64,000 bases of DNA from Alphaproteobacteria bacterium (GTDB lineage: Bacteria > Pseudomonadota > Alphaproteobacteria > UBA7887), in assembly GCA_030739735.1 (NCBI GenBank), contig JASLYQ010000013.1, positions 1-64,000 on the forward strand, in the 5' to 3' direction. The translations under genes were made by a program, and so were the position numbers. The notes below the pieces were generated by a model, which saw only the letters and a program-made list of their open reading frames with translations, was not told where the DNA came from and ran no database searches. Of this stretch, positions 1-64,000 are shown in pieces. Within the stretch, counting starts at the first letter, position 1, and the number at the start of each line of letters is the position of its first letter.

Positions 1-1103
1 TTACTTGGCGTATAGGATAGACAATTCTTATCTCGCCATTTATCAATCTGTTGCCACCAGATTTTGACAGCAGCCTCACGAGTGTGGCACTTATGTTTTT
101 TCAAACCCGCCAGGATATCGTCGAGCACGTTGGCAACATCGCCAACAATCGGCACGTCGATGGAGACGTTCTTATTAATCGACGAAGGATCGATATCGAT
201 GTGAATTTTTGTCGAATCCGGTGAGAAGTCGGCCAGGCGACCCGTCACGCGGTCATCGAAACGCGCCCCGACTACCAGCATCACGTCACAGCGATGCATG
301 GCCAGGTTGGCCTCGTAAGTGCCGTGCATGCCTAGCATGCCGAGCGACTGCGGATCTGTTGCTGGAAATGCCCCCAGCCCCATCAGCGTCTGAGTCACGG
401 GAAATTTGGTCAGCGCCGCCAGCTCGCGCAACAGCTTACTTGCACGCGGTCCGGAATTTATCACGCCACCGCCTGAGTAGATGATCGGCCGCTCCGCCTC
501 GGCGAGCAACTTCACGGCCTCAGCGACACGCTCATGCGGCGCATTCATTTTTGGCCGGTAGGTGCGATGCCGAACCTCGCCAATGGGCTTGTAGTCGGCG
601 CTGTCGTTGACCACATCCTTCGGCAGATCGACCACGACCGGCCCGGGCCGGCCCGAGCGCGCAACGTGAAACGCTTCTGCTATGCTGCGGGCGAGATCGT
701 TGACATCCTTGACTAGATAATTGTGCTTGGTGCAAGCCCGCGTGATACCGACGGTATCGGCTTCCTGGAAGGCGTCGTTGCCGATCAGATGAGTTGGTAC
801 CTGACCGGTCAGACAAACCACCGGGATCGAGTCCATCATGGCATCGGCAAGACCGGTTACCGCATTTGTCGCGCCCGGGCCGGATGTCACGAGCACAGCG
901 CCTACCTTACCAGTCGAGCGCGCATAGCCTTCCGCCGCGTGCACCGCCGCCTGCTCGTGGCGGGTCAGCACATGCCGCAGATTGTTCTGCTGGAACAGTG
1001 CGTCATAAATCGGAAGCACGGCGCCGCCCGGATAGCCGAAAATGACGTCAACGCCCTGGTCCACCAGGGATTTAATGACGATCTCGCCTCCAAGCAATTT
1101 CAT
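1..1103 (-). CDS. ilvI: Acetolactate synthase large subunit, cut by left edge
   Basis: Thiamine-diphosphate enzyme that condenses two pyruvates (or pyruvate with 2-oxobutyrate) in branched-chain amino acid synthesis. I translated the minus strand by hand: one open frame starts at 1103 (MKLLGGEIVIKSL) and is still open at base 1, giving about 367 residues of the usual 570-590. The N-terminal PYR domain is typical: GYPGGAVLPIYDAL, then RHEQAAVHAAEGYAR with the catalytic glutamate, then TSGPGATNAVTGLADA. The central domain follows (MLVVGARFDDRVTG). The C-terminal diphosphate-binding domain lies outside the window. It is transcribed leftward, just downstream of miaA (30 bp). A small regulatory subunit (ilvH) probably follows beyond the edge, which is inference. 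Confidence 0.93.
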   Translation of the reverse strand, partial: MKLLGGEIVIKSLVDQGVDVIFGYPGGAVLPIYDALFQQNNLRHVLTRHEQAAVHAAEGYARSTGKVGAVLVTSGPGATNAVTGLADAMMDSIPVVCLTGQVPTHLIGNDAFQEADTVGITRACTKHNYLVKDVNDLARSIAEAFHVARSGRPGPVVVDLPKDVVNDSADYKPIGEVRHRTYRPKMNAPHERVAEAVKLLAEAERPIIYSGGGVINSGPRASKLLRELAALTKFPVTQTLMGLGAFPATDPQSLGMLGMHGTYEANLAMHRCDVMLVVGARFDDRVTGRLADFSPDSTKIHIDIDPSSINKNVSIDVPIVGDVANVLDDILAGLKKHKCHTREAAVKIWWQQIDKWRDKNCLSYTPS

Positions 1104-1132
1104 CTTAGCCTCCGTTACGCACCACAACGGCC

Positions 1133-2137
1133 TCAAAGGGCGCGCAAGCTAGTATCCGCGCGGTCTGCGGTCAACAGGAAGCTGTCTACTACGGCCAAGG
1201 CCCGTACCTCTAAGTCAGGCCCCGGAGGTAAGGTGATGTCGGGAGCATATTGGTGGCGGAACCAAGTGAGCTGCCGCTTAGCATAGCGGCGCGTCGCCTG
1301 TTTCGCACGGCGCAACGCCTCGTCGCGGTTGATCTCGCCTACCAGATGTGCTGCGATCGCCTCGACGCCCAGCGCCTTCATTGCCGGCACGCTCGGGTCC
1401 ATGCCAACCCTCATCAACGCCGCGACCTCTTCCAAAGCGCCGGCTTCAAACATGACCTTGAGGCGAGCATCGCAGGCAGCATAGAGCTCCTCCCGGCCCG
1501 GCAGCAGCAGCAACTTCAAGGCCGGCCATGCCAGCGCCTCCGCTTCCTGCGTGCGCCAGTCTTCGAAAGGCCGGCCGCTCGCCTCGACTACTTCCCAGGC
1601 ACGGATCAGACGTTGCTGGTCGCCCGCCGCAATGCGCGACGCAGCGGCCGGATCGCGCTCGGCGAGCGCCGCGCGGAAAGCGTCTTCACCGAGCGCGCCA
1701 TAGCGCGCTCGAGCGGCGGCTCGCACCGCTGGTGAAATGTCAGGCATTGGTGACAGGCCTTTGAGAAACGCACGGATGTAAAGCCCACTGCCGCCGACCA
1801 CGATCGGCACCTGCGAAGCGGCAAGCGTCTCTTCCACTGCCGTCAACGCAAGTGCGCGCCATTGCGCCACGGAGCATGCGGTTTCAGCCGACATCACTCC
1901 GTACAACCTGTGTGGCACCTGCGCCGCGTCCGCAGCATCGGGACGCGCCGTAAGCAATCGCAGCTCGCGATAGACCTGCATGCTGTCGGCGTTTATAAGG
2001 ACCGCACTACGGCCAAACTCAGCCAAGCCTTTTGCAATAGCCAGCGCCAACGCAGACTTGCCGGATGCCGTTGGCCCGGCAAGCACCACGACACCTTCCC
2101 CAGCGTCCTGCGGTCCATTTGTCACACCAGTCGTCAT
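1133..2137 (-). CDS. miaA: tRNA dimethylallyltransferase MiaA
   Basis: Transfers a dimethylallyl group to N6 of A37 in tRNAs that read UNN codons. The 334-residue product has the family P-loop GPTASGKSALALAIA near residue 20, the substrate-binding INADSMQVYRELRLLTARP, and VGGSGLYIRAFLKGL. The length is normal. The start at 2137 (MTTGVTNG) was chosen because homology begins directly after it; the frame stays open upstream to 2737 but that extension is only antisense to serB. This ATG shares the tetranucleotide CATG with the serB start on the other strand, so the two genes diverge with overlapping start codons. The 3' end lies 30 bp from the acetolactate synthase gene, probably one leftward transcript. 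Confidence 0.93.
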   Translation of the reverse strand: MTTGVTNGPQDAGEGVVVLAGPTASGKSALALAIAKGLAEFGRSAVLINADSMQVYRELRLLTARPDAADAAQVPHRLYGVMSAETACSVAQWRALALTAVEETLAASQVPIVVGGSGLYIRAFLKGLSPMPDISPAVRAAARARYGALGEDAFRAALAERDPAAASRIAAGDQQRLIRAWEVVEASGRPFEDWRTQEAEALAWPALKLLLLPGREELYAACDARLKVMFEAGALEEVAALMRVGMDPSVPAMKALGVEAIAAHLVGEINRDEALRRAKQATRRYAKRQLTWFRHQYAPDITLPPGPDLEVRALAVVDSFLLTADRADTSLRAL

Positions 2138-3041
2138 GAGTAGCATCCTCACACTGATCGCCGCTCGCGGTAAAGCGCAGCTGGCTGCCGCCGCCGTAGA
2201 GAGCGTTAAGACGGCCCTGAGAGAAGCTGGCGCCACACTAGGATCGCCGCTCACGCTAGCTCCGGAAGAGGCCATGGAAATCCCCTTCACCAGCATACCC
2301 CCTGTCGCCGCCACGGCCGCGGCGCACGATGCCCTGGCGGGACAGCCCATCGATGCGGTCGCACAGCCGGCCGCCGGGCGGCGCAAGGCGCTCTTGGTGG
2401 CAGATATGGATTCCACTATCATCAACGGTGAGACCATCGACGCCATGGCCGCACTGACGGGACAGGGAGACGAGGTCTCGGCGATCACCGCAGCAGCCAT
2501 GCGCGGCGAACTCGACTTCGCCGATTCCCTACGCCGCCGGGTGGCGCTCTTCGCAAACCAGCCCGATAGCCTATTGCAGCAGGTCCGCGACGAGATCATC
2601 ACTCTCAATCCCGGCGCCCTCGCTCTGCTCGCGACTATGCGGGCGCACGGCGCCCACACGGTCTTGGTGTCAGGCGGCTTCACGCTCTTTACCGAGTACG
2701 TGGCGGCGCTGGCAGGATTCGATGCCCACCAGGGCAATCAAGTCGAGATCGTTGACGGACGCCTAACGGGAGAGGTGGTCGAGCCGATCATTAATCGGGA
2801 CGGCAAACGCAGGGCCCTGCGCGAGATTGCGGCCGGGCGCGATATCACCAATGCTGCCGTGCTCGCGGTCGGTGATGGCGCCAACGACCTCGACATGCTG
2901 GCGGCCGCAGGCCTCGGTGTAGCCTATCGCGCTAAACTCGCCATTGCCGAAGCGGCATCGGCACGCATAGACCACGCTGATCTCACGGCGCTTCTCTATA
3001 TGCAGGGTTATCGGGCCGATGACATCGTCGCCGGCCCGTAG
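2136..3041 (+). CDS. serB: Phosphoserine phosphatase SerB
   Basis: HAD-family phosphatase for the last step of serine synthesis. The 301-residue product has an alphaproteobacterial-type N-terminal region (MSSILTLIAARGK) and then the catalytic HAD core. Motif I is VADMDSTIINGE (both aspartates present), motif II is VLVSGGFTLFTEYVA, the motif III lysine lies around DGKRRAL, and motif IV is VGDGANDLDMLAAAGLGVA. The start at 2136 fits the conserved N-terminus (LTLIA). The frame is open from 1980, but that stretch is antisense to miaA. Its ATG overlaps the divergent miaA start. It ends 3 bp before the degP stop on the opposite strand, so the two genes converge tail to tail. Confidence 0.93.
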   Translation: MSSILTLIAARGKAQLAAAAVESVKTALREAGATLGSPLTLAPEEAMEIPFTSIPPVAATAAAHDALAGQPIDAVAQPAAGRRKALLVADMDSTIINGETIDAMAALTGQGDEVSAITAAAMRGELDFADSLRRRVALFANQPDSLLQQVRDEIITLNPGALALLATMRAHGAHTVLVSGGFTLFTEYVAALAGFDAHQGNQVEIVDGRLTGEVVEPIINRDGKRRALREIAAGRDITNAAVLAVGDGANDLDMLAAAGLGVAYRAKLAIAEAASARIDHADLTALLYMQGYRADDIVAGP

Positions 3042-3044
3042 CGA

Positions 3045-4574
3045 TTAACTGTCCAGCAAGCGCAAGGCGATGAACTGCAGATCGCCTTGGCGGTCGAGCA
3101 GCAACAGCACCGTCCTCTTGTCGTGCTGGCGATGCTCCTCAACCTTGGCCTCAACATCGGCCGGCGTGCTGACCTCTTCCTGTCCGACCTCGACGATGAT
3201 GTCGCCGGGCTGCACGCCCTTCTCGGCCGCAACACCGCTAGCATCGACGGCGACCACCATGACGCCGTTGACGTCTTCCTGGATCTGGAACTCGGTGCGC
3301 AGCTCATCGGTCAGTGCGGACAGCGTCAGACCCAGCGCCGGCACCTCCGAGAGAACCGGTACCTCAGACTCCGGCACGGCCGCGGACGCGACCTGAGTGC
3401 CGGTCTCGTCAAGCCGGCCGACAGTCACCGGCAGGGCGACGACCGCACCGTCACGCCAGACTTCCACGGTCACCTGCTTGTCGATCTGGGTCTCAGCAAC
3501 GATCCGCGGCAGGCGCCGCATAGTCTCAACCGACTTGCCGTCAAAAGTGACGATGACGTCGCCAACCTCAATGCCTGCAGCGGCTGCCGGACTGTCAGCC
3601 GAGATGCTCGCCACCAAGGCCCCGCGGGAACGGTCGAGCCCGAGGCTTTCAGCCAGATCGTCGGTAACGGTCTGGATGCGAACTCCGAGCCAACCGCGCC
3701 GCGTCTCACCATATTCTCGCAGCTGATACACCACGTGGCGCGCTAGGTTCGAAGGCACCGCAAAACCGATGCCGACGCTGCCGCCAGAGGGGGAATAGAT
3801 AGCGGTATTGATGCCGATCACGTGCCCTTCCATGTTGAACAGCGGGCCGCCGGAGTTGCCCCGGTTGATCGAGGCGTCGGTCTGCAGGAAGTCATCGAAG
3901 GGGCCGGCGTTGATATCTCGCGCCCGGGCCGAGATGATGCCTGCGGTGACGGTGTTCCCAAGGCCGAACGGATTGCCGATAGCAACCACCCAATGGCCTA
4001 CCCTGGCACCATCCGAATCACCCCATTCCACCGCATTCAAAGGCGATTCCGGCTCGACCTTGAGCACCGCCACGTCAGTCTTAGGATCGTGTCCGACCAG
4101 CTCCGCCCTCAACGACGTCTCGTCGGCAAAGGTCACAGTGATCTCAGCAGCATCGGCGATGACATGGTTGTTGGTAACGATGAAACCGCTGGAATCGATA
4201 ACGAAACCGGAGCCGAGCGACGTCGTGCGCGGCCGAGGCCGGTCCTCCGGTGCTTCGCCTTGGCGATCGAAGAAGTCGCGGAAGAATTCCTCGAACGGCG
4301 ATCCCGGCGGAAATTGCGGTACCTGCGGAGGGTTCCCCTGAAAGTTCTCCCCCTCCTGCGTCGTCGAGATATTGACCACTGCAGGCACCAGCCTATCAGA
4401 AAGATCAGCGAAATCCTCCGGCCCACCAGCCGCCTGAGCGGAAAAGCCAGCGGGCAGAAAGACAACCAGCAGCCCTATAGCGGCGACAGCGACACGGCGT
4501 GGATTCAAAGGTCGATCCTCCAATACGGGAGCGCGCGGCCCAACAGCGTCAGCGCAACACGCGAACGTCTTCAA
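3045..4574 (-). CDS. degP: DegP/Do-type periplasmic serine protease
   Basis: Periplasmic HtrA-family protease and chaperone for misfolded envelope proteins. 509 residues: signal peptide (RRVAVAAIGLLVVF...SAQA), trypsin-like domain with the full triad (His in VTNNHVIADA, Asp in KTDVAVLKV, Ser in NRGNSGGPLF), then two PDZ domains around GWLGVRIQTVTDDLA and LGLTLSALTDELR. A Pro/Arg-rich loop (APEDRPRPRTTS) lies before the active-site strand, as in the LA loop of the family. The true start may be the internal TTG (LNPRRVAV, about 22 codons in), which gives a more usual signal peptide; 4574 is the upstream ATG. It sits downstream of hflK-hflC-DUF2065 on the same strand, a common alphaproteobacterial membrane quality-control block. 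Confidence 0.93.
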   Translation of the reverse strand: MKTFACCADAVGPRAPVLEDRPLNPRRVAVAAIGLLVVFLPAGFSAQAAGGPEDFADLSDRLVPAVVNISTTQEGENFQGNPPQVPQFPPGSPFEEFFRDFFDRQGEAPEDRPRPRTTSLGSGFVIDSSGFIVTNNHVIADAAEITVTFADETSLRAELVGHDPKTDVAVLKVEPESPLNAVEWGDSDGARVGHWVVAIGNPFGLGNTVTAGIISARARDINAGPFDDFLQTDASINRGNSGGPLFNMEGHVIGINTAIYSPSGGSVGIGFAVPSNLARHVVYQLREYGETRRGWLGVRIQTVTDDLAESLGLDRSRGALVASISADSPAAAAGIEVGDVIVTFDGKSVETMRRLPRIVAETQIDKQVTVEVWRDGAVVALPVTVGRLDETGTQVASAAVPESEVPVLSEVPALGLTLSALTDELRTEFQIQEDVNGVMVVAVDASGVAAEKGVQPGDIIVEVGQEEVSTPADVEAKVEEHRQHDKRTVLLLLDRQGDLQFIALRLLDS

Positions 4575-4621
4575 GGTAGAGGCTCACCACCACCGTTTCA
4601 AGATAAGGGGCCGTGGCCCGA

Positions 4622-4810
4622 TCAGCCACGTATCGCCCACACCACCGCGACACCCAGACAAGCGGCGATCAACCCGCCGATTCGCAGCGTCGAAGAGGTC
4701 ATCTCCTGTGCCTTCAGAGCCATATTCCGCATCTGGTCCGGAAACAACGCCCAAGCCGCCCCTTCGATGACCAGAACCAAAGCCAATGCCGTCCACAGAT
4801 CGCCGATCAG
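4622..4810 (-). CDS. DUF2065 (YjeT-like) small membrane protein
   Basis: Short gene found by translating the gap between hflC and degP. The 62-codon product reads LIGDLWTALALVLVIEGA then AWALFPDQMRNMALKAQ and STLRIGGLIAACLGVAVVW, ending AIRG. This is the two-helix hairpin of the DUF2065/YjeT family (usual length about 60), normally found beside hflKC. There is no ATG at the front: the best alignment starts at CTG 4810-4808, which overlaps the hflC stop (CTGA), with TTG codons a few residues downstream as alternatives. The overlap suggests translational coupling with hflC. Function is unknown; a link to FtsH/HflKC is inferred from position only. Confidence 0.8.
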   Translation of the reverse strand: MIGDLWTALALVLVIEGAAWALFPDQMRNMALKAQEMTSSTLRIGGLIAACLGVAVVWAIRG

Positions 4811-5694
4811 CGCGGTTCCCTTGGTGCGTTCGGCGTGGTCTCGCCAAAATAGCGAAAAAACTCGCTATCCGGCGACAACACCATGGTGGTATCGCCGCTG
4901 CCGAGCGCCTTCTGATAGGCCTGCATGGAGCGGTAGAAGGCGAAGAAATCCGGATCCCGGTTGAAGGCTTCGGAAAAGATGCGGTTGGAATCGCCTTCGC
5001 CTTCACCGCGCAGAATCTGCCCCTCGCGCTCGGCCTCGGCTACGATCACGACACGCTTGCGGTCGGCTTCCGCACGGATGCGCTGAGCTTCCTCGGCACC
5101 TTTTGCGCGCAGCTCCGCCGCTTCCTGCTGACGCTCGGTCTGCATGCGACGGAAGACGGCTTCCGAGTTGGCCTGCGGCAGATCGGCGTGCTTGATGCGC
5201 ACGTCGTAGACGCGAATGCCGAAAGCCATCGCCTCCTCGCGCACGCTGTCGGCGATGAGCCGCATCAACATTTCGCGATCTTCCGAGATGACGTCCTGCA
5301 AGGGCACGGTACCGAGCACTTTACGCAGGTTGGAGTTGATGATGGCACCCAGCCGCGGACGCAGCACGTTCTCGGTGCGCACCGTCTGGTAGAACTTGAG
5401 GGGGTTCTCTATCTTGAAGCGGGCGAAGGCGTCGACCACTAGGCGCTTTTGGTCCGAGGCAATGACTTCCTCCGCCGGAGCATCGTAGTCGAGCAGACGG
5501 TTGTCGAGGATAATCGCCTCCTGGATCATCGGCCACTTCACGAAAAGGCCGGGCTCCTTGATGACCCGCATGGGCTCACCAAATTGTAAGACCAAGGCCT
5601 GCTGGCGTTGCTCCACAGTGAACAGAGATCCCGATACGCCGATCAGCAGAACGATGGCGATAACGCCCAACAGGGCTTTCACAAAACCGCTCAT
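4807..5694 (-). CDS. hflC: FtsH protease regulator HflC
   Basis: SPFH/band-7 membrane protein that with HflK forms the large periplasmic cage around FtsH. 295 residues: N-terminal membrane anchor (ALLGVIAIVLLIGVSG), SPFH core (EQRQQALVLQFGEPMRVI, PGLFVKWP), then a charged coiled coil (QTERQQEAAELRAKGAEEA) and the C-terminal YQKALGSGDTTMVLSPDSEF motif. The length is normal. The start overlaps the hflK stop by 4 bp (ATGA), so translation is coupled; downstream is the DUF2065 gene. Confidence 0.95.
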   Translation of the reverse strand: MSGFVKALLGVIAIVLLIGVSGSLFTVEQRQQALVLQFGEPMRVIKEPGLFVKWPMIQEAIILDNRLLDYDAPAEEVIASDQKRLVVDAFARFKIENPLKFYQTVRTENVLRPRLGAIINSNLRKVLGTVPLQDVISEDREMLMRLIADSVREEAMAFGIRVYDVRIKHADLPQANSEAVFRRMQTERQQEAAELRAKGAEEAQRIRAEADRKRVVIVAEAEREGQILRGEGEGDSNRIFSEAFNRDPDFFAFYRSMQAYQKALGSGDTTMVLSPDSEFFRYFGETTPNAPREPR

Positions 5695-6803
5695 CGAACT
5701 GTCTCCCCGCCAGCGCCTGTTTGCGCCCGACGCTGAATCTCCGGCAAGGGCAAGTAGGGCACGACGCCACTGTTACCGCCATCGCTGTCAATGATCACCT
5801 TGTTCATATCTGCGAAGACCTCCTCCAGCGTCTCGAGATAGATGCGCTTGCGCGTGACGTCCTTGGCCAGGTCATACTGCTCGAAAACCTTGATGAAGCG
5901 CTGTGCTGAACCTTCAGCGTGCGCCACCACTTGTTCCTTGTACGCTTGAGCCTCGTTGCGCACCTGGGCGGCACGCCCACGAGCCTCCGGAATGACGCGG
6001 TTATGATATGCGTTGGCCTCGTTGATGGCACGCTCCTGATCGGCGCGCGCGCGCTGTACATCGCGATAATCGTCGATGACGGCAGACGGGGGATCAGCGC
6101 GCTGCAACAGCAGCTCGGTCACCATGATACCGGACCCGTACTCATCGAGAACAACCTGCAACAGATTGGCAGCCTTGGCGGCAACTTCCTGACGACCTTC
6201 GGCGAGGGCAGAGGCGATAACGGAATCGCCGATCACCTCGCGCATGACGCTTTCGCCAACCAGTTTCACCGTCTCATTCGGATTGCGGACATTGAACGCA
6301 AAGGCTTCCGCATCTTTAACCTGCCATTGCACGATAAAGCTGATGTCGATGATATTCTCGTCGCCGGTCAGCATCAGGCTTTCCTGCTCGAGACGCTGTT
6401 CGCCCCGGTCACCGACCTCGACGCGGCGAACCGTCAGCACGGGCACCTTGAGCACCGATTCCACCGGATAGGGAAGGTGCAAGTGCAAGCCGGGATCAGT
6501 AGTGCGGTGATATTCGCCAAAGCGCAGCACCAGCGCCTGTTCCTCGGGCTCAACCGTGTAAACGCCGCTAAAGCCCCACAGCACGAGAGCCGCGATGATC
6601 GCGAGCATCAAGCCCTTGCCGCCAAAACCTCCCGGCAACACGGTGCGCATGCGGTCCTGGCCGCGGCGCAGAAGATCCTCAAGATCCGGCCCCTGTGGCG
6701 AGCCACCACCACCTTGACCGCCGCCATCACTACCCTTGCCGTTGCCGCCGCCACGCGGTCCCCATGGGCCGCCATTGCCGCCGCCCTGATTAGTCCAAGG
6801 CAT
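5691..6803 (-). CDS. hflK: FtsH protease regulator HflK
   Basis: Partner of HflC in the FtsH-associated SPFH complex. 370 residues from the ATG at 6803 (MPWTNQGGG), chosen because the Gly/Asn-rich cytoplasmic N-terminus typical of HflK starts there and AGGGACAGG lies a few bases upstream; the frame is open back to 6902 but that extension is not family-like. A transmembrane helix (LMLAIIAALVLWGFSGVY) is followed by the band-7 domain (EEQALVLRFGEYHRTTDPG) and a coiled coil (QERAINEANAYHNRVIPEA). It is first gene of hflK-hflC-DUF2065-degP and diverges from mrp, leaving a promoter region of about 140 bp (6804-6946). Confidence 0.94.
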   Translation of the reverse strand: MPWTNQGGGNGGPWGPRGGGNGKGSDGGGQGGGGSPQGPDLEDLLRRGQDRMRTVLPGGFGGKGLMLAIIAALVLWGFSGVYTVEPEEQALVLRFGEYHRTTDPGLHLHLPYPVESVLKVPVLTVRRVEVGDRGEQRLEQESLMLTGDENIIDISFIVQWQVKDAEAFAFNVRNPNETVKLVGESVMREVIGDSVIASALAEGRQEVAAKAANLLQVVLDEYGSGIMVTELLLQRADPPSAVIDDYRDVQRARADQERAINEANAYHNRVIPEARGRAAQVRNEAQAYKEQVVAHAEGSAQRFIKVFEQYDLAKDVTRKRIYLETLEEVFADMNKVIIDSDGGNSGVVPYLPLPEIQRRAQTGAGGETVR

Positions 6804-6946
6804 GTTCAACCTGTCCCTTCGATAAACTCGTTTCGCCCCATTTCCGGACCACGATTTGCCGGCCCGCGCGGCAGGCCTTATATCTGGCGCGCGCTTGGCC
6901 ACGAGGCATGGCGCAGCATATTAGCGGAGCATGGGGTTTTTCAAGC

Positions 6947-8029
6947 ATGGTGGCGATAAGTGAGGTCGAGATTCGGGAGGCGTTGGCCGGCATAGCGGTG
7001 CCGGGGCGCGATAGCGACCCGATTTCACTCGGCATGATATTGGGCCTGGTAGTCAAGGACGGCAATGTCGGTTTCTCGATCGAGATCGACCCGGCCGATC
7101 ATGAGGTCATGGAAGGCTTACGCAAGACCTGCGAGCAAACTGTCCATGCCCTGCCGGGGGTGGTCTCTGTTACGGCCGTGCTGACTGCCGAGGTCGAGGC
7201 GCCTCAAGCCACGCCGACGTCTGAAGCCAGCGGCATTCCCGGTATTGGCGCAATCATCGCCGTGGCGAGCGGCAAGGGCGGCGTCGGAAAGTCGACGATC
7301 GCGGTCAACTTGGCGCTGGCATTGGCCGCCAATGGCAGCCGGGTGGGTATTCTCGATGCCGACATTTACGGCCCTTCGCTGCCACGCATGGTGGGATTGG
7401 GCGGGCGACCCGAAACTACCGACGGGAAAATACTCGAGCCCATGCGCGCCTATGGCGTGGCCTGCATGTCCATGGGGCTCCTGATCGAAGAAGACACACC
7501 GATGATCTGGCGGGGGCCTATGGTGCAGGGCGCGCTTGAACAAATGCTGCGCGATGTCGCCTGGGGCGAGCTCGATGTGTTGGTGGTCGATATGCCGCCC
7601 GGCACGGGCGATGCCCAGCTCACGCTGGCCCAGCGGGTACCGCTCGCCGGCGCGATTATCGTCTCGACACCACAGGACATTGCCTTGCTCGACGCTCGCA
7701 AAGGCCTCAACATGTTTCGCCGAGTCGACGTACCCGTGCTCGGCATCGTCGAGAATATGAGTTATTACATCTGCCCCGACTGTGGCCACCGGGCCGAAAT
7801 CTTCGGTCACGGCGGTGCGCGGGATACGGCCGCTAAGTTAGATGTCACTTTCCTCGGCGAAGTACCGCTGGATATTGAGATACGCGAGACATCTGACAAC
7901 GGCAGACCTATCGTCGTCTCACATGCTGATAGCCCGCATGCCCGCACTTTCCACGAGATTGCGGAGCACATCAGCGCGATGCTTTCTGGCGGAGCGCAGA
8001 AGCCACCGCCGAGGATCGTTATCGACTAG
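6947..8029 (+). CDS. mrp: Mrp/ApbC iron-sulfur cluster carrier ATPase
   Basis: P-loop ATPase that binds and delivers [4Fe-4S] clusters. The 360-residue product has an N-terminal MIP18/DUF59-like domain ([17 protein letters not shown]), then the deviant Walker [49 protein letters not shown], and the cluster-binding CPDC near the C-terminus in [19 protein letters not shown] start at the ATG at 6947 (MVAISEVEI); an upstream in-frame ATG at 6908 would add 13 residues that do not look conserved. Divergent from hflK. The stop overlaps the convergent thyX stop by 4 bp. Two Fe-S enzymes nearby (class I fumarase, Nap-type proteins) would be clients in principle. Confidence 0.93.
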
Positions 8030-8976
8030 CCCTTCAGCACCGCCTCCAGCTCGCGCCATTCGCGCGGACTGAGGCCGCTATCGGCCTGTTCGACGGCCTC
8101 GCCAGCAAGCAGACGCTTGACCACGACAAGCGCGGGCGCGGATAACGACACAGCACCATAAGCGTAATCCATAAAAGCAGCGTAAGTAGCAGGAACCCAG
8201 GCTTTTAGCACTTTCTCCAGCATTACGTCGGCATAGGCACGTATCTCATATTGCGCGTGGTTGTCGGCGCGCAGAGACAGAAAATGCAGCAGATTGTGCA
8301 AATCGGTCTTCCAATACCATTGGGTATAAAAGCCAAGGCTGAGGTTCATCCGTGCCAACTCGCGCGCGAGGCCCGTGCGTGAATCGTCGATACCCTCCCC
8401 GTCGTCATCCTCGTTGAGCATCTCGACATAGTGTGCGTGAGCGCGCTCGGCATCGTCGCGCAGCACATCGAGCACGCGCGCAGCCTCCGCGCCCTCCAAC
8501 ACTTTTCCGCGCCCTTGCCGATTCGCAGTCGATTGTGCCGCCAGATGCTCCGGTGCCGGCAGATAGAACTCGTTATCGAGGATCGAATAGCGCGCAGAGT
8601 ATTCGTTGACGTTGGCGGTACGGTGGCGAATCCATTGCCGCGCGACGAAGATCGGCAGCTTCACATGGAACTTGATCTCGCACATCTCGAAGGGCGTGGT
8701 GTGGCGGTGGCGTAGGAGATAGCGAATCAGGCCTGTGTCCTCGCGCACCTTGCGCGTGCCCGTGCCGTATGACACCCGCGCCGCCTGCACCACCGCGCTG
8801 TCGTCGCCCATATAGTCAATAACACGCACGAAGCCGTGGTCAAGCACCGGTAGCGCCTCGTATAACAGTGCCTCCAGGGCCGGCACCGTAGCCCGCAGTG
8901 TTTGCAAGCTTTGCCCACGTTGGGCCGCTACTTCTGCCGCCTGCGCCTCGCTTAGCACCTCATTGCCGTCGCCCAT
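8026..8976 (-). CDS. thyX: Flavin-dependent thymidylate synthase ThyX
   Basis: Makes dTMP from dUMP with FAD and methylene-tetrahydrofolate, unrelated to ThyA. 316 residues. The ThyX signature is seen in [19 protein letters not shown], with the upstream FAD-contacting [20 protein letters not shown] and the downstream [19 protein letters not shown]. The length is normal for alphaproteobacteria. Tail-to-tail with mrp (4-bp overlap). Its start region faces the ssrA gene, with which it shares a short divergent intergenic region containing two overlapping inverted repeats. Confidence 0.95.
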
Positions 8977-9017
8977 CGGCTCCCCCTACCCGCAACGGGT
9001 CTTCCGAATTCCCACCT

Positions 9018-9051
9018 GACGCCTTATATACAAGGCGTCGGCTCTGCCGAC
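9018..9051. promoter_or_regulatory. Two overlapping, mutually exclusive hairpins between thyX and ssrA
   Basis: GACGCCTT (9018-9025) and AAGGCGTC (9032-9039) form a perfect 8-bp inverted repeat around ATATAC. GTCGGC (9037-9042) and GCCGAC (9046-9051) form a second perfect 6-bp repeat around TCT. The two stems share GTC at 9037-9039, so in RNA only one could form fully. The AT-rich loop TTATATAC resembles a -10 element, so this may simply be the ssrA promoter with a symmetrical operator. Function is inferred. Confidence 0.4.
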
Positions 9052-9054
9052 TAT

Positions 9055-9345
9055 GGCGATAAACGCGCTATGAAATAAGCGTCATGGACCCGGGGGCAGT
9101 GCCCGGCGCCTCCACCAATCTCCAGCGGTCTTGGCTGCGGTGTGCGGGGGCGAAACAGGTTCGACATGCGTGGTAAAGATAGGGTCTTCGCTCGGCATGG
9201 TACCGCCGTTATCGGGCCAAAAGCATAGTTGCCAATGACAACTACGCGGAGACAGCGCTCGCTGCGTAAGCGGCTAGCAGTCTCACTCTAGGCCCCAGGC
9301 GGTCGCACGTCTGGGCGGGGTTCGGAGCGCACCTGGCAACAGAAG
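9055..9345 (+). ncRNA. ssrA: tmRNA, circularly permuted (two-piece) type
   Basis: Trans-translation RNA that rescues stalled ribosomes. The order is permuted: the 3' acceptor end with CCA (9107-9117) lies upstream of the 5' end GGGGGCG (9146-9152). These pair as a 7-bp acceptor stem with the alanine-identity G3-U70 wobble (G9148 with T9111). The T-arm is CCGGG (9090-9094)/CCCGG (9102-9106) with a 7-base loop. The segment 9118-9145 would be removed during maturation. The 5' piece continues with the D-arm-like GAAACAGGTTCGAC. The resume codon GCC at 9231 opens a tag frame ending at TAA 9267-9269: ANDNYAETALAA, so with the charged Ala the tag is AANDNYAETALAA. Outer ends are approximate. Permutation is characteristic of alphaproteobacteria. 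Confidence 0.93.
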
Positions 9346-9362
9346 CGCTCCACTACAAAGGC

Positions 9363-9821
9363 ATGGCAATAGTGGAAAACACGCTGGAATACCAAGAGAT
9401 GGTCGATACTGCGCTGCGTGGCGTCGCCCGCGAAGCGCTGGAGACGGTGGCTATGAAAGGCCTGCCCGGCGAGCACCATTTCTACATAACCTTCCTTACC
9501 CATGCCGCGGGCGTCGAAATCCCCGACGATCTATGCCAGCGCTTTCCGCAGGAGATGACCATCATCCTGCAGCACCAGTTCTGGGATCTTACGGTAACGC
9601 AGACCGGTTTTTCGGTTGAGCTGAGTTTCGCCGACCAGTCGCGCCGCCTAACCGTTCCCTTCGCGGCGCTAACCGCCTTCGCCGATCCGCACGTCAATTT
9701 CGGACTGCAATTTGCGACGGGCAAAGCTGACACCTCGGCAGAAGACGAGATACCCGAAAAGGCTGCGAACGCAGACGACGACGATAACGTCGTGACCTTG
9801 GAGACCTTCCGAAAAAACTGA
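9363..9821 (+). CDS. sspB: SspB-alpha ClpXP adaptor
   Basis: Adaptor that binds ssrA-tagged proteins and delivers them to ClpXP. The 152-residue product matches the alphaproteobacterial SspB family: VDTALRGVAREALETVAMKG, then GLPGEHHFYITFLTHAAGV, FPQEMTIILQHQFWDLTV and a beta-rich core (FSVELSFADQSRRLTVPF). A long acidic linker (EDEIPEKAANADDDD) leads to the C-terminal NVVTLETFRKN, the position of the ClpX-docking motif in SspB. The gene begins immediately after ssrA, so the tag-encoding RNA and the adaptor for that tag are neighbours. The Shine-Dalgarno sequence is weak (AAAGG very close to the ATG). Confidence 0.88.
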   Translation: MAIVENTLEYQEMVDTALRGVAREALETVAMKGLPGEHHFYITFLTHAAGVEIPDDLCQRFPQEMTIILQHQFWDLTVTQTGFSVELSFADQSRRLTVPFAALTAFADPHVNFGLQFATGKADTSAEDEIPEKAANADDDDNVVTLETFRKN

Positions 9822-9869
9822 CGGGCACTATATTGGCACCCAACTCTCCAGCCTGAAGGGATGCCAGAT

Positions 9870-11492
9870 ATGACCGCGTTCACGTTCCAGGAAATGTTTC
9901 CGCTGGGACCCGACGAAACGCCCTACCGCAAGGTTACCGGTGATTACGTGACGCGGGCGGAACTCGCTGGCAAGAGTATTCTCAAGGTCGATCCCGAAGG
10001 CCTTACCCTGCTTGCCTTCGAGGCCTTCAAGGACATCGCACATCTGCTTAGACCCGGCCATCTCAAGCAGCTGGCGAGCATCTTTGACGACCCAGAAGCT
10101 TCGGCCAACGACAAGTTCGTCGCCTATGAGCTATTGAAGAATGCCAACATCGCCGCCGGCCGCGTGCTGCCGATGTGTCAGGATACGGGCACCGCCATCA
10201 TATTGGCGAAGAAGGGCGAACGCGTCTGGACCGACACGAACGACGAAGAAGCACTGAGCCGCGGTGTCTGGCGCGCCTATGCCGAGACCAACCTGCGCTA
10301 CAGCCAGCTCGCGCCTCTGGCCGGGCTGGAAGAGGTGAATACGCGCAACAATCTGCCGGCGCAACTCGACCTCCACACAGTGCCGGGCGATGCCTACAAG
10401 TTCCTTTTCGTCGCTAAGGGCGGTGGTTCGGCCAATAAGACTTTTCTCTTTCAACAAACCCCGGCGGTGCTCACGCGCAAGCGCCTCCTGGCTTTCTTCG
10501 ACGAAACCTTACGCACCCTCGGCACGGCTGCCTGCCCGCCCTACCACCTGTCTGTAGCAATTGGCGGCACTTCGGCCGAACTCACCTTGAAAGCCGTGAA
10601 GCTAGCCTCGTGCCGCTATTTGGACAGCCTGCCCACCACCTCAACGAGCGGGACTGGCCATGCGATTCGCGACACCGACCTTGAGGAAGAAATCCTTGCG
10701 CTGACGCGTAATTTTGGCATCGGTGCTCAATTCGGCGGCAAGTATTTCTGCCACGACGTGCGCGCCATCCGCCTGCCGCGACACGGAGCCAGCATACCCA
10801 TCGGCATCGGTGTTTCCTGCGCCGCCGATCGCCAAGCACTCGCCAAAATCACCACGAATGGGCTGTTCTTGGAACAACTTGAGCCCGATCCTGCGCGCTA
10901 TATGCCGGACATACCCCCGGCCGATATCGCAGGCGATGCCGTGGCCATCGACCTGACACGGCCGATGGACGAGATTCGCCAAGCCCTATCCCAGCAATCC
11001 ATCAAGACCCTCGTCAAGCTCAGCGGCCCCATGATAGTTGCCCGCGATGCGGCTCATTCGCGCCTACGCGCGCGTCTCGAAGTCGGCGAGGGCTTGCCTA
11101 GCTATTTTAAGGATCACTGCATCTATTACGCGGGTCCGGCCAAAACACCCGAGGGCTATGTCACAGGCTCGTTTGGCCCGACCACCGCGGGACGCATGGA
11201 TGCCTATGTTGATCTCTTCCAAAGCCACGGCGGCTCGATGGTGATGCTGGCGAAAGGCAATCGCTCGCAAACCGTCACTGATGCCTGTGCCAAGCATGGC
11301 GGCTTCTACCTTGGCTCGATCGGCGGCCACGGCGCGCGGCTCGCCCAGGACTGCATCAAGCAGGTCGAATGCATAGAATATCCCGAGCTCGGCATGGAGG
11401 CGATTTGGCGCATCGAGGTCGAGAATTTCCCAGCTGTTGTCGTTGTCGACGACAAGGGTAACGACTTTTTTTCTGCCTTCACACCCACCTGA
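9870..11492 (+). CDS. fumA: Class I fumarate hydratase ([4Fe-4S])
   Basis: Oxygen-sensitive fumarase that hydrates fumarate to malate in the TCA cycle. 540 residues from the ATG at 9870 ([20 protein letters not shown]); AAGGG at 9856-9860 is well spaced for this ATG and too close for the ATG at 9861. Both halves of the class I enzyme are present: the N-terminal Fe-S hydro-lyase domain ([53 protein letters not shown]) and the C-terminal domain ([52 protein letters not shown]). The length is normal. The Mrp cluster carrier is nearby but on a separate transcript. A ribbon-helix-helix gene follows 14 bp downstream. Confidence 0.93.
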
Positions 11493-11506
11493 CGGGGGTG
11501 AGTCGG

Positions 11507-11722
11507 ATGAGCCGACCGCGTAAGATATCCGTCGTCATCGACAGTCATCCCACTAGCCTGTCACTGGAGCCCGAATTCTGGGATGCTTTTGTCGATTTTT
11601 GTAAGAAAGACGGCACGCGGCTCGCCGACGGCCTGGCCGCCATTGATCACGAACGGGATGGTGGTCTGTCGGGAGCGGTGCGCCTGTGGGTGCTCAAACG
11701 CCTACGCGACCAGGCGCGCTGA
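11507..11722 (+). CDS. Small ribbon-helix-helix domain protein
   Basis: 71-residue protein beginning MSRPRKISVVIDSHPTSL. The beta strand ISVVID followed by FWDAFVDFCKKDG and LSGAVRLWVLKRLRDQ fits the RHH_4-type ribbon-helix-helix family, commonly found behind the fumarase gene in alphaproteobacteria. Such proteins are probable DNA-binding or regulatory proteins; the target is unknown. The ATG at 11507 follows a G-rich Shine-Dalgarno (GGGGG at 11494-11498); a GTG at 11498 is an alternative start. Likely cotranscribed with fumarase. Its 3' end nearly meets the convergent AsmA gene. Confidence 0.75.
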   Translation: MSRPRKISVVIDSHPTSLSLEPEFWDAFVDFCKKDGTRLADGLAAIDHERDGGLSGAVRLWVLKRLRDQAR

Positions 11723-11730
11723 GGCCACGG

Positions 11731-14700
11731 TCACCGCCCACCAAGCAGGTCGTCTATCACGGATTTAAACTCTGCGTCGGGATCTGGCTCCGACTGGAAA
11801 TCCGGCTCCGCCTCTGACTCCGATTTAGGCTCGGGGCTGTCCGAGATCACGTCACGCTCCAGTAAGAGTTGCTCAATTATTAGGGAATCAAACTCCGCGT
11901 CAGGATCTGGCTTTAGCTCGGATTCTGGCTCCGGTTCCGGCTGAAAATCCGGCCTCGCCTCTGGCTCCGATCCAGGTCCAGGGCCGTCCGAACTCACGTC
12001 ACGCTCCAGTAAGAGTTGCTCGATTATTAGGGACTCAAACTCCGCGTCGGAATCCGGTTCTGGCTCGAGTTCTGGCTCTGGCTCTGGCTCGAGTTCTGGC
12101 TCTGGCTCGAGTTCTGGCTCTGGCTCTGGCTCGAGTTCTGACTCTGACTCGAGTTCAGGCTCTGGCTCTGGTTCAGGCCTGGGCCCGTCCGGACTCACAC
12201 CACGCTCCAGTAAAAACTGCTCAATCGCGTCAGTACGTAGCTGCTTGGTGGTGTTTTCAGGCGGGCCAGTGAACCACAGACCGAGTGGCGGGATATCGCG
12301 GTGATCGTCGAAGCGGAGCCATAGTTTGGCATCGATGAGCCAACTGGCAAGGTCGAACGCGACGACCAAATCGCCGGTCGCTCGTTCGCCGACCAGTCGC
12401 ACATCGTCACTACGCATCTCGCCATCGGCGACCGTGAAGCTTCCCGAGAGGGAGCGATAGCGACTACTGCCGGCACTGGTAGCACTCGCAGCTGACGCGA
12501 CGAATGCCGCCACCGAGGCCGTATCGTCAAGACCGGCCGACAGGGCCGCTAGGTCGAGCACATCTACGACACCAGCACCGACTTCGCGGAAGCGACCCTT
12601 GCCCGTCAGGGCTAAAATCATTTGCTGCTGGCTGACACCGCTAGTGCTAAAAGTTCCGTCGAAGGTAGCACGTCCATCGACTGCCTCTATGCCGACAAGG
12701 CTGCTCAGGGCCTCACGCATCTCAAACTCGTCGAGCTCAACCGCGAGCCGAATTCGCGGCACGGGCTCCGAAACCAGTTGTCCGCTGAGGTCTAGGGTAC
12801 CGCCCATCAATTCGCCTACTAGGCGCGCGATATCAAGTGTTCCGTTGTCGAGAGCCAAAGCGATCTCGGCTCCATCGATATCCAAACTGCCAATTTCCAG
12901 AGTGTCCGAAGACAACTTAACCGACGCGTCGAAGCTTTTGAGGGCGCTGAGATCAAGGAGTTCGCGCGACCATCCGCCCGGCACCGTGTCGCCACCGTTT
13001 GCCGGTACCAGCAATGCCAGAACAGCGTCCGCACCGATGGGGCCCGTGGTGAGGTCGATTCCCAACTTCGGACGCACACCCTCAAGGGCCAATGAGAGGC
13101 TTCCCAACACCGATGAGCCACCGAGGTTGGCGCTCAAATTGAGAGCCGTAATCTCCTTCGCATCGCCATTGACCCGGGCACCAACCGTGAGTGGACCGTT
13201 CATTTTTCTGGCCGGTACGACCAAGCCGAAGCCGCCGATCAGTCCGGCCAGATCGGGATGATTTAGCTCGGTAACAAGGGAGACACTGACAGAGCCAGGC
13301 AGGCCTTCCAAGCGCCCATTCGCAGCAATATCACCGCCGGCCACACCCAGTTTTGTAGAAATCTCTAAGCCGTCCAACGACCCTTCGGCCGAGCCACTCA
13401 TGGTTACTGGCGCTGCCAACGCATCCGGCGCTCCATTGTCGAGAAGATCTGCGGAGCGCAAAAGGCGCGCCAGATTGGGGTGGGAGAATTCGCCGTCAAG
13501 ATTGAGGCGCGGCGTATCCGCGACTTCTTGAAAACGCCCAGAAACCCGCGCATCGGCCTCCGACAGGGACGTCTTCACCTCCATCTCAAAATCCGACATC
13601 GTACCGTCTAATGTGGCCTCCACTACGACCGGCGCCACAAAAATCTGCGGTGCATCACCCGCCATCAGGCCAAGTGCCTCGAGCAGGCCAGAAAAATTGT
13701 CGTTGCTAAGGGTTACCTCACCTCCGAATGATGGCTCGGTCATCACCTCCGACAGCGTGCCGTCTATATCGATGTGGCTTTCCAAGATCTCCACAGTGCC
13801 ATCGATAACCAAGGCATCGAGCCCGCCGGCCATTCGCACAATAACGGTAAGGGCACGGCCAAAGGCAGGGGGTAAATCTGCAAGCCGCGGGATCACGCGT
13901 GTCATCGCCGACAGATCCGCAGTGTCAAACTGCACGCCAAGATCAACAATGGGCTCCGAATCCATATCTGCAATATTGCCCGTCATCTTGGCATTAGCCC
14001 CGGCCAGATCACCAACACCCGTGTCCCGAAATGTGAGGCTGCCAGACTGAAGAAGACCATCAAGCCGCAGACCGCTGACCGGTAAACCGCGCCATATCAG
14101 ATTGTCCGCCTGAAGAACGAAATCGGCATCGAAGTCGGCCAAAACTGCCAACAAAGCCTGCCCATTTTGCCCATCTTCGGCCGCAGTGTCCTGCTCCGGC
14201 GGTGGCCGGGGCCCGGACGACGCCAGCTCGGTGTCTTGACGCATAGTGTAGGCGTCAAGGTTGAGCCGGTCTATGCTGAGATTGACACCAAATGCGGGTC
14301 GTGCCCGATTGGCGTAGGCAATGCCACCTTGAAGATTTGCAGCGTCTAGATGCACATCAATACCAGTGACCTGACCGCCGATTATATCGCCATCGACTGT
14401 GGCGCTGACGTTAAAAGTTCGTAACCGGTCTGCCGGGACGCTGGAGAGGTCCACGCCCAGCCAGCTCAGCATCGAACGCAGATTATCCGACGCCGCTTCT
14501 AGTTGGCCCACCAAGTGCGGCCGCTCGCCGACCAAGGCAATATTACCAGTGATACGGACGTCCGAGCCGCCGGGCAAAAGAGAGGATAAACGTTGCACAC
14601 CAACTACCCCATCGGCTAACGTCGCCTCAAGAACAGCCTGACGAACTATTTGCTCACGATAGATAATGGCATCAACAGCAAGTTGAAGCTTTCCGGTATC

Positions 14701-15819
14701 GATGCCTACCAACGGCACACTCACCGCCACACTATCGAGATCTTCCGCAACGCCGGGTGCGGCAAGAAAGGCATCCAAATCCAGGCGACTAGCAGTCAGA
14801 CTGGCTTCCAGGTGTGTCGGCTTCACGAAGCTTCCTTTCGCCTCACCCTTAGCAATCATGTCACCCATGCGTAAGTTTATTTCAGTAGCCGAGATATCAT
14901 TATTCGTAATATTAACCTTGCTAACAATCTCGACGCTTTGGTCGCCAAGCATAGGCATGGTGATGGATACGCCGCTCAATTCGGCAACAAGGTCAACGAC
15001 GGCATTAGGCCCGGCAGCGTTGATGGTCATCTTGCCGTTAACGCTCGGATTCGGGACATCCAGAAGGCCACCGCCGGAGAACTCGATAGCCGTCTCCTGC
15101 GTCAGCGCCTTCAGGTGTATGGCGACACGTTTCTTAGCCGCCACCTGGCCTACCGACAGGTCGATCTCCGTCGCTACCCCGCGCAGGGATACTGTGCCGC
15201 GCCCACGAAACGGACCCGATAACGATTCCGCGGCCAGCACCATGTTGACGTTCTCGATTCGCTCTTCCCAACTCGCCGCCAGGTTGCGCCAAATCAATAA
15301 ACCCCGCTCGACGGCCACCATCTCCAGGCTCATATTGATATCGCCGCTCAGCAGGCCTGAGCCAATACCCGGGAGCACGCCGGAACCGAAACTGTCGTCA
15401 AGACTGCTTTGCAGGCGCCAATTGAGGCTGCCGTCGGCCCGGCGCTCCAAATTTATCTCGGGCTCTACAAGGGTGACACTATCCACACGCAGCTTGCCGG
15501 TTAGCAGGGCCACCATGCCGATATGGACGTCCAGCGATTCGATTTGCGCCATAGCCGCATCAGACACGCCTTCACCGTCGCTGATACGCACTTGTGCCGC
15601 GGAAAAGGTCGGCGCCGGCAACATGGCAAAATCGATGTTGCCGTCCACTTCGACCTGCCAGCCGGTGGCCGCTTCCAGCTGGCCTACGATCTGCGGCTTG
15701 AAGCGATTCCAATCGACAAAGCTCGGCCCTGCAAGCAATGCCGCAAGCACGAGCACAGAGACGGCTGCCACACCATAAAGAACTGCCTTCAACGCTGCAT
15801 TTCCCAGGGCATCACGCAA
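11731..15819 (-). CDS. Giant AsmA-family protein with Glu/Pro-repeat C-terminal tail
   Basis: 1362-residue AsmA-like protein, the group implicated in outer-membrane biogenesis and lipid transport across the periplasm. N-terminal membrane helix ([19 protein letters not shown]) followed by the classic [20 protein letters not shown] and [20 protein letters not shown]. The long middle is repeated beta-rich AsmA/DUF-type segments; near residue 1100 lies the AsmA C-terminal conserved part ([39 protein letters not shown]). The last 140 or so residues are unusual: E-P dipeptide repeats and three copies of a module resembling [15 protein letters not shown]. The start at 15819 gives a good signal-anchor. 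It is transcribed alone, divergent from the TPP-enzyme remnant. Confidence 0.85.
11740..12225 (-). repeat. Tandem coding repeats in the AsmA-like tail
   Basis: Within the AsmA-like gene the sequence around CACGCTCCAGTAAGAG recurs at 11853, 12000 and, more diverged, at 12201 (spacings 147 and 201 bp). Between 12058 and 12178 an 18-bp-type unit built on TCTGGCTCGAGTTC is reiterated. In protein these are LLLERDV modules ([13 protein letters not shown] twice, [12 protein letters not shown] once, and a decayed [14 protein letters not shown] at the very end) separated by Glu/Pro stretches. It looks like expansion of the native C-terminus by unequal recombination. Confidence 0.85.
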
Positions 15820-16042
15820 TATCCAACCAAGGCAATCTTCCGCAAGCTTGCGTCGCCTGCAGACCCCGGTAATCTAAACAATGCGATAGTGCTGATATAG
15901 ATCGCAATATCCCGATCGCGATAAAGGCCCTCACGCGGCCCGTCTGTCCGCGTTTCTCCCAGGGTTCAGGTAGTCAATCTCGGCGACTACCGCAAGCGGT
16001 CTGATGAAAAATACGGCTTCACGGACGGATGGGTGGCAGCGC

Positions 16043-16378
16043 ATGAAAACATCGGATCTCTTCGTGAAATGCCTCGAAGCCGAAGGTGTGACCCACATTT
16101 TCGGCGTTCCGGACGAAGAAAATGCCCATGTGATGATGTCGCTCGAGGATAGCGATATCACCTTTGTGCTGTGCCGCCACGAGCAGGCGGCAGCCTTTAT
16201 AGAAGATGCTTACGGACGGCTCACCGGCAAGGCCGGGATCTGCCTCGGCACCCGTGGCCCCGGCGCCCTCGACGCGGCCTTTGCACAACCTGGCCCGGCC
16301 CTAATCGCCGCGCCGGTAGACTATACTGAGAACCAGCGCCTGACCAAGCGCCTGGGCAATCTCGTCTGTCCGATCTGA
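16043..16378 (+). pseudogene. Thiamine-diphosphate enzyme gene with large internal deletion
   Basis: 111-residue frame. The first 80 residues match the start of acetolactate-synthase-like TPP enzymes: MKTSDLFVKCLEAEGVTHIF, GVPDEEN, CRHEQAAAFIEDAYGRLTGK with the catalytic glutamate, then LGTRGPGAL. A full-length enzyme would continue with a segment like NLVTGVADA; here the sequence jumps to AFAQPGPALIAAPVDYTENQ and RLTKRLGNL, which looks like the extreme C-terminus of the same family. About 400 residues appear to be missing, in frame. It cannot be catalytic as it stands. The stop abuts the convergent hydrolase gene. A chimeric assembly join cannot be excluded. Confidence 0.75.
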
Positions 16379-17311
16379 TCAGCCGCCGCCGAGGTGGCTC
16401 TGAAACCAGTCAACGGTTAGCAGCACGGCGTCCTCGAAATAGGGCCCATAGGGCGCATAATGATCACCTGGAAAGAGCTGGTACAATGCCGGGGCGTTGG
16501 CGCGGATCACTTCGTAGACGGCTTCGCCGTTGACCTTGGGATCGAAGTACTGATCCTCGGCGGCATCGATGATCAGGGTTGCCGCACGCACCCTGCCAGC
16601 GAGGTCGAGCGGGCGATGCGCTGCCATGCGCGCGAGATCGGGCGTGCCAGGGATCGAGCCCTGACGGTCCGTGCCCTCAGGCAACGGCACTAAGGCGCCG
16701 CGTGCCTTTTGGGTGGCTCGCGTCAGACCGAGCACAGCACGCTCCGGATCGCGGCTCACGCCCATAAAGCCCACCTGTGCAACGACGGCGGCAATACGCG
16801 GATCGCGCGCCGCCGCTTCGATAGCGTGGCCGCCGCCATAGCTCGTGCCCCAGACACCGACGCGCGCAACATCGACCCCGGGCTCACCCATGACGTAGGC
16901 TACCGCAGCAAGCAGATCGGCAATCTGGTCTTGCGGATCGATAACGCCGCGCTCAACATAAGCGCGCACAGTGAGGATGCCGTCGCTGTCAGGTTGGGGC
17001 AAGGTCTCGGCCAGCACCAGCCGCGCCTCGGAATCACCCCAGCCGCGATAGTCAAAAGTCAACACGACAAAGCCGCCCTCGGCAAAGATCGGCGCGTGAG
17101 CTTGGTTCAGGCCACTGCGCAGGCCGCTCCAGCCGTTGGCGAGTACGATCGCCGGCGCTGGCGCATCTACGGTCCAGCCAGGTGGTGTCCAGAGGTCCCC
17201 AGCCAGGCGGACACCTTGGCTCCATATCGTTACCGGGCGGCTTTGCTGTGCCGCCGCCGCCGTTGCCGCCAAAAGCATGATGGCAATGAGACAATGTTGA
17301 ATTTTTGCCAT
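16379..17311 (-). CDS. Secreted alpha/beta hydrolase
   Basis: 310-residue serine hydrolase with an N-terminal signal peptide (CLIAIMLLAATAAAAQ). Alpha/beta-hydrolase fold motifs are visible: IVLANGWSGLRSG, VVLTFDYRGWGDSE, nucleophile elbow GVWGTSYGGGHAIEAAARDP, acid region IIDAAEDQYFDPKVNGE, and the catalytic histidine in FPGDHYAPYGPYFEDA. It resembles the dienelactone-hydrolase/X-Pro-peptidase-like group; the substrate cannot be told. It is convergent with the TPP-enzyme remnant (stops adjacent) and divergent from the thioesterase. Confidence 0.8.
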   Translation of the reverse strand: MAKIQHCLIAIMLLAATAAAAQQSRPVTIWSQGVRLAGDLWTPPGWTVDAPAPAIVLANGWSGLRSGLNQAHAPIFAEGGFVVLTFDYRGWGDSEARLVLAETLPQPDSDGILTVRAYVERGVIDPQDQIADLLAAVAYVMGEPGVDVARVGVWGTSYGGGHAIEAAARDPRIAAVVAQVGFMGVSRDPERAVLGLTRATQKARGALVPLPEGTDRQGSIPGTPDLARMAAHRPLDLAGRVRAATLIIDAAEDQYFDPKVNGEAVYEVIRANAPALYQLFPGDHYAPYGPYFEDAVLLTVDWFQSHLGGG

Positions 17312-17400
17312 ATCAGTCCTCCCGCACCCACATTAGGGCACGGCGACGCTGGCGGCGACAGGCTTGCCTACCTATGCTCCGCAGCAAGAGGAGAGTGCCT

Positions 17401-17898
17401 ATGACAGTAAGCACAACAGCGCCGCTGGTCCTGCACCGCGAAACGGTGAAGGCCGAGTGGCTCGACTACAACCGGCACATGAACGTCGCTTATTATGTGC
17501 TGGTCTTCGACCATGCGACCGATGCTCTGTGTAACCACATCGGCATCGGCTGGGATCACACCAGGACCACCAGCGGCTCTATCTTCATTCTCGAGAGCCA
17601 CATCGCCTATCTTCAGGAAGTGATGCTTGACGATCCTTTGCGGTTCACCACCCATGTGCTCGATTTCGATTCCAAACGTATCCACTTCGCCCACTCCATG
17701 CATCACGATAGGGACGGCTATCACGCGGCGACGATCGAGATAATGCAGTTGTACGTAAACCTGGAAACTCGCCGTGCTGCTGCGATGCCGAAGGCAACGC
17801 TGGAGCGCCTGGCCACGCTCAAGGCCGAGCACGCCGCCCGGCCCCTACCGCCGGGTCTGAGCCGGAAAATGAGCTTAATGGCAGGCAAGCTTACGTGA
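17401..17898 (+). CDS. Thioesterase, hotdog fold (4HBT-like)
   Basis: 165-residue hotdog-fold protein starting MTVSTTAPLVLHRETVKAEW, with the acyl-CoA thioesterase signature around LDYNRHMNVAYYVLVFDHAT and the FILESHIAYLQEVMLDDPL strand. It resembles thioesterase-like proteins found beside carnitine/betainyl-CoA catabolic genes, but no such genes are adjacent, so the substrate is open. The start at 17401 follows AGGAGAG in the preceding bases, a good Shine-Dalgarno. Monocistronic by appearance: divergent from the hydrolase and followed by a broken gene. Confidence 0.78.
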   Translation: MTVSTTAPLVLHRETVKAEWLDYNRHMNVAYYVLVFDHATDALCNHIGIGWDHTRTTSGSIFILESHIAYLQEVMLDDPLRFTTHVLDFDSKRIHFAHSMHHDRDGYHAATIEIMQLYVNLETRRAAAMPKATLERLATLKAEHAARPLPPGLSRKMSLMAGKLT

Positions 17899-17972
17899 CG
17901 CCCCCCACAATGCGGCAGCCCGCTTTTCTACTGTATACTGGTACGTGAAACGCTTGATTTTCGGAGGCTGAA

Positions 17973-18236
17973 ATGAGCGTGAGAATCTCAGGAGTGCTGC
18001 CGCTGTAAAGCGCGCTGCGCGCATCTAATAAAGCTCACTGGACCGTCGCCGAGATGGCGTAGGACGCGGTCGAGAGCGGCGTCAAAAACCTGGTCACCCT
18101 GACCACTGCTGAGGTCAAGGCCAAGAACGGCATCAAGGTAGCGCACACGCCCGGCGAAATGGACCGCGAGATCACCGACATCCTGATGCAGCACACTCAG
18201 AACACTTGCCAGCCTTCCCTCCCCAATTCATCATAG
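17973..18236 (+). pseudogene. Short gene inactivated by two in-frame stops
   Basis: An ATG at 17973 with a strong upstream GGAGG (17962-17966) opens a frame that is stopped at 18006 (TAA) and again at 18060 (TAG). It then continues cleanly in the same frame as DAVESGVKNLVTLTTAEVKA, KNGIKVAHTPGEMDREITDI, LMQHTQ to a stop at 18236. The good Shine-Dalgarno and the protein-like composition in one frame suggest a gene of about 87 codons recently killed by nonsense changes. The family is not recognised. The rest of the 17899-18276 interval shows nothing else. Confidence 0.5.
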
Positions 18237-18276
18237 GCGACGGGCCGCGCCGGGCGATCATCTGGGGAGATTGGGC

Positions 18277-18654
18277 ATGGCAGACAGCACTGCCGAAACA
18301 TGTGAAGTGACACGCGTTGCGTTCGACGACCGCAGGATGCGGTTTCTCTATATGGTTATCTTCGCCATCCTCGCGTGGGCGGCGCTGTGGCTGATCATTT
18401 TTCTAGCCACAGCGCAGTTCCTGTTGTCGTGGATCACAGGAAGCATCAACGGCAATCTCAGAAATTTCTCGGGCAAGCTCGGCATCTATTTCCGCGACAT
18501 GCTCGCCTTCCTCGGCTACGTCACCAATATCGTGCCCTTTCCGTTTTCGCCAATAGGCGCCGGCGTCGGCGAGACGGAGGCCGCGGCGCCCAAGCACAAG
18601 CCCACAAGGCGACGCAAACGGGTGGTAGCCAATGCCGCCGACAAGACCGATTAG
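18277..18654 (+). CDS. DUF4389 membrane protein
   Basis: 125-residue protein with the DUF4389 pattern: RRMRFLYMVIFAILAWAALW, a two-helix hydrophobic stretch running through LIIFLATAQFLLSWITG, then NGNLRNFSGKLGIYFRDMLA and PFPFS. A basic C-terminal tail follows (KHKPTRRRKRVV). The start at ATG 18277 is preceded by GGGGAGA. DUF4389 proteins are small inner-membrane proteins of unknown role. Its stop lies 1 bp before the left end of the inverted-repeat element described next. Confidence 0.75.
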   Translation: MADSTAETCEVTRVAFDDRRMRFLYMVIFAILAWAALWLIIFLATAQFLLSWITGSINGNLRNFSGKLGIYFRDMLAFLGYVTNIVPFPFSPIGAGVGETEAAAPKHKPTRRRKRVVANAADKTD

Positions 18655-18655
18655 A

Positions 18656-18916
18656 AGCGTGTCTCGGTTAATTGGAGCTAGTTTGATAGACCAAGATGGC
18701 ACTTCGGATAGGAGCAATCGGCTGGGCGATTATGTAGCATCGGCCAAGCATCCCAACATATCCCAAAAGCCTCTTTGGCCCACGGCAGCATGGTCTTAGC
18801 TACATCCTGATGTCGTTTCGCATCTTGCCCAATGGGCCCACGTCGCGTAGCGACGCGGACCTAACCGGGGCACCGCCGAGGCCGGTCAAACTGACCCCAA
18901 TCAACCGAGACATGCT
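18656..18916. mobile_element. 261-bp MITE-like element with 31-bp terminal inverted repeats
   Basis: The left end (18656-18686, beginning AGCGTGTCTCGGTTAATTGG) and the reverse complement of the right end (18886-18916, beginning AGCATGTCTCGGTTGATTGG) match at 26 of 31 positions and then diverge. The interior has no credible open frame. Size and ends fit a non-autonomous transposon remnant. No target-site duplication is obvious. The right end lies directly before the ClC reading frame, with an in-frame TAG at 18918, so the insertion may have removed the normal ClC start. Confidence 0.65.
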
Positions 18917-18938
18917 CTAGCCACAGCGAGGCGATCTC

Positions 18939-20688
18939 TTGCAGATCCTGGGCGAGCGCCTGCGGCACAATCCGCACCTGATTCTGTCCGTGTTGGCCTG
19001 TGTCGCCGGCGCCGTTGCAGCGTATGGGGCCATCGCCTTCCGCCACGCCATTGATGCCATCCAGTTCCTCTTCTACGGCTCGGATTCAGAGCAGGTGCTA
19101 TCCATCGCCATGCACCTGGAATGGTGGCACCGCTTACTGGTGCCGGCTTTGGGTGGGCTCGCAGTCGGGATCATAATTTATGCCTTATTGCCCGACCGGC
19201 GCGCACACGGGGTCGCCGACGTCATGGAGGCTTGTGCCGCACGGGGCGCGCGCATGCGCCTGCGCGACGGCCTAGTGGCGGCAGCTGCCAGCGCCACCTC
19301 GATCGGCGCCGGCGCCTCGGTCGGACGCGAGGGCCCGGTGGTCCATCTTGCCGCGACCATCGCAAGCTGGCTCGGCCAGCGCCTAGGCCTCGACCGGCCG
19401 CAACTCATCACTCTGCTTGGCTGCGGTGTCGCCAGCGGTGTCGCGGCCTCTTTCAACGCGCCCATCGCCGGGGTCTTCTTCGCCCTTGAGGTGGTCGTGG
19501 GCCATTACGGCCTCGGCACCTTCACGCCCGTGGTGATATCGTCCGTGATCGGCACCATCATCACCCGGGCCCATTTCGGGGACTTCCCAGCTTTCGTCGT
19601 GCCCGGCCTGGAGATCTCGACCTATTACGAGTTGCCTGCCTTCTTCCTGCTCGGCCTGATCTGTGCCGGCGTGGCGATACTGTTCGTCTACGGCACGCTG
19701 GTGGACCGCGCGCATCGCCGACCTGGCGCCCATTCCCCGTTGGGTGCTACCTGCCTGCGGCGGCTTAGCGGTGGGTATCATTGCCGCGGTCTTCCCCGAG
19801 GTCATCGGGGTCGGTTATGAGACCACGGATGCAGCGCTTGCCGGGCGCTTCGACCTCTGGCTCCTGGTCCTGCTGGCACTGGCCAAGACGGCGGCGTCCT
19901 GCATCAGCTTGGGCTCAGGCTTCGCGGGCGGCGTCTTCTCGCCGAGCCTCTGCATCGGCGCCCTAACCGGTGCCGCCTTCGGCCTCGTTGCCACCGCCTT
20001 CGTGCCCGACGCTCAGGTAAGCGTGAGCACCTACAGCCTGGTCGGCATGGGTGCGGTAACGGGCGCCGTGCTAGGTGCCCCGATCTCAACCATCCTGATC
20101 ATCTTCGAACTCACCGGCGATTATGCCACGACGATTGCCGTGATGGTGGCTGTCACCGTCTCCTCGCTGACCAGCCGCCAGCTCGGTGTACAATCCTTTT
20201 TCGTCAGTCAACTCACCGCTCTGGGTGTCAATCTGCGCCGCGCCAATGAGCGCGCCACCACGCGCACCGTGCCGATCTCGTCGGTCATGAGCGACAGTTT
20301 TGCCACGGTCACGACAGAGACCGCCGCCAATGCCATCTACGACCTCGCGGGAAGCGGCGGCAAGGAAGACATCTTCGTCACCGACGAGGCCGGCAAGCTC
20401 ACCGGCATGCTGCCTCACGCCACCCTACGGTCGTTACTCTTCGACCTGGCCACCGACCGCGACGCCTCGGCGGACGAACTCGCCGACGATCACGTAGACC
20501 GCCTCACCCCCGACGACACCTTGGACCGCGCCCTCGACCTCTTTGAGACCACTGACCAACGCCTCATTCCCGTCGTCGAGACCCGTGCCTCGGGCCGCCT
20601 CATCGGCGTCGTGCAGAGAGAGTCGGCACTACGGGCCTATTCGCGCGCGCTCTTGCAGCAGAGGGCGTGGGAACATGGGGAAAGTTAA
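18939..20688 (+). pseudogene. ClC-type chloride channel/transporter with CBS region, frameshifted
   Basis: The N-terminal frame from TTG 18939 carries ClC signatures: GAGASVGREGPVVHLAATIA (the conserved GREGP), GVASGVAASFNAPIAGVFFA, and TM helices, then loses homology after LFVYGTLVDR near 19710. The matching continuation is in the next frame (RIADLAPIPRWVLPACGG, then LGSGFAGGVFSPSLCIGA, GAPISTILIIFELTGDYATT) and runs through two CBS motifs to 20688. One extra base in the CGCGCGC run at about 19713-19719 explains it. There is no ATG start; a stop at 18918 next to the upstream element bounds the frame. Likely inactive, unless the single-base change is a sequencing error. Confidence 0.75.
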
Positions 20689-21225
20689 CCAGAATAGAAA
20701 GCATAATATTGTGTTGTTAATAATCACCACAACATACTTCCAGAGTCAAATAATACAAAGTAGTACAGCCGTCACGGATACTGTTATTAATAATAGTATG
20801 TAAAGTACTTATTCTATGAAATTCACTACTTTCTGTACGCTACATTGTAGAGCCCAATGCGGATAATGCAGCTCCTACCTCTCGACCGCTCTTTTTGCAA
20901 ACGCATCTCTTCAATGAAATTGAAGGGCGCATTATATCGAGAACATCGAGAGTTCTTCCACGAACTTGGCGCCTTGATTGGGTGGCAACGTAGGGATTGA
21001 GAAGCCTGAGTACCTCAAGATGAAATACTAGCGCTATCTGAAGCGGTTGAAAAAAGCAGTCAACAATAGAGGGGGGGGCTAAGAAATATTTTGATGATGT
21101 GGTTGCTCAAAGACTGTGCGTGGTTTAGAAACCGCGCACAGCCTTGAAAATGCACTTAGTAACTTGGACAAGGTAGGTTTTGAGATACCCATAGAAAGAT
21201 AAAAAGATAAATAAACCAATACTTT
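20689..21225. other. AT-rich gap with decayed coding traces and one strong hairpin
   Basis: 537 bp clearly richer in A/T than its surroundings (for example TTATTAATAATAGTATG near 20783). No intact gene is seen. One stretch reads EKPEYLKMKY, stop, RYLKRLKKAVNNR (about 21001-21073), then after a run of eight Gs at 21071-21078 continues in another frame as KKYFDDVVAQRL, which looks like a small foreign gene broken by a stop and a frameshift. 21114-21126 and 21129-21141 form a 13-bp inverted repeat (CTGTGCGTGGTTT) with no T-run after it. Composition suggests acquired DNA in decay. Confidence 0.5.
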
Positions 21226-21301
21226 GGAGCCATAGCTCAGCTAGAAGGGCGCTTGAATGATATTCAAGAGATTGGCGGTTCAATTCTCCTTGGCTCCACC
21301 A
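21226..21301 (+). tRNA. Degenerate tRNA-Ala-like element with GAU anticodon, overlapping the napC start
   Basis: A 76-base tRNA-like sequence with encoded CCA. Acceptor GGAGCCA/TGGCTCC, D-stem GCTC/GGGC, perfect anticodon stem CTTGA/TCAAG, loop ATGATAT (anticodon GAU), T-arm GGCGG/CTCCT with a C-C mismatch. By backbone it is a tRNA-Ala(GGC), but the G3-U70 alanine signal has become A3-U70, G18 is lost and the anticodon is changed, mostly by G-to-A type changes. It is probably not a working tRNA. The D-loop gives AGAAGGG (21243-21249) seven bases before the ATG of napC at 21257, which is the anticodon-loop ATG. Confidence 0.6.
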
Positions 21302-21928
21302 AATAAATCTCTGCTAGCTGGCGGTGCCATATTTCTGGCTGGCATAATCTCCTGGGGTGCCTTCAACTGGAGCCTGGAGCTGGCCAACACCGAGCGCTTC
21401 TGCATCTCCTGCCACGAGATGTACGAATTCGTCTATCAGGACTACACAGGCACCAGCCACTTTGCTAACCATGCTGGGGTGCGTGCCTCATGTCCAGATT
21501 GCCATGTGCCACGGGAATGGGTGCACAAGGTAGTGCGCAAGATCTCCGCGACCAACGAGCTTTTCCATTGGTTGCGCGGCTCGATCGACACGCCGGAGAA
21601 GTTCGAGGCGCGCCGGGAGGTGCTTGCGGAGCGCGTCTGGTCGAGCATGGTTGCTACGGACTCACGCGAGTGTCGCAATTGCCACGACATCGCCGCCATG
21701 CGCCGCGAGCGACAAGAAATGACTGCAGGGGCCACGCACGATCTTGGGGAAAGATGGCAGATGACATGCATCGACTGCCACAAGGGCGTGGTGCATTCGC
21801 TTCCCACAAGCTTCGACAAGAAAGCGGAGATGGATAGCTTGCATGATCAGATAGAGACCGCTGAAGTGCCCTGCGGACTCTGCCACGAGGGTATGGCAGG
21901 AGCAGGCGATGGAAACGACTGGAACTGA
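21257..21928 (+). CDS. napC: NapC/NirT-type membrane cytochrome c with five CxxCH motifs
   Basis: Quinol-oxidising membrane cytochrome that passes electrons to periplasmic reductases. 223 residues: one N-terminal helix (LLAGGAIFLAGIISWGAFNW), then NTERFCISCHEM, ASCPDCHVPREWVHKVVRK, ECRNCHDI and CIDCHKGVVHSLP, the four-heme order of E. coli NapC. A C-terminal extension adds a fifth motif, CGLCHEG. The first 15 codons (MIFKRLAVQFSLAPP) are read from the tRNA-like element; no other ATG lies before the conserved cytochrome core. AGAAGGG with 7-base spacing is the Shine-Dalgarno. It is first gene of a nine-gene same-strand cluster ending at 30811. Confidence 0.87.
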   Translation: MIFKRLAVQFSLAPPNKSLLAGGAIFLAGIISWGAFNWSLELANTERFCISCHEMYEFVYQDYTGTSHFANHAGVRASCPDCHVPREWVHKVVRKISATNELFHWLRGSIDTPEKFEARREVLAERVWSSMVATDSRECRNCHDIAAMRRERQEMTAGATHDLGERWQMTCIDCHKGVVHSLPTSFDKKAEMDSLHDQIETAEVPCGLCHEGMAGAGDGNDWN

Positions 21929-21940
21929 AAGGAGAACGAT

Positions 21941-22594
21941 ATGTTCGCTGATAGGCGATTGGTCTGGGCGCTGACCTTGACATTCACGCTAGCCGCCGGG
22001 CAGGTCCAGGCACAGACTACTTCAGAAGAGGCGCTGCAGACGGGCGAGGCGCTGTTCCTGGAGAATTGCGAGATGTGTCACCAGGCCGATGCCATCGGTG
22101 ATCCGGGCATAGCTCCCTCCCTGACGAATCCAGAGTTACTGTCCATCGCCTCAGACACCTTCTTTGAGGCCACGATCCGCGATGGAAGGGAGGACACAGG
22201 AATGCCCCCCTTTGCCCATTTAGGGCGCCGCGGCATTCGCGCCATCGTGACTTACCTGCGCTACTACGCGGTGGGTGCCAACCGCGCCGAGGAAGTCGAT
22301 GCACAACCGGATGCCCATGGCGATCCGCGCCTTGGCAAGCACTGGTATGACAATATCTGTTCGACATGCCACGGTGTCGGTGGCGACGGCTATTTTGCCG
22401 GCGGCACCGGTACGGCGATCGGGCTGCCCGGCTTTCTTGACAAGGTTACCGACGGATTTATTCGCGAGACCATCCGACACGGCCGCTCGAACACACGCAT
22501 GCTTGGTTTTAGCGGCTTGGACGGCCTAGCCAATCTGTCGGATCAGGAGATCGATGACATCATCGTGTACCTGCGCGAGCTAACACAAAGCTGA
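21941..22594 (+). CDS. Periplasmic diheme cytochrome c (two class I-like domains)
   Basis: 217 residues with a signal peptide (LVWALTLTFTLAAGQVQAQ). Two mono-heme domains: ENCEMCHQADAIGDPG with a distal Met near TGMPPFAHL, and NICSTCHGVGGDGYFAG with a candidate ligand in TRMLGFSGL. Each ends in a helix such as IRAIVTYLRYYAVG or DDIIVYLRELTQS. It sits between napC and the NapA-like gene, where an electron-carrying subunit would be expected, but it is not NapB, which has a different heme arrangement. It may therefore replace NapB as electron donor to the molybdoenzyme, which is inference. AAAGGAG precedes the start. Confidence 0.85.
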   Translation: MFADRRLVWALTLTFTLAAGQVQAQTTSEEALQTGEALFLENCEMCHQADAIGDPGIAPSLTNPELLSIASDTFFEATIRDGREDTGMPPFAHLGRRGIRAIVTYLRYYAVGANRAEEVDAQPDAHGDPRLGKHWYDNICSTCHGVGGDGYFAGGTGTAIGLPGFLDKVTDGFIRETIRHGRSNTRMLGFSGLDGLANLSDQEIDDIIVYLRELTQS

Positions 22595-22609
22595 GGAAGA
22601 TTCTGACTA

Positions 22610-25318
22610 ATGAAACGCATTAAAAAATCGATGTCGCGGCGAGACTTTCTGAAAACCGGCAGCTTCATCACCGGCAGCGCCGCCGGCGCCAGCCTCATGG
22701 TCGGGACCAACCCCGAGCTCGAATCGGCCCAGGCCCAGGAGTTCGATGCCGAGGCCAGCCGCACCACAGCGCTCGCCCAATGCCCCTATTGCGGCGTTGG
22801 CTGCGGCACCATCATCCAGGTCGAGGGCGGCCGCATCGTCTCCATGCGCCCGGACAAAGACCATCCGACAAATTATGGTCTGCAATGCATCAAGGGCCTG
22901 ACCGCGGCTGAGCCCATGTATGTCGACCGCATGGAAGGCGACGCCTACGTGCGACGCGACGTCTGGGATGAATGGAATAAGCTTGACCACGGCGACATCG
23001 AGTTCATCACGACCAGCAAAGGTTCGTTCGACGAGGAGCACTTCGTGCGCGTGCCTTATCACGATGCCTCGGAGATGGTGGCCCACAAGGTGGCCCATTT
23101 TGCCAGGACCCATGGTGGCAACTCGATCGCGCTCTACGGCTCCGGTCAGCTGACCGTAGAGGGGCAGTATCTCGAGAACCTGTTGCTGAAGGGTATTCTC
23201 GGCTCCAACACTATCGAAGCCAATGCGCGGATGTGCATGACCTCTGCCGTGACAGGTTATTTTGCTACTCTCGGCTCCGACACACCGCCGCTCGCCTACG
23301 AAGACATCGAGTTGTGCGACATGATCATGCATTTCGGGCACAATGCGCGCGAGTCACATCCGATTATCTTCTGGCGCGCCGCCGACCAGAAGCGAAAGGC
23401 CGATATCTCGACCGTGATCGTCGATCCCAGGCGCACCGGCACGGTCATGGGCTACGAAGACATCAATCCCGACAACTCTGTCCACGTGCCTATCCTCAAC
23501 GGCGACATCAGCTTTCTCAACGCCATCGCCCACGTGCTGCTCAAGGAGCACGAAGACGTTATTGACTGGGAGTTTGTCAAGGAGCACACTACCGGCTGGC
23601 AGGAATACGTTGACGGCGTGCTTGCGAACTACAGCCCCGAACAGGTGCAGGACCGCATGGGCGGGCCCAGCCACGACGTCCCACCCGAGCTTATCCGGCG
23701 CGTCGCCAGCATGTTTGCCGACGCCACACGCAAGCGCCTCGCCCGTAGCAAGGGCCGCCACAGTGGCCAGGGCTACGGCGGCGTCATCATCATGTGGGGC
23801 ATCGGCTACAACCAGCACATACACGGCCAGCACAACGTCATCTCGATCGTAAACCTACTGACGCTGACCGGTAATCTCGCCAAGCCCGGCTGCGGGCCGT
23901 TCTCAATGACGGGCCAACCCAACGCCATGGGTGAGCGCTTCACCGGCGGCTTGACTGGCAGGCTGCCCTTCAACATGCCGCTGTCGGACGATACCCACCG
24001 CGCCCGTATGGCCGATTTCTGGCGGGTTCCGGAGGAGAACCTGATCACCGCTATGAACTCCAAGAACCCGGGCTATGCGGTCGGCATGATGGAGCGGGCG
24101 CTCAAAGACGAAGTCAAGGCCATGTTTCTCGTCTACGCCACCCATATAGACCTACCGGACCAGCACAATCTGGTGCGCCCGGCGCTGTCAAAGACCTTCG
24201 TCATCGCCCAGGAGATCTACCGCCACGCGCCCAACAATCTCTACGCGGACGTGATCTTTCCGGCGGCGACTTGGGGCGAGGTATCGGGCGTCTATATCAG
24301 TTCGGAGCGGCGCCTCAACATTTGCCAGAAGGCCGCCGAGCCACCGCCAGGCTGCCTACCCGACATGGACATGGTGCTCGACAAGGCGAAGGAGATCGGC
24401 ACCATCCTCGGCATGGACATGGACACCGTACTGCCCTATCAGCGCAAGAAAGATGGCTTCTACGATTCCGAGGAGATATTCCGCGATATCATCCTCGCTT
24501 CAGCCGGCACCGACACAGACCTCACTGGCATTCTCGAGGTGGAGAAGCTGGATGGGCTGTCGCCCTATGCTCAGCTCGCCGAGCTGCGCGGCATCCAATG
24601 GCCGGCACCAACATACGAGATTGCCCAGAACGGCGGTACCAAGCGCCGATACATGCTGCAGGAAGGTGAATGGGAGAATCGGCCTTACGGCTACTTCCGC
24701 ACCAAGGACGGCAAGGTGCACATGAAGCTCTGCCAACAGGACTACAGCAACCGCAAAGAGCTGACCAAGCGGCTGATGGAGTTCGGCACTAAGGAGGCCC
24801 TCTACACCATCGACCACATGGACCTCATCGTCGAGGCGCGCGACAAGGGCGTGACGCCGGACATTCCAGACGAGGAGTTTCGAGGCATACCCTGGCACGA
24901 TGTGCCCGAGGACAAGTTCCCCTACTGGTTCGGCCTGGGCGTGGTCTACGAGCATTTCCACACCGCCAAGTCCAATCGCAGCCCGACGACACGGCGCCTA
25001 GTGCCGGAGATGTATGTCGAGATCAATCCGGCCGATGCCACCGATCTCGGCATTGAGGACGGTGACAAGCTACGCGTGACGACGCGGCGCGGCTGGCTGG
25101 AGGCACGCGCCCAGGTGGGCACCAACAGCCTGGTCAAGCCGGCCCGCAATAATGTGCCACGGGGCTACATGTTCGGGCCCTGGAACCTGTCGGTCGCCGA
25201 CAGCGCCGATCCCAAGAAGAACAAGTGGCTAGCGAATGCCGTAACCAGCCGCGTCTGGGATCCAGTGTCGGGCCAGGTCGACTTCAAGAAAAGCGCCTGC
25301 CGGATTGAAAAGATCTGA
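22610..25318 (+). CDS. napA: NapA-like periplasmic molybdopterin oxidoreductase
   Basis: 902-residue catalytic subunit with a twin-arginine signal (MSRRDFLKTGSF), so exported folded by Tat. The Fe-S motif is CPYCGVGCG with a fourth Cys in LQCIKG. The Mo-ligand cysteine is in NARMCMTSAVTGYFATLG, matching NapA RHCMASA. Other NapA landmarks: MWGIGYNQHIHGQHN, LTGQPNAMGERFTGG, VYEHFHTA and the C-terminal VDFKKSACRIEKI. It is longer than E. coli NapA (828). The CPYC motif is more like formate dehydrogenases, but the Cys-Mo ligand region and Nap neighbours favour a nitrate-reductase-like enzyme. The substrate is not certain. No NapD chaperone is seen. Confidence 0.8.
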   Translation: MKRIKKSMSRRDFLKTGSFITGSAAGASLMVGTNPELESAQAQEFDAEASRTTALAQCPYCGVGCGTIIQVEGGRIVSMRPDKDHPTNYGLQCIKGLTAAEPMYVDRMEGDAYVRRDVWDEWNKLDHGDIEFITTSKGSFDEEHFVRVPYHDASEMVAHKVAHFARTHGGNSIALYGSGQLTVEGQYLENLLLKGILGSNTIEANARMCMTSAVTGYFATLGSDTPPLAYEDIELCDMIMHFGHNARESHPIIFWRAADQKRKADISTVIVDPRRTGTVMGYEDINPDNSVHVPILNGDISFLNAIAHVLLKEHEDVIDWEFVKEHTTGWQEYVDGVLANYSPEQVQDRMGGPSHDVPPELIRRVASMFADATRKRLARSKGRHSGQGYGGVIIMWGIGYNQHIHGQHNVISIVNLLTLTGNLAKPGCGPFSMTGQPNAMGERFTGGLTGRLPFNMPLSDDTHRARMADFWRVPEENLITAMNSKNPGYAVGMMERALKDEVKAMFLVYATHIDLPDQHNLVRPALSKTFVIAQEIYRHAPNNLYADVIFPAATWGEVSGVYISSERRLNICQKAAEPPPGCLPDMDMVLDKAKEIGTILGMDMDTVLPYQRKKDGFYDSEEIFRDIILASAGTDTDLTGILEVEKLDGLSPYAQLAELRGIQWPAPTYEIAQNGGTKRRYMLQEGEWENRPYGYFRTKDGKVHMKLCQQDYSNRKELTKRLMEFGTKEALYTIDHMDLIVEARDKGVTPDIPDEEFRGIPWHDVPEDKFPYWFGLGVVYEHFHTAKSNRSPTTRRLVPEMYVEINPADATDLGIEDGDKLRVTTRRGWLEARAQVGTNSLVKPARNNVPRGYMFGPWNLSVADSADPKKNKWLANAVTSRVWDPVSGQVDFKKSACRIEKI

Positions 25319-25355
25319 GGCAGGCGCGCCCCCGCAAAAGCGAAAAGTGGTGGCC

Positions 25356-25946
25356 ATGGAGAGACGCGAGTTCTTTGCCGGGATCGCAATGGGAACCGTG
25401 GCTACCCTTTTGTCTAGCGAGTCGCAAGCGGCGCGCAACCGTTCGTCGCCGCGTTACCTACGCCCGCCGGGCGCGCTGCCAGAGGCAGACTTCCTCGCCC
25501 GCTGCATTCATTGCGGCCAGTGTGGCGAGATCTGCCCCAACCGCTGCATCGATTATTTTGGCCTCCAGAATGGTTGGGGGTCGAGTGATACGCCATACAT
25601 TATTCCGCGCGAGAAGAGCTGCATTCTCTGCATGAAGTGCGGCGAGATATGTCCCACGGATGCCATAGCGAAGATCCCGCGAACGGCCGAGAGCATCCTA
25701 AAAAGTGTCAAGATGGGCCAAGCGGTGGTCGATGAGAGTCTCTGCCTCTCCTACCAGGGTAAGACCTGCGGCGTCTGCTACCGCGCCTGCCCGCTGCCCG
25801 ATATTGCCATCTCGGTTGGCCGCTTGGAGCAACCTCACGTCAGCAACCAGTGCGTCGGTTGCGGGCTTTGCGAACGTTCGTGCATCCAGATGCCGCAGGC
25901 CATCCGCATTATTCCCGACCGTGGCGAAGACAGGGAGCGCACCTGA
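25356..25946 (+). CDS. napG: NapG-like ferredoxin with four [4Fe-4S] sites
   Basis: 196 residues from MERREFFAGIAMG at 25356; the twin arginine suggests Tat export. Cysteine clusters: CIHCGQCGEICPNRC, CILCMKCGEICPTD, CGVCYRACPL, and CVGCGLCERSC, the NapG/MauM arrangement. In Nap systems NapG with NapH forms a second quinol-to-NapA electron route. The frame is open upstream from 25305 but overlaps the end of napA; 25356 was chosen for the signal sequence. NapH follows directly (GTG right after the stop). Confidence 0.85.
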   Translation: MERREFFAGIAMGTVATLLSSESQAARNRSSPRYLRPPGALPEADFLARCIHCGQCGEICPNRCIDYFGLQNGWGSSDTPYIIPREKSCILCMKCGEICPTDAIAKIPRTAESILKSVKMGQAVVDESLCLSYQGKTCGVCYRACPLPDIAISVGRLEQPHVSNQCVGCGLCERSCIQMPQAIRIIPDRGEDRERT

Positions 25947-26942
25947 GTGGCCACCGCCCACAAGCCCCTCTTTCTCTGGCACCATCTGAACAAACTGCGC
26001 TGGCTATGTCTGACCATGATCTTCACCATGCTGGTGCTACTGCCCTTCCTGCATGTCTATCAGAGCTTCGTCGCCGCGCACGCGTACGATCTTCTAGCAC
26101 CAAACGAACAGCGCCTCTACGACGCCATGGAGATGATCAGCGAGCCTTTCGTCGACGATGTGGAAAACGATCTCGACGCTATCAAGGGTAATACCTGGTC
26201 CGGTAGCTTCTGGGGCCTGCAGCTTTCTGACCCACTGGCCGCCATCGGCCAGACGGCTGCAAGCCTGTCGCTCTATTGGCCGTTCCTGCTTACGGCGCTG
26301 ATTCCGCTGCTCCTGACGGTGCTTTTCGGGCGCTTCTATTGCGGCTGGATCTGTCCCGCGACCTTGCTCTACGAGCTCAATACCAACCTCGCCGGCTGGC
26401 TGCGCTGGGCCGGCATCGGACCCGGCAACAGACGTTTCGACAGGCGTTTGAAATATCTCGTGCTGGCGCTTGGCCTCGGCCTTTCGGCGGCCACGGGCTC
26501 GGTGGCGATCGCCGCCATATACCCGCCCGCCATCGTCGGCCGCGAGATCTATTATGCCGTGGCGCTCGGTGGCTTTGGCGCCGGCAGCGTCTTCTTCCTG
26601 ATGACGCTGCTGTTCGACCTGCTGGTGGCGCGGCGCGGCTTCTGCCGCTATCTCTGTCCCGGCGGCGCGCTCTATTCGCTGCTCGGCCGCTACCGGCTGC
26701 TGCGCATCCGCCGCATCGTCGAAGGCTGCAACGATTGCGGCAAGTGCAACATGGTTTGCGAGTTTGCCCTCGACCCCATGCACGACGATTTCGGCCAGGA
26801 ATGCAACAACTGCACGGCCTGCATTGCCATATGTCCGACCGCCGCCATGACCTTCACGCTCGGCGCGCGCGACGTGGCGCGGCAGGGGCCGGGGCATCTC
26901 GGCCGCGCCTATCGCGGCCAGAAACAAGGCGAGGGGACTTGA
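25947..26942 (+). CDS. napH: NapH-like membrane ferredoxin
   Basis: 331-residue polytopic membrane protein with GTG start directly after the napG stop. Helices include LCLTMIFTMLVLLPFLHV, FLLTALIPLLLTVLF and FFLMTLLFDLLVA. The two CxxxCP motifs of the NapH/NosR family are present (FYCGWICPATLLYE and FCRYLCPGGALYSL), followed by two cytoplasmic ferredoxin clusters (CNDCGKCNMVCEF and CNNCTACIAICPTAAM). It should take electrons from the quinol pool and pass them to NapG. About 60 residues between the first helix and FWGLQL form a periplasmic loop. Its stop overlaps the next start (TTGA). Confidence 0.87.
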   Translation: MATAHKPLFLWHHLNKLRWLCLTMIFTMLVLLPFLHVYQSFVAAHAYDLLAPNEQRLYDAMEMISEPFVDDVENDLDAIKGNTWSGSFWGLQLSDPLAAIGQTAASLSLYWPFLLTALIPLLLTVLFGRFYCGWICPATLLYELNTNLAGWLRWAGIGPGNRRFDRRLKYLVLALGLGLSAATGSVAIAAIYPPAIVGREIYYAVALGGFGAGSVFFLMTLLFDLLVARRGFCRYLCPGGALYSLLGRYRLLRIRRIVEGCNDCGKCNMVCEFALDPMHDDFGQECNNCTACIAICPTAAMTFTLGARDVARQGPGHLGRAYRGQKQGEGT

Positions 26943-27532
26943 CCGGGCGGCGCGGCGCTCTCAAGGGACTGGTCGCCGGCCTCGCCGCCTTTTTCGCCGC
27001 CGGCATGCCCTTCGCCGTCTCGCGGCTGCTGGCCCCGGCGCAAGCGAAACCGTTGCGCAACTACCTGCGTCCGCCGGGAGCACTCAAGGACGAGGCGACC
27101 TTCATCGCCGCCTGCATCGGCTGCGGGCTGTGCGGCGAGATTTGTCCGCCGCGTTGCATCCGCTTCCATGCCCGCGGCGGCGGCGGCGAAGTCAACCTTC
27201 CCTACATCGATCCGGCGCACAAGGCCTGCATTCTCTGCGACAGGTGCATGGCGGCCTGCCCCACCGAGGCCCTTACCATGACGCGCTTGCGCGAGATCGA
27301 CATGGGCGTTGCCGTGATCGACCGCGATGCCTGCTGGCCCTGGGTGGATCGCGGCGTCTGCGGCGCCTGCGCGACCATTTGCCCCCTTGGCAAGCATGCC
27401 ATAGGCTTCGATTTCGCGAATCTCTACCGTCCGGTGGTCCGCGACGGCTGCGTCGGCTGCGGCATCTGCGTCGAGGTCTGCCCGCACCCCAGCCTGCCGA
27501 TCTGGATCGTCGACAGAACATTGAGGAACTGA
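26939..27532 (+). CDS. Second NapG-like ferredoxin
   Basis: 197 residues starting at TTG 26939 (MTGRRGALKGLVAGLAAFFA), preceded by GAGGGGA and overlapping the napH stop by 4 bp. The twin-arginine signal is followed by four [4Fe-4S] motifs: CIGCGLCGEICPPRC, CILCDRCMAACPTE, CGACATICPL and CVGCGICVEVCPH. It is clearly a paralogue of the gene at 25356 (shared YLRPPGALK/P segment). Two NapG copies around one NapH is unusual and suggests a longer electron wire or a second acceptor. An upstream in-frame ATG at 26276 is inside napH and was rejected. Confidence 0.83.
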   Translation: MTGRRGALKGLVAGLAAFFAAGMPFAVSRLLAPAQAKPLRNYLRPPGALKDEATFIAACIGCGLCGEICPPRCIRFHARGGGGEVNLPYIDPAHKACILCDRCMAACPTEALTMTRLREIDMGVAVIDRDACWPWVDRGVCGACATICPLGKHAIGFDFANLYRPVVRDGCVGCGICVEVCPHPSLPIWIVDRTLRN

Positions 27533-27535
27533 TCC

Positions 27536-28132
27536 ATGCGCACCCTATTGACCCTCCTGCTGGCCGCCATCTCGATATGGCTAGCAGTGGCTCCGACGAG
27601 CGCCCATCACATTCTCGGGCGGCCGTCCTACAGCCTGAACGAAGATTCGAACACCCCACCTAGCATGCAGGTCGAGGTACAACTCGGTGACCTGCTCGTC
27701 ACGACCATGGTCTATCCCGCCTTTCCGCGCCTCGGCGTACCTGGTCGTTTCAACCTCTATGCCAAACATACGAACGGTAGACTATACAAAGGGGAGGTGG
27801 AATTTTCAGTGCGCAAGATCACGTGGCTATCCTGGTTTGGCATGGGTGAGGAAAGTCGTGAGATCGGGCGTCAACTGCCTGACGACAACGTCTTCCGCCA
27901 GGCCTTTCGTTTGGACAGGGAAGGAGACTTTCTCGTCACCGCCACTTTGGATATCGACGGCGAGCCACACATGATCGACTTTCCGTTGCGCGTCGGCGAA
28001 GCCCCGATGATTGGCGCTCTGGAGATCATCATTGCGCTCGTCGTGCTGACCATCGCCGCGGTGACGCTTGTGCAGCGTCGTCGTGCCATGGTTGGCAAGG
28101 TTCGCGAGATGCATGACGACGGCCCGTCATGA
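27536..28132 (+). CDS. Periplasmic, C-terminally anchored protein of unknown function
   Basis: 198 residues: signal peptide (LLTLLLAAISIWLAVAPTSA), a beta-rich periplasmic domain beginning HHILGRPSYSLNEDSN, and a C-terminal helix (ALEIIIALVVLTIAAVTLV) followed by basic QRRRAM. The HHILG start and Ig-like predicted strands (RFNLYAKHTNGRLYKGEV, FLVTATLDIDGEPHMIDFPL) recall FixH/YtkA-like proteins linked to metal or electron-transfer assembly, but I cannot assign a family firmly. The two histidines right after the signal peptide could bind metal. It lies 3 bp after the second NapG gene, clearly part of the operon. Confidence 0.7.
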   Translation: MRTLLTLLLAAISIWLAVAPTSAHHILGRPSYSLNEDSNTPPSMQVEVQLGDLLVTTMVYPAFPRLGVPGRFNLYAKHTNGRLYKGEVEFSVRKITWLSWFGMGEESREIGRQLPDDNVFRQAFRLDREGDFLVTATLDIDGEPHMIDFPLRVGEAPMIGALEIIIALVVLTIAAVTLVQRRRAMVGKVREMHDDGPS

Positions 28133-28148
28133 CCGCGTGGGCAGTGTG

Positions 28149-28724
28149 ATGGATCGCCGCGTATTCTTCAAGACCGGCGCCAGGAAGGCTGCCCAGGTGG
28201 CCTACCACGTTGCCGGTGAGCGTGCGGCGCAGCGGGCCAAACATTGGATTCGCCCGCCCTTCGCTTTGCCGGAGGTCGATTTTCTGATTTCCTGCAGCCG
28301 CTGTGATGCCTGCATCGAGGCATGTCCGCACCAGGTGCTATTCCCGCTGGCGGCGCGGCTTGGCGCAACCGTGATGGGCACGCCAGCCATGGACCTGCTC
28401 AATCGCGCCTGTCGGCTATGCGCGGACTGGCCTTGCGTAGCGGCGTGTGAACCGGGCACGCTGGAGTTGCCCGAAGCCGAAGAGGAACCACTGCCAAGGC
28501 TGGCCCATGCCGCAATCGACAAAGACAGCTGTCTGCCCTATTCGGGCCCCGAATGCGGCGCCTGCGCCCATGCCTGCCCCGTAACCGATGCGCTGCAGTG
28601 GCAGGGCGGCGTGAAGCCCGTGATCGATGTCGGGCGCTGCACCGGCTGCGCCATGTGCCGCGAAGCGTGCATCGTCTCACCCAAGGCGGTCGCCATCACC
28701 AGCCTCGGCGGCAAGGAGCAGTGA
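28149..28724 (+). CDS. napF: NapF-like ferredoxin
   Basis: 191 residues from MDRRVFFKTGARKAAQ. Iron-sulfur motifs: CSRCDACIEACPHQ, CRLCADWPCVAACEPG, CGACAHACPV, and CTGCAMCREACIVSPKA. The second motif with an inserted DWP and the AxxACEPG continuation is typical of NapF. NapF is usually cytoplasmic and supports NapA maturation; here RRVFF could also be a weak Tat signal. Its stop overlaps the GTG of the next gene by 4 bp (GTGA). Confidence 0.82.
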   Translation: MDRRVFFKTGARKAAQVAYHVAGERAAQRAKHWIRPPFALPEVDFLISCSRCDACIEACPHQVLFPLAARLGATVMGTPAMDLLNRACRLCADWPCVAACEPGTLELPEAEEEPLPRLAHAAIDKDSCLPYSGPECGACAHACPVTDALQWQGGVKPVIDVGRCTGCAMCREACIVSPKAVAITSLGGKEQ

Positions 28725-30811
28725 GGTACAGCCTCACGGCGGCAATATTCCTGCTGCTCGCGCTGATATGCAGCGGGCGGGTCAGCGCAGCCGGGCCGCT
28801 AGCAGGATCGGCCAGCCCTTACCTGCGCCTACATGCGGCGGACGCAATCGGGTGGCGTCCCTGGGGAGAAGAGGCGCTAGCCGAGGCGAAGCGCCTCGAG
28901 CGGCCAATCTTCCTCTCCATCGGCTATGCCTCGTGCCACTGGTGCCACGTGCTCTCGCGCACAACTTTCGCCGACGAGCGCGTGATCACACTGCTCAACG
29001 AGCACTTCATCAGCATCCTGGTCGATCGCGAACAGCGCCCTGACATCGATGCTCATTTCATGGAGGTGCTGGGTGCGATGCGCAGCTGGCGCGGCGCGCC
29101 AGCAAACTTCCTGCTGACGTCAGATCTAGACCCGCTCTACGCCACAGGGTACGTGGCGCCCGAGCGCGAGCACGGTCAGCTGGGCATGATTGAGATTCTG
29201 GAGACCCTAGTCGACGCCTGGCGCGACGATCGCGATGCGCTTTTCGCCACCGCAGTCAACAATCGCAATGCGCTGAGCACTCTGCTCGCACCACCGCAGC
29301 CTGGCCAAGGCAAGGGCGGTGACCCACGGGTCCTGGCGGCAACAGAATGGCTTAAAGCCTTCGATGTTGAGCATGGCGGCTTCGGCAGACGAGAGAAGTT
29401 CCCCATGGCGAACGCGCTCTCTCTGCTGCTGCGCCAGGGCGTTTGGCACCGGGACGATGCGCTCGTGAAAGCGGTGCTGCGCAGCCTCGACGCCATGGCC
29501 GCCGGTGGCCTGCGCGACCAACTCGGAGGCGCCTTCCACCGCTATACCGTAGACCGCCTGTGGCAGGTGCCCCATTTCGAGATCATGCTGGCCGACAACG
29601 CCTTGCTGGCGGAGCTTTACCTGGCGGCCTATCAGGTGTCTGGCGAATCGCGCTATGCGATTGTGGCGCGGGCCGTGCTCGACGACCTTCTGCAGCGCTT
29701 CTCGCTCGCCGACGGCGGCTTCGCCAGCTCGCTTGATTCCGACAGCGACGGCGGCGAGGGGCGCTTCTACAGCTGGACCGAGGCCGAGGTGCGCGCGGTC
29801 TTGGGGCCCGACGCCGACAGCTTTCTTGCCGCCTATCTCGACCCGGCCCATGGTTTAGTCGAAAATCGTGCCATCCTCCGCCTACGCCCCGGTGCCGGGC
29901 CGCTGTTTGAAGTCGAATCACTCCTTGCCAAGAGCCGCGCCAGGCTTCTCGAAGCCCGCGCCTTGCGGCCGCCGCCGGCGCGTGACGACAAGCTGCTGGT
30001 GTCGTGGAACGCTCTTACCGTGAGCGCCTTAGCCAAGGCTGCACAGGTGCTGGACGACGCGCGCTACGCCGAGGTTGCAGCAACAACCGTCGATACCCTG
30101 CTCGGACTGGTCGGCGACGACGGCGCCCTGGTGCATAGTCGCCTCGGTGGAGAGGCAGTCTTCCTCGACGATTATGCTTTCTTAGTACAGGCGTTGCTCG
30201 ACCTTTACGAGACCCGTTTCGAACGCCCTCACCTGGAGCAGGCTAGACGCCTGATGCACGTGCTGATCACCCGCTTCCAGGAGGCGCCAGAGCTACCCTT
30301 TCGCTTTACCCCGCTTGACAGCCGCTCGCCGCTGCCGGCGCAGGTGCTATTGCGCGAGGAGGGTTTGCCCACGGGCAATGCGGTCGCACTCACAGCACTC
30401 GCCCGCCTGCGCCTGTTTGCCGGCGATGATGCCTTCACCGACAATGCCGAAGCGATCCTGCGGGAACTCGGCGCCCATCTCCGGCGCGCCGCAGCGGCAT
30501 CGCCCGCCTTGTTGGCGGCCTTCGATTTCAGCCCCCACGAGGCCCGCGAGGTGGTGATCGTCGGCAGTGTCGGCGATCCCGCGATGAGGCGGCTGTTGGT
30601 CGAAGTGCGCAGCCGACTGCTACACGGCACTGTGGTCGCACTGGTCGACCCCAACGGCCCAACCCAGGACATGCGCTGGCCCCTGCTGGCCTCGCGTCCC
30701 TTGCTCGCCGATCGTCCCACGGCCTATGTCTGCCGTAACAGACTTTGCGACCTGCCGGTCGATACTCCAGCTGAGCTTGCAAGCCAGCTCGATATCCTAA
30801 CAGCGCCGTGA
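28721..30811 (+). CDS. Exported DUF255/YyaL-type thioredoxin-fold protein
   Basis: 696 residues starting at GTG 28721 (overlapping the napF stop). A signal peptide (LTAAIFLLLALICSGRVSA) precedes the DUF255 thioredoxin-like domain, with the family motif GYASCHWCHVL, followed by an (alpha/alpha)6 glycosidase-like barrel (WLKAFDVEHGGFGRREKFPM, FASSLDSDSDGGEGRFYSWT, DDYAFLVQALLDLYE). Most DUF255/spermatogenesis-associated-protein-20-like proteins are cytoplasmic; the signal peptide places this one in the periplasm with the Nap enzymes. A redox or heme/Mo maturation role is inference. Last gene of the operon; 91 bp of non-coding DNA separates it from the convergent SDR gene. Confidence 0.8.
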   Translation: MRYSLTAAIFLLLALICSGRVSAAGPLAGSASPYLRLHAADAIGWRPWGEEALAEAKRLERPIFLSIGYASCHWCHVLSRTTFADERVITLLNEHFISILVDREQRPDIDAHFMEVLGAMRSWRGAPANFLLTSDLDPLYATGYVAPEREHGQLGMIEILETLVDAWRDDRDALFATAVNNRNALSTLLAPPQPGQGKGGDPRVLAATEWLKAFDVEHGGFGRREKFPMANALSLLLRQGVWHRDDALVKAVLRSLDAMAAGGLRDQLGGAFHRYTVDRLWQVPHFEIMLADNALLAELYLAAYQVSGESRYAIVARAVLDDLLQRFSLADGGFASSLDSDSDGGEGRFYSWTEAEVRAVLGPDADSFLAAYLDPAHGLVENRAILRLRPGAGPLFEVESLLAKSRARLLEARALRPPPARDDKLLVSWNALTVSALAKAAQVLDDARYAEVAATTVDTLLGLVGDDGALVHSRLGGEAVFLDDYAFLVQALLDLYETRFERPHLEQARRLMHVLITRFQEAPELPFRFTPLDSRSPLPAQVLLREEGLPTGNAVALTALARLRLFAGDDAFTDNAEAILRELGAHLRRAAAASPALLAAFDFSPHEAREVVIVGSVGDPAMRRLLVEVRSRLLHGTVVALVDPNGPTQDMRWPLLASRPLLADRPTAYVCRNRLCDLPVDTPAELASQLDILTAP

Positions 30812-30902
30812 CGCATCACTCGGTAGCAGAAACAAATGTGTTTAGCGGCGGGAATGAAGGCGGCGGGATGACCGCGTGGAACGCACATAGGGTGGGTACC
30901 GG

Positions 30903-31691
30903 CTACTTTCTCTTCGGCACGAACGGGTGGGTGCTCGATAGGCCGCCGTCTACCGCAAAAGCCTGGCCATTGACGTAGGACGCCTCGTCGCTAGCGAGAA
31001 ATAGCGCCATGTTAGCGATCTCATGTGGCTCACCGTAGCGTTGCAACGGGTTGAGCTGTCCGATCTTGTGATCTGTACCGCGTTCGCGGGCACGCTCGAA
31101 GATAGGACGGGTCATGCCGGTCTCGATGAGGCCGGGGCAGATGGCGTTGATGCGCACGCCCGTGCCTGTTAGCTCAGTGGCTACCGTCTGGGCGAGAGAG
31201 ATGACGCCGGCCTTGCTGGCAGCATAGGGCGGGCCACCGGCATTGGCGCGCAACCCCGCGACCGAGGCGGTGCAGACAATCGATCCGGCACCGGCCTCGA
31301 TCATTCTCGGTGCTGCGTGCTTGATGCAGAGAAAGATGCCGACGAGATTGACCTGGAGAACCTCCTGCCAATGTGCAACGGTCTGCTCAAATAGCGGCAC
31401 ATAGCCGCCGCTGATGCCAGCATTGGCATAGATCGCATCGAGGCCGCCCCAATCGATCGCGGCGCGGGCGACGAAGGCTTTCACCTGGTCCTCCTCGGCG
31501 ACACTGGCGGGATGGGCGAGCGCGCTGTTGCCATCGGCCTCGATCAGAGCGATGGTCTCGGCCAGTCCGTCTTCGGCCACGTCCACCGCCAGTACTTTCG
31601 CGCCCTCGGTGGCAAAGAGACGTGCACTTGCCCTGCCGATACCGCTTGCCGCACCGGTCACGACCACCCGCTTTCCTGCCAGTCTTGCCAT
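30903..31691 (-). CDS. SDR-family oxidoreductase
   Basis: 262-residue short-chain dehydrogenase: NAD(P)-binding [21 protein letters not shown] at the end of the second strand, NAGISGG, catalytic serine in VCTASVAGL and YAASK tetrad ([15 protein letters not shown]). The C-terminal [13 protein letters not shown] is typical. The start at 31691 ([13 protein letters not shown]) was chosen by homology; the open frame extends to 31775. It is last in the minus-strand leucine-catabolism direction, about 300 bp after HMG-CoA lyase, so membership of that operon is uncertain. The substrate is unknown. Confidence 0.85.
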
Positions 31692-31987
31692 GCTCTCTCT
31701 CCCGTAAGATAAATCAGATAGCTTACCATCAAACATAGTTGAGCAGAGCCGGACGGCAAAGGTGTAAAGTGCCAACGCAAGGCGCAGCGGGCGATATCGG
31801 CACCACGAACGCCGCCGACGCGGACACCGTCCACCAGTGGAGACGCCTGATAAGATCGCAGCACGACCGAGAAGCCGATGACTTGGCTCATGACCACAGC
31901 CTCGGTGCTGAAGCCGCTAGCGGAAGGCGTCTGCACGCCACTAAATAGGGGGATCTAATCGTCGTGCTAGCAATAAGGGTCCCTGCA
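31692..31987. other. Intergenic gap without a convincing gene
   Basis: 296 bp between the HMG-CoA lyase stop and the SDR start. A minus-strand frame (31658-31936) contains the protein-like MSQVIGFSVVLRSYQASPLV, but it runs into the SDR gene in the wrong frame and has no family match I recognise. It may be a remnant. No hairpin terminator is obvious. Confidence 0.35.
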
Positions 31988-32902
31988 TTAAGCGGCAAGG
32001 CCCAGCTTGGCTCCGAGAGCCTGGGCGACGCGGCCGTTGGGGCGGCGACCGAGTATACCGAAGAGCCACCACGAGGTGCGGGTCACGGCCTCCAGGTCGA
32101 TGCCAGTCTCGATACCCATACCGGCGAGCATGTAGAGCACGTCTTCCGTGGCCACATTGCCCTTCGCGCCCTTAGCATAGGGACAGCCACCAAGGCCACC
32201 AAGGCTCGAATCGATGACAGCGACGCCGCAGTCGAGCGCGGTGGCGAGATTGGCTAGCGCCTGGCCGTAGGTATCGTGGAAATGCGCCGCTAGGCGTCCG
32301 ACTGGCACTTGCGCGGCTACTGTCTCGATAAGCGCTTTCGCCTGCAGGGGCGTGCCGAAGCCGACAGTGTCGCCGAGCGAGATCTCGTAGCATCCCATGG
32401 CATCGAGCGTCCGGGCAAGCTCTGCCACGGTAGCCGGGTCGACATCGCCTTCGTAAGGGCAGCCGAGCACGCAGGATATATAGCCACGGACACGAATGCC
32501 GTCGGCCTTTGCGGTGGCGACGATCGGTTCGGCCCGCGCCAGGCTCTCGGCGATACTGCAGTTTGTGTTCTTTTGCGAGAAGGTCTCGGAGGCAGCGCTG
32601 AAGACGCAGACCGTATCCGCCTGCGCCGCCCGCGCATCTTCGTAGCCCCGCATATTGGGGGTGAGCACCGGATAGCTGACGCCATCGTGGCGAGCGATGC
32701 CCGCCATGACTTGCGCGTTGTCGGCCATGCGCGGCACCCATTTAGGCGAGACGAAGCTCGTCGATTCAATGGCGCCGAGGCCGCAGACGGTAAGGCGGTC
32801 GATGAGCGCGACCTTAAGCGCAGTATCGACCTCGTGCGGCTCGTTTTGCAGGCCGTCACGCGGGCCCACCTCGAACATCGTCACGGCGGTCGGCAGCGCC
32901 AT
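31988..32902 (-). CDS. mvaB: Hydroxymethylglutaryl-CoA lyase
   Basis: Splits HMG-CoA into acetoacetate and acetyl-CoA, the last step of leucine degradation. 304 residues of the usual 300: N-terminal EVGPRDGLQNE with the catalytic Arg-Asp pair, ESTSFVSPKWVPRMAD, metal-binding HFHDTYGQALAN, and the active-site loop GGLGGCPYAKGAKGNVATED with the catalytic cysteine. It starts 3 bp after the stop of the carboxylase alpha subunit gene, consistent with one transcript. Confidence 0.94.
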   Translation of the reverse strand: MALPTAVTMFEVGPRDGLQNEPHEVDTALKVALIDRLTVCGLGAIESTSFVSPKWVPRMADNAQVMAGIARHDGVSYPVLTPNMRGYEDARAAQADTVCVFSAASETFSQKNTNCSIAESLARAEPIVATAKADGIRVRGYISCVLGCPYEGDVDPATVAELARTLDAMGCYEISLGDTVGFGTPLQAKALIETVAAQVPVGRLAAHFHDTYGQALANLATALDCGVAVIDSSLGGLGGCPYAKGAKGNVATEDVLYMLAGMGIETGIDLEAVTRTSWWLFGILGRRPNGRVAQALGAKLGLAA

Positions 32903-32905
32903 GGC

Positions 32906-34951
<2,046 letters not shown>

Positions 34952-34988
34952 GTATCACTTCCACTCACCTACCCAACGCCGCTTGTGT

Positions 34989-35382
34989 TCATGTTGGAGA
35001 TGGTAGCGAGCATAGCTCATGATCTCGTAGAAGCGGAACAAGCAACAACAGTGCGCCGATGATGATCCTCACGCTGGCCAGCGCTCGCACCAGGGCCCAT
35101 AGGCGTGATGTCACAATAGCCCACCGTGCGCGCGCTGATGAGAGAGAAATATAGGACTTCGGAAAAGGTGATCGTGTCTGGGTCGCCTGCCACCAGTAAT
35201 TGAAACTCGCCGAGGACACCCTCGACGATACGGTAGAGCGCGGCGAAGACGATGACATGGAGAGAATAGAAGATGAGGAAGGCGAGGCAGAAGGCAATCT
35301 CCGTCACAGAAAATGCGCCCAGCAGGATCATCGCGACGATGAGCACGATGCCGACGATACGTCGGCGACCCGTATAGGCCAC
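34989..35382 (-). pseudogene. Two-helix potassium channel gene, frameshifted, filter changed to TVGYCD
   Basis: The frame from 35382 (MAYTGRRRIVGIV) encodes a hydrophobic first region, then YFSLISARTVGYCDITPMGP, the pore helix and selectivity filter of an Ion_trans_2-type K+ channel. The filter TVGYGD has become TVGYCD (Gly to Cys). Right after PMGP the reading frame breaks; the expected inner helix (ALVRALASVRIIIGALLLLV) lies in another minus frame ending at 34989. One or two bases lost or gained near 35085-35100 explain this. It sits inside the leucine operon between liuC and mccA. Confidence 0.7.
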
Positions 35383-35394
35383 GCAAGGTTTCCC

Positions 35395-36186
35395 CTATCC
35401 CTGTTCGGGCCAGACGGGTTTGCGTTTCTCCAGAAAGGCAGCGATGCCCTCGCGGCCATCGGCGCTGGCGCGCGCTTCGGCAATGCGCTGCGCCGTGTCC
35501 TTGATCACCGCCCGATCTGTCGGCCGGTCGCTGACTGCATCAATCAAGTCTTTCGAGGCGGCCATGGCGGCAGGACTATTCTTAAGTAGACGCGTTATCA
35601 TGGCGTCAGCCGCCGCTTCTAGCTCGCCATCGGCCACCACCTCGTGCACTAGGCCGAGGACGCGTGCGGTCGCCGGGTCGATGCGCTCGGCGCTAAGGAA
35701 GTAGCGTCGCGCCTGGCGAGCACCAATGGCGCGCACAACATAGGGGCTAATCACGGCAGGGATGAGCCCGAGCTTCACCTCGGACAGCATGAAGGCGGCG
35801 GCCTCGCTAGCGATAACGATATCACAAGCAGCGACGAGGCCAACGCCACCGCCATAGGCGGGGCCCTGGATGACACCGACAACCGGCTTCGGCATAGAGG
35901 CCAAGCGCCCCAACATCTCGCCGAAGCGCAGCGCATCGATGCTGTTCTCGGCAAAATCGTAGTCCGCCGTGCGCTTCATCCAGTTAAGGTCGGCACCGGC
36001 AGAGAAACTCTTGCCGTTGCCCGCCATTACCACCACACGAACCGCAGCGTTGCAGGCCAGCGAATCGATGGCCTCGTCGAGTGCGTTGATGAGGTCCTCG
36101 TTGAACGCGTTGTGCACCTCGGGCCGATTGAGGGTGATGCGGCCAACGCCGAGCCTATCGTAGGTCAGCAGCAGGGAATCGGTCAT
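35395..36186 (-). CDS. liuC: Methylglutaconyl-CoA hydratase (enoyl-CoA hydratase family)
   Basis: 263-residue crotonase-fold protein: RITLNRPEVHNAFNEDLINA, oxyanion-hole FSAGADLNWMK, and VVGVIQGPAYGGGVGLVAAC. The ADLNWMK variant is typical of the leucine-pathway hydratase (LiuC/AtuE-like). Converts 3-methylglutaconyl-CoA to HMG-CoA. It follows mccB by 4 bp on the same strand, supporting the role. Confidence 0.92.
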   Translation of the reverse strand: MTDSLLLTYDRLGVGRITLNRPEVHNAFNEDLINALDEAIDSLACNAAVRVVVMAGNGKSFSAGADLNWMKRTADYDFAENSIDALRFGEMLGRLASMPKPVVGVIQGPAYGGGVGLVAACDIVIASEAAAFMLSEVKLGLIPAVISPYVVRAIGARQARRYFLSAERIDPATARVLGLVHEVVADGELEAAADAMITRLLKNSPAAMAASKDLIDAVSDRPTDRAVIKDTAQRIAEARASADGREGIAAFLEKRKPVWPEQG

Positions 36187-36190
36187 CGCA

Positions 36191-37798
36191 TCACATCCTG
36201 AAGACGCCGAAGCGAGGCTCCGGTATCGGCGCGTTGAGGGTTGCCGAAAGCGCCAGCGTCAGAACCCGGCGGGTCTCAGCCGGGTCTATCACGCCATCAT
36301 CCCAAAGGCGCGCACTGGCGTAATAGGGGTGGCCCTGGTGCTCATACTGTTTGAGGATCGGCGCCTTGAAGGCGGCTTCGTCGTCGGCGCTCCAGCTTTC
36401 GCCGCGTTTCTCGATGCCATCACGGCGCACCGTCGCGAGCACGGTAGCCGCTTGCTCGCCGCCCATCACCGAGATGCGCGCCGTCGGCCACATCCACATC
36501 ATGCGCGGGCTGTAGGCACGGCCGCACATGCCATAATTTCCGGCGCCAAAGCTGCCGCCGATGATCACCGTGAGCTTAGGTACCTGTGCGCAAGCCACAG
36601 CAGTGACGAGCTTGGCGCCATCCTTGGCGATACCGCCGGACTCGTACTTCTGCCCCACCATGAATCCGGCAGTGTTCTGCAAAAAGACGAGCGGAATGCC
36701 TCGCTGGCAGCAGAGCTCAATGAAGTGGGCACCCTTGAGCGCCGATTCCGAGAACAAGATGCCGTTATTGGCGACGATGCCGACGGGATAGCCACCGAGC
36801 CGAGCGAAGCCTGTGACTAGTGTGGTACCGTAAAGCGGCTTGAACTCGTCGAGCTCGCTGGCATCGACCAAACGGGCGATGACTTCGCGTACGTCGTAAG
36901 GCTGGCGCAGATCCCCCGGCAACAGCCCGTATATCTCACCCGGATCGTGCAGCGGCTCGCGCGGCTTAGCCATATCGAGCGCGACTCGCTTGGACCGGTT
37001 CAGATGGCCAACCAGGCGGCGGGTGATGGCGAGCGCGTGGCGGTCGTTCTGAGCGTAATGGTCGGCGACACCCGAGATGCGCGTATGAACGTCAGCGCCG
37101 CCCAGTTCCTCGGCGCTGACCACCTCGCCGGTCGCTGCTTTAACCAATGGCGGGCCACCGAGGAATATAGTGCCCTGCTCGCGTACGATGACAGCCTCGT
37201 CAGACATCGCCGGCACATAGGCGCCACCCGCCGTGCAGCTACCCATCACCACCGCGATCTGCGGAATGCCTTCGGCCGACATGGTGGCCTGATTGAAGAA
37301 GATGCGCCCAAAATGCTCACGATCGGGAAATACCTCATCCTGCTTGGGCAGATAGGCGCCGCCGGAATCGACGAGGTAGAGGCATGGCAGGCGGTTCTCG
37401 CGAGCAATTTCCTGAGCCCTCAGGTGTTTCTTCACCGTCATCGGGAAGTAGGTGCCGCCCTTAACCGTGGCGTCGTTGGCGACAACCACACATTCACGCC
37501 CGCGGATGCGGCCTATACCGGTAACGACGCCGGCTGACGGCGCCTGGTCGTCGTACATGCTGTGTGCCGCGAGCTGCGAAAGCTCCAAGAACGGGGAACT
37601 GGGATCAAGCAACAGGCGCACCCGGTCGCGCGGCAGCAACTTGCCGCGACCGAGATGTCGCTCGCGGGCACTTTCACCGCCGCCTAGCTTGGCCTTGGTT
37701 ACTTCGGCGCGCAGGTCCTCGACCAGAGCCACGACGCGCGCGGCGTTCTCCTGGTATCGCGGTGCGCGCGTATCGAGCGCTGTCTGCAAAGTAGTCAT
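36191..37798 (-). CDS. mccB: Methylcrotonyl-CoA carboxylase, beta (carboxyltransferase) subunit
   Basis: 535-residue carboxyltransferase: [60 protein letters not shown], and the C-terminal [20 protein letters not shown], all typical of MccB. Transfers the carboxyl group from biotin to 3-methylcrotonyl-CoA. It overlaps the upstream amidohydrolase stop by 4 bp and is followed by liuC at 4 bp. No isovaleryl-CoA dehydrogenase gene is present in the window, so the first step of the pathway must be encoded elsewhere. Confidence 0.95.
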
Positions 37799-38631
37799 AG
37801 GCCGTATATACGCACCGCGTTATCGTGGAATATGCTCCGGCGCTCGCTCTCCGATAGGTGAGTGGTGAGCTGTTGCGCCGCGTCGTACCACGCTTCATAC
37901 CCGATTACGCGCCCGGAGACAGGCCAATTGCTGGTCCAAATCACCCGCTGCGCACCGAAACGCTCCAAGACGTGCGCCACGTAAGGCGCGAGCCGGTCGA
38001 TGGACCATTCCGGTTCCGTGCTCACCGACGTGACAATGGACAGCTTGATGGAAACATTGGCGAGATCGGCGAAGGGATCGAGCCGCGCCCGCCAGGCGTC
38101 GAAGCCATCTTCCGTGATGTCGGGCTTGCCGATGTGGTTGAGCACGATCGTCGTCTGCGGTGCCTGCCGCGCTGCGGCCAGCGCGCCAGCAAGCTGGAAA
38201 TGATGGGCATTGATATCGCAGACCTGCCCGAACTCGGCCAGAAGTTGGGCGCCGCGGATGAAGTTGGGTTGGGCCCAAACATGCGGATCGGCGACATGAT
38301 GCACCGTGCGCCGTACGCCCTTGACTAGAGAGTGACCCCTGAGCACCGTGAGCTTGTCGCGCGCGTTGTCGGCTTCGATCGGAGCGGCGGCGATGATGCC
38401 GCGTAAGACCGGATGCGCGGCCGCGACGCTCTCGAGGAATTCGACTTCCGGCTCACCGTCGCTAACATCGGTATCGGCCTGCACAGCGATAGCGGCCGTT
38501 ACCGGCACGCCGCCATGGGCCGAGGCGTATTCTTCCCAGTCGTAGTCTTCCGCAAATAGCTCACCCAGCAAACCGGGTTGGTGCAGGACCGCGCCACGCC
38601 ATACGTGGAAATGGGCGTCAACCACGCTCAT
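37795..38631 (-). CDS. Amidohydrolase-2 family protein (copy 1)
   Basis: 278-residue metal-dependent TIM-barrel hydrolase. Metal-binding DAHFHVWR at the N-terminus, central [13 protein letters not shown], and WTSNWPVS near the C-terminus follow the COG3618 (fuconolactonase-like) pattern. The conserved C-terminal [12 protein letters not shown] is present. It starts where the next copy ends (4-bp overlap at 38628) and overlaps mccB by 4 bp, so all three are translationally coupled. Such proteins hydrolyse lactones or similar ring intermediates; the substrate here is unknown. Confidence 0.85.
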
Positions 38632-39476
38632 CGCTCAAGCCCGTAGATCGTCGCGGCAGTGTCATGGAAGATCTGCCGGCGGGCAGCGTCAGGCAAATGT
38701 GCGGTCATGGACTGCGCCGCAGCAAGCCAGTCGCCATATGGCGTGACCAGGGCCGCGACAGGCCAGTTGCTCGCCCACATCATGCGCTCGGGCCCAAACT
38801 CTGCGAGCAGGTGGGAGACGAAAGGCGCCACAGAGGATTCCGTCCAGGTGTTGTCATCGGGCATTTGCACCACGACGGAAAGCTTGACGAAGACATGGGG
38901 TAGAGCCGCCAGCCGGCTCATATTTTCGCGCCAGGGATCGAGTTTGCCGCCTTGCACATCAGGCTTGCCGAGATGATTAATGACGATAGTGGTGTCGGGA
39001 CAGGCGCGGGCCATGGCGATCACGCTCTCGAGCTGCCAGTGGCGGGCGCAGATGTCGCAGATTACACCGCGTCGCCCAAGTAGGCGCACGCCGGCAATGA
39101 AGTCCTCGCGCCGGCAAAAGGCGTCGTCAGCCTCGTGTTGCGTGTTGCGTCGGATGCCGCACACCAGGGGATGCCGTGACAAACGGTCGATATGAGCGAC
39201 GAGATCGGGGCCTTCCACGGGCGCGAAAGCGACAATGCCGCTGAGCTCGGGATGCTCGGCGGCAGCACGCTCGAAGAACTCCACCTCCGGTTCGCCGTCC
39301 CCCGGGTTCTGATCCACCTGCACGGCCACAGCGCCGGCCAACGCTATTTCCCCGCGCGCCGCCGCATAGTCCTGCCAGCCGATTTCGCCCGCGAAACGCG
39401 GATGCGCGACGATCCCCGGCTCGCGCATATCGCTCACGCGCCATAGGTGGAAATGGGAGTCGATCAACGGTTCCAT
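38628..39476 (-). CDS. Amidohydrolase-2 family protein (copy 2)
   Basis: 282 residues, paralogous to the downstream copy: IDSHFHLWRVSDM, VINHLGKPDVQG, MWASNWPVAALV and IFHDTAATIYGL occupy the same positions. It is first gene of the minus-strand unit that continues into the leucine genes, and diverges from the CoA-transferase gene with about 90 bp between them. Whether the pair belongs functionally with leucine breakdown or with the divergent catabolic operon is open; head-to-head placement would allow shared regulation of both. Confidence 0.85.
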   Translation of the reverse strand: MEPLIDSHFHLWRVSDMREPGIVAHPRFAGEIGWQDYAAARGEIALAGAVAVQVDQNPGDGEPEVEFFERAAAEHPELSGIVAFAPVEGPDLVAHIDRLSRHPLVCGIRRNTQHEADDAFCRREDFIAGVRLLGRRGVICDICARHWQLESVIAMARACPDTTIVINHLGKPDVQGGKLDPWRENMSRLAALPHVFVKLSVVVQMPDDNTWTESSVAPFVSHLLAEFGPERMMWASNWPVAALVTPYGDWLAAAQSMTAHLPDAARRQIFHDTAATIYGLER

Positions 39477-39569
39477 GGCGTGCAGTGTAGCAACAGCGGC
39501 GCGTGCTTGACAGACTGCGCCCGTCCCGGTCTTGTCGGCGGCTCAAGTACGACACGAGGGATGGACGGC

Positions 39570-40760
39570 ATGACGGACTTCGGCGCGGGGCCACTCGACG
39601 GCATTCGCATTATCGACATCACCAACGTGATCATGGGGCCGTTCGCTACCCATATTCTCGCGGACATGGGTGCGGACGTGATCAAGATCGAGGCGCCCGA
39701 GGGCGACCTGATGCGCAACCTTAAGCCGTACCGCAATGCCGGCATGGGCGGCGCCTTTCTGCAGCTACATCGCAATAAGCGCGGCGTAATGCTGGATCTC
39801 AAACACGAACCGGCGCTGGCGGCACTCAAGCGCTTGATTCCCACTGCCGATGTCTTCGTGCATGCACTGCGCCCAAAGGCCATCGACCGTCTCGGTCTCG
39901 ACTACGAGTCGGTGTCAGCGCTTAGACCGGACATCGTCTATTGCGGCGCCTACGGCTTCAGCAAGGACGGTCCCTATGCTGACAAGGCAGCATATGACGA
40001 CGTCATCCAAGCGGGTTCAGGCCTCGCCGCTTTGCACGGAAAGCGCTATGGTGAGCCTAATTACGCACCGACAGTAGTCTGCGATAAATTAGCTGGACAG
40101 GCGATCGCCTATTCTATTCTCGCCGGCTTGTTGCAGCTTGAGCGCGGCGGTGGCGGCCAGGCCATAGAAGTGCCGATGTTCGAGACCGCAATCGAGTTTC
40201 TTACGCCCGAGCACTATGCCGGTGCCGTGTTCGAGCCGCCACTGTCCGAGTTCGGCTATCCGCGCGTACTGGCGAAGAACCGCAAGCCCTTTCCCACGGC
40301 AGACGGCTATTGCTGCATCATGCCCTATTCGGACGCCAACTGGCGCGATTTCGTGGATTTTATCGGCCAACCCGAACTGAAGGACGATCCACGACTGGAA
40401 TCGGTGACCACGCGCGGATTGAACGTGGATTTTCTCTACGGCCTGATCGCCGAGGCTGCGCCCAAGCACTCGACCGCGGAATGGGTCCAGTTCTGCGATC
40501 GTTCGAGTATTCCCAGCATGCCCGTGCTCGCCTTCGAGGACTTACGCGACAACGAGCACGTGAAGGCGGTTGGACTGTTCGAGACCGTCGAGCATCCCAG
40601 CGAGGGTCGCCATCAGATGGTGCGCCGGCCGGTGAACTTCGGCAAGGCGCCCTTCGCGCTGCGTCGCCACGCTCCGCGTCTCGGTGAACACACCCGCGAG
40701 GTGCTGGCCGAAGCTGGCCTTTCCGAAGCAGAGATCGAGATGGCGACCGGCGAAAGCTAA
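39570..40760 (+). CDS. CaiB/BaiF family CoA-transferase
   Basis: 396-residue family III CoA-transferase: LDGIRIIDITNVIMGPFATH, ILADMGADVIKIEAPEGDLM, LQLHRNKRGVMLDLKHEPAL, and the catalytic aspartate region AAYDDVIQAGSGLAAL. GAGGG at 39556-39560 is well spaced for the ATG at 39570 and too close for the one at 39561. It would activate a carboxylic acid by moving CoA from a donor thioester. First gene of a same-strand set ending in a TRAP transporter; the imported acid is its likely substrate, which is inference. Confidence 0.9.
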   Translation: MTDFGAGPLDGIRIIDITNVIMGPFATHILADMGADVIKIEAPEGDLMRNLKPYRNAGMGGAFLQLHRNKRGVMLDLKHEPALAALKRLIPTADVFVHALRPKAIDRLGLDYESVSALRPDIVYCGAYGFSKDGPYADKAAYDDVIQAGSGLAALHGKRYGEPNYAPTVVCDKLAGQAIAYSILAGLLQLERGGGGQAIEVPMFETAIEFLTPEHYAGAVFEPPLSEFGYPRVLAKNRKPFPTADGYCCIMPYSDANWRDFVDFIGQPELKDDPRLESVTTRGLNVDFLYGLIAEAAPKHSTAEWVQFCDRSSIPSMPVLAFEDLRDNEHVKAVGLFETVEHPSEGRHQMVRRPVNFGKAPFALRRHAPRLGEHTREVLAEAGLSEAEIEMATGES

Positions 40761-40949
40761 TCAGGCTTTAAGCCACCAGTCCCGGACGGCCGCGGCGACA
40801 AGGTCCGGCGAGCATCAAACACGCCGTCTCTATGCTCGGCGCCAATCGTCGCATGCTTGCAGACGATATCGATGCGGCGCGATAGCCCACTCGCCTTTTT
40901 TCCGTTTGCGCGCTACTACGATCCCCTGTGGATTTTCTGGGAGAGCGTC

Positions 40950-41777
40950 TTGCCAGCCACGCGTCCGTTCGGGGTCAATACCTACTCCTATACGCTCGGC
41001 CATAGTGCCGCCGACTGTCTGACGCGGCTGGCCGACCAAGGTACGACCAGCGTAGAGTTGATGATGTATCCTGGGCACGCTTGGCCGTGCGAGATGGGCG
41101 CAGTGGCGCGGCGCTCTCTGGCGGCTCTGGTGGCGAGCCACAGCCTGCAGATCCGCACCCTCAACATGCCCAATATCGACGTCAATCTGACGGCGGCGAA
41201 CGATGGTATGCGCACCCTCAGCGTCGCCCATCTAGTGCGTGTGATCGCACTTGCCGGCGACCTCGGTGTGCCCGGCGTGGTGATCGGGCCGGGTAAGCCA
41301 AATCCACTCCTGCCGGCGCCACAAGACCAGCTCATAGGCTGGTTCCAGGCGGCGTTAGACGTGCTTCTGCCGGCAGCCGAAGCGGCCGGCACACGGTTGC
41401 TGGCCGAGAACATGCCGTTCGCCTTTTTGCCCGATGCCAAGCGCCTCATGGAGGCCATCACACCCTATCGCGAGGTCGGTGTAGTCTACGATGTGGCCAA
41501 CGCCGTATTCATCGGCGAAGACGTGCGCGAGGGGCTGCGCCACGTCCAGAACCGCCTGGAATTGGTGCATCTCTCCGACACGCCGCGCAAAGTCTACCGC
41601 CACGATCCCGTCGGCGGAGGGGCCGTGGATTTCACGGCCTTTGCCGAGGGGTTGGTCGAGATCGGCTATGCCGGCGAGGCTATGTTGGAGATTATTTCAC
41701 CCGAGCCCGATCGTGAAATCAGCGACAGCATCACACGCCTGCTAGCCATGCCGGCATGGCAGGAGTGGTTGGCATGA
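40950..41777 (+). CDS. TIM-barrel sugar isomerase/epimerase-like protein
   Basis: Xylose-isomerase-like (AP endonuclease 2 family) barrel protein: RPFGVNTYSYTLGHSAADCL, TSVELMMYPGHAWP, LLAENMPFAFLPDA, VGVVYDVANAVFIGED and LELVHLSDTPRKVYRHDPVG carry the usual Glu/Asp/His metal ligands. Homology starts near RPFGVNTYSY, so I start at TTG 40950, which has GGGAG at 39-43 of the same block six bases upstream; an ATG at 40857 would add 31 residues that do not look family-like. 275 residues. It overlaps the next gene by 4 bp. The substrate is unknown. Confidence 0.78.
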   Translation: MPATRPFGVNTYSYTLGHSAADCLTRLADQGTTSVELMMYPGHAWPCEMGAVARRSLAALVASHSLQIRTLNMPNIDVNLTAANDGMRTLSVAHLVRVIALAGDLGVPGVVIGPGKPNPLLPAPQDQLIGWFQAALDVLLPAAEAAGTRLLAENMPFAFLPDAKRLMEAITPYREVGVVYDVANAVFIGEDVREGLRHVQNRLELVHLSDTPRKVYRHDPVGGGAVDFTAFAEGLVEIGYAGEAMLEIISPEPDREISDSITRLLAMPAWQEWLA

Positions 41778-43273
41778 GTATGGACGAGATCTTCGATGTC
41801 ATCGTCGTCGGCGGCGGCGGCAGTGGGCTTGCAGCAGCGTTGTCGGCGCGCGAGGCTGGACGCAGCGTCGTGCTGCTGGAAAAGAACCCGGCGCTCGGCG
41901 GCACCACGGGGCTTTCTATCGGCTCGATCACCGCGACCGCCACGCCGCACCAGATCGCGGCGGGTATCAAGGATCGGCCGCAAGATCATTTCTCCGACAT
42001 GCCAAAGTTCGCACCAGGGCTCGAAAACCGGGACAATCTCGCCCTGCGCCGCCTACTGACAGAGAACGTGCCAGAGACCTTTCGCTGGCTATGCGATCTC
42101 GGTTTAGTGTTCTACGGACCCATGCCCGAGCCACCGCACAAGAAACCGCGCATGCACAACGTGCTGCCCAACTCGCGCGCTTACATTCACGTGCTGGGTG
42201 GGCATGCGGCGCACCGTGGTGTCGATATTCGCACCGATGCCAGGGCCTGGGAGTTGCTGCGCGAGGGAGAGCGTGTAGTTGGTGTCCGCGCCGAGATCGC
42301 CGACCAGGGGGTCCGCCTCGGCGCGCGCGGCGGCGTCGTGCTGGCGAGCGGCGATTATGCAGCAAGCGCCGAGCTCAAGGCGCGCTTCATGTCGCCTGAG
42401 GCCGCCGCCGTCGATCCCATCAACCCAAGCAACACGGGCGACGGCCAGAGCATGGCCATGGACCTTGGCGGGCGTGTACTCAATGGTGACCTGACCTTGG
42501 GGCCAGAGATCCGCTTCGTACCGCCGCCCCAGGACAGCTTCGTTCGCCGTCTGCCGCCCTGGCGCTGGCTGGCGCGGTTCATGGCCTGGTCGATGGATCA
42601 CGTGCCGGCCGTTCTGTTGCGGCCCTTCATGATGAGCTTCGTGACCACCCATTTGGCGGCCGACCCTTCTCTCTTCCGGGAAGGGGCGGTGTTGGTTGAC
42701 GCGCGCGGTGAGCGCTTCACCGACGAGCTAGCCGAGCCCGCCTTCGACCTGCCGTCGCGCCCCGACAAAATTGGTTACATCTTGTTTGATAGACGCGTGG
42801 CCAAGAAATTTTCCAAATGGCCGCATTTCATCTCAACGGCGCCCGGCATCGCCTATGCCTATCTCCCCGACTATAAGCGCAACCGTAAAGACGTCTACCA
42901 CCGCGCCCGCAGCCTCAACCAGCTGGCCAAAGTACTTGGCATGACGACAGACGTGCTCAAGGCAAATATCGAGGAATACAATAGTTCCCTAACCGGAGAC
43001 CGCCAACCTATCACCAAGCCGCCCTTCGTGGCGCTCGGCCCTGTCAAAAGCTCGATCATCATCGTCGAGGGTGGCGTGGCCGTCGACGAGCGCCTACGCG
43101 TGCTCGCCGACGATACGCCCATCCCCGGCCTTTTCGGCGCCGGCTCCGCGGGCCAGGGTGGCCTGCTACTCGAAGGCCACGGCCACCACCTAGGCTGGGC
43201 CTTCACCTCAGGCCGCCTAGCCGGACGAAATGCGGCCTACGAAGTGACAACAGCAGATACCGTCAAAACCTAA
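41774..43273 (+). CDS. FAD-dependent oxidoreductase (fumarate reductase/ketosteroid dehydrogenase-like)
   Basis: 499-residue flavoprotein: FAD-binding VIVVGGGGSGLAAALSARE, LLEKNPALGGTTGLSIGS, and the C-terminal FGAGSAGQGGLLLEGHGHHL closing the FAD site. The overall plan is the FAD_binding_2 family (succinate dehydrogenase flavoprotein, 3-ketosteroid delta-1-dehydrogenase), which oxidises or reduces C-C bonds next to a carbonyl. It starts at ATG 41774, coupled to the preceding stop. The following 216 bp (43274-43489) hold no gene. Confidence 0.85.
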   Translation: MSMDEIFDVIVVGGGGSGLAAALSAREAGRSVVLLEKNPALGGTTGLSIGSITATATPHQIAAGIKDRPQDHFSDMPKFAPGLENRDNLALRRLLTENVPETFRWLCDLGLVFYGPMPEPPHKKPRMHNVLPNSRAYIHVLGGHAAHRGVDIRTDARAWELLREGERVVGVRAEIADQGVRLGARGGVVLASGDYAASAELKARFMSPEAAAVDPINPSNTGDGQSMAMDLGGRVLNGDLTLGPEIRFVPPPQDSFVRRLPPWRWLARFMAWSMDHVPAVLLRPFMMSFVTTHLAADPSLFREGAVLVDARGERFTDELAEPAFDLPSRPDKIGYILFDRRVAKKFSKWPHFISTAPGIAYAYLPDYKRNRKDVYHRARSLNQLAKVLGMTTDVLKANIEEYNSSLTGDRQPITKPPFVALGPVKSSIIIVEGGVAVDERLRVLADDTPIPGLFGAGSAGQGGLLLEGHGHHLGWAFTSGRLAGRNAAYEVTTADTVKT

Positions 43274-43489
43274 TCGCGTGGGCGGCATAGAGCGCCCCGC
43301 ACCCACAAACAGACACAGCATGACGTTGCCGGCGATCATTTGCCCCGCGGGCTGGACCGATTGGCGCTTTTGCTCATGTCCGGCAGCCTTGTTGGGGAGG
43401 GGTTTAACAAAAGTGTAGAAACCGCGCACCGGCGGGTCAATCGCCACCCGTCTGCTATAACCGTTCGCGAACGCAGGAGGAGACGACGG

Positions 43490-44209
43490 ATGACGAACAG
43501 CATACTGGTTCTGGGTGTCGGGCCGAGCAACGGGCTCGGTGCTGCAATCGCACGGCGTTTTGCGCGAGAGGGCTATCATACTTTTATTGTCGGGCGCGAT
43601 GGTGAGCGCCTCGGCCGGGTAGCGGCAGAATGCGGCGAGACCGTCACCGCGCTACCGGGTGATGCCACCGATCGTGACGCCGTGGCGCGGATCTTCGATG
43701 CGGTCGAGGCCGAGGCCGGCGTGCCAACTGTGGTCGCCTACAACGCGGGCAACAACCGCCGTATCCCCTTCTTCGATCTTGACGAGGCCACCTTCACAAA
43801 TTTCTGGCGTACCTGCTGCCTCGGCGGCTTTCTGGTCGGCCAGGAGGCGGCACGGCGCATGCTGACGCGGGGCTCTGGCACGATCACCTTCACCGGCGCC
43901 TCGGCCAGCCGCCGCGGCCGGCCTGGCTTTGCCCATTTTGCAGCCGGAAAGGCCGCCATCAAGGCGGTGGCCGAGGCCATGGCGCGCGAATTCGGCCCGC
44001 AAGGCCTGCACGTCGCGCATGTGATCATCGATGGCGGCATCAACGGTGAACGCCTGCTGAGCCGAGTTCCCGAGATGGCCAAGGAGCGCGGCGAAGACGG
44101 TCTGCTCGGTATTGAGCACATTGCCGAGACCTTCTGGCAGCTGCACGCCCAGCACCCCAGCGCCTGGACCTTCGAGACCGAGTTGAGGCCGTACAAGGAG
44201 CGCTTTTAG
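43490..44209 (+). CDS. SDR-family protein lacking the catalytic tyrosine
   Basis: 239-residue Rossmann protein with a strong Shine-Dalgarno (AGGAGGAG). The nucleotide-binding motif is VLGVGPSNGLGAAIARRFA and the strand NAGNNRR is present. The serine is kept (TFTGASASRRG), but where YxxxK should be the sequence is FAHFAAGKAAIK, so the tyrosine is phenylalanine. It may be a non-classical SDR or a binding protein rather than an ordinary dehydrogenase. It lies between the flavoprotein and PhyH genes on the same strand. Confidence 0.82.
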   Translation: MTNSILVLGVGPSNGLGAAIARRFAREGYHTFIVGRDGERLGRVAAECGETVTALPGDATDRDAVARIFDAVEAEAGVPTVVAYNAGNNRRIPFFDLDEATFTNFWRTCCLGGFLVGQEAARRMLTRGSGTITFTGASASRRGRPGFAHFAAGKAAIKAVAEAMAREFGPQGLHVAHVIIDGGINGERLLSRVPEMAKERGEDGLLGIEHIAETFWQLHAQHPSAWTFETELRPYKERF

Positions 44210-44278
44210 GCAGGTGCTGGCATTCAACTTCGGCGATGGTCTATCATGCGCCCGGACAAACGACGAGGAAAGACAGGG

Positions 44279-45112
44279 ATGGGCAAGAGCCTGACTGCAG
44301 CGCAGATCGCCGGCTACGAGCACGACGGCTATGTCGCGCCGATCCGCATTATGAGCGAAGACGCGGCGGCCGAGATTCGCGCCAGACTGTTGGCGGCAGA
44401 GGCAACGCAAGGCGGGCCGATGGCCGGTGCACTGCGTTTCAAGCCGCACATTCTCTACACCTTTCTCGACGATTTGGTGCGCGATGAGGGCCTTCTCGAC
44501 GCGGTAGAGGACGTGCTCGGACCCAACATCCTGTGCTGGGCCTCGGCGTTTTTTACCAAAGAAGCGCACGACCCCAGCTTCGTATCCTGGCACCAGGATT
44601 CGACCTATTGGGGGCTGAGCACGCCGGAGGTGACGACGGCATGGGTGGCGCTAAGTTCGAGCACACCAGAGAACGGTTGCATGCGCGTCATACCGGGTAG
44701 CCACACCGCCGAACAAATCAGCCATACAGACACCCACCACGAAAACAATATGCTGAGCCGCGGCCAAGTGATCGACACCGAGATCGATGAGAGCAGGGCG
44801 GTCAATATTGTGCTTAGGCCCGGCGAGATGTCACTGCACCACGTGCGCCTGATCCACGGCTCTGAGGCCAACCACTCCGATGGCCGCCGCATCGGCTTCG
44901 CTATCCGCTACATTCCGACGCACCTACATCAAGTCAATGGGCCGCACGATGCCGCAGGCCTAGTGCGCGGCGATGACGAGTATGGCAATTTTGAGATCGA
45001 GCCGAGCCCGCGCACGGATCTTGATCCCAAAGCGGTAGCTTATCATGCCCGCAGCGCTGAGTTGCACGGTCAGTTGCTCTATCAGGGGACCGAACGGCAG
45101 CCGTACTCATGA
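44279..45112 (+). CDS. Phytanoyl-CoA dioxygenase family protein
   Basis: 277-residue Fe(II)/2-oxoglutarate oxygenase: LTAAQIAGYEHDGYVAPIRI is the usual PhyH start, the iron ligands are His/Asp in SWHQDSTYWGL and the distal His in RLIHGSEANHSDGRR, and the Arg in IGFAIRY would hold 2-oxoglutarate. MRVIPGSH is a further family signature. The start at 44279 is the ATG closest to homology; the frame is open to 44246. It probably hydroxylates an intermediate of the same catabolic route. Confidence 0.88.
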   Translation: MGKSLTAAQIAGYEHDGYVAPIRIMSEDAAAEIRARLLAAEATQGGPMAGALRFKPHILYTFLDDLVRDEGLLDAVEDVLGPNILCWASAFFTKEAHDPSFVSWHQDSTYWGLSTPEVTTAWVALSSSTPENGCMRVIPGSHTAEQISHTDTHHENNMLSRGQVIDTEIDESRAVNIVLRPGEMSLHHVRLIHGSEANHSDGRRIGFAIRYIPTHLHQVNGPHDAAGLVRGDDEYGNFEIEPSPRTDLDPKAVAYHARSAELHGQLLYQGTERQPYS

Positions 45113-45144
45113 GTTGAGCGGCAGCGTCAAGGGGGGATTAAGCG

Positions 45145-46212
45145 ATGTCAGGCCGCGTAGGATGGCTTCTGACTGGCGGCGTAGCAGCGCTCGTGATCAT
45201 CGCTGCGGTGCTTTTCCGCGACGAGATCAGCGCGCCAACCAGCGAGCAGAAGGGCGCCCAAGAGACAGCCGAATATCGCTGGAAGATGCAGTCTCTGTGG
45301 CAAGCGGGGTCAATCAACCAGACGGTCTTCGAAGATTTCTGCGACCGCGTTACCGAAATTACCGGCGGCCGGCTCGTCATCGAGCCGCTGCCGGTGGGCA
45401 GTGTTGTTGGCTACAACGAGACCCTCGACGCGGTCGCCGCCGGCGTGCTCGACGCCCAACACGGCGGCACAGGTTATTTTGCCGGTAAGGACCCCGCCTT
45501 CGGCATCATCGGCGATATCAACGGCGGCTATGAGCATGTGCGCCAGCTCACCATGTGGTTTGAATATGGCGGCGGCAAAGAACTGGCCCGCGAGCTATTC
45601 TCTGCCTATGGATTATATTACATTGGCGGTGTTTCCTGGGGTCACGAATCGATTCCGGCCAAGAAAGCAATCCGCAAGATTGCTGACTTTTCTGGCGTCA
45701 AAATTCGCGCACCAGAGGGCATGTCGCAAGTCATATTCAAGCGTATCGGCGCCGCTCCCGTAAACATTCCCGGTGCCGAAGTCTACACCGCGCTTGATCG
45801 GGGCGTCGTTGAGGCCGCCGACTGGGGCACCCTCGGCATGAACGACGATCTGGGCTTTCACGCTATCGCTCCTTATCCCATCTATCCTGGGTTCCATTCC
45901 GCGCCGATAGCGGACGTGGCGGTCAATATGGAGCGCTGGAACGAGCTGCCGAACGACATCAAGGCGTTGGTCGAAATGGCGGTACGCGACTTCAATCGCG
46001 ACATGATCGAACGTATCGGAATACAAGACGCGGCGGTGGCAGCAGCGGCAGCTGAGAAGGGCATCGAGCTAGTCGCCTGGAGTGCCGAGGAGCGGCGCAA
46101 ATTTCGTGAGGTGGCGTCTGGCGTCTGGGCCGAATATGCGGCGCAAAGCCCGATGGCTCAGCGCATTTATGAATCTCACATGGCGTTTCTCGCGCGTCTC
46201 GGTTTGCTGTAA
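45145..46212 (+). CDS. dctP: TRAP transporter substrate-binding protein, DctP family (copy 1)
   Basis: 355 residues with an N-terminal hydrophobic segment (WLLTGGVAALVIIAAVLF) that could be an uncleaved anchor. DctP-family landmarks: RVTEITGGRLVIEPLPVGSV, VKIRAPEGMSQVIFKRIGAA (the conserved arginine that binds the substrate carboxylate), VNIPGAEVYTALDRGVVEAA. Binds an organic acid in the periplasm and passes it to DctQM. A close paralogue follows 13 bp downstream. Confidence 0.9.
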   Translation: MSGRVGWLLTGGVAALVIIAAVLFRDEISAPTSEQKGAQETAEYRWKMQSLWQAGSINQTVFEDFCDRVTEITGGRLVIEPLPVGSVVGYNETLDAVAAGVLDAQHGGTGYFAGKDPAFGIIGDINGGYEHVRQLTMWFEYGGGKELARELFSAYGLYYIGGVSWGHESIPAKKAIRKIADFSGVKIRAPEGMSQVIFKRIGAAPVNIPGAEVYTALDRGVVEAADWGTLGMNDDLGFHAIAPYPIYPGFHSAPIADVAVNMERWNELPNDIKALVEMAVRDFNRDMIERIGIQDAAVAAAAAEKGIELVAWSAEERRKFREVASGVWAEYAAQSPMAQRIYESHMAFLARLGLL

Positions 46213-46225
46213 GGGAGCGAGAGAC

Positions 46226-47245
46226 ATGCGAAAACCCAAAAGGCTTGTTGCCGCCGTCTCCATGCTACTGGCCGCGACACCTGCCCAGGCGGCGGATGTC
46301 GAATGGACTTGGCAAGCGTCGACCTCGGCCGGCGAGATCGCCTTCGTCATCACCAAGGAATTCACCGATTCCATCGAGATGCTGACGGACGGGCGCCTCG
46401 CCGTGCGCCTGGTGCCTGTGGGCTCGGTGGTACAATACAATGAGACACTGGATGCGGTCGGCACCGGCCTGCTCGACGGCCATATCACGGCGACAGTGTA
46501 CTTTTCCGGTAAAGATCCGGCTTTTGCGCTTCTCGGCGACCTCATCGCGGCCTACGAGCATCCGGAGCAAGTGTTCATGTTCCTGCGCCACGGTGGCGGC
46601 GATGCCTTACTGCGCGAGCTGATGGCACCCTATGGCGTGCATTACATCGGCGGCTCGGCGACTGGGAAGGAGGCGTTCGTCTCCAAAATTCCGATCCGCC
46701 GCGTCGACGATTTCGCCGGCGTCAAGCTGCGCGCACCCGAAGGCATGGCCCAGGACATTTTCGAGCGCATCGGCGCGGCGCCCGTTAATCTTCCAGCGGC
46801 GGAAGTTTATACGGCGGTAGAGCGCGGCGTCGTCGATGCGGCCGATTGGGCGACTTATTCCATGAACCACCAGCTCGGGTTTCATGCCATCGCCCGCTAC
46901 CCGATCTATCCCGGCATCCACTCCATGCCAGTGATCGACATCTCGGTGAACGCAGAGAAGTGGAATGCGTTACCGGACGACCTCAAGGCTATTCTGGAAA
47001 TGGGAGTGCGCGACTTTGCGGGTGACGTCACGCGCCGGCTGGAGCTGCAGGACCTTGCCGACGTTGCCGCCGACCGCGCTAAGGGAATCGAGGTGGTCGA
47101 CTGGCCAAAGGCTGAGCGAGACCGCATGCGTGAGATCGCCGTCGAAATCTGGCAGGATTGGGCGGGGCGCAGCAAGATGGCACGGCGCGCCTACGAAGCG
47201 CAAACCGCGTTCCTGCGCGCCATCGGGCTGTTGGCTACGGAATAG
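46226..47245 (+). CDS. dctP: TRAP transporter substrate-binding protein, DctP family (copy 2)
   Basis: 339 residues with a cleavable signal peptide (LVAAVSMLLAATPAQAADVE). Strongly similar to copy 1: LVPVGSVVQYNETLDAVGTG, VKLRAPEGMAQDIFERIGAA, VNLPAAEVYTAVERGVVDAA. The strong Shine-Dalgarno AAGGGAGCGAGAG precedes ATG 46226; the longer open frame from 46082 lies inside copy 1. Two binding proteins feeding one permease pair could widen the substrate range. Confidence 0.9.
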   Translation: MRKPKRLVAAVSMLLAATPAQAADVEWTWQASTSAGEIAFVITKEFTDSIEMLTDGRLAVRLVPVGSVVQYNETLDAVGTGLLDGHITATVYFSGKDPAFALLGDLIAAYEHPEQVFMFLRHGGGDALLRELMAPYGVHYIGGSATGKEAFVSKIPIRRVDDFAGVKLRAPEGMAQDIFERIGAAPVNLPAAEVYTAVERGVVDAADWATYSMNHQLGFHAIARYPIYPGIHSMPVIDISVNAEKWNALPDDLKAILEMGVRDFAGDVTRRLELQDLADVAADRAKGIEVVDWPKAERDRMREIAVEIWQDWAGRSKMARRAYEAQTAFLRAIGLLATE

Positions 47246-47254
47246 CGCACTCGT

Positions 47255-47773
47255 ATGGCACGTCTCTTCGCCATGATCGAATGGCTGTCCGAGCGCATCG
47301 GGCGGCTCTTCAGCTTCCTCTTTCTCATCTGCATGGCGATCATCGCCTACGAGGTGGTGATGCGCTACGGCATCAATGCGCCCACAATCTGGGCCCATGA
47401 CGTCACCACGGCGCTGTGCGCGACAGGCTTTTTACTGAGCGGGCTCTATACCATGCAGCGGCGCGCCCATATCCGCGTGTCGCTTGTGTACGAACACCTA
47501 CCTTCAGCCGTCCGCGACGTCCTCGACGTAGTCAATAGTCTCATCATTTTAGGTTTTCTCGGGCTGCTGGGCTATCAGTCAACCAAGAGCGCGATCACCT
47601 CGGTCAGCATCGGCGAGACCGCGGGCACGGCGTCGCAGTTGCCGTTACCGGCCATCGTGAAGTCGGCGCTGGCGACTGTTTGCATCCTCATGTTCATTCT
47701 GGCGCTGGTGCATCTGATCCAGTCGCTAACACGCCAGCCTTCAGGCGAACCGCGTAGCGTGGACCAAACGTGA
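47255..47773 (+). CDS. dctQ: TRAP transporter small permease DctQ
   Basis: 172-residue four-helix membrane protein: FSFLFLICMAIIAYEVVMRY (conserved VMRY), WAHDVTTALCATGFLLSGLY, and AHIRVSLVYEHLPSAVRDVL, all typical of DctQ. It begins 9 bp after the second dctP and overlaps dctM by 4 bp. Confidence 0.92.
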   Translation: MARLFAMIEWLSERIGRLFSFLFLICMAIIAYEVVMRYGINAPTIWAHDVTTALCATGFLLSGLYTMQRRAHIRVSLVYEHLPSAVRDVLDVVNSLIILGFLGLLGYQSTKSAITSVSIGETAGTASQLPLPAIVKSALATVCILMFILALVHLIQSLTRQPSGEPRSVDQT

Positions 47774-49086
47774 GCATCGAGCTACTCACTTGCCTCATGG
47801 TTGGCGCCATTGCCGTGCTGCTGATCATGGGCCTGCCGCTCGCTTTCGTGACTGGGGCCGTGGCCATGACGGTTGCCGTGAGCGAGTTCGGCCTCTCTGG
47901 ATTGTTTCTCATCGAAAGCCGCATCACTAGCCTGGTGCGCGAGTTCGTGCTCGTCGCCGTGCCCATGTTCATCCTCATGGCCTCAGTGCTCGAGCGTTCG
48001 GGAGTGGCGCGCGACCTCTACAGAGCTATGCACATATTGGCCGGTGGCTTGCGTGGCGGACTCGCCATCCAGACCATGGTAGTGGCCGTTCTAATGGCGG
48101 CAATGACCGGTATCATCGGCGGCGAGATCATCCTGCTGGGGCTCGTCGCCCTGCCGCAGATGCTGCGTCTCAACTACGACCGCGGGCTCGCCATTGGTAC
48201 GATCTGCGCCGGCGGCTCGCTAGGCACCATGATCCCGCCATCGATCGTGCTTATCATCTATGGCCTGACAGCCGGCGTGGATATTGGCCAGCTTTTCGTC
48301 GCCACTGTCATGCCGGGACTGCTACTCGCCAGCATCTATGTCGGCTACATCATCGTCCGCTGCCAACTCAACCCAGAGCTGGGGCCGCCGGCGCCGCTCG
48401 AAGAGCGACAGTTGCCGCGTGAAGAAAAGCTGCGCCTAATCATCGGATTATCGTTGCCGCTCGGTGTCGCGGCATCGGTGCTGGGCTCGATCTATCTCGG
48501 TATCGCCAGCGTCACCGAGGCCGCCGGCATGGGTGCGCTCGGCGCCATCATATCTGCAGGCGTGCGCCGCGAGCTGTCTTGGACCATGTTGCGCGAAGCT
48601 CTCTATCAGACCATGAACACGTGCGGCATGCTTCTCTGGATCACATTCGGTGCTACGGCACTGATCGGCATCTACAACCGCATGGGTGGCGACACCTTCG
48701 TCGAGGGTCTGATTACCGGCCTGCCGCTCGGCCCCCTTGCCATCATCGTAGTGATGATGGCGATTCTCATCATCCTCGGTATGTTCATGGACTGGATCGG
48801 CATTTGTCTCTTGACCATGCCGATCTTCGTGCCGGTGGTGATCACGCTGGGCTACAACCCTATCTGGTTCGGCATTCTATTTTGCATGAACATGCAGATT
48901 AGCTACCTGACCCCGCCCTTCGGCCCCGCCGCCTTCTACCTCAAGGGAGTGGCACCACCGGGCATCAAACTCGGCCACATATACAACGCCATGTGGCCCT
49001 TTATCGCGCTACAAGCCTGCGGCCTGGTGCTGGTGCTGTTCTTCCCGGAGATCGCGCTTTGGTTACCGGCTCAGCTCCGGAATTAG
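47770..49086 (+). CDS. dctM: TRAP transporter large permease DctM
   Basis: 438-residue polytopic protein starting at GTG 47770, overlapping dctQ. DctM signatures: GLPLAFVTGAVAMTVAV, PMFILMASVLERSGVARDLY, AAMTGIIGGEIILLGLVALP, GGSLGTMIPPSIVLIIYGL, and LTPPFGPAAFYLKGVAPPGI. Moves the organic acid inward with a sodium gradient. Last gene of the plus-strand operon. Confidence 0.94.
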   Translation: MSIELLTCLMVGAIAVLLIMGLPLAFVTGAVAMTVAVSEFGLSGLFLIESRITSLVREFVLVAVPMFILMASVLERSGVARDLYRAMHILAGGLRGGLAIQTMVVAVLMAAMTGIIGGEIILLGLVALPQMLRLNYDRGLAIGTICAGGSLGTMIPPSIVLIIYGLTAGVDIGQLFVATVMPGLLLASIYVGYIIVRCQLNPELGPPAPLEERQLPREEKLRLIIGLSLPLGVAASVLGSIYLGIASVTEAAGMGALGAIISAGVRRELSWTMLREALYQTMNTCGMLLWITFGATALIGIYNRMGGDTFVEGLITGLPLGPLAIIVVMMAILIILGMFMDWIGICLLTMPIFVPVVITLGYNPIWFGILFCMNMQISYLTPPFGPAAFYLKGVAPPGIKLGHIYNAMWPFIALQACGLVLVLFFPEIALWLPAQLRN

Positions 49087-49180
49087 CCGATTCAGCGCAC
49101 CCACTAAAACTTGACCGATACAGTACAACGTAGTGAACTTATTAAAAGTGAATGAAGCGCCCGAGCAAGATTGCTATGAG

Positions 49181-49282
49181 GTCTGTAGCATGGCTCGGTG
49201 ACACACCAGTAACAGCCATCCATATCGCATGCAGATGCTACACTATGTATATCTTGAAGAGGATGACCTTAATTTTAATCAG
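49181..49282. repeat. Direct repeat copy A, beside the porin stop
   Basis: The segment contains GACACACCAGTAACA (from 49200) and then a core, CGCATGCAGATGCTACACTA... to CCTTAATTT (49226-49275), which recurs almost unchanged at 50811-50860 in the same orientation. It lies just after the minus-strand porin stop, with GAGCCTC/GAGGCTC (49282-49288/49303-49309) next to it as a possible weak terminator stem. The remainder of 49087-49307 has no gene. Confidence 0.75.
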
Positions 49283-49307
49283 AGCCTCCCGCTTAAGGAT
49301 ACGAGGC

Positions 49308-50510
49308 TCAGAACTTAGTGTTAAAGTCTATGCGGAAGCGCTTCCCGTCCTGCGTGCTGGTAATGGCATCGACGATATAAAGCCGGGCGACTAGGTTCGT
49401 TTTGCCAGAGATCGCAAAGGCGGTGCGAAACTCGTGGCCACGCAGATCACTCGAATCGGTCTGGTTAGCTGAGCCCCAGCGCACCCAATCATCCTGCGCG
49501 TAGGAAGCATTAACTGCCAGAGTCTCGATACGGGCAAAGTAGTAGCCGACCAGCCAATCTCCCCATTCCTTCAGCTTACCAACCTTGGCCGAGAGTATGA
49601 AGCCGTCACGCTCGTTGCGATTTGCCACGGTAAAGGCGTTGGAATCGCTTGCCGAATAGCTCTCGAAGTTATGCATGAAGTCAGCACCGAGTGTGATCGG
49701 CATATCCATGGCCAACAACTTCGCCTGTACACTGACGACGCCAATCTGGTAGTCCCTCGCGCCGTTACCGTTACGTATGTTGACTGCGCCGTCCTTGCCC
49801 TTCATGTCGAAATAGCCGGCTGCGGCGTTCAGTTTTATACCCTCCGCGACATCACCAGAATACTTGAGCTGCCCGGCGATCATTTTGCCGAGCTGATGCG
49901 ACATCATGCCGTCCGGCAACGCGAAGACGCCTGTGGTGACCGACAGTTTGCCAACGCCCGTGTCGAAGCCGCCGCCGGCGGCGCCGCCGAGTAGGGTCAC
50001 ATCGTCATCCCAAAAATGCTCGTTCTGTTTCCAGAACGGAAAGCCGTTGCTCCCACCCCAGACCCACACTGGGTCAAGGCTGACCTTAGCAAAATACTTG
50101 TCGAGAACGCCGCTACGCTCTCCGTGGTCGTCGCTCGAAAAGTCGGCGATCGTCGCATGCGGAGACTGCTGCGAGCGCTGGTTACCGCTGCGCGCGCGCA
50201 CACCGAACTCGAGTTCATCGATCGGCTTGTACTTAAAGCCAAATCGGGCACGAATGCGGGCGCGCGTGCGGTCGGTGCGCATGGCGCCGTTAGCGCGTTG
50301 AGAATCCCAGTCGAATTCCTGACGGGCACGAAAGTCGCCATAGACCTTGAGCGGGCCGCCTTCTACCAGCGCAACGTCGCCACTGGCCGGGCCGGTCGCA
50401 AGCAGCGAGACAAATCCGGCCACGAGGCCAGCTACCAGCAGCCCGCCACCCCCACCAGTACTTGCATTCGGCCCTTCAGAGCATGTTCTCTTGTGCTTCG
50501 ATCCGATCAT
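49308..50510 (-). CDS. Putative outer-membrane porin
   Basis: 400-residue beta-barrel protein from MIGSKHKRTCSEG (50510). Signal segment (LLVAGLVAGFVSLLATGPASG), then GGPLKVYGDFRARQEFDWDS and alternating amphipathic strands such as ARIRARFGFKYKPIDELEFG and DWLVGYYFARIETLAVNASY, ending in phenylalanine (FRIDFNTKF), the usual C-terminal signature of outer-membrane barrels. It resembles the Porin_5-type putative porins. The open frame extends to 50678 but the signal peptide supports the 50510 start. The gene is bracketed by near-identical direct repeats, and separated from the hemG-type gene by a 353-bp gap. Confidence 0.8.
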   Translation of the reverse strand: MIGSKHKRTCSEGPNASTGGGGGLLVAGLVAGFVSLLATGPASGDVALVEGGPLKVYGDFRARQEFDWDSQRANGAMRTDRTRARIRARFGFKYKPIDELEFGVRARSGNQRSQQSPHATIADFSSDDHGERSGVLDKYFAKVSLDPVWVWGGSNGFPFWKQNEHFWDDDVTLLGGAAGGGFDTGVGKLSVTTGVFALPDGMMSHQLGKMIAGQLKYSGDVAEGIKLNAAAGYFDMKGKDGAVNIRNGNGARDYQIGVVSVQAKLLAMDMPITLGADFMHNFESYSASDSNAFTVANRNERDGFILSAKVGKLKEWGDWLVGYYFARIETLAVNASYAQDDWVRWGSANQTDSSDLRGHEFRTAFAISGKTNLVARLYIVDAITSTQDGKRFRIDFNTKF

Positions 50511-50863
50511 AATAGGAACTCTTTCAATTCCACTAAGTGTTGAAAATAGGCTTCGCGCGCCCCTGAACGTGGCGGATATGTCCCCACCGTACAGATTACA
50601 GTGGAGTCCGTAGCATGGTCTGGTAACACGCCAGTAACAGTCCGCTGATGCACGGCCAGCAACAGTGCCCGATAACAACTGAAACGGCCGTATTCTGGAT
50701 TACTGAAAAAGAAATCTATCCCCGTTATTTAATCATTCAGAGCCGACTCTTACAAACTACTGTGGGGCCCGCGGCATATATGGTAACACACCAGTAACAC
50801 TCACTCGTCTCGCATACAGATGCTACACTATGTGTATTTGGACAAGGATGACCTTAATTTGGG
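50511..50863. repeat. Porin upstream region with direct repeat copies B and C
   Basis: No gene. Copy C (50766-50867) repeats copy A: GGTAACACACCAGTAACA at 50782 and the core at 50811-50860. Copy B (50607-50640) has only the first part (TAGCATGGTCTGGTAACACG then CCAGTAACAG). Further CAGTAACA/GATAACA-like words occur at 50656-50679. Copy C ends at the stop of the minus-strand protoporphyrinogen oxidase gene, exactly as copy A ends near the porin stop. The porin promoter must lie here; no certain -35/-10 pair was identified. Confidence 0.7.
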
Positions 50864-52270
50864 TCAAATTTTCGCCATGTCTGCGAATGATTCTTGCATC
50901 CAGACCTCATCGCGGCCGGCTTCCATAAGATAACCTGCCACCTGCTCAGCTGTTTCGCCCGCCCGCTCCAAGCAGGCCGTCACTGAAACGCCATCAAAGT
51001 AGTTCCCGCTTAGGAACAGTCCCGGGTGCTCTGTTAAGGCCATGTGAATGTCCGCCATGCGGGCGCCGTGACCCAGATCAAGCTGCGGAATGCCGCGCGA
51101 CCAGTGGCGCACGCGCGCGACAGTGGGCGGGCCGACGGCACCAACAAGGTCGTGCAGTTCGCCTTCTACCAGATCGATCAGGTCTCGTTCCGGCAGAGCC
51201 GCGGCCTGCGGCGCCCTCCGGCCGCCGACATAGGCAGCAAGAGCTACCTGACCCTCCGGTGCACGCCCCGCAAACATGGTGGAGCAGAACAACACCCCTG
51301 AGACCAGGCGCTGTTCGCTGCTTGGCGTCAGATAGCCGAGACCGTCGAGCGGGTGCGAGATGTGGCGTCGCGTATAGCCCAGAAAAACTACCGCCAGCGG
51401 TGGTGCAGCAATTGCCGCCAATGCCTCGCAGGACACCGGTTGCAGGGACTCAACGAGGCCGGCAGCGACATGTGGCTGCGTCGCGATCACCACGGCGCCG
51501 GCATCGATGGTGCCGTGCCGCGCCGTCTCGACGCGCCAGCGCCTGCCCGCTTGGCGCAGGCGGCGGACGGCGACCCCCGTGTGCAAGGCCGATCCCAGAC
51601 CCGCGGCCAGCGTTTTCGGTAGGGAACCGACACCGTCGCGCCACGAGAATAGCCGCCTTCCGGGCATCGAGCGTGCCGCCATACGCGCCTTTGCAGCGGC
51701 GACAAGGATCGAGCCGTGACTAGCCTCCATTTTCGCCATACGCGGAAACGCCGCCTTCAGAGATAGAGACCCGGCATCGCCGGCAAACAACCCGCCGACC
51801 AAAGGATCGACCAAGCGCTCAGCAAACTCGCGGCCAAAGCGGCGAGTGAAGAACGCAGCAACGCTTTCATCAGCGCCGCCACGCCGCGCCGGAACCAAAG
51901 GTTCGATCAGTAATCGCGTCCTGCCTGCGAGCGAAAGATAGTTGGAAGCGAAGAGTCCGAGTGGGCGCACACTGATGCCGTGCAGACGGCCGTCGCGAAC
52001 CAGATAACGCTGACGCACACCGGCCCCTAAATCACAACGCTTGGCGTCGAGGCCGAGCTTGTGCGAGGCCTGCAAAGCCACAGGTGAACCGGCATTCAGA
52101 GAGCTTGGCCCGTGCTCCATGAGAAAGCCGCCGATACGCTCCGAGACAGCATTGCCGCCGGCACGGACCTGGCGCTCGAGTACCGCGACGCGCAGGCCCT
52201 TTTCCCTCAGCGACTGTGCCGTCGCTAGACCCGAGATGCCGCCGCCGATAATAGCAACATCGAAGCTCAT
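50864..52270 (-). CDS. hemG: Protoporphyrinogen oxidase, HemY/HemG(FAD) type
   Basis: 468-residue flavoprotein that oxidises protoporphyrinogen IX (or coproporphyrinogen). FAD-binding VAIIGGGISGLATAQSLREK, GFLMEHGPSSLN, LVDPLVGGLFAGDAGSLSLK and the C-terminal GLFLSGNYFDGVSVTACLE are characteristic of the oxygen-dependent PPO family. It starts at 52270, overlapping the radical SAM gene by 4 bp, so it is the last gene of the cytochrome operon and not a stand-alone heme gene. This implies a tetrapyrrole task linked to that operon. Confidence 0.85.
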   Translation of the reverse strand: MSFDVAIIGGGISGLATAQSLREKGLRVAVLERQVRAGGNAVSERIGGFLMEHGPSSLNAGSPVALQASHKLGLDAKRCDLGAGVRQRYLVRDGRLHGISVRPLGLFASNYLSLAGRTRLLIEPLVPARRGGADESVAAFFTRRFGREFAERLVDPLVGGLFAGDAGSLSLKAAFPRMAKMEASHGSILVAAAKARMAARSMPGRRLFSWRDGVGSLPKTLAAGLGSALHTGVAVRRLRQAGRRWRVETARHGTIDAGAVVIATQPHVAAGLVESLQPVSCEALAAIAAPPLAVVFLGYTRRHISHPLDGLGYLTPSSEQRLVSGVLFCSTMFAGRAPEGQVALAAYVGGRRAPQAAALPERDLIDLVEGELHDLVGAVGPPTVARVRHWSRGIPQLDLGHGARMADIHMALTEHPGLFLSGNYFDGVSVTACLERAGETAEQVAGYLMEAGRDEVWMQESFADMAKI

Positions 52271-53532
52271 GGCCCCCCCGATCGCCGCCACGGTGGCGCA
52301 TCGCCGAAGCGCCGCTTGGCAAGCTCACTCAGGTGCTCGGCGGTGACGACGGACTCGCCAAGGTTTCGTGCGTGGGCCTCGGCACGCTGGCGCACGATAC
52401 GGCGCACGAAAGACGGCACGTGCCCGAGCCGGGACTGCGCCTCGTCGCTCCAACGCAGGCTGTCGCCACGATCTGGTAAGGGCTCGATGACAGCTTCGCC
52501 GCCGGGCTGATAGTCGCAAAGAAAGTCCTCGCCCATCAGTTCGCCGTCGCGTGCCAAAGGCCGCGCCCGACAGCCACCGCAGAGCTTGACATATTCGCAA
52601 GCGCCGCAGCGTCCCTCGAGCTTGGGCTTGCGCAAGGCCTCGAACATCGGTGCCTCAGCCCACAGCGTCGCGAAGGACTGCGCTCGCAGCGAGCCGACGG
52701 TCTCTTCCATGTAGGGGCAGGCGCTGAGATCGCCTTCGGGGGTGACACGGCAATAGCGGGTGCCGGCAAGGCAGCCACCAGCCTCGTAGCCGTCTATTAG
52801 TGTAATCGGCAGCGGGGGCGTCATGGCCATGGCCATACGCTTGAAATGCGGCGCACAGCGGGCGCGCACGAGCAGCTCAGTTTCGTCGCGTGCAGCTTCG
52901 GCAACGCGCCGCAACACGTCCTCGTATGTGGCGCCGCTGATGTTGCTCATGCCGGCGCCGCGACCCGTGCAGACGAGAAAGAAGATGTTGAGCACCGCCG
53001 CGCCAGCCGAGCGCGCAAAGGCCACCATATCCTCGAGTTCGCCACCGTTGTCGTCGGTGACTGAGAAATGCAGCTGGAACATGAAGCCGGCGCGACGGCA
53101 GGCATCAATGCCGGCGAGGGTCTTCTCCCAAGCACCCGACGCGCCACGGAAGGTGTCATGCCGTGCCGGGTCCAGGGAATCAAGACTGATGCCGACGGCA
53201 CTGACCCCGGCCTCCTGCAAGGCTACAACGCCTGCATCGTCGAGCAGGCAGCCATTAGTGCCGACCACTACCATCAGCCCGAGGCCGCTGGCATGTCGAG
53301 CGAGCTCGTGGATATCCGGGCGTAACAGCGGTTCCCCGCCGGTGAGCACCACCATGGTCTCGTCGCTTAGGGCGGCGATGTCGTCAAGGATCCCCTTGAC
53401 CTCAGCAGTGGCAAGCTCTTCCGGCCCACCATCGCGGCGCGTACCGGCATCGAGATAGCAGTGCTCACAACGCAGATTGCAGCGCCGCGTTAGATTGAAG
53501 GCGACCAGGAATGGCGGTGCCGGGTCAGCCAT
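52267..53532 (-). CDS. Radical SAM/SPASM protein with C-terminal PCP_red domain (NirJ/AhbD-like)
   Basis: 421 residues. Radical SAM core: NLTRRCNLRCEHCYLDAGT (the [4Fe-4S] CxxxCxxC), VVLTGGEPLLRPDIHE, VGISLDSLDPARHDTFRG. The SPASM-type auxiliary cluster region is CRVTPEGDLSACPYM and CGACEYVKLCGGCRARPLA. The organisation matches heme-modifying enzymes such as NirJ and AhbD. Uniquely, the last 60 residues (LRWSDEAQSRLGHVPSFVRR then ARNLGESVVTAEHLSELA) match the small C-terminal domain of protochlorophyllide reductase subunit B (PCP_red, PF08369). Start at 53532 (MADPAPPFLVAF), overlapping the upstream gene by 8 bp. Confidence 0.85.
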   Translation of the reverse strand: MADPAPPFLVAFNLTRRCNLRCEHCYLDAGTRRDGGPEELATAEVKGILDDIAALSDETMVVLTGGEPLLRPDIHELARHASGLGLMVVVGTNGCLLDDAGVVALQEAGVSAVGISLDSLDPARHDTFRGASGAWEKTLAGIDACRRAGFMFQLHFSVTDDNGGELEDMVAFARSAGAAVLNIFFLVCTGRGAGMSNISGATYEDVLRRVAEAARDETELLVRARCAPHFKRMAMAMTPPLPITLIDGYEAGGCLAGTRYCRVTPEGDLSACPYMEETVGSLRAQSFATLWAEAPMFEALRKPKLEGRCGACEYVKLCGGCRARPLARDGELMGEDFLCDYQPGGEAVIEPLPDRGDSLRWSDEAQSRLGHVPSFVRRIVRQRAEAHARNLGESVVTAEHLSELAKRRFGDAPPWRRSGGP

Positions 53533-55174
53533 CCTCGTCCATTCCCAACCGATGCCCGCCGGCACCCATGGTGCTCTCCATGACGCATCGTGATTCGGCG
53601 AGGCCGTCCTCAACAGCTTCCAGTGTTACCTCGCCGAGGCCAGCATCACGGGCATTGACTTCGATGCGCCGCTTGACCGAGCCGCGCACCATCTCCGGCA
53701 CTCTGGCGAGACGCGCCAATGCCGTCGCGGTCCAGGTCATGGACAGCACGCCATCGTCTTCCAGAAATGGCCGCACGTGCTCTTCCGACACCACAACGGC
53801 ATCATCGCGCCGGGCGCGCTTCTCAGCGCGCAGGCGCACGGTAGCCGCAAGAGAGGTATCGGCTACGCCATCGAGCAGCCGCATCGCCTCGGCCGACCAT
53901 TCCAACGTCTCGTCAGCAGCCATGCCGCCGCCACGCTCGGGGCAGAAGCGCTGCGTCGCCTCCTCCATCAGTCCCGAGGTAATCATCGTGTGCCCACTCT
54001 CCTGGGCAAAGCGAATGATCGCCATGCGCACCATCTGTCTCGGGCCCTCTGGCACGCGCTCGAGACTGCGCTCAGCCTCTGGTGTCCAGGCGATGGTCTC
54101 GCGCGCCACCGCATCGGCCGGCGGCGTGTAGGTAGATTGACCCAGCCAGATGTGGCACGGCGCCAGGCGCAACAGGTTCTCGGCATTGCCGCCGATGTCG
54201 AGATCGGCATCGGCATGGATGCCGGTTTTGCCGATCAGCAACAGACTGGCGCCAACGACATCGAGATATTTGCTGATCGCCTGGTAGGGCTTGCCGTCAA
54301 GGAGCTTGCAGGTCAGGTGAGCGTCCTCATCCTTGGCGATGCCTGCCGCGATGTCGAGATGCGACTGGTAGATCTTGGCGATGCCGTCATCGATGATTTC
54401 CTCGTGCAGCGCTTCCTGTTCCTTAAAACGGAAGGTCTTGCCTGCCTCCTCGGAGAGCACCCCGGAAATCTTGTTGAAGGCGACATAGTGGAAATAGGGA
54501 TCGTAGGCGGCGACCGCATGCACCGGTGCAGCAAGCTCGCGGCCCATGCGCAAGGCGGTCTTGAGGGCGGCGAAGGCGCGCGGCGAGCCGTCGAGCGCGA
54601 CCACCAGGGGACCGTCGCCGATGGCGTGCCCGGCATCGCGGATGACCAGCGCGTCAATATCGCAACGCCGCACCACGCGTTCGCAAACCGTGCCGATGAC
54701 AGCGCCCGGTACGGCTCCCAACCCCAGCGCGCCGAGTGCCATAAGATCGAAATCTCCGCTGTTGGCAGCCTCGACAATGCGCCGGTAATTCTTGCCTTCG
54801 GGGCTGAGGCGGCGATAGGGGACCTCGGCCGTGGCGCAGGTCTCAGCGGCACTATCGTGATAGCTGTCGCTGATCACGTCTAGCCCACGTGTGATCAAGT
54901 CGTCGTGCACGACGCGCTGACGCTCCATCTCGTCTTCCTGACGGTAGCGATCAGGTAAGCCGCCTTCCATCTGGCGGAAACGGCGGTCATGCAACTTGGC
55001 GGCATATGCGTGAATGCCGGTGACCTCGCCACCGGCGAAGCCAACGATGCGCAAGGCTTCGGCCAACGCCCGGTCAGCGCGTTCCGAGGCATCTAGTGCC
55101 ACCAATATGCGCCCACCCAAGGCAGGCTCTCTGGCAATGGGGATCGCAGTTTCGGTTTGCGCGGTCTGTGACAT
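53525..55174 (-). CDS. Fusion of two universal stress domains and three PCP_red domains
   Basis: 549 residues starting MSQTAQTETAIPIA after a good GGAGG. Residues about 20-180 form one UspA-like domain (ILVALDASERADRALAEALR, LMALGALGLGAVPGAVIGTV); about 185-370 a second (LVVALDGSPRAFAALKTALR, LLLIGKTGIHADADLDIGGN). Three PCP_red-like repeats follow: IAWTPEAERSLERVPEGPRQ, LEWSAEAMRLLDGVADTSLA, MTWTATALARLARVPEMVRG. PCP_red is otherwise known from the C-terminus of ChlB/BchB, where it contacts a tetrapyrrole. With the radical SAM gene this makes four such domains in two adjacent genes. A tetrapyrrole-binding or carrier role is inferred. Confidence 0.85.
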   Translation of the reverse strand: MSQTAQTETAIPIAREPALGGRILVALDASERADRALAEALRIVGFAGGEVTGIHAYAAKLHDRRFRQMEGGLPDRYRQEDEMERQRVVHDDLITRGLDVISDSYHDSAAETCATAEVPYRRLSPEGKNYRRIVEAANSGDFDLMALGALGLGAVPGAVIGTVCERVVRRCDIDALVIRDAGHAIGDGPLVVALDGSPRAFAALKTALRMGRELAAPVHAVAAYDPYFHYVAFNKISGVLSEEAGKTFRFKEQEALHEEIIDDGIAKIYQSHLDIAAGIAKDEDAHLTCKLLDGKPYQAISKYLDVVGASLLLIGKTGIHADADLDIGGNAENLLRLAPCHIWLGQSTYTPPADAVARETIAWTPEAERSLERVPEGPRQMVRMAIIRFAQESGHTMITSGLMEEATQRFCPERGGGMAADETLEWSAEAMRLLDGVADTSLAATVRLRAEKRARRDDAVVVSEEHVRPFLEDDGVLSMTWTATALARLARVPEMVRGSVKRRIEVNARDAGLGEVTLEAVEDGLAESRCVMESTMGAGGHRLGMDEDG

Positions 55175-55176
55175 GG

Positions 55177-55380
55177 TCAAGCCTCCTGTCGGCCTCTGAT
55201 GGCACCGACGACATAGACGGTGACACCGGCCACCATCAGCAAAAGGAAGGGATTTTCGGGCGCGGTTCCACCGCGCCATACGAGCAGACTATCGAGGATA
55301 CCGAGAAAGATAAGCACCACGCCGACCAGCCGGGTTTTGACCCCCCGGCGCGGCATAAACGCTTGCGCTGCCTTAGACAT
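55177..55380 (-). CDS. Small two-helix membrane protein
   Basis: 67 residues from MSKAAQAFMPRRGVKTRLVG at 55380. Two hydrophobic stretches (LVGVVLIFLGILDSLLVW and PFLLLMVAGVTVYVVGAI) with short basic ends. It overlaps the stop of the upstream cytochrome gene by 8 bp and ends 2 bp before the USP fusion, so it is embedded in the operon. No family was recognised; possibly a small structural subunit of the membrane complex. Confidence 0.7.
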   Translation of the reverse strand: MSKAAQAFMPRRGVKTRLVGVVLIFLGILDSLLVWRGGTAPENPFLLLMVAGVTVYVVGAIRGRQEA

Positions 55381-56917
55381 CGGCCTTGCGTCGTCTTGCC
55401 GTTGCACTGCGCTGCCACCAGGCCTCGCCGGCAGCGATCAGGGCGGCAATGAGCAGAGCAACGATGATTGGTCGCGCGCTCCCCGGCGGCTCGAGCAGCA
55501 GCCAATACCAAGTGGTCAGGGTATGGCGCGAGCCGCGCTCGGCATTGCTGCCGTCCCAAGCGGCAAAGGCTATGGGGATGAAACGCCCCTCTTCGAAACC
55601 AATGTCGGCCTCGACATCAACTGGCGTCAGCGGTCGCGTCATGACCACGCGCCAGGTGCCGTTGGTGTAAGTGCCAGTGGCTTGCAGGCCGGCGGCGGCA
55701 GCCTCACGCGGCACGATGTCGGCGAAGCCTCTGGCATTCATCAGCACAGCGCTTTCGGGCTCCTCGGTCGTGCCGCTGCTCCAGCGCCAGATGTTGACCG
55801 GATTGCTCGCATCGCCCATGCCGAAATACGGTTTCTCTACACCACCCGGTATCGCCACCGGAAACTGCACGGCGACGCTGTCCTCGCCCATGTTGGGGTC
55901 GGCAATAGCCTCGGCATCGGTGTCGCCGGGGATGGACTGGGTGCGGTCGTCCCATTCGAGCAGGATGGCGAGCGTCTCGTCGTCATAGGTGACGCGGGCG
56001 CTGATGGTATCGTTCGACGGCGTGAACAGGCGCTCGTCAGCGATGATCTGCGGCACCAGCAAGAAGGTCGTCGGCGCGATTTCCGCCCAGCGGGCATCGT
56101 CGGGTGCGGCAGGCACGCCGCCGTCGACGCGAACCGCCTTAATGACCGTGTTCTCTGCCCGCGGCACGCGCTCGGTCTCGGCCAGGGAAGTGACGTAATT
56201 GGCGACATGCCAGCGATCATCGATGCTCAGGCGCTTCTTGTTCACAGGATCGTCGAAGGACGGCATCTGGGTGCCCGGAATACCCACGGTCATGCGCGTG
56301 AAGATGTCGCGCGGATCGTTGCTGGCGCGGAAAGTCCAGGGCTTGGTCATGTTACGCGGCCAGGTGCGCTCGCCGCCGTCGTCCTTGAGCTTCTTGACCG
56401 CATCGCCGCGGCCATCATGACCATGGCATTCGGAGCAGCGCTGGGATTCGTGGAACAGGTCGCGGCCCCGCGCGATACTCTCGGCCGAGGTCGCGATCTG
56501 GGTGCCGTAATCGATTTGATCTGTCGGCTCCTCCTCTTCGAGGCCGGCGAAGATCTTGATATAGGCCACGAGATCCCACATCTCAGTCTCGCTCAGCACA
56601 TCGCTCCAGTCCGGCATGGCTGTACCGGGCATACCGTCGCTGATCATGCGATAGAGGTCAGCATCGTTTGGCACGAAGTCGTCGAAACCAGTGGTTTTGA
56701 ACTTGTAGGCACCTTCGCTGAAGTCGCGCGGCGGCGGGTTAAGTCGCTCAGCCGCCGGTCCGGCGCCGTCGCCATCCTCGCCGTGGCAACCGACACAGTG
56801 CTCGAAGTAGATGACCTCTCCGTTGTCGGGGTCACCCTGCTGAGCATGCACCGGCAATACCGCAAGCGACAGGGCCAAGACCCCCGACCAGGCCAAGATC
56901 TTACCGACGTTATTCAT
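55373..56917 (-). CDS. Diheme cytochrome c fused to ethylbenzene-dehydrogenase-type heme domain (copy 1)
   Basis: 514 residues: signal peptide (KILAWSGVLALSLAVLPVHA), heme motifs CVGCHGEDGDGAG and CSECHGHDGRGDA, then an EB_dh-type domain (LAILLEWDDRTQSIPGDTD, SVAVQFPVAI, NPVNIWRWSSG, WRVVMTRPL, IAFAAWDGSNAERGSRHTL) and a C-terminal helix (IIVALLIAALIAAGEAWW). EB_dh domains are heme b-binding gamma subunits of type II DMSO-reductase enzymes (EbdC, SerC, ClrC, Nxr-associated). Here no catalytic alpha/beta partner is nearby. The signal peptide supports ATG 56917; the frame extends to 57103. It overlaps the upstream gene by 8 bp. Confidence 0.85.
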   Translation of the reverse strand: MNNVGKILAWSGVLALSLAVLPVHAQQGDPDNGEVIYFEHCVGCHGEDGDGAGPAAERLNPPPRDFSEGAYKFKTTGFDDFVPNDADLYRMISDGMPGTAMPDWSDVLSETEMWDLVAYIKIFAGLEEEEPTDQIDYGTQIATSAESIARGRDLFHESQRCSECHGHDGRGDAVKKLKDDGGERTWPRNMTKPWTFRASNDPRDIFTRMTVGIPGTQMPSFDDPVNKKRLSIDDRWHVANYVTSLAETERVPRAENTVIKAVRVDGGVPAAPDDARWAEIAPTTFLLVPQIIADERLFTPSNDTISARVTYDDETLAILLEWDDRTQSIPGDTDAEAIADPNMGEDSVAVQFPVAIPGGVEKPYFGMGDASNPVNIWRWSSGTTEEPESAVLMNARGFADIVPREAAAAGLQATGTYTNGTWRVVMTRPLTPVDVEADIGFEEGRFIPIAFAAWDGSNAERGSRHTLTTWYWLLLEPPGSARPIIVALLIAALIAAGEAWWQRSATARRRKADV

Positions 56918-57677
56918 GATCCCAAGACCGCGGCACGTGGCCGGTGTAGTCGTAGAGGAAAAGGATGACCTTCCAGATCTCATCCTCGCTGAGGAAGTCC
57001 TGCCAGACCGGCATCGACGACAGCCACGGGGTCGCCTCCTTTGGCAGGCCCGGTCCACCCGTGGCGATGCGCCAGAAGAGAAAGGATTCCTGTAGCTGGG
57101 CAATGGTGCCTATGTCTTGAAAATTGAGCGGCACGGGATTGAGTCCGGCTGCATAGGGGCCATTGCCGTCTAGTTTGTCGCCATGGCAATACTGGCAATT
57201 TCGGATGTAGACTTCGGCGCCTTCGGCGACGGCCTCGGCAAAGGCCTCGGGATCCTCGCTCTCAAGGACGCGGTAGGGGTTCTCCAGGGTAAGCAGGTCA
57301 TAGCGCTTACCGAACAGCGTCGCCGCGGCCGGCGGCGCCGGATGGATAGAGCGCAACTCCAACGGTGCCTCTAAACTCGGCAGCATGCGCATGAACGCGA
57401 ACAGGCCGGCGGCCAGGGGCAGCAACACGAAGACAACATTGCGCGCCAGCTTGCGGCTTGGATCGTCGACCAGCAACTTGATCGGCGCCACCAGCGCCGC
57501 CGTGCTCTCGTCACTGAAGGTGAAGACCATGAAAACGCCGGCGAAGACGAAGAACATGTACATGTTCAGCAAGCTCGCCGGAATCGGCTGACCGAGAATG
57601 ACGTCGAAGACAACGATGAAGCCGAGGTAGACCCCAATCAGGACCAACGCCGCCTGTAAGAGCCGGGGGACTCTCAT
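56910..57677 (-). CDS. Membrane-bound mono-heme cytochrome c (copy 1)
   Basis: 255 residues: three N-terminal helices (LLQAALVLIGVYLGFIVVF, LLNMYMFFVFAGVFMVFTF, NVVFVLLPLAAGLFAFM) and a periplasmic domain with one heme site (NCQYCHGDKLDGNGPYAAG). The C-terminal GGPGLPKEATPWLSSMPVWQ holds a likely distal methionine. The soluble domain is closely similar to the gene at the right edge of the window (GGPGLPTEATPWDSAMPQWK). It overlaps both neighbours (8 bp and 4 bp). Confidence 0.85.
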   Translation of the reverse strand: MRVPRLLQAALVLIGVYLGFIVVFDVILGQPIPASLLNMYMFFVFAGVFMVFTFSDESTAALVAPIKLLVDDPSRKLARNVVFVLLPLAAGLFAFMRMLPSLEAPLELRSIHPAPPAAATLFGKRYDLLTLENPYRVLESEDPEAFAEAVAEGAEVYIRNCQYCHGDKLDGNGPYAAGLNPVPLNFQDIGTIAQLQESFLFWRIATGGPGLPKEATPWLSSMPVWQDFLSEDEIWKVILFLYDYTGHVPRSWDHE

Positions 57678-58507
57678 TTTAGGCTCACGAGATAGCTGAC
57701 CAACATCTCGAGCTCCTGCGCGTACATCTGTTCGCCGTAGTCGACCGGCATCATGTCGGCCTCGAAGCCCTCGGCAATGTCGGCGTTGGGATCGAGGATG
57801 GCACGGCGGATATAGTCGCTCTCGCGCGAGGCACCGATCGTGTTCAACTCGGGGCCGAGTTCGCCTTCCTCCTCGCCCACCTTGTGGCAGGCGCCACAGG
57901 CGAATTCGAGAATCGCATCCTCAGGCGTGGTCAACGGCGCGCGCGGCTCGGCCTCCGCCGCACCCTCGTCTTCGTCCCCGCTTGCCGCCTCGTCGGCCAT
58001 GTCATTGGGAATGATCACCGTAACCTCGAGCCCGCCGAGGTCCTGCAGGAAAGCGGTGACCGCCGCGATCTCCGCCTCGGACAGGTCTATGGCACCGCCC
58101 AGCACGCTCGGCATGGGGCTTTCCGTGTCGTTGCTGCCAGTCTTGCCGAAGCCGGCGACGACGAAAGCCGAGGGCTCGAGCATAGATTCGCGCAAGTAGC
58201 TTTCACTATCATCTGCGGTGCCTTCGTAACGCAAGTCGGCGAGCCGCTCCTCAGCCACCACGGCCGCCTCTTCGAGTAGCGGCGCCCGACCGCCAACGGC
58301 GTTGTGGCAGAGCGTGCAGGTGCCCTTACCCTCATAGATGCGCCCACCCAGCGCGATAAACTGCTCGGGCGTGATTGCCGACAGGTCGACCACCTCTGCC
58401 TTAGGCGGCGGTGCCGGCTCGATGCGCGGGATGCCAAAATTGGAGAAGCTGGCGAAGACGCCGACGATGACCAGGGCGAAAGCCACCACCTTGAGGACAT
58501 TGCTCAT
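57674..58507 (-). CDS. Membrane-anchored diheme cytochrome c
   Basis: 277 residues from MSNVLKVVAFALVIVGVFAS (58507), an N-terminal anchor. Two heme sites: GTCTLCHNAVGGRAP and FACGACHKVGEEEGELGPEL. Possible distal methionines are in SPMPSVLGG and ADMMPVDYG. The linker between the domains is acidic (DEAASGDEDEGAAEAE). The start overlaps the bd-like oxidase stop by 4 bp, so the two are probably made together; it is a natural electron-delivery subunit for that oxidase. Confidence 0.85.
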   Translation of the reverse strand: MSNVLKVVAFALVIVGVFASFSNFGIPRIEPAPPPKAEVVDLSAITPEQFIALGGRIYEGKGTCTLCHNAVGGRAPLLEEAAVVAEERLADLRYEGTADDSESYLRESMLEPSAFVVAGFGKTGSNDTESPMPSVLGGAIDLSEAEIAAVTAFLQDLGGLEVTVIIPNDMADEAASGDEDEGAAEAEPRAPLTTPEDAILEFACGACHKVGEEEGELGPELNTIGASRESDYIRRAILDPNADIAEGFEADMMPVDYGEQMYAQELEMLVSYLVSLK

Positions 58508-60303
58508 GCTTCGTCCTCTTGCCAATAGCCCGTCGCGGCCGTCTTGCGGCTGCTGATCTGGCTTAGCCAGAAGACGAATATGACCATGACCATGAACAGC
58601 ACGACGCCGATCGAGACAACGTTGGCAGCGGCGCCGAGGGTGAGCGTGTAGGCATCAACCGAGTTGTCGCGCACCAGGTTAGTCACGTGCCAGTGCTGGC
58701 GGATGCCGGAGCGGATATAGCCCATTAGTCCCATCAGCCAGGTAAAGGCGACGGCCAACAGGAACAGCGCATATTGCGAGCGCTCCGAGACGCGGCCCCA
58801 GTGCAGAGGTGCCACCTCGCGCGAACGGCGATACATGACCACATCGAGAGACGTGCTGACGACGATCACGATCAGTGTTGTCAGGACCTGCGGGACCGAG
58901 GCCGCGACCTTGTAGACGGTGTTGGTGAAATAGCCGTGATAGATACCAAGGAAAAGAATGTTGAGGATCGCGGCCAGATATAATGCCACCTGCACCGCAT
59001 TGCCTGCCGCCACCCAGGAAACTGTGGGAACCTTGTTGGCGCGGCGGTAGAGCTGGAAGCTGAGCGCGGTGAAGATGATCATGATGTTCACCGCCGTGTT
59101 CTTGGCGGGCATGATCCCGAGGGGACCGAGAATCCCGTGATAGGGCCCGCCGAGCGCACGCAGCTCGGCATTGGTCAGCACCAGCGTGTGCGGCGTGAAC
59201 CAGACCAGAAAAGCGCCAACCAGCACGATGGCGATATATTTTATGTAACGGTAGTAGCGCACACTGCCGTCGCTGCGCCCCATGCCGCACCAGAGATAAT
59301 AATTAGCCGACAGGAAGAGCGAGCCGATCAGCACCGCCTGGATAATGAACAGCCAAGCGAAAACGCCACCCATCAGGGTGATGCCCATCTGCTGACTGTA
59401 GGCATAGATTTCGGCGGTCAGATAGTAGCCGGCAAAGGGCAGCGGCAGCAACGCCGAGATGGCGATGAAGTTAGCGTTATAGCCCATCCAGTCGTAATGG
59501 GCACGCTCGCCAGAATTGCGCGCGTTGAGGAACTTGAAGGCGGCATAGGCGCCGACAATGGAGCCGCCAAAAGCGACATTGGCGACTACCCGGTGCAGAT
59601 TTATGGGGTTCCACAGGTGATTGTGCATGGCACCCCAGACGTCGCCCGTATAGACGCCGCCGGCATCGATTCCGGCCGGGCTCATCATGAAAGTGAGCCA
59701 TGCATTGGCGAGCAGCATCAATACCGTGCCAACAGCATTGAGCAGCAATCCCAGCGTAAGATGCGTCCATTTACGGAAGCCGCCCTGCAGCCAATGCCAG
59801 CCGTAATAGTATATGTAGAGTACCGCGCTCTCGGCGAAGAACAAGAGCGCGTAGTAAAACATCGTGTCCTTGAACACGCCCGACAGATAGAAGAACAGGC
59901 CGGGGTAGAAGACGACCAGGCTGAACACGAGGAAGCCGCCGAGGATTGCAGTCAGGGAATAGGCGGTGATGCTGACCTTGATGAACTCGTAGGCCATGTC
60001 GTCGTAGCGCTTGTCGCGCTTGGCCATACCGACGGCCTCGATGATCAGCACGAAGATAGGCACCGCCAGCACAAAGGCGGCAAACCAGAGGTGCAGCTGG
60101 GCCGCTAGCCAGACCACGATGCGGCTGTTGACGCCAGGGATACGCGGATAATCGGCATCGGTGAGCTCGGGCGGTGTTATCCCGGCAATTGCCGTTGCCT
60201 CTTCCTCCTGGGCGAAGCCCCCGACGGGCTCGAGTACCAGCAGCGCCATAAACAGCACAAAGGCCAGCAATGGCAGCGCACGTATGATCGCCATTCCCCG
60301 CAT
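58504..60303 (-). CDS. Cytochrome bd-like oxidase subunit I (CydA superfamily)
   Basis: 599-residue membrane protein with about 14 hydrophobic segments after a signal-like N-terminus. It aligns with CydA in plan: histidine in AAQLHLWFAAFVLAVPIFVL (E. coli H19 region), FFAESAVLYIYYYGWHW, ANAWLTFMMSPAG, and NPINLHRVVANVAFGGSIVG (H186 region). The C-terminal half has SGIRQHWHVTNLVRDNSVDA. There is no long quinol-binding Q-loop and no cydB next to it. Instead it is surrounded by c-type cytochromes, like the bd-superfamily members of nitrite oxidisers and anammox bacteria. Cytochrome c-linked electron flow is inferred; whether it reduces oxygen is unknown. An ATG at 60294 is an alternative start. 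Confidence 0.82.
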   Translation of the reverse strand: MRGMAIIRALPLLAFVLFMALLVLEPVGGFAQEEEATAIAGITPPELTDADYPRIPGVNSRIVVWLAAQLHLWFAAFVLAVPIFVLIIEAVGMAKRDKRYDDMAYEFIKVSITAYSLTAILGGFLVFSLVVFYPGLFFYLSGVFKDTMFYYALLFFAESAVLYIYYYGWHWLQGGFRKWTHLTLGLLLNAVGTVLMLLANAWLTFMMSPAGIDAGGVYTGDVWGAMHNHLWNPINLHRVVANVAFGGSIVGAYAAFKFLNARNSGERAHYDWMGYNANFIAISALLPLPFAGYYLTAEIYAYSQQMGITLMGGVFAWLFIIQAVLIGSLFLSANYYLWCGMGRSDGSVRYYRYIKYIAIVLVGAFLVWFTPHTLVLTNAELRALGGPYHGILGPLGIMPAKNTAVNIMIIFTALSFQLYRRANKVPTVSWVAAGNAVQVALYLAAILNILFLGIYHGYFTNTVYKVAASVPQVLTTLIVIVVSTSLDVVMYRRSREVAPLHWGRVSERSQYALFLLAVAFTWLMGLMGYIRSGIRQHWHVTNLVRDNSVDAYTLTLGAAANVVSIGVVLFMVMVIFVFWLSQISSRKTAATGYWQEDEA

Positions 60304-60312
60304 GCCGCCGCC

Positions 60313-60474
60313 TCAGTGGCTCAAGAACAGCGACAGCCCTTGCAGGCTCATCACCGCCAGATCAAGCAGCAGAAAGGCGCCAACGAAGACCGCAAAAGCG
60401 ACCGCAAAAGGCGCAAGGTAACGCGCCAACACACCAACTGCCTTCGTCTCGGATACCGCTTCGACGCCACTCAT
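60313..60474 (-). CDS. 53-residue single-helix membrane protein
   Basis: Found by reading the gap upstream of the bd-like gene: MSGVEAVSETKAVGVLARYL then APFAVAFAVFVGAFLLLDLA and VMSLQGLSLFLSH. One transmembrane helix in the middle. Its ATG overlaps the stop of the next small gene (ATGA), and it ends 9 bp before the oxidase start. Small single-helix proteins often belong to bd oxidases (CydX) and other terminal oxidases; that role is inferred from position only. Confidence 0.68.
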   Translation of the reverse strand: MSGVEAVSETKAVGVLARYLAPFAVAFAVFVGAFLLLDLAVMSLQGLSLFLSH

Positions 60475-60569
60475 AGAAACCACCAAAAAAAGACTGCGAG
60501 CGCCACCGCAACCGCCGTGAACAACGCCGGACCGGCCCAGGCCCGCGGCCCGCGAGCATGCTCGCTCAT
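60471..60569 (-). CDS. 32-residue single-helix membrane protein
   Basis: Very short frame: MSEHARGPRAWAGPALFTAV then AVALAVFFWWFL and stop. It has a basic cytoplasmic start and one helix ending in aromatic residues. The stop overlaps the following ATG by 4 bp. The tight coupling and membrane-protein composition support it being real, although it is too short for family assignment. First gene of the uninterrupted overlapping string 60569-50864. Confidence 0.55.
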   Translation of the reverse strand: MSEHARGPRAWAGPALFTAVAVALAVFFWWFL

Positions 60570-60638
60570 GTTCTACCCTCGGCGATTGACCCTCTGCGAA
60601 CGATCCGATACCGTCGGCGCATGAAATTAGGGCTCAAG

Positions 60639-60725
60639 ATGAACGCCGCAGATGTGGTGATAATGATAGGCATGCTCGTCAATGCGATTGTGATTGTCCT
60701 GATACTCTGGTTCTACGTCTTCTGA
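60639..60725 (+). CDS. 28-residue hydrophobic peptide on the opposite strand
   Basis: MNAADVVIMIGMLVNAIVIV then LILWFYVF and stop, one helix. AGGG at 60629-60632 is well spaced for ATG 60639; an ATG at 60621 would give 34 residues. It is the only plus-strand coding candidate in the cytochrome region and lies between two minus-strand blocks. It might be a CydX/CcoQ-like subunit or chance. Confidence 0.4.
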   Translation: MNAADVVIMIGMLVNAIVIVLILWFYVF

Positions 60726-60731
60726 ACGACT

Positions 60732-61088
60732 CTAACCGGGCTTGCCTTCGCAGGCGCAGAGCGTGCGCAGATGCAGGACTAGTGCGTCGATATCCTCCTC
60801 TTTCAAGGTCTGCGACCAGGGCGGCATCATCGGCGATTTTCCGGCCGAGGGCCCGCCATCGAGAATGACGTTCTTGATGTCAGCATTGGACAGCTTGTTC
60901 ATCTCCTCAGCATTGGTGAAATTACGCGGATTGACGGGAAACTCTGGCGATACATTGAGCCCGTCTCCCTTGCCGCCATCGCCATGGCATTGCGAGCAGT
61001 AGAACTTGAAGACCTGCTCCACGTCGGCTGCTTGGGCTGGGCCCGCTACCAGAATCAGCCCTATAAATATCGCTGCGGCTCTCAACAT
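60732..61088 (-). CDS. Mono-heme periplasmic cytochrome c
   Basis: 118 residues with a signal peptide (LRAAAIFIGLILVAGPAQA). One heme site, FYCSQCHGDGGKGDGLN, and a likely distal methionine in SPMMPPWSQTL. Class I-like small cytochrome, as found in many oxidase clusters. Odd feature: the C-terminus carries two extra cysteines, TLCACEGKPG. It lies 13 bp downstream of the diheme cytochrome gene. Confidence 0.87.
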   Translation of the reverse strand: MLRAAAIFIGLILVAGPAQAADVEQVFKFYCSQCHGDGGKGDGLNVSPEFPVNPRNFTNAEEMNKLSNADIKNVILDGGPSAGKSPMMPPWSQTLKEEDIDALVLHLRTLCACEGKPG

Positions 61089-61101
61089 TGCTCCTGCTCC
61101 C

Positions 61102-61761
61102 CTATTCGAAGTGGGCGACATAGGCCGCCACCGCCTTGATCTTCTTCTCGCTGAGCAGTCCGGAGAAGGTGGGCATCGCCTTGAACGGCTTGAACACGTC
61201 CGGATTCATCAGATAGGCGAATATCCAATCGGGGTTTAGGCGGCTGCCGGCACCGATCAGCGACGGGCCACTGAAACCGCCGGTGAACTTCTTCTTGGTG
61301 GGAAACTGGTGACAGCCCGTGCACGGCATCTTCTTGGTGAAGATATTGCGGCCCTTGGCGCCCTTCTTGGGCTTAATCACACCGGCCTCGACCGCGTCGG
61401 AAACCAGCGTCATGAGAAACTCGTTAACCGTGGTAGCATCATCGGCGCCGAGTGCCGGATGGTTGTTCGGATTTGGCTCGTTGGACGCATTGTAGGCCCG
61501 CGGCCGGATCGGCTGGGGATCCTGCAACCAGGCCGCAAGCCATTCGGCCTGGAACTTGCTCCCCGCATACCAGAGCTCGGGCCCGGTCTTCGCCAGCTGG
61601 TCAGCGATGCTGGTCTCGCGCGCCGGACCTTGGGTATAGTGGCAATCGGTGCAGCCATTGTCGCTGAAGGTCTGTGCGCCAACCGCCGGGTCGGCGGCAG
61701 CGGGCGCAGCGGCCAGAACGGCAAGCGCGCCGGCCAACAATGCCAGAGATGTTACTCTCAT
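61102..61761 (-). CDS. Diheme periplasmic cytochrome c
   Basis: 219 residues, signal peptide LALLAGALAVLAAAPAAA. Two heme sites: NGCTDCHYTQGPARETS and MPCTGCHQFPTKKKFTGG. Conserved segments between them (LWYAGSKFQAEWLAAWLQDP) and at the end (WIFAYLMNPDVFKPFKAMPT) include likely distal methionine ligands. The start at 61761 overlaps the upstream EB_dh gene by 4 bp; the frame is open to 61962 but lacks a signal peptide there. Confidence 0.87.
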   Translation of the reverse strand: MRVTSLALLAGALAVLAAAPAAADPAVGAQTFSDNGCTDCHYTQGPARETSIADQLAKTGPELWYAGSKFQAEWLAAWLQDPQPIRPRAYNASNEPNPNNHPALGADDATTVNEFLMTLVSDAVEAGVIKPKKGAKGRNIFTKKMPCTGCHQFPTKKKFTGGFSGPSLIGAGSRLNPDWIFAYLMNPDVFKPFKAMPTFSGLLSEKKIKAVAAYVAHFE

Positions 61762-63419
61762 TTTCCACTCTCCACTGTTTGTGGTTGTGCGGACGTCTCG
61801 CGCTCCACTTTGCGCATTAACCAGTAGCCAAGCGCCCCGGTAATGAGCACTGCGAGCACCGCGAACAGATAGACCGATATCGGAATCGGCGATTCGAGCA
61901 CCACGAAGTACCAGCTCGACAGACTCATGATGAGCCCGTGTTCGCCGTTCGAGCCATCCCAAGCGTTGATCGCCATGGGGATGAACTGGCCGCGCGCGAA
62001 CTGCACGTCGTTCTTGTCATCAGTGAGCAGTGGACGCCGCATCACCACCTGCCAACGGCCCTCGGCCCAACCCGCACTGCCCGTGATCTGCTGCTCGTCC
62101 TCGGCCTGAGGCTTTGGTGCCTGGCCCCAACCTCGCACCAGCGATTCCTCAACCACTCGCTCGCCCTCGCCTGAGCGGTCCGCTAGCCAGGTCCACAGGT
62201 TCACCGGCGTGGAAGCGCCGCCACGCAGGAAATGAGGCTTGGCAGTGCCTTCAGGCGCGCGCACCGGAAATTGCAGCGCCACCGAGTCGCGGAAAGTCTC
62301 GAGTTTTCGCGGAATGGTGTCGATGGCCGGGACGTATGAATTGAAGGCGCCAGGCTGGCTGATCTCGCTGGCGTCGAACTCGGCTTCGACGTCGTGCAGC
62401 CGATCCTCGAAGGGATCGTCCCATTCGAGGAGAAAGGCGATTTCCTTGTCGTTGTTGATGGCGCGGATGCTGACCAACTCGATGCTCGGGTTCTGCCAGC
62501 GCGGCGCCACTATCACCTGGCCGGCCAAGCGCAGATCGATCGCTGACGCGGCCTCCCAGGCCGGATCGTTCGGCGTGCTCGGCACCTCGCCCTCGATGCT
62601 CAGCGCCGCCAGCACCTGGGCGTCCGTGGCCTGGTGTTGCAGCGACTTGATGAAGTTCGCTAGATACCAACGCTCCTCGTCGTTCAGCGCCTTGGCAAAG
62701 GACGGCATGGGCGTGCCGTTAATGCCGGTCGAGAAACGCATGTAGATATCTTCAACCCTGGCACCGCCCTTCAGCTTCCAGGGGAGGGTGACGTTGCGGA
62801 TACGGATCGGGAAGCCCCAGTCGTCCTTGCGGTCGAACGCCTTCTGACCATTGCCGCGCCCCTGCTTGCCGTGGCATTCCCAGCACTTGGCGCGCTCAAA
62901 GATTTCCTGCCCCTTGGCGATGGTTTCCGCGTTGTAGGCCGCCAGGTTGGCCGGCAGCGAGACCAACTTGCCGGTGGCGATCGGGTCGAGTTCGGGATCA
63001 TCAAACTCGAAGGCGAAGGTCTTGATATAGGCGATGACCTGCCAGCGCTCTTCTTCACTGAGCCCGCTCTTGATCAGGCCGCTGTCGAAGGCCTGCATGC
63101 CGGTGCCAGATAGGCCGCGACTGACGGTACGGAAAAGGTCCTCGTCGGTAGGCAGTTCGCCACTTTGCGTGGTGCGAAACTTAAACGTGCCGAGGGTGAA
63201 ATCACGCGGCCGCGGGTCGAGGAACTGCGCGGCGGGACCTTCGCCATCACCCATCAGTCCGTGGCAGAAGCTGCAACGCCGGATGTAGATGGCGCGGCCC
63301 TGCTCGACGAATTCTTCAGTAACCTCTGGCATCGGCGCACTCGGCGTATCGGCCGCCACGGCCGGTAGGGCCGCCAGCAGGGCGACCGCACCGACCGTCA
63401 TGGCTTGCAGCCAAGTCAT
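61758..63419 (-). CDS. Diheme cytochrome c fused to ethylbenzene-dehydrogenase-type heme domain (copy 2)
   Basis: 553 residues with the same layout as the gene at 55373: signal peptide (MTVGAVALLAALPAVAA), heme sites RRCSFCHGLMGDGEGPAA and AKCWECHGKQGRGNG, EB_dh-like domain (IAFLLEWDDPFEDRLHDVEA, SVALQFPVRAPEG, TPVNLWTWLADRSG, MAINAWDGSNGEHGLIMSL), and a C-terminal helix (SVYLFAVLAVLITGALGYWL). The start at ATG 63419 overlaps the upstream stop by one base. The longer frame to 63584 lacks a signal sequence. It is paralogous to copy 1, so the cluster carries two related cytochrome modules. Confidence 0.87.
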   Translation of the reverse strand: MTWLQAMTVGAVALLAALPAVAADTPSAPMPEVTEEFVEQGRAIYIRRCSFCHGLMGDGEGPAAQFLDPRPRDFTLGTFKFRTTQSGELPTDEDLFRTVSRGLSGTGMQAFDSGLIKSGLSEEERWQVIAYIKTFAFEFDDPELDPIATGKLVSLPANLAAYNAETIAKGQEIFERAKCWECHGKQGRGNGQKAFDRKDDWGFPIRIRNVTLPWKLKGGARVEDIYMRFSTGINGTPMPSFAKALNDEERWYLANFIKSLQHQATDAQVLAALSIEGEVPSTPNDPAWEAASAIDLRLAGQVIVAPRWQNPSIELVSIRAINNDKEIAFLLEWDDPFEDRLHDVEAEFDASEISQPGAFNSYVPAIDTIPRKLETFRDSVALQFPVRAPEGTAKPHFLRGGASTPVNLWTWLADRSGEGERVVEESLVRGWGQAPKPQAEDEQQITGSAGWAEGRWQVVMRRPLLTDDKNDVQFARGQFIPMAINAWDGSNGEHGLIMSLSSWYFVVLESPIPISVYLFAVLAVLITGALGYWLMRKVERETSAQPQTVESGK

Positions 63420-64000
63420 CAGTGCCCCTCCGGAATACGCGGTGTTTTTTCGGCCAGGTCGTACTCGGCCATGATGATCTTCCAGCGTTCTTCTTCGGTC
63501 AGGTTCAGCTTCCATTGTGGCATCGCCGAATCCCACGGCGTCGCTTCCGTCGGCAGGCCAGGCCCACCGTTCTCGACACGCCAAAAGGTGTAGCCTTCGA
63601 CGATGGTCTCGATGGTGCCATTGTCGGTAAAGTTAATCGGCCTGAGCTTGAAGCCATCTGCCATCGGCCCGTCACCGGCGACGCTGTCGCCGTGGCAGGG
63701 ACGACAGTTCATACTGTACAGCGCGCGCCCCTCGAACAGCGTCTTCTCCACCAGAGCGGCGCGCGCCACCTCGCGGTCGACCTCGCCTGCAGCAAGCTGG
63801 GCGAGAAAGGCCTTGACCGGCTCGAAGGGCAGGAACTCGAGCATGTGGTCGGGCTCGGTCTCGTCCATCCACAGCTCAACATCGTCCATGACCTGCGGGA
63901 TCAGCGTCACTTCACCCGCCTCAGCTTCGGCGATAAAGACGTCGATGTCGGCATCGCTGGGATCGCTGAACGGGTTCTTCAAATCCTCATTGGCGCGCGG
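63419..64000 (-). CDS. Mono-heme cytochrome c (copy 2), 5' end probably beyond right edge
   Basis: The frame is open to the window end; about 193 residues are visible. One heme site, NCRPCHGDSVAGDGPMADG, then GGPGLPTEATPWDSAMPQWK and EERWKIIMAEYDLAEKTPR, matching the soluble domain of the 56910 gene. By analogy a membrane segment should lie further upstream. A TTG at 63982 (MKNPFSDPSDADID) is an alternative start. The stop overlaps the EB_dh copy 2 start. Confidence 0.85.
   Translation of the reverse strand, partial: PRANEDLKNPFSDPSDADIDVFIAEAEAGEVTLIPQVMDDVELWMDETEPDHMLEFLPFEPVKAFLAQLAAGEVDREVARAALVEKTLFEGRALYSMNCRPCHGDSVAGDGPMADGFKLRPINFTDNGTIETIVEGYTFWRVENGGPGLPTEATPWDSAMPQWKLNLTEEERWKIIMAEYDLAEKTPRIPEGH

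Follow-up and report, generated by a model that had tools for sequence, protein, structure and literature searches.

Clusters in which a bd-like oxidase is encoded together with alt-NxrC and mono- and diheme cytochromes c are found in Nitrospira, Nitrospina and Kuenenia; they are classed as OR-N type (CydAA') and putatively oxidise cytochrome c (PMC6606698, PMC3578206, PMC10839748). Nitrite oxidisers, anammox bacteria and other lithotrophs have bd-like (OR-N) complexes whose function, subunit composition and cofactor are without experimental confirmation (PMC10839748, PMC6606698). In the window (the whole 64,000-nucleotide stretch that was analysed), an operon of ten minus-strand genes runs from 60569 to 50864, with overlaps of 4-8 bp and gaps of at most 9 bp; all ten genes of the preliminary description were found. 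Gene coordinates are the most plausible starts taken from the sequence, and domains were called by comparing profile bits with curated cut-offs. The genes, in order of reading, are:

60471-60569, minus strand: TM-a, 32 aa, first gene of the operon, ATG start, predicted single hydrophobic helix
60313-60474, minus strand: TM-b, open reading frame for a membrane peptide of ~53 aa, 4 bp overlap with TM-a
58504-60303, minus strand: CydA2, 599 aa, bd-superfamily subunit I-like (PF01654), 9 bp gap after TM-b
57674-58507, minus strand: diC, membrane-anchored diheme cytochrome c, two CxxCH (PF00034), 4 bp overlap with CydA2
56910-57677, minus strand: mC, membrane monoheme cytochrome c, one CxxCH (PF13442), 4 bp overlap with diC
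55373-56917, minus strand: EBc, alt-NxrC-like (PF09459), 8 bp overlap with mC
55177-55380, minus strand: TM2, small membrane protein of ~67 aa, 8 bp overlap with EBc
53525-55174, minus strand: USP-PCP_red (PF00582 twice, PF08369 twice), 2 bp gap after TM2
52267-53532, minus strand: rSAM-PCP_red (PF04055, PF13186, PF08369), 8 bp overlap with USP-PCP_red
50864-52270, minus strand: PPOX, HemY-type, FAD (TIGR00562), 4 bp overlap with rSAM-PCP_red

The order CydA-diC-mC-EBc is repeated in nearly all of the 80 loci with flanks in hand, so the arrangement is more than chance. Upstream, and likewise on the minus strand, lies a paralogous operon that ends 162 bp before the ten-gene operon starts and extends from 60732 to a point ~76 kb into the contig. 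It encodes a second CydA-like protein (CydA1, 726 aa), diheme, monoheme and EB_dh cytochromes, a HEAT protein, an AioA/IdrA-like molybdoenzyme, a Rieske protein and two MauG-like peroxidases, and is kept upstream of CydA2 in 29 of the 43 loci with room for it. Its genes inside the window, which make up its 3' part, are:

60732-61121, minus strand: monoheme cytochrome c
61102-61962, minus strand: diheme cytochrome c
61758-63584, minus strand: EB_dh diheme cytochrome c
63419-64000, minus strand: membrane monoheme cytochrome c, the operon running on past the window end, where CydA1 and the AioA/IdrA-like cluster lie

By gene content, the core of the ten-gene operon is predicted to be an OR-N/bd-like alt-NxrC cluster. 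As in the described clusters, the CydA-like subunit has neither quinol loop nor CydB, the EB_dh-type alt-NxrC has two hemes and one transmembrane segment, a monoheme and a diheme cytochrome c are present, and the module occurs a second time close by. The kinship with nitrite-oxidiser and anammox clusters that had been proposed is supported at the level of gene content (PMC6606698, PMC3578206). However, the operon adds genes for USP-PCP_red, rSAM-PCP_red and a HemY-type enzyme (together, the triad), which the published accounts of the bd-like clusters do not mention, and the nearby molybdoenzyme is AioA/IdrA-like rather than NXR. As the Nitrospira and Nitrospina accounts do not mention the triad genes, related bd-like complexes may manage without them.

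CydA2 and its cytochrome partners

CydA2 is, by profile and predicted fold, a member of the cytochrome bd superfamily, subunit I. It matches PF01654 with 59 bits (cut-off 26.2), the match covering only positions 2-231 of the 418 in the profile, and its AF2 model has the fold of bd subunit I (Foldseek probability 1.00 to bd structures; VIA Z 27-29). His71 and Glu158 (numbering of full CydA2) are the counterparts of His19 and Glu107 and are invariant in 45 homologues. His237 is also invariant and is probably the counterpart of the canonical low-spin ligand His186, although the two align only when shifted by three residues. For Met393, the other low-spin heme ligand, no counterpart could be aligned in CydA2, and the profile alignment of canonical CydA to CydA2 fails beyond the first 190 residues of canonical CydA. 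A counterpart of Glu445 (GRQPW region) in the CydA2 motif AGYYLTAE, possible by eye, was rejected, the local alignment being no better than shuffles. The subunit I fold and the positions of His19, Glu107 and probably His186 are common to canonical CydAB; CydA2 differs in having no quinol loop, no Glu99 and no CydB in its operon, with c-type cytochromes as partners instead. The AF2 model has no large soluble loop, and the genes of the operon do not include CydB; the preliminary description was right on both points.

The partner proteins are conserved with CydA2. Both diC and mC stand beside it in homologous loci, as does EBc, which has two c-heme motifs, an EB_dh heme-b-type domain (PF09459, 82 bits, cut-off 33) and a C-terminal transmembrane segment; EBc scores 113 bits with TIGR03477, under the cut-off of 170. 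Homologues of TM-b immediately precede CydA2 in ~30 loci, and homologues of TM2 follow EBc in 60.

The putative tetrapyrrole triad and its linkage to CydA2

USP-PCP_red carries two Usp domains (PF00582, 92.8 bits, cut-off 24), its PCP_red domains scoring 81.9 bits with PF08369, compared with 50.4 bits in rSAM-PCP_red (cut-off 32.5); 37 homologues are present among the loci retrieved. It has a tandem-USP fold (Foldseek matches TTHA0350-ATP and Rv2623), and the G-2x-G-9x-G ATP motif is intact in its two USP domains, so that it is predicted by fold and motif to be a universal stress protein of the ATP-binding type. The PCP_red domain is shared with BchB/ChlB, subunit B of light-independent protochlorophyllide reductase (DPOR), in which it helps close over protochlorophyllide. 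Tetrapyrrole binding by PCP_red domains beyond DPOR would be by analogy. Unlike in BchB/ChlB, the domain is here fused to USP and radical SAM proteins and is often repeated, and a domain search found no nitrogenase component 1-type domain in USP-PCP_red or rSAM-PCP_red.

The second protein, rSAM-PCP_red, is predicted from its domains to be a radical SAM/SPASM enzyme of NirJ2/AhbD-like type, carrying PCP_red at its C-terminus (Radical_SAM 87 bits, cut-off 29.5; SPASM 29.4 bits, cut-off 21.5), and its cysteines are conserved among homologues. It belongs to the same SPASM group as AhbD and NirJ, with a full-length match, but its scores (TIGR04055, 308 bits; TIGR04545, 294 bits) are under the equivalog cut-off of 500, and it differs from these enzymes in its PCP_red domains and in having no siroheme decarboxylase partner. 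The solved structures closest to it in sequence are those of SkfB and PqqE, which are peptide-modifying, as radical SAM/SPASM enzymes frequently are. PPOX scores 258 bits with TIGR00562 (cut-off 97.85) and matches the Myxococcus PPO 2ivd with an E-value of 1.7e-67. It is assigned as a HemY-type protoporphyrinogen or coproporphyrinogen oxidase, either substrate being possible, and comes after the radical SAM gene in 25 of the 28 loci with room.

The window's own genome was checked family by family. Housekeeping HemN and HemJ are encoded elsewhere in it, so the triad is surplus to the housekeeping heme route, and housekeeping heme synthesis was ruled out as its role. No PCP_red was found in this genome beyond the operon, no other NirJ/AhbD-like radical SAM protein was recognised, and siroheme decarboxylase (PF17805; AhbA/B, NirD/L/G/H) is absent; a siroheme-derived heme d1 route was rejected on this ground.

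PCP_red genes are found in 38 of 40 genomes with a CydA2 orthologue. In the Gallionella-type family (158 genomes), PCP_red is present in 16/20 genomes with CydA2 and 3/138 without it (Fisher p ~1e-15, treating related genomes as independent), and each of the three exceptions lacking CydA2 lies at a contig end or on a contig of 4.4 kb. Five genomes with CydA2 have no PCP_red (G052, G080, G081, G130 and G183), perhaps due to incomplete assemblies. Better evidence than the Fisher test comes from repeated rearrangements in which linkage is kept: the genes for USP-PCP_red, rSAM-PCP_red and HemY stay together through inversions and relocation, and occur across proteobacterial classes, moving as a linked set. 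Correlated divergence is 0.71-0.82. In Gallionella-type genomes, the triad tracks CydA2 and not CydA1 or the molybdoenzyme, CydA2 being present without CydA1 in 19/20, a further difference from the bd-like/alt-NxrC systems. Assignment of the triad to the AioA/IdrA-like enzyme or to CydA1 was ruled out, as these genomes carry the triad without either.

The check put forward in the preliminary description, co-occurrence of the CydA-like gene with the cofactor genes, thus gave a positive result at both genome and neighbourhood level, and the opposite pattern, in which the two never occur together, was not what was found. Its suggestion was that the complex depends on a tetrapyrrole that is modified or delivered in a special way; of this, the tie of the cofactor genes to CydA2 and their redundancy with HemN and HemJ stand, whereas the need itself is something that we infer from the protein families.

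A proposed respiratory complex with dedicated heme genes, and the alternatives

We give about even odds (roughly 0.5) to the reading that the operon provides a single membrane-bound respiratory complex and a dedicated tetrapyrrole pathway for it. Three c-type cytochromes tethered to the membrane, one of them with an EB_dh (heme-b-binding, alt-NxrC-like) domain, would serve the CydA-like subunit, which has a bd fold, b-type heme ligands and no quinol loop. Given the missing quinol loop and the three tethered cytochromes, the complex would trade electrons with periplasmic redox partners and not with quinol; the flow would most likely be from cytochrome c to O2 at low oxygen. The HemY-type oxidase would provide porphyrin independently of housekeeping HemJ, the NirJ2/AhbD-like enzyme would change a heme side chain, and USP-PCP_red would hold the intermediate or product through its PCP_red domains and pass it, perhaps ATP-dependently, to the CydA-like subunit. 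Convergence of three separate tetrapyrrole-linked families in one operon counts for this reading. On this reading the triad would act on heme, its product would be something other than heme b, and CydA2 would be the client. A fuller proposal is possible but doubtful. In it, the triad would make and insert a heme with a modified side chain, of a kind not described before, for a bd-superfamily complex that works without quinol. This complex would be widespread among microaerophilic and N-oxide-cycling proteobacteria and, in some lineages, coupled to clade III N2O reductase.

The same genes might instead provide ordinary heme b by an additional route that needs no oxygen: HemY would make coproporphyrin III, ferrochelatase would make coproheme, an AhbD-like radical SAM enzyme would decarboxylate the coproheme to heme b, and USP-PCP_red would act as chaperone. 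A complex rich in cytochromes would thereby receive more heme in microoxic surroundings, with no new heme made. The nearly equal scores of rSAM-PCP_red with AhbD (heme b synthase) and NirJ2 are consistent with this, as is the use of coproporphyrinogen by HemY-type enzymes, established for Gram-positive CgoX; the lack of siroheme decarboxylase makes a siroheme-derived substrate unlikely, and relatives come mostly from low-oxygen habitats, going by database record titles. However, such a route would be redundant with oxygen-independent HemN and HemJ, the AhbD cut-off is missed, and neither the need for PCP_red nor the tracking of CydA2 rather than general cytochrome content would be explained; we consider it unlikely. 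A regulatory or protein-modifying role, with USP-PCP_red as an ATP-dependent low-oxygen/redox sensor or adaptor and the SPASM enzyme modifying a peptide or protein of the complex and not heme, would fit the intact ATP motifs and the peptide substrates of SkfB and PqqE. It would also fit Nitrospira marina, where UspA proteins beside respiratory operons increase at low oxygen (PMC8115632). The three tetrapyrrole-type families in one operon make this role quite unlikely, as do the closest curated radical SAM models, which are heme-modifying, and an unsystematic look noticed no conserved small peptide substrate beside the radical SAM gene.

The remaining alternative is that the triad works for the c-type/EB_dh cytochromes or for a partner enzyme in the periplasm, such as the molybdoenzyme system or the clade III, lactonase-type N2O reductase (L-NosZ), and that its tie to CydA2 is indirect. 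In beta-, zeta- and delta-proteobacterial relatives the L-NosZ gene sits within the homologous cluster, lying between EBc and USP-PCP_red in nine loci, and PCP_red is present in 23/23 genomes with L-NosZ. Additionally, on one contig, the examined part of which lacks CydA2, L-NosZ stands with a cytochrome c, USP-PCP_red, rSAM and PPOX. The triad's client could thus partly be something else in those lineages. However, the window's own genome (best score 45 bits, cut-off 700) and many other triad genomes lack L-NosZ, and it also occurs at separate loci lacking the triad, so it was rejected as a general answer. It is also a copper enzyme by family, and in Gallionella-type genomes the triad occurs where the molybdoenzyme is missing. 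That the client is a partner enzyme or these cytochromes is quite unlikely.

Significance for bd-like complexes

The bd-like core cluster, widespread in bacteria, was already known, and its link to a tetrapyrrole triad is new relative to the literature searched, in which no paper was found that connects the two with each other or with L-NosZ or the arsenite-oxidase/iodate-reductase-like cluster; the preliminary description likewise knew of no system combining them. This link predicts an unusual pigment, and the dedicated, co-mobile triad turns it into a concrete prediction, that of a non-b heme or a heme carrier. The triad offers three expressible proteins and a genetic handle on the role of bd-like complexes. 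That clade III N2O reductase and an arsenite-oxidase/iodate-reductase-like enzyme are encoded in or beside such clusters hints at possible electron donors or acceptors of the complex, for which oxygen-poor waters and sediments would be the setting.

The ten-gene operon and its CydA-like subunit

The minus-strand operon of the preliminary description was borne out, each gene starting no more than 9 bp from, or inside, the end of the preceding gene.

50864-60569, minus strand: ten-gene operon encoding two small membrane proteins, a CydA-like subunit (CydA2), a diheme c (diC), a membrane monoheme c (mC), an EB_dh diheme c (EBc), a further membrane protein, USP-PCP_red, radical SAM-PCP_red (rSAM-PCP_red) and a protoporphyrinogen oxidase (PPOX)
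49308-50678: porin-like protein, the next gene, about 185 bp past the operon end

In profile searches, domains above curated cut-offs were found for CydA2 (PF01654), two plain c-type cytochromes, the EB_dh protein with two CxxCH motifs, and the last three genes, here called the triad: tandem Usp plus PCP_red, radical SAM/SPASM plus PCP_red, and HemY-type PPOX. Elsewhere in the window, inspection by eye shows a periplasmic nitrate reductase-like set at 21257-25943 (plus strand; five-heme NapC/NrfH-like, diheme NapB-like, NapA-like and NapG-like ferredoxin), and two adjacent paralogous TRAP-type solute-binding proteins (45145-47245) before one TRAP membrane-subunit pair (47255-49086).

The AlphaFold2 model of CydA2, built from 45 homologues (pLDDT 75.7), is a helical membrane protein whose fold agrees with structures of bd subunit I, with a Foldseek probability of 1.00 and a VIA Z of 27-29 (rmsd about 4 across 334-362 residues). 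His71, Glu158 and His237 are invariant in the homologue alignment; the first two align with E. coli CydA His19 and Glu107, and His237 aligns with His186 only given a three-residue shift. The position of E. coli Glu99 is not conserved among the CydA2 homologues. With no large soluble loop in its model, CydA2 fits the bd-like proteins now named OR-N type, for which cytochrome c is the presumed electron source (PMC10839748). The kinship proposed earlier with systems of nitrite oxidisers and anammox bacteria agrees with the core gene content: in Nitrospira moscoviensis the genes for a bd-like oxidase, two c-type cytochromes and an alternative NxrC with one TM and two hemes form a cluster, which has a second copy close by and is also conserved in both Nitrospina and the anammox bacteria (PMC6606698); in the bd-like protein of Nitrospina the heme b ligands are retained and membrane helices stand in place of the quinol loop (PMC3578206). 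Thus, the core of CydA-like protein and c-type cytochromes is of an already known kind. The CydA2 model (m25cdfcae130e) is also similar to ActC/ActF from alternative complex III (VIA Z 18-21, 6-10% identity), recalling the proposal that bd-like proteins may act like that complex (PMC3578206).

The triad and housekeeping heme synthesis

USP-PCP_red carries ATP motifs in both USP halves, its closest folds in Foldseek being TTHA0350 with ATP and Rv2623, and three PCP_red-like helical units follow in the model (relatives have two to four PCP_red domains). Both halves contain long insertions that are invariant and abound in His, Tyr and Met (HAYAAKLHDxRFRQMEGGLP and DPYYHYVAFN...LHEEIID). Such segments would be apt for a ligand pocket, and we know of no ordinary USPs that carry them. 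rSAM-PCP_red retains CxxxCxxC and seven SPASM-region cysteines, and scores about 300 bits with the NirJ2 and AhbD models, under both cut-offs. In three relatives (L059:4311-6458, L077:4162-6342, L027:10425-12557) it has an extra C-terminal 250-280 residues or so, with further PCP_red-like repeats. As PCP_red helps DPOR subunit B to close over protochlorophyllide, the PCP_red proteins of the triad are predicted by analogy to bind tetrapyrroles.

The triad is additional to housekeeping heme synthesis: the genome (98.8% complete) encodes HemN (419 bits vs 325), HemJ (164 bits vs 138) and HemW elsewhere, and its PCP_red domains are confined to the ten-gene operon. The operon rSAM is the sole NirJ/AhbD-like protein recognised among 13 radical SAM proteins, of which five others were HMM-scored (HemN, HemW, three PqqE) and all but one of the rest were placed from their first residues. 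The three PqqE-type proteins lie above the curated cut-off in this 2.6 Mb genome (C4:117939, C1:65198, C1:63962; L162, L166, L170). A profile search of the genome found no siroheme decarboxylase, so that no heme d1-type substrate is expected.

Co-occurrence of the triad with CydA2

A scan of one-per-species genomes gave 195 CydA2 relatives, of which 80 loci (66-81% identity) from alpha-, beta-, gamma-, zeta- and deltaproteobacterial MAGs were kept. The order CydA2-diC-mC-EBc recurs in nearly all of the loci whose flanking sequence is present. PCP_red genes lie within the available stretch of 36 of the 53 loci whose downstream sequence extends for 8 kb or more, and in 25 of the 28 loci long enough to show it rSAM is followed by PPOX. 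Most commonly the triad directly follows the cassette on the same strand; it is inverted in, for example, L034, L035, L059, L077 and L083, upstream in L055, and elsewhere about 7 kb further down. Several gammaproteobacterial loci seem to lack the triad (L022, L024, L033, L041, L048), but a PPOX-like match stands at their left edge and their genomes contain PCP_red matches, which suggests that the triad sits just upstream of CydA1, the CydA-like paralogue of the neighbouring operon. In several gammaproteobacterial loci the triad's place directly after the EB_dh cytochrome is taken by a conserved protein of about 242 aa with no annotation (L041:14980-15705 and seven more loci). The co-occurrence that the preliminary description had proposed to look for was found also at genome level, with PCP_red in 38/40 CydA2 genomes vs 1/14 controls (a cyanobacterium). 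Divergence is correlated between CydA2 and the triad proteins (pairwise distances, 0.71-0.82), for part of which shared species history could account.

The clade III lactonase-type N2O reductase (L-NosZ; NF052460, 770-778 bits vs 700 for the two proteins scanned) lies inside the cluster in nine loci (L055, L064, L070, L076, L078, L079, L087, L089, L090) of Gallionella-type, Mariprofundus and deltaproteobacterial genomes, accompanied in eight by a related c cytochrome. Examples are:

L087:15168-18043, L-NosZ
L055:1-2688, L-NosZ
L090:11135-12907, L-NosZ

L-NosZ reaches at least 658 bits in 23 of the 80 chosen genomes, all 23 with PCP_red, and was found in none of the 16 included Gallionella-type genomes without CydA2 and PCP_red (G100-G106, G108-G116).

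A functional association of the triad with the CydA2 complex is strongly supported. The best reading is that the operon would encode a bd-superfamily complex linked to cytochrome c, along with a dedicated module that makes or delivers heme; that the product is a modified heme, and CydA2 its client, we infer at about even odds. Alternatively, the triad may be a supplementary path to ordinary heme b that needs no oxygen, in a genome with HemN and HemJ elsewhere, or may serve a periplasmic partner enzyme. L-NosZ is read as a frequent partner rather than as the defining client, since it was not found in the window's genome and is in some cases encoded at other loci that lack the triad. The triad may also be regulatory or peptide-modifying. 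The preliminary description knew of no system joining a bd-like complex to such cofactor genes, and a search of published, mainly open-access literature likewise turned up neither the triad nor a link between it and bd-like complexes or L-NosZ; these, as distinct from the known core, appear to be new.

The upstream operon and family contrasts

The CydA2 cassette has paralogues in a second operon, 162 bp upstream on the same strand.

Window 60732-64000 and 64-76 kb of the same contig (L003), minus strand: monoheme c, diheme c, EB_dh diheme c, membrane monoheme c, diheme c and CydA1 (726 aa), and past CydA1 a HEAT protein, an AioA/IdrA-like molybdoenzyme, a Rieske partner and two MauG-like diheme peroxidases

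CydA1 is 47-48% identical to CydA2 over the best stretches. The molybdoenzyme (TIGR02693, 393 bits vs cut-off 359) and Rieske partner (TIGR02694, 116 bits vs cut-off 96) score above threshold. Aligned to AioA, the molybdoenzyme retains counterparts of His195, Arg419 and His423, and has no Glu at position 203, which we take to be the arsenite-binding position; its substrate may therefore be other than arsenite. With the two peroxidases, the set is alike in gene content to the iodate reductase cluster idrABP1P2, but differs in order (PMC11445184).

Among 158 genomes of the Gallionella-type family, CydA2 is found in 20, PCP_red in 19 and both in 16 (Fisher p 1.3e-15, kinship ignored). In two of the three PCP_red-only genomes the contig ends close by (inside EBc, or about 1 kb past PPOX), and the PCP_red contig of the third is 4.4 kb long. 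In the set of 60 alphaproteobacterial relatives, PCP_red is carried by the CydA2 genomes G000 (the window's own), G003 and G009 and was not found in G052 (CydA2 at 52% identity, with one in-frame stop); the remaining three PCP_red genomes resemble BchB carriers in frame size and score. A strong AioA/IdrA-like match is present only in G085 among the Gallionella-type CydA2 genomes searched, and CydA1 was not found in 19 of the 20. Thus, the triad tracks CydA2 rather than CydA1 or the molybdoenzyme, and the occurrence of CydA2 without CydA1 in these 19 genomes bears on the idea of obligate OR-N CydAA' pairing.
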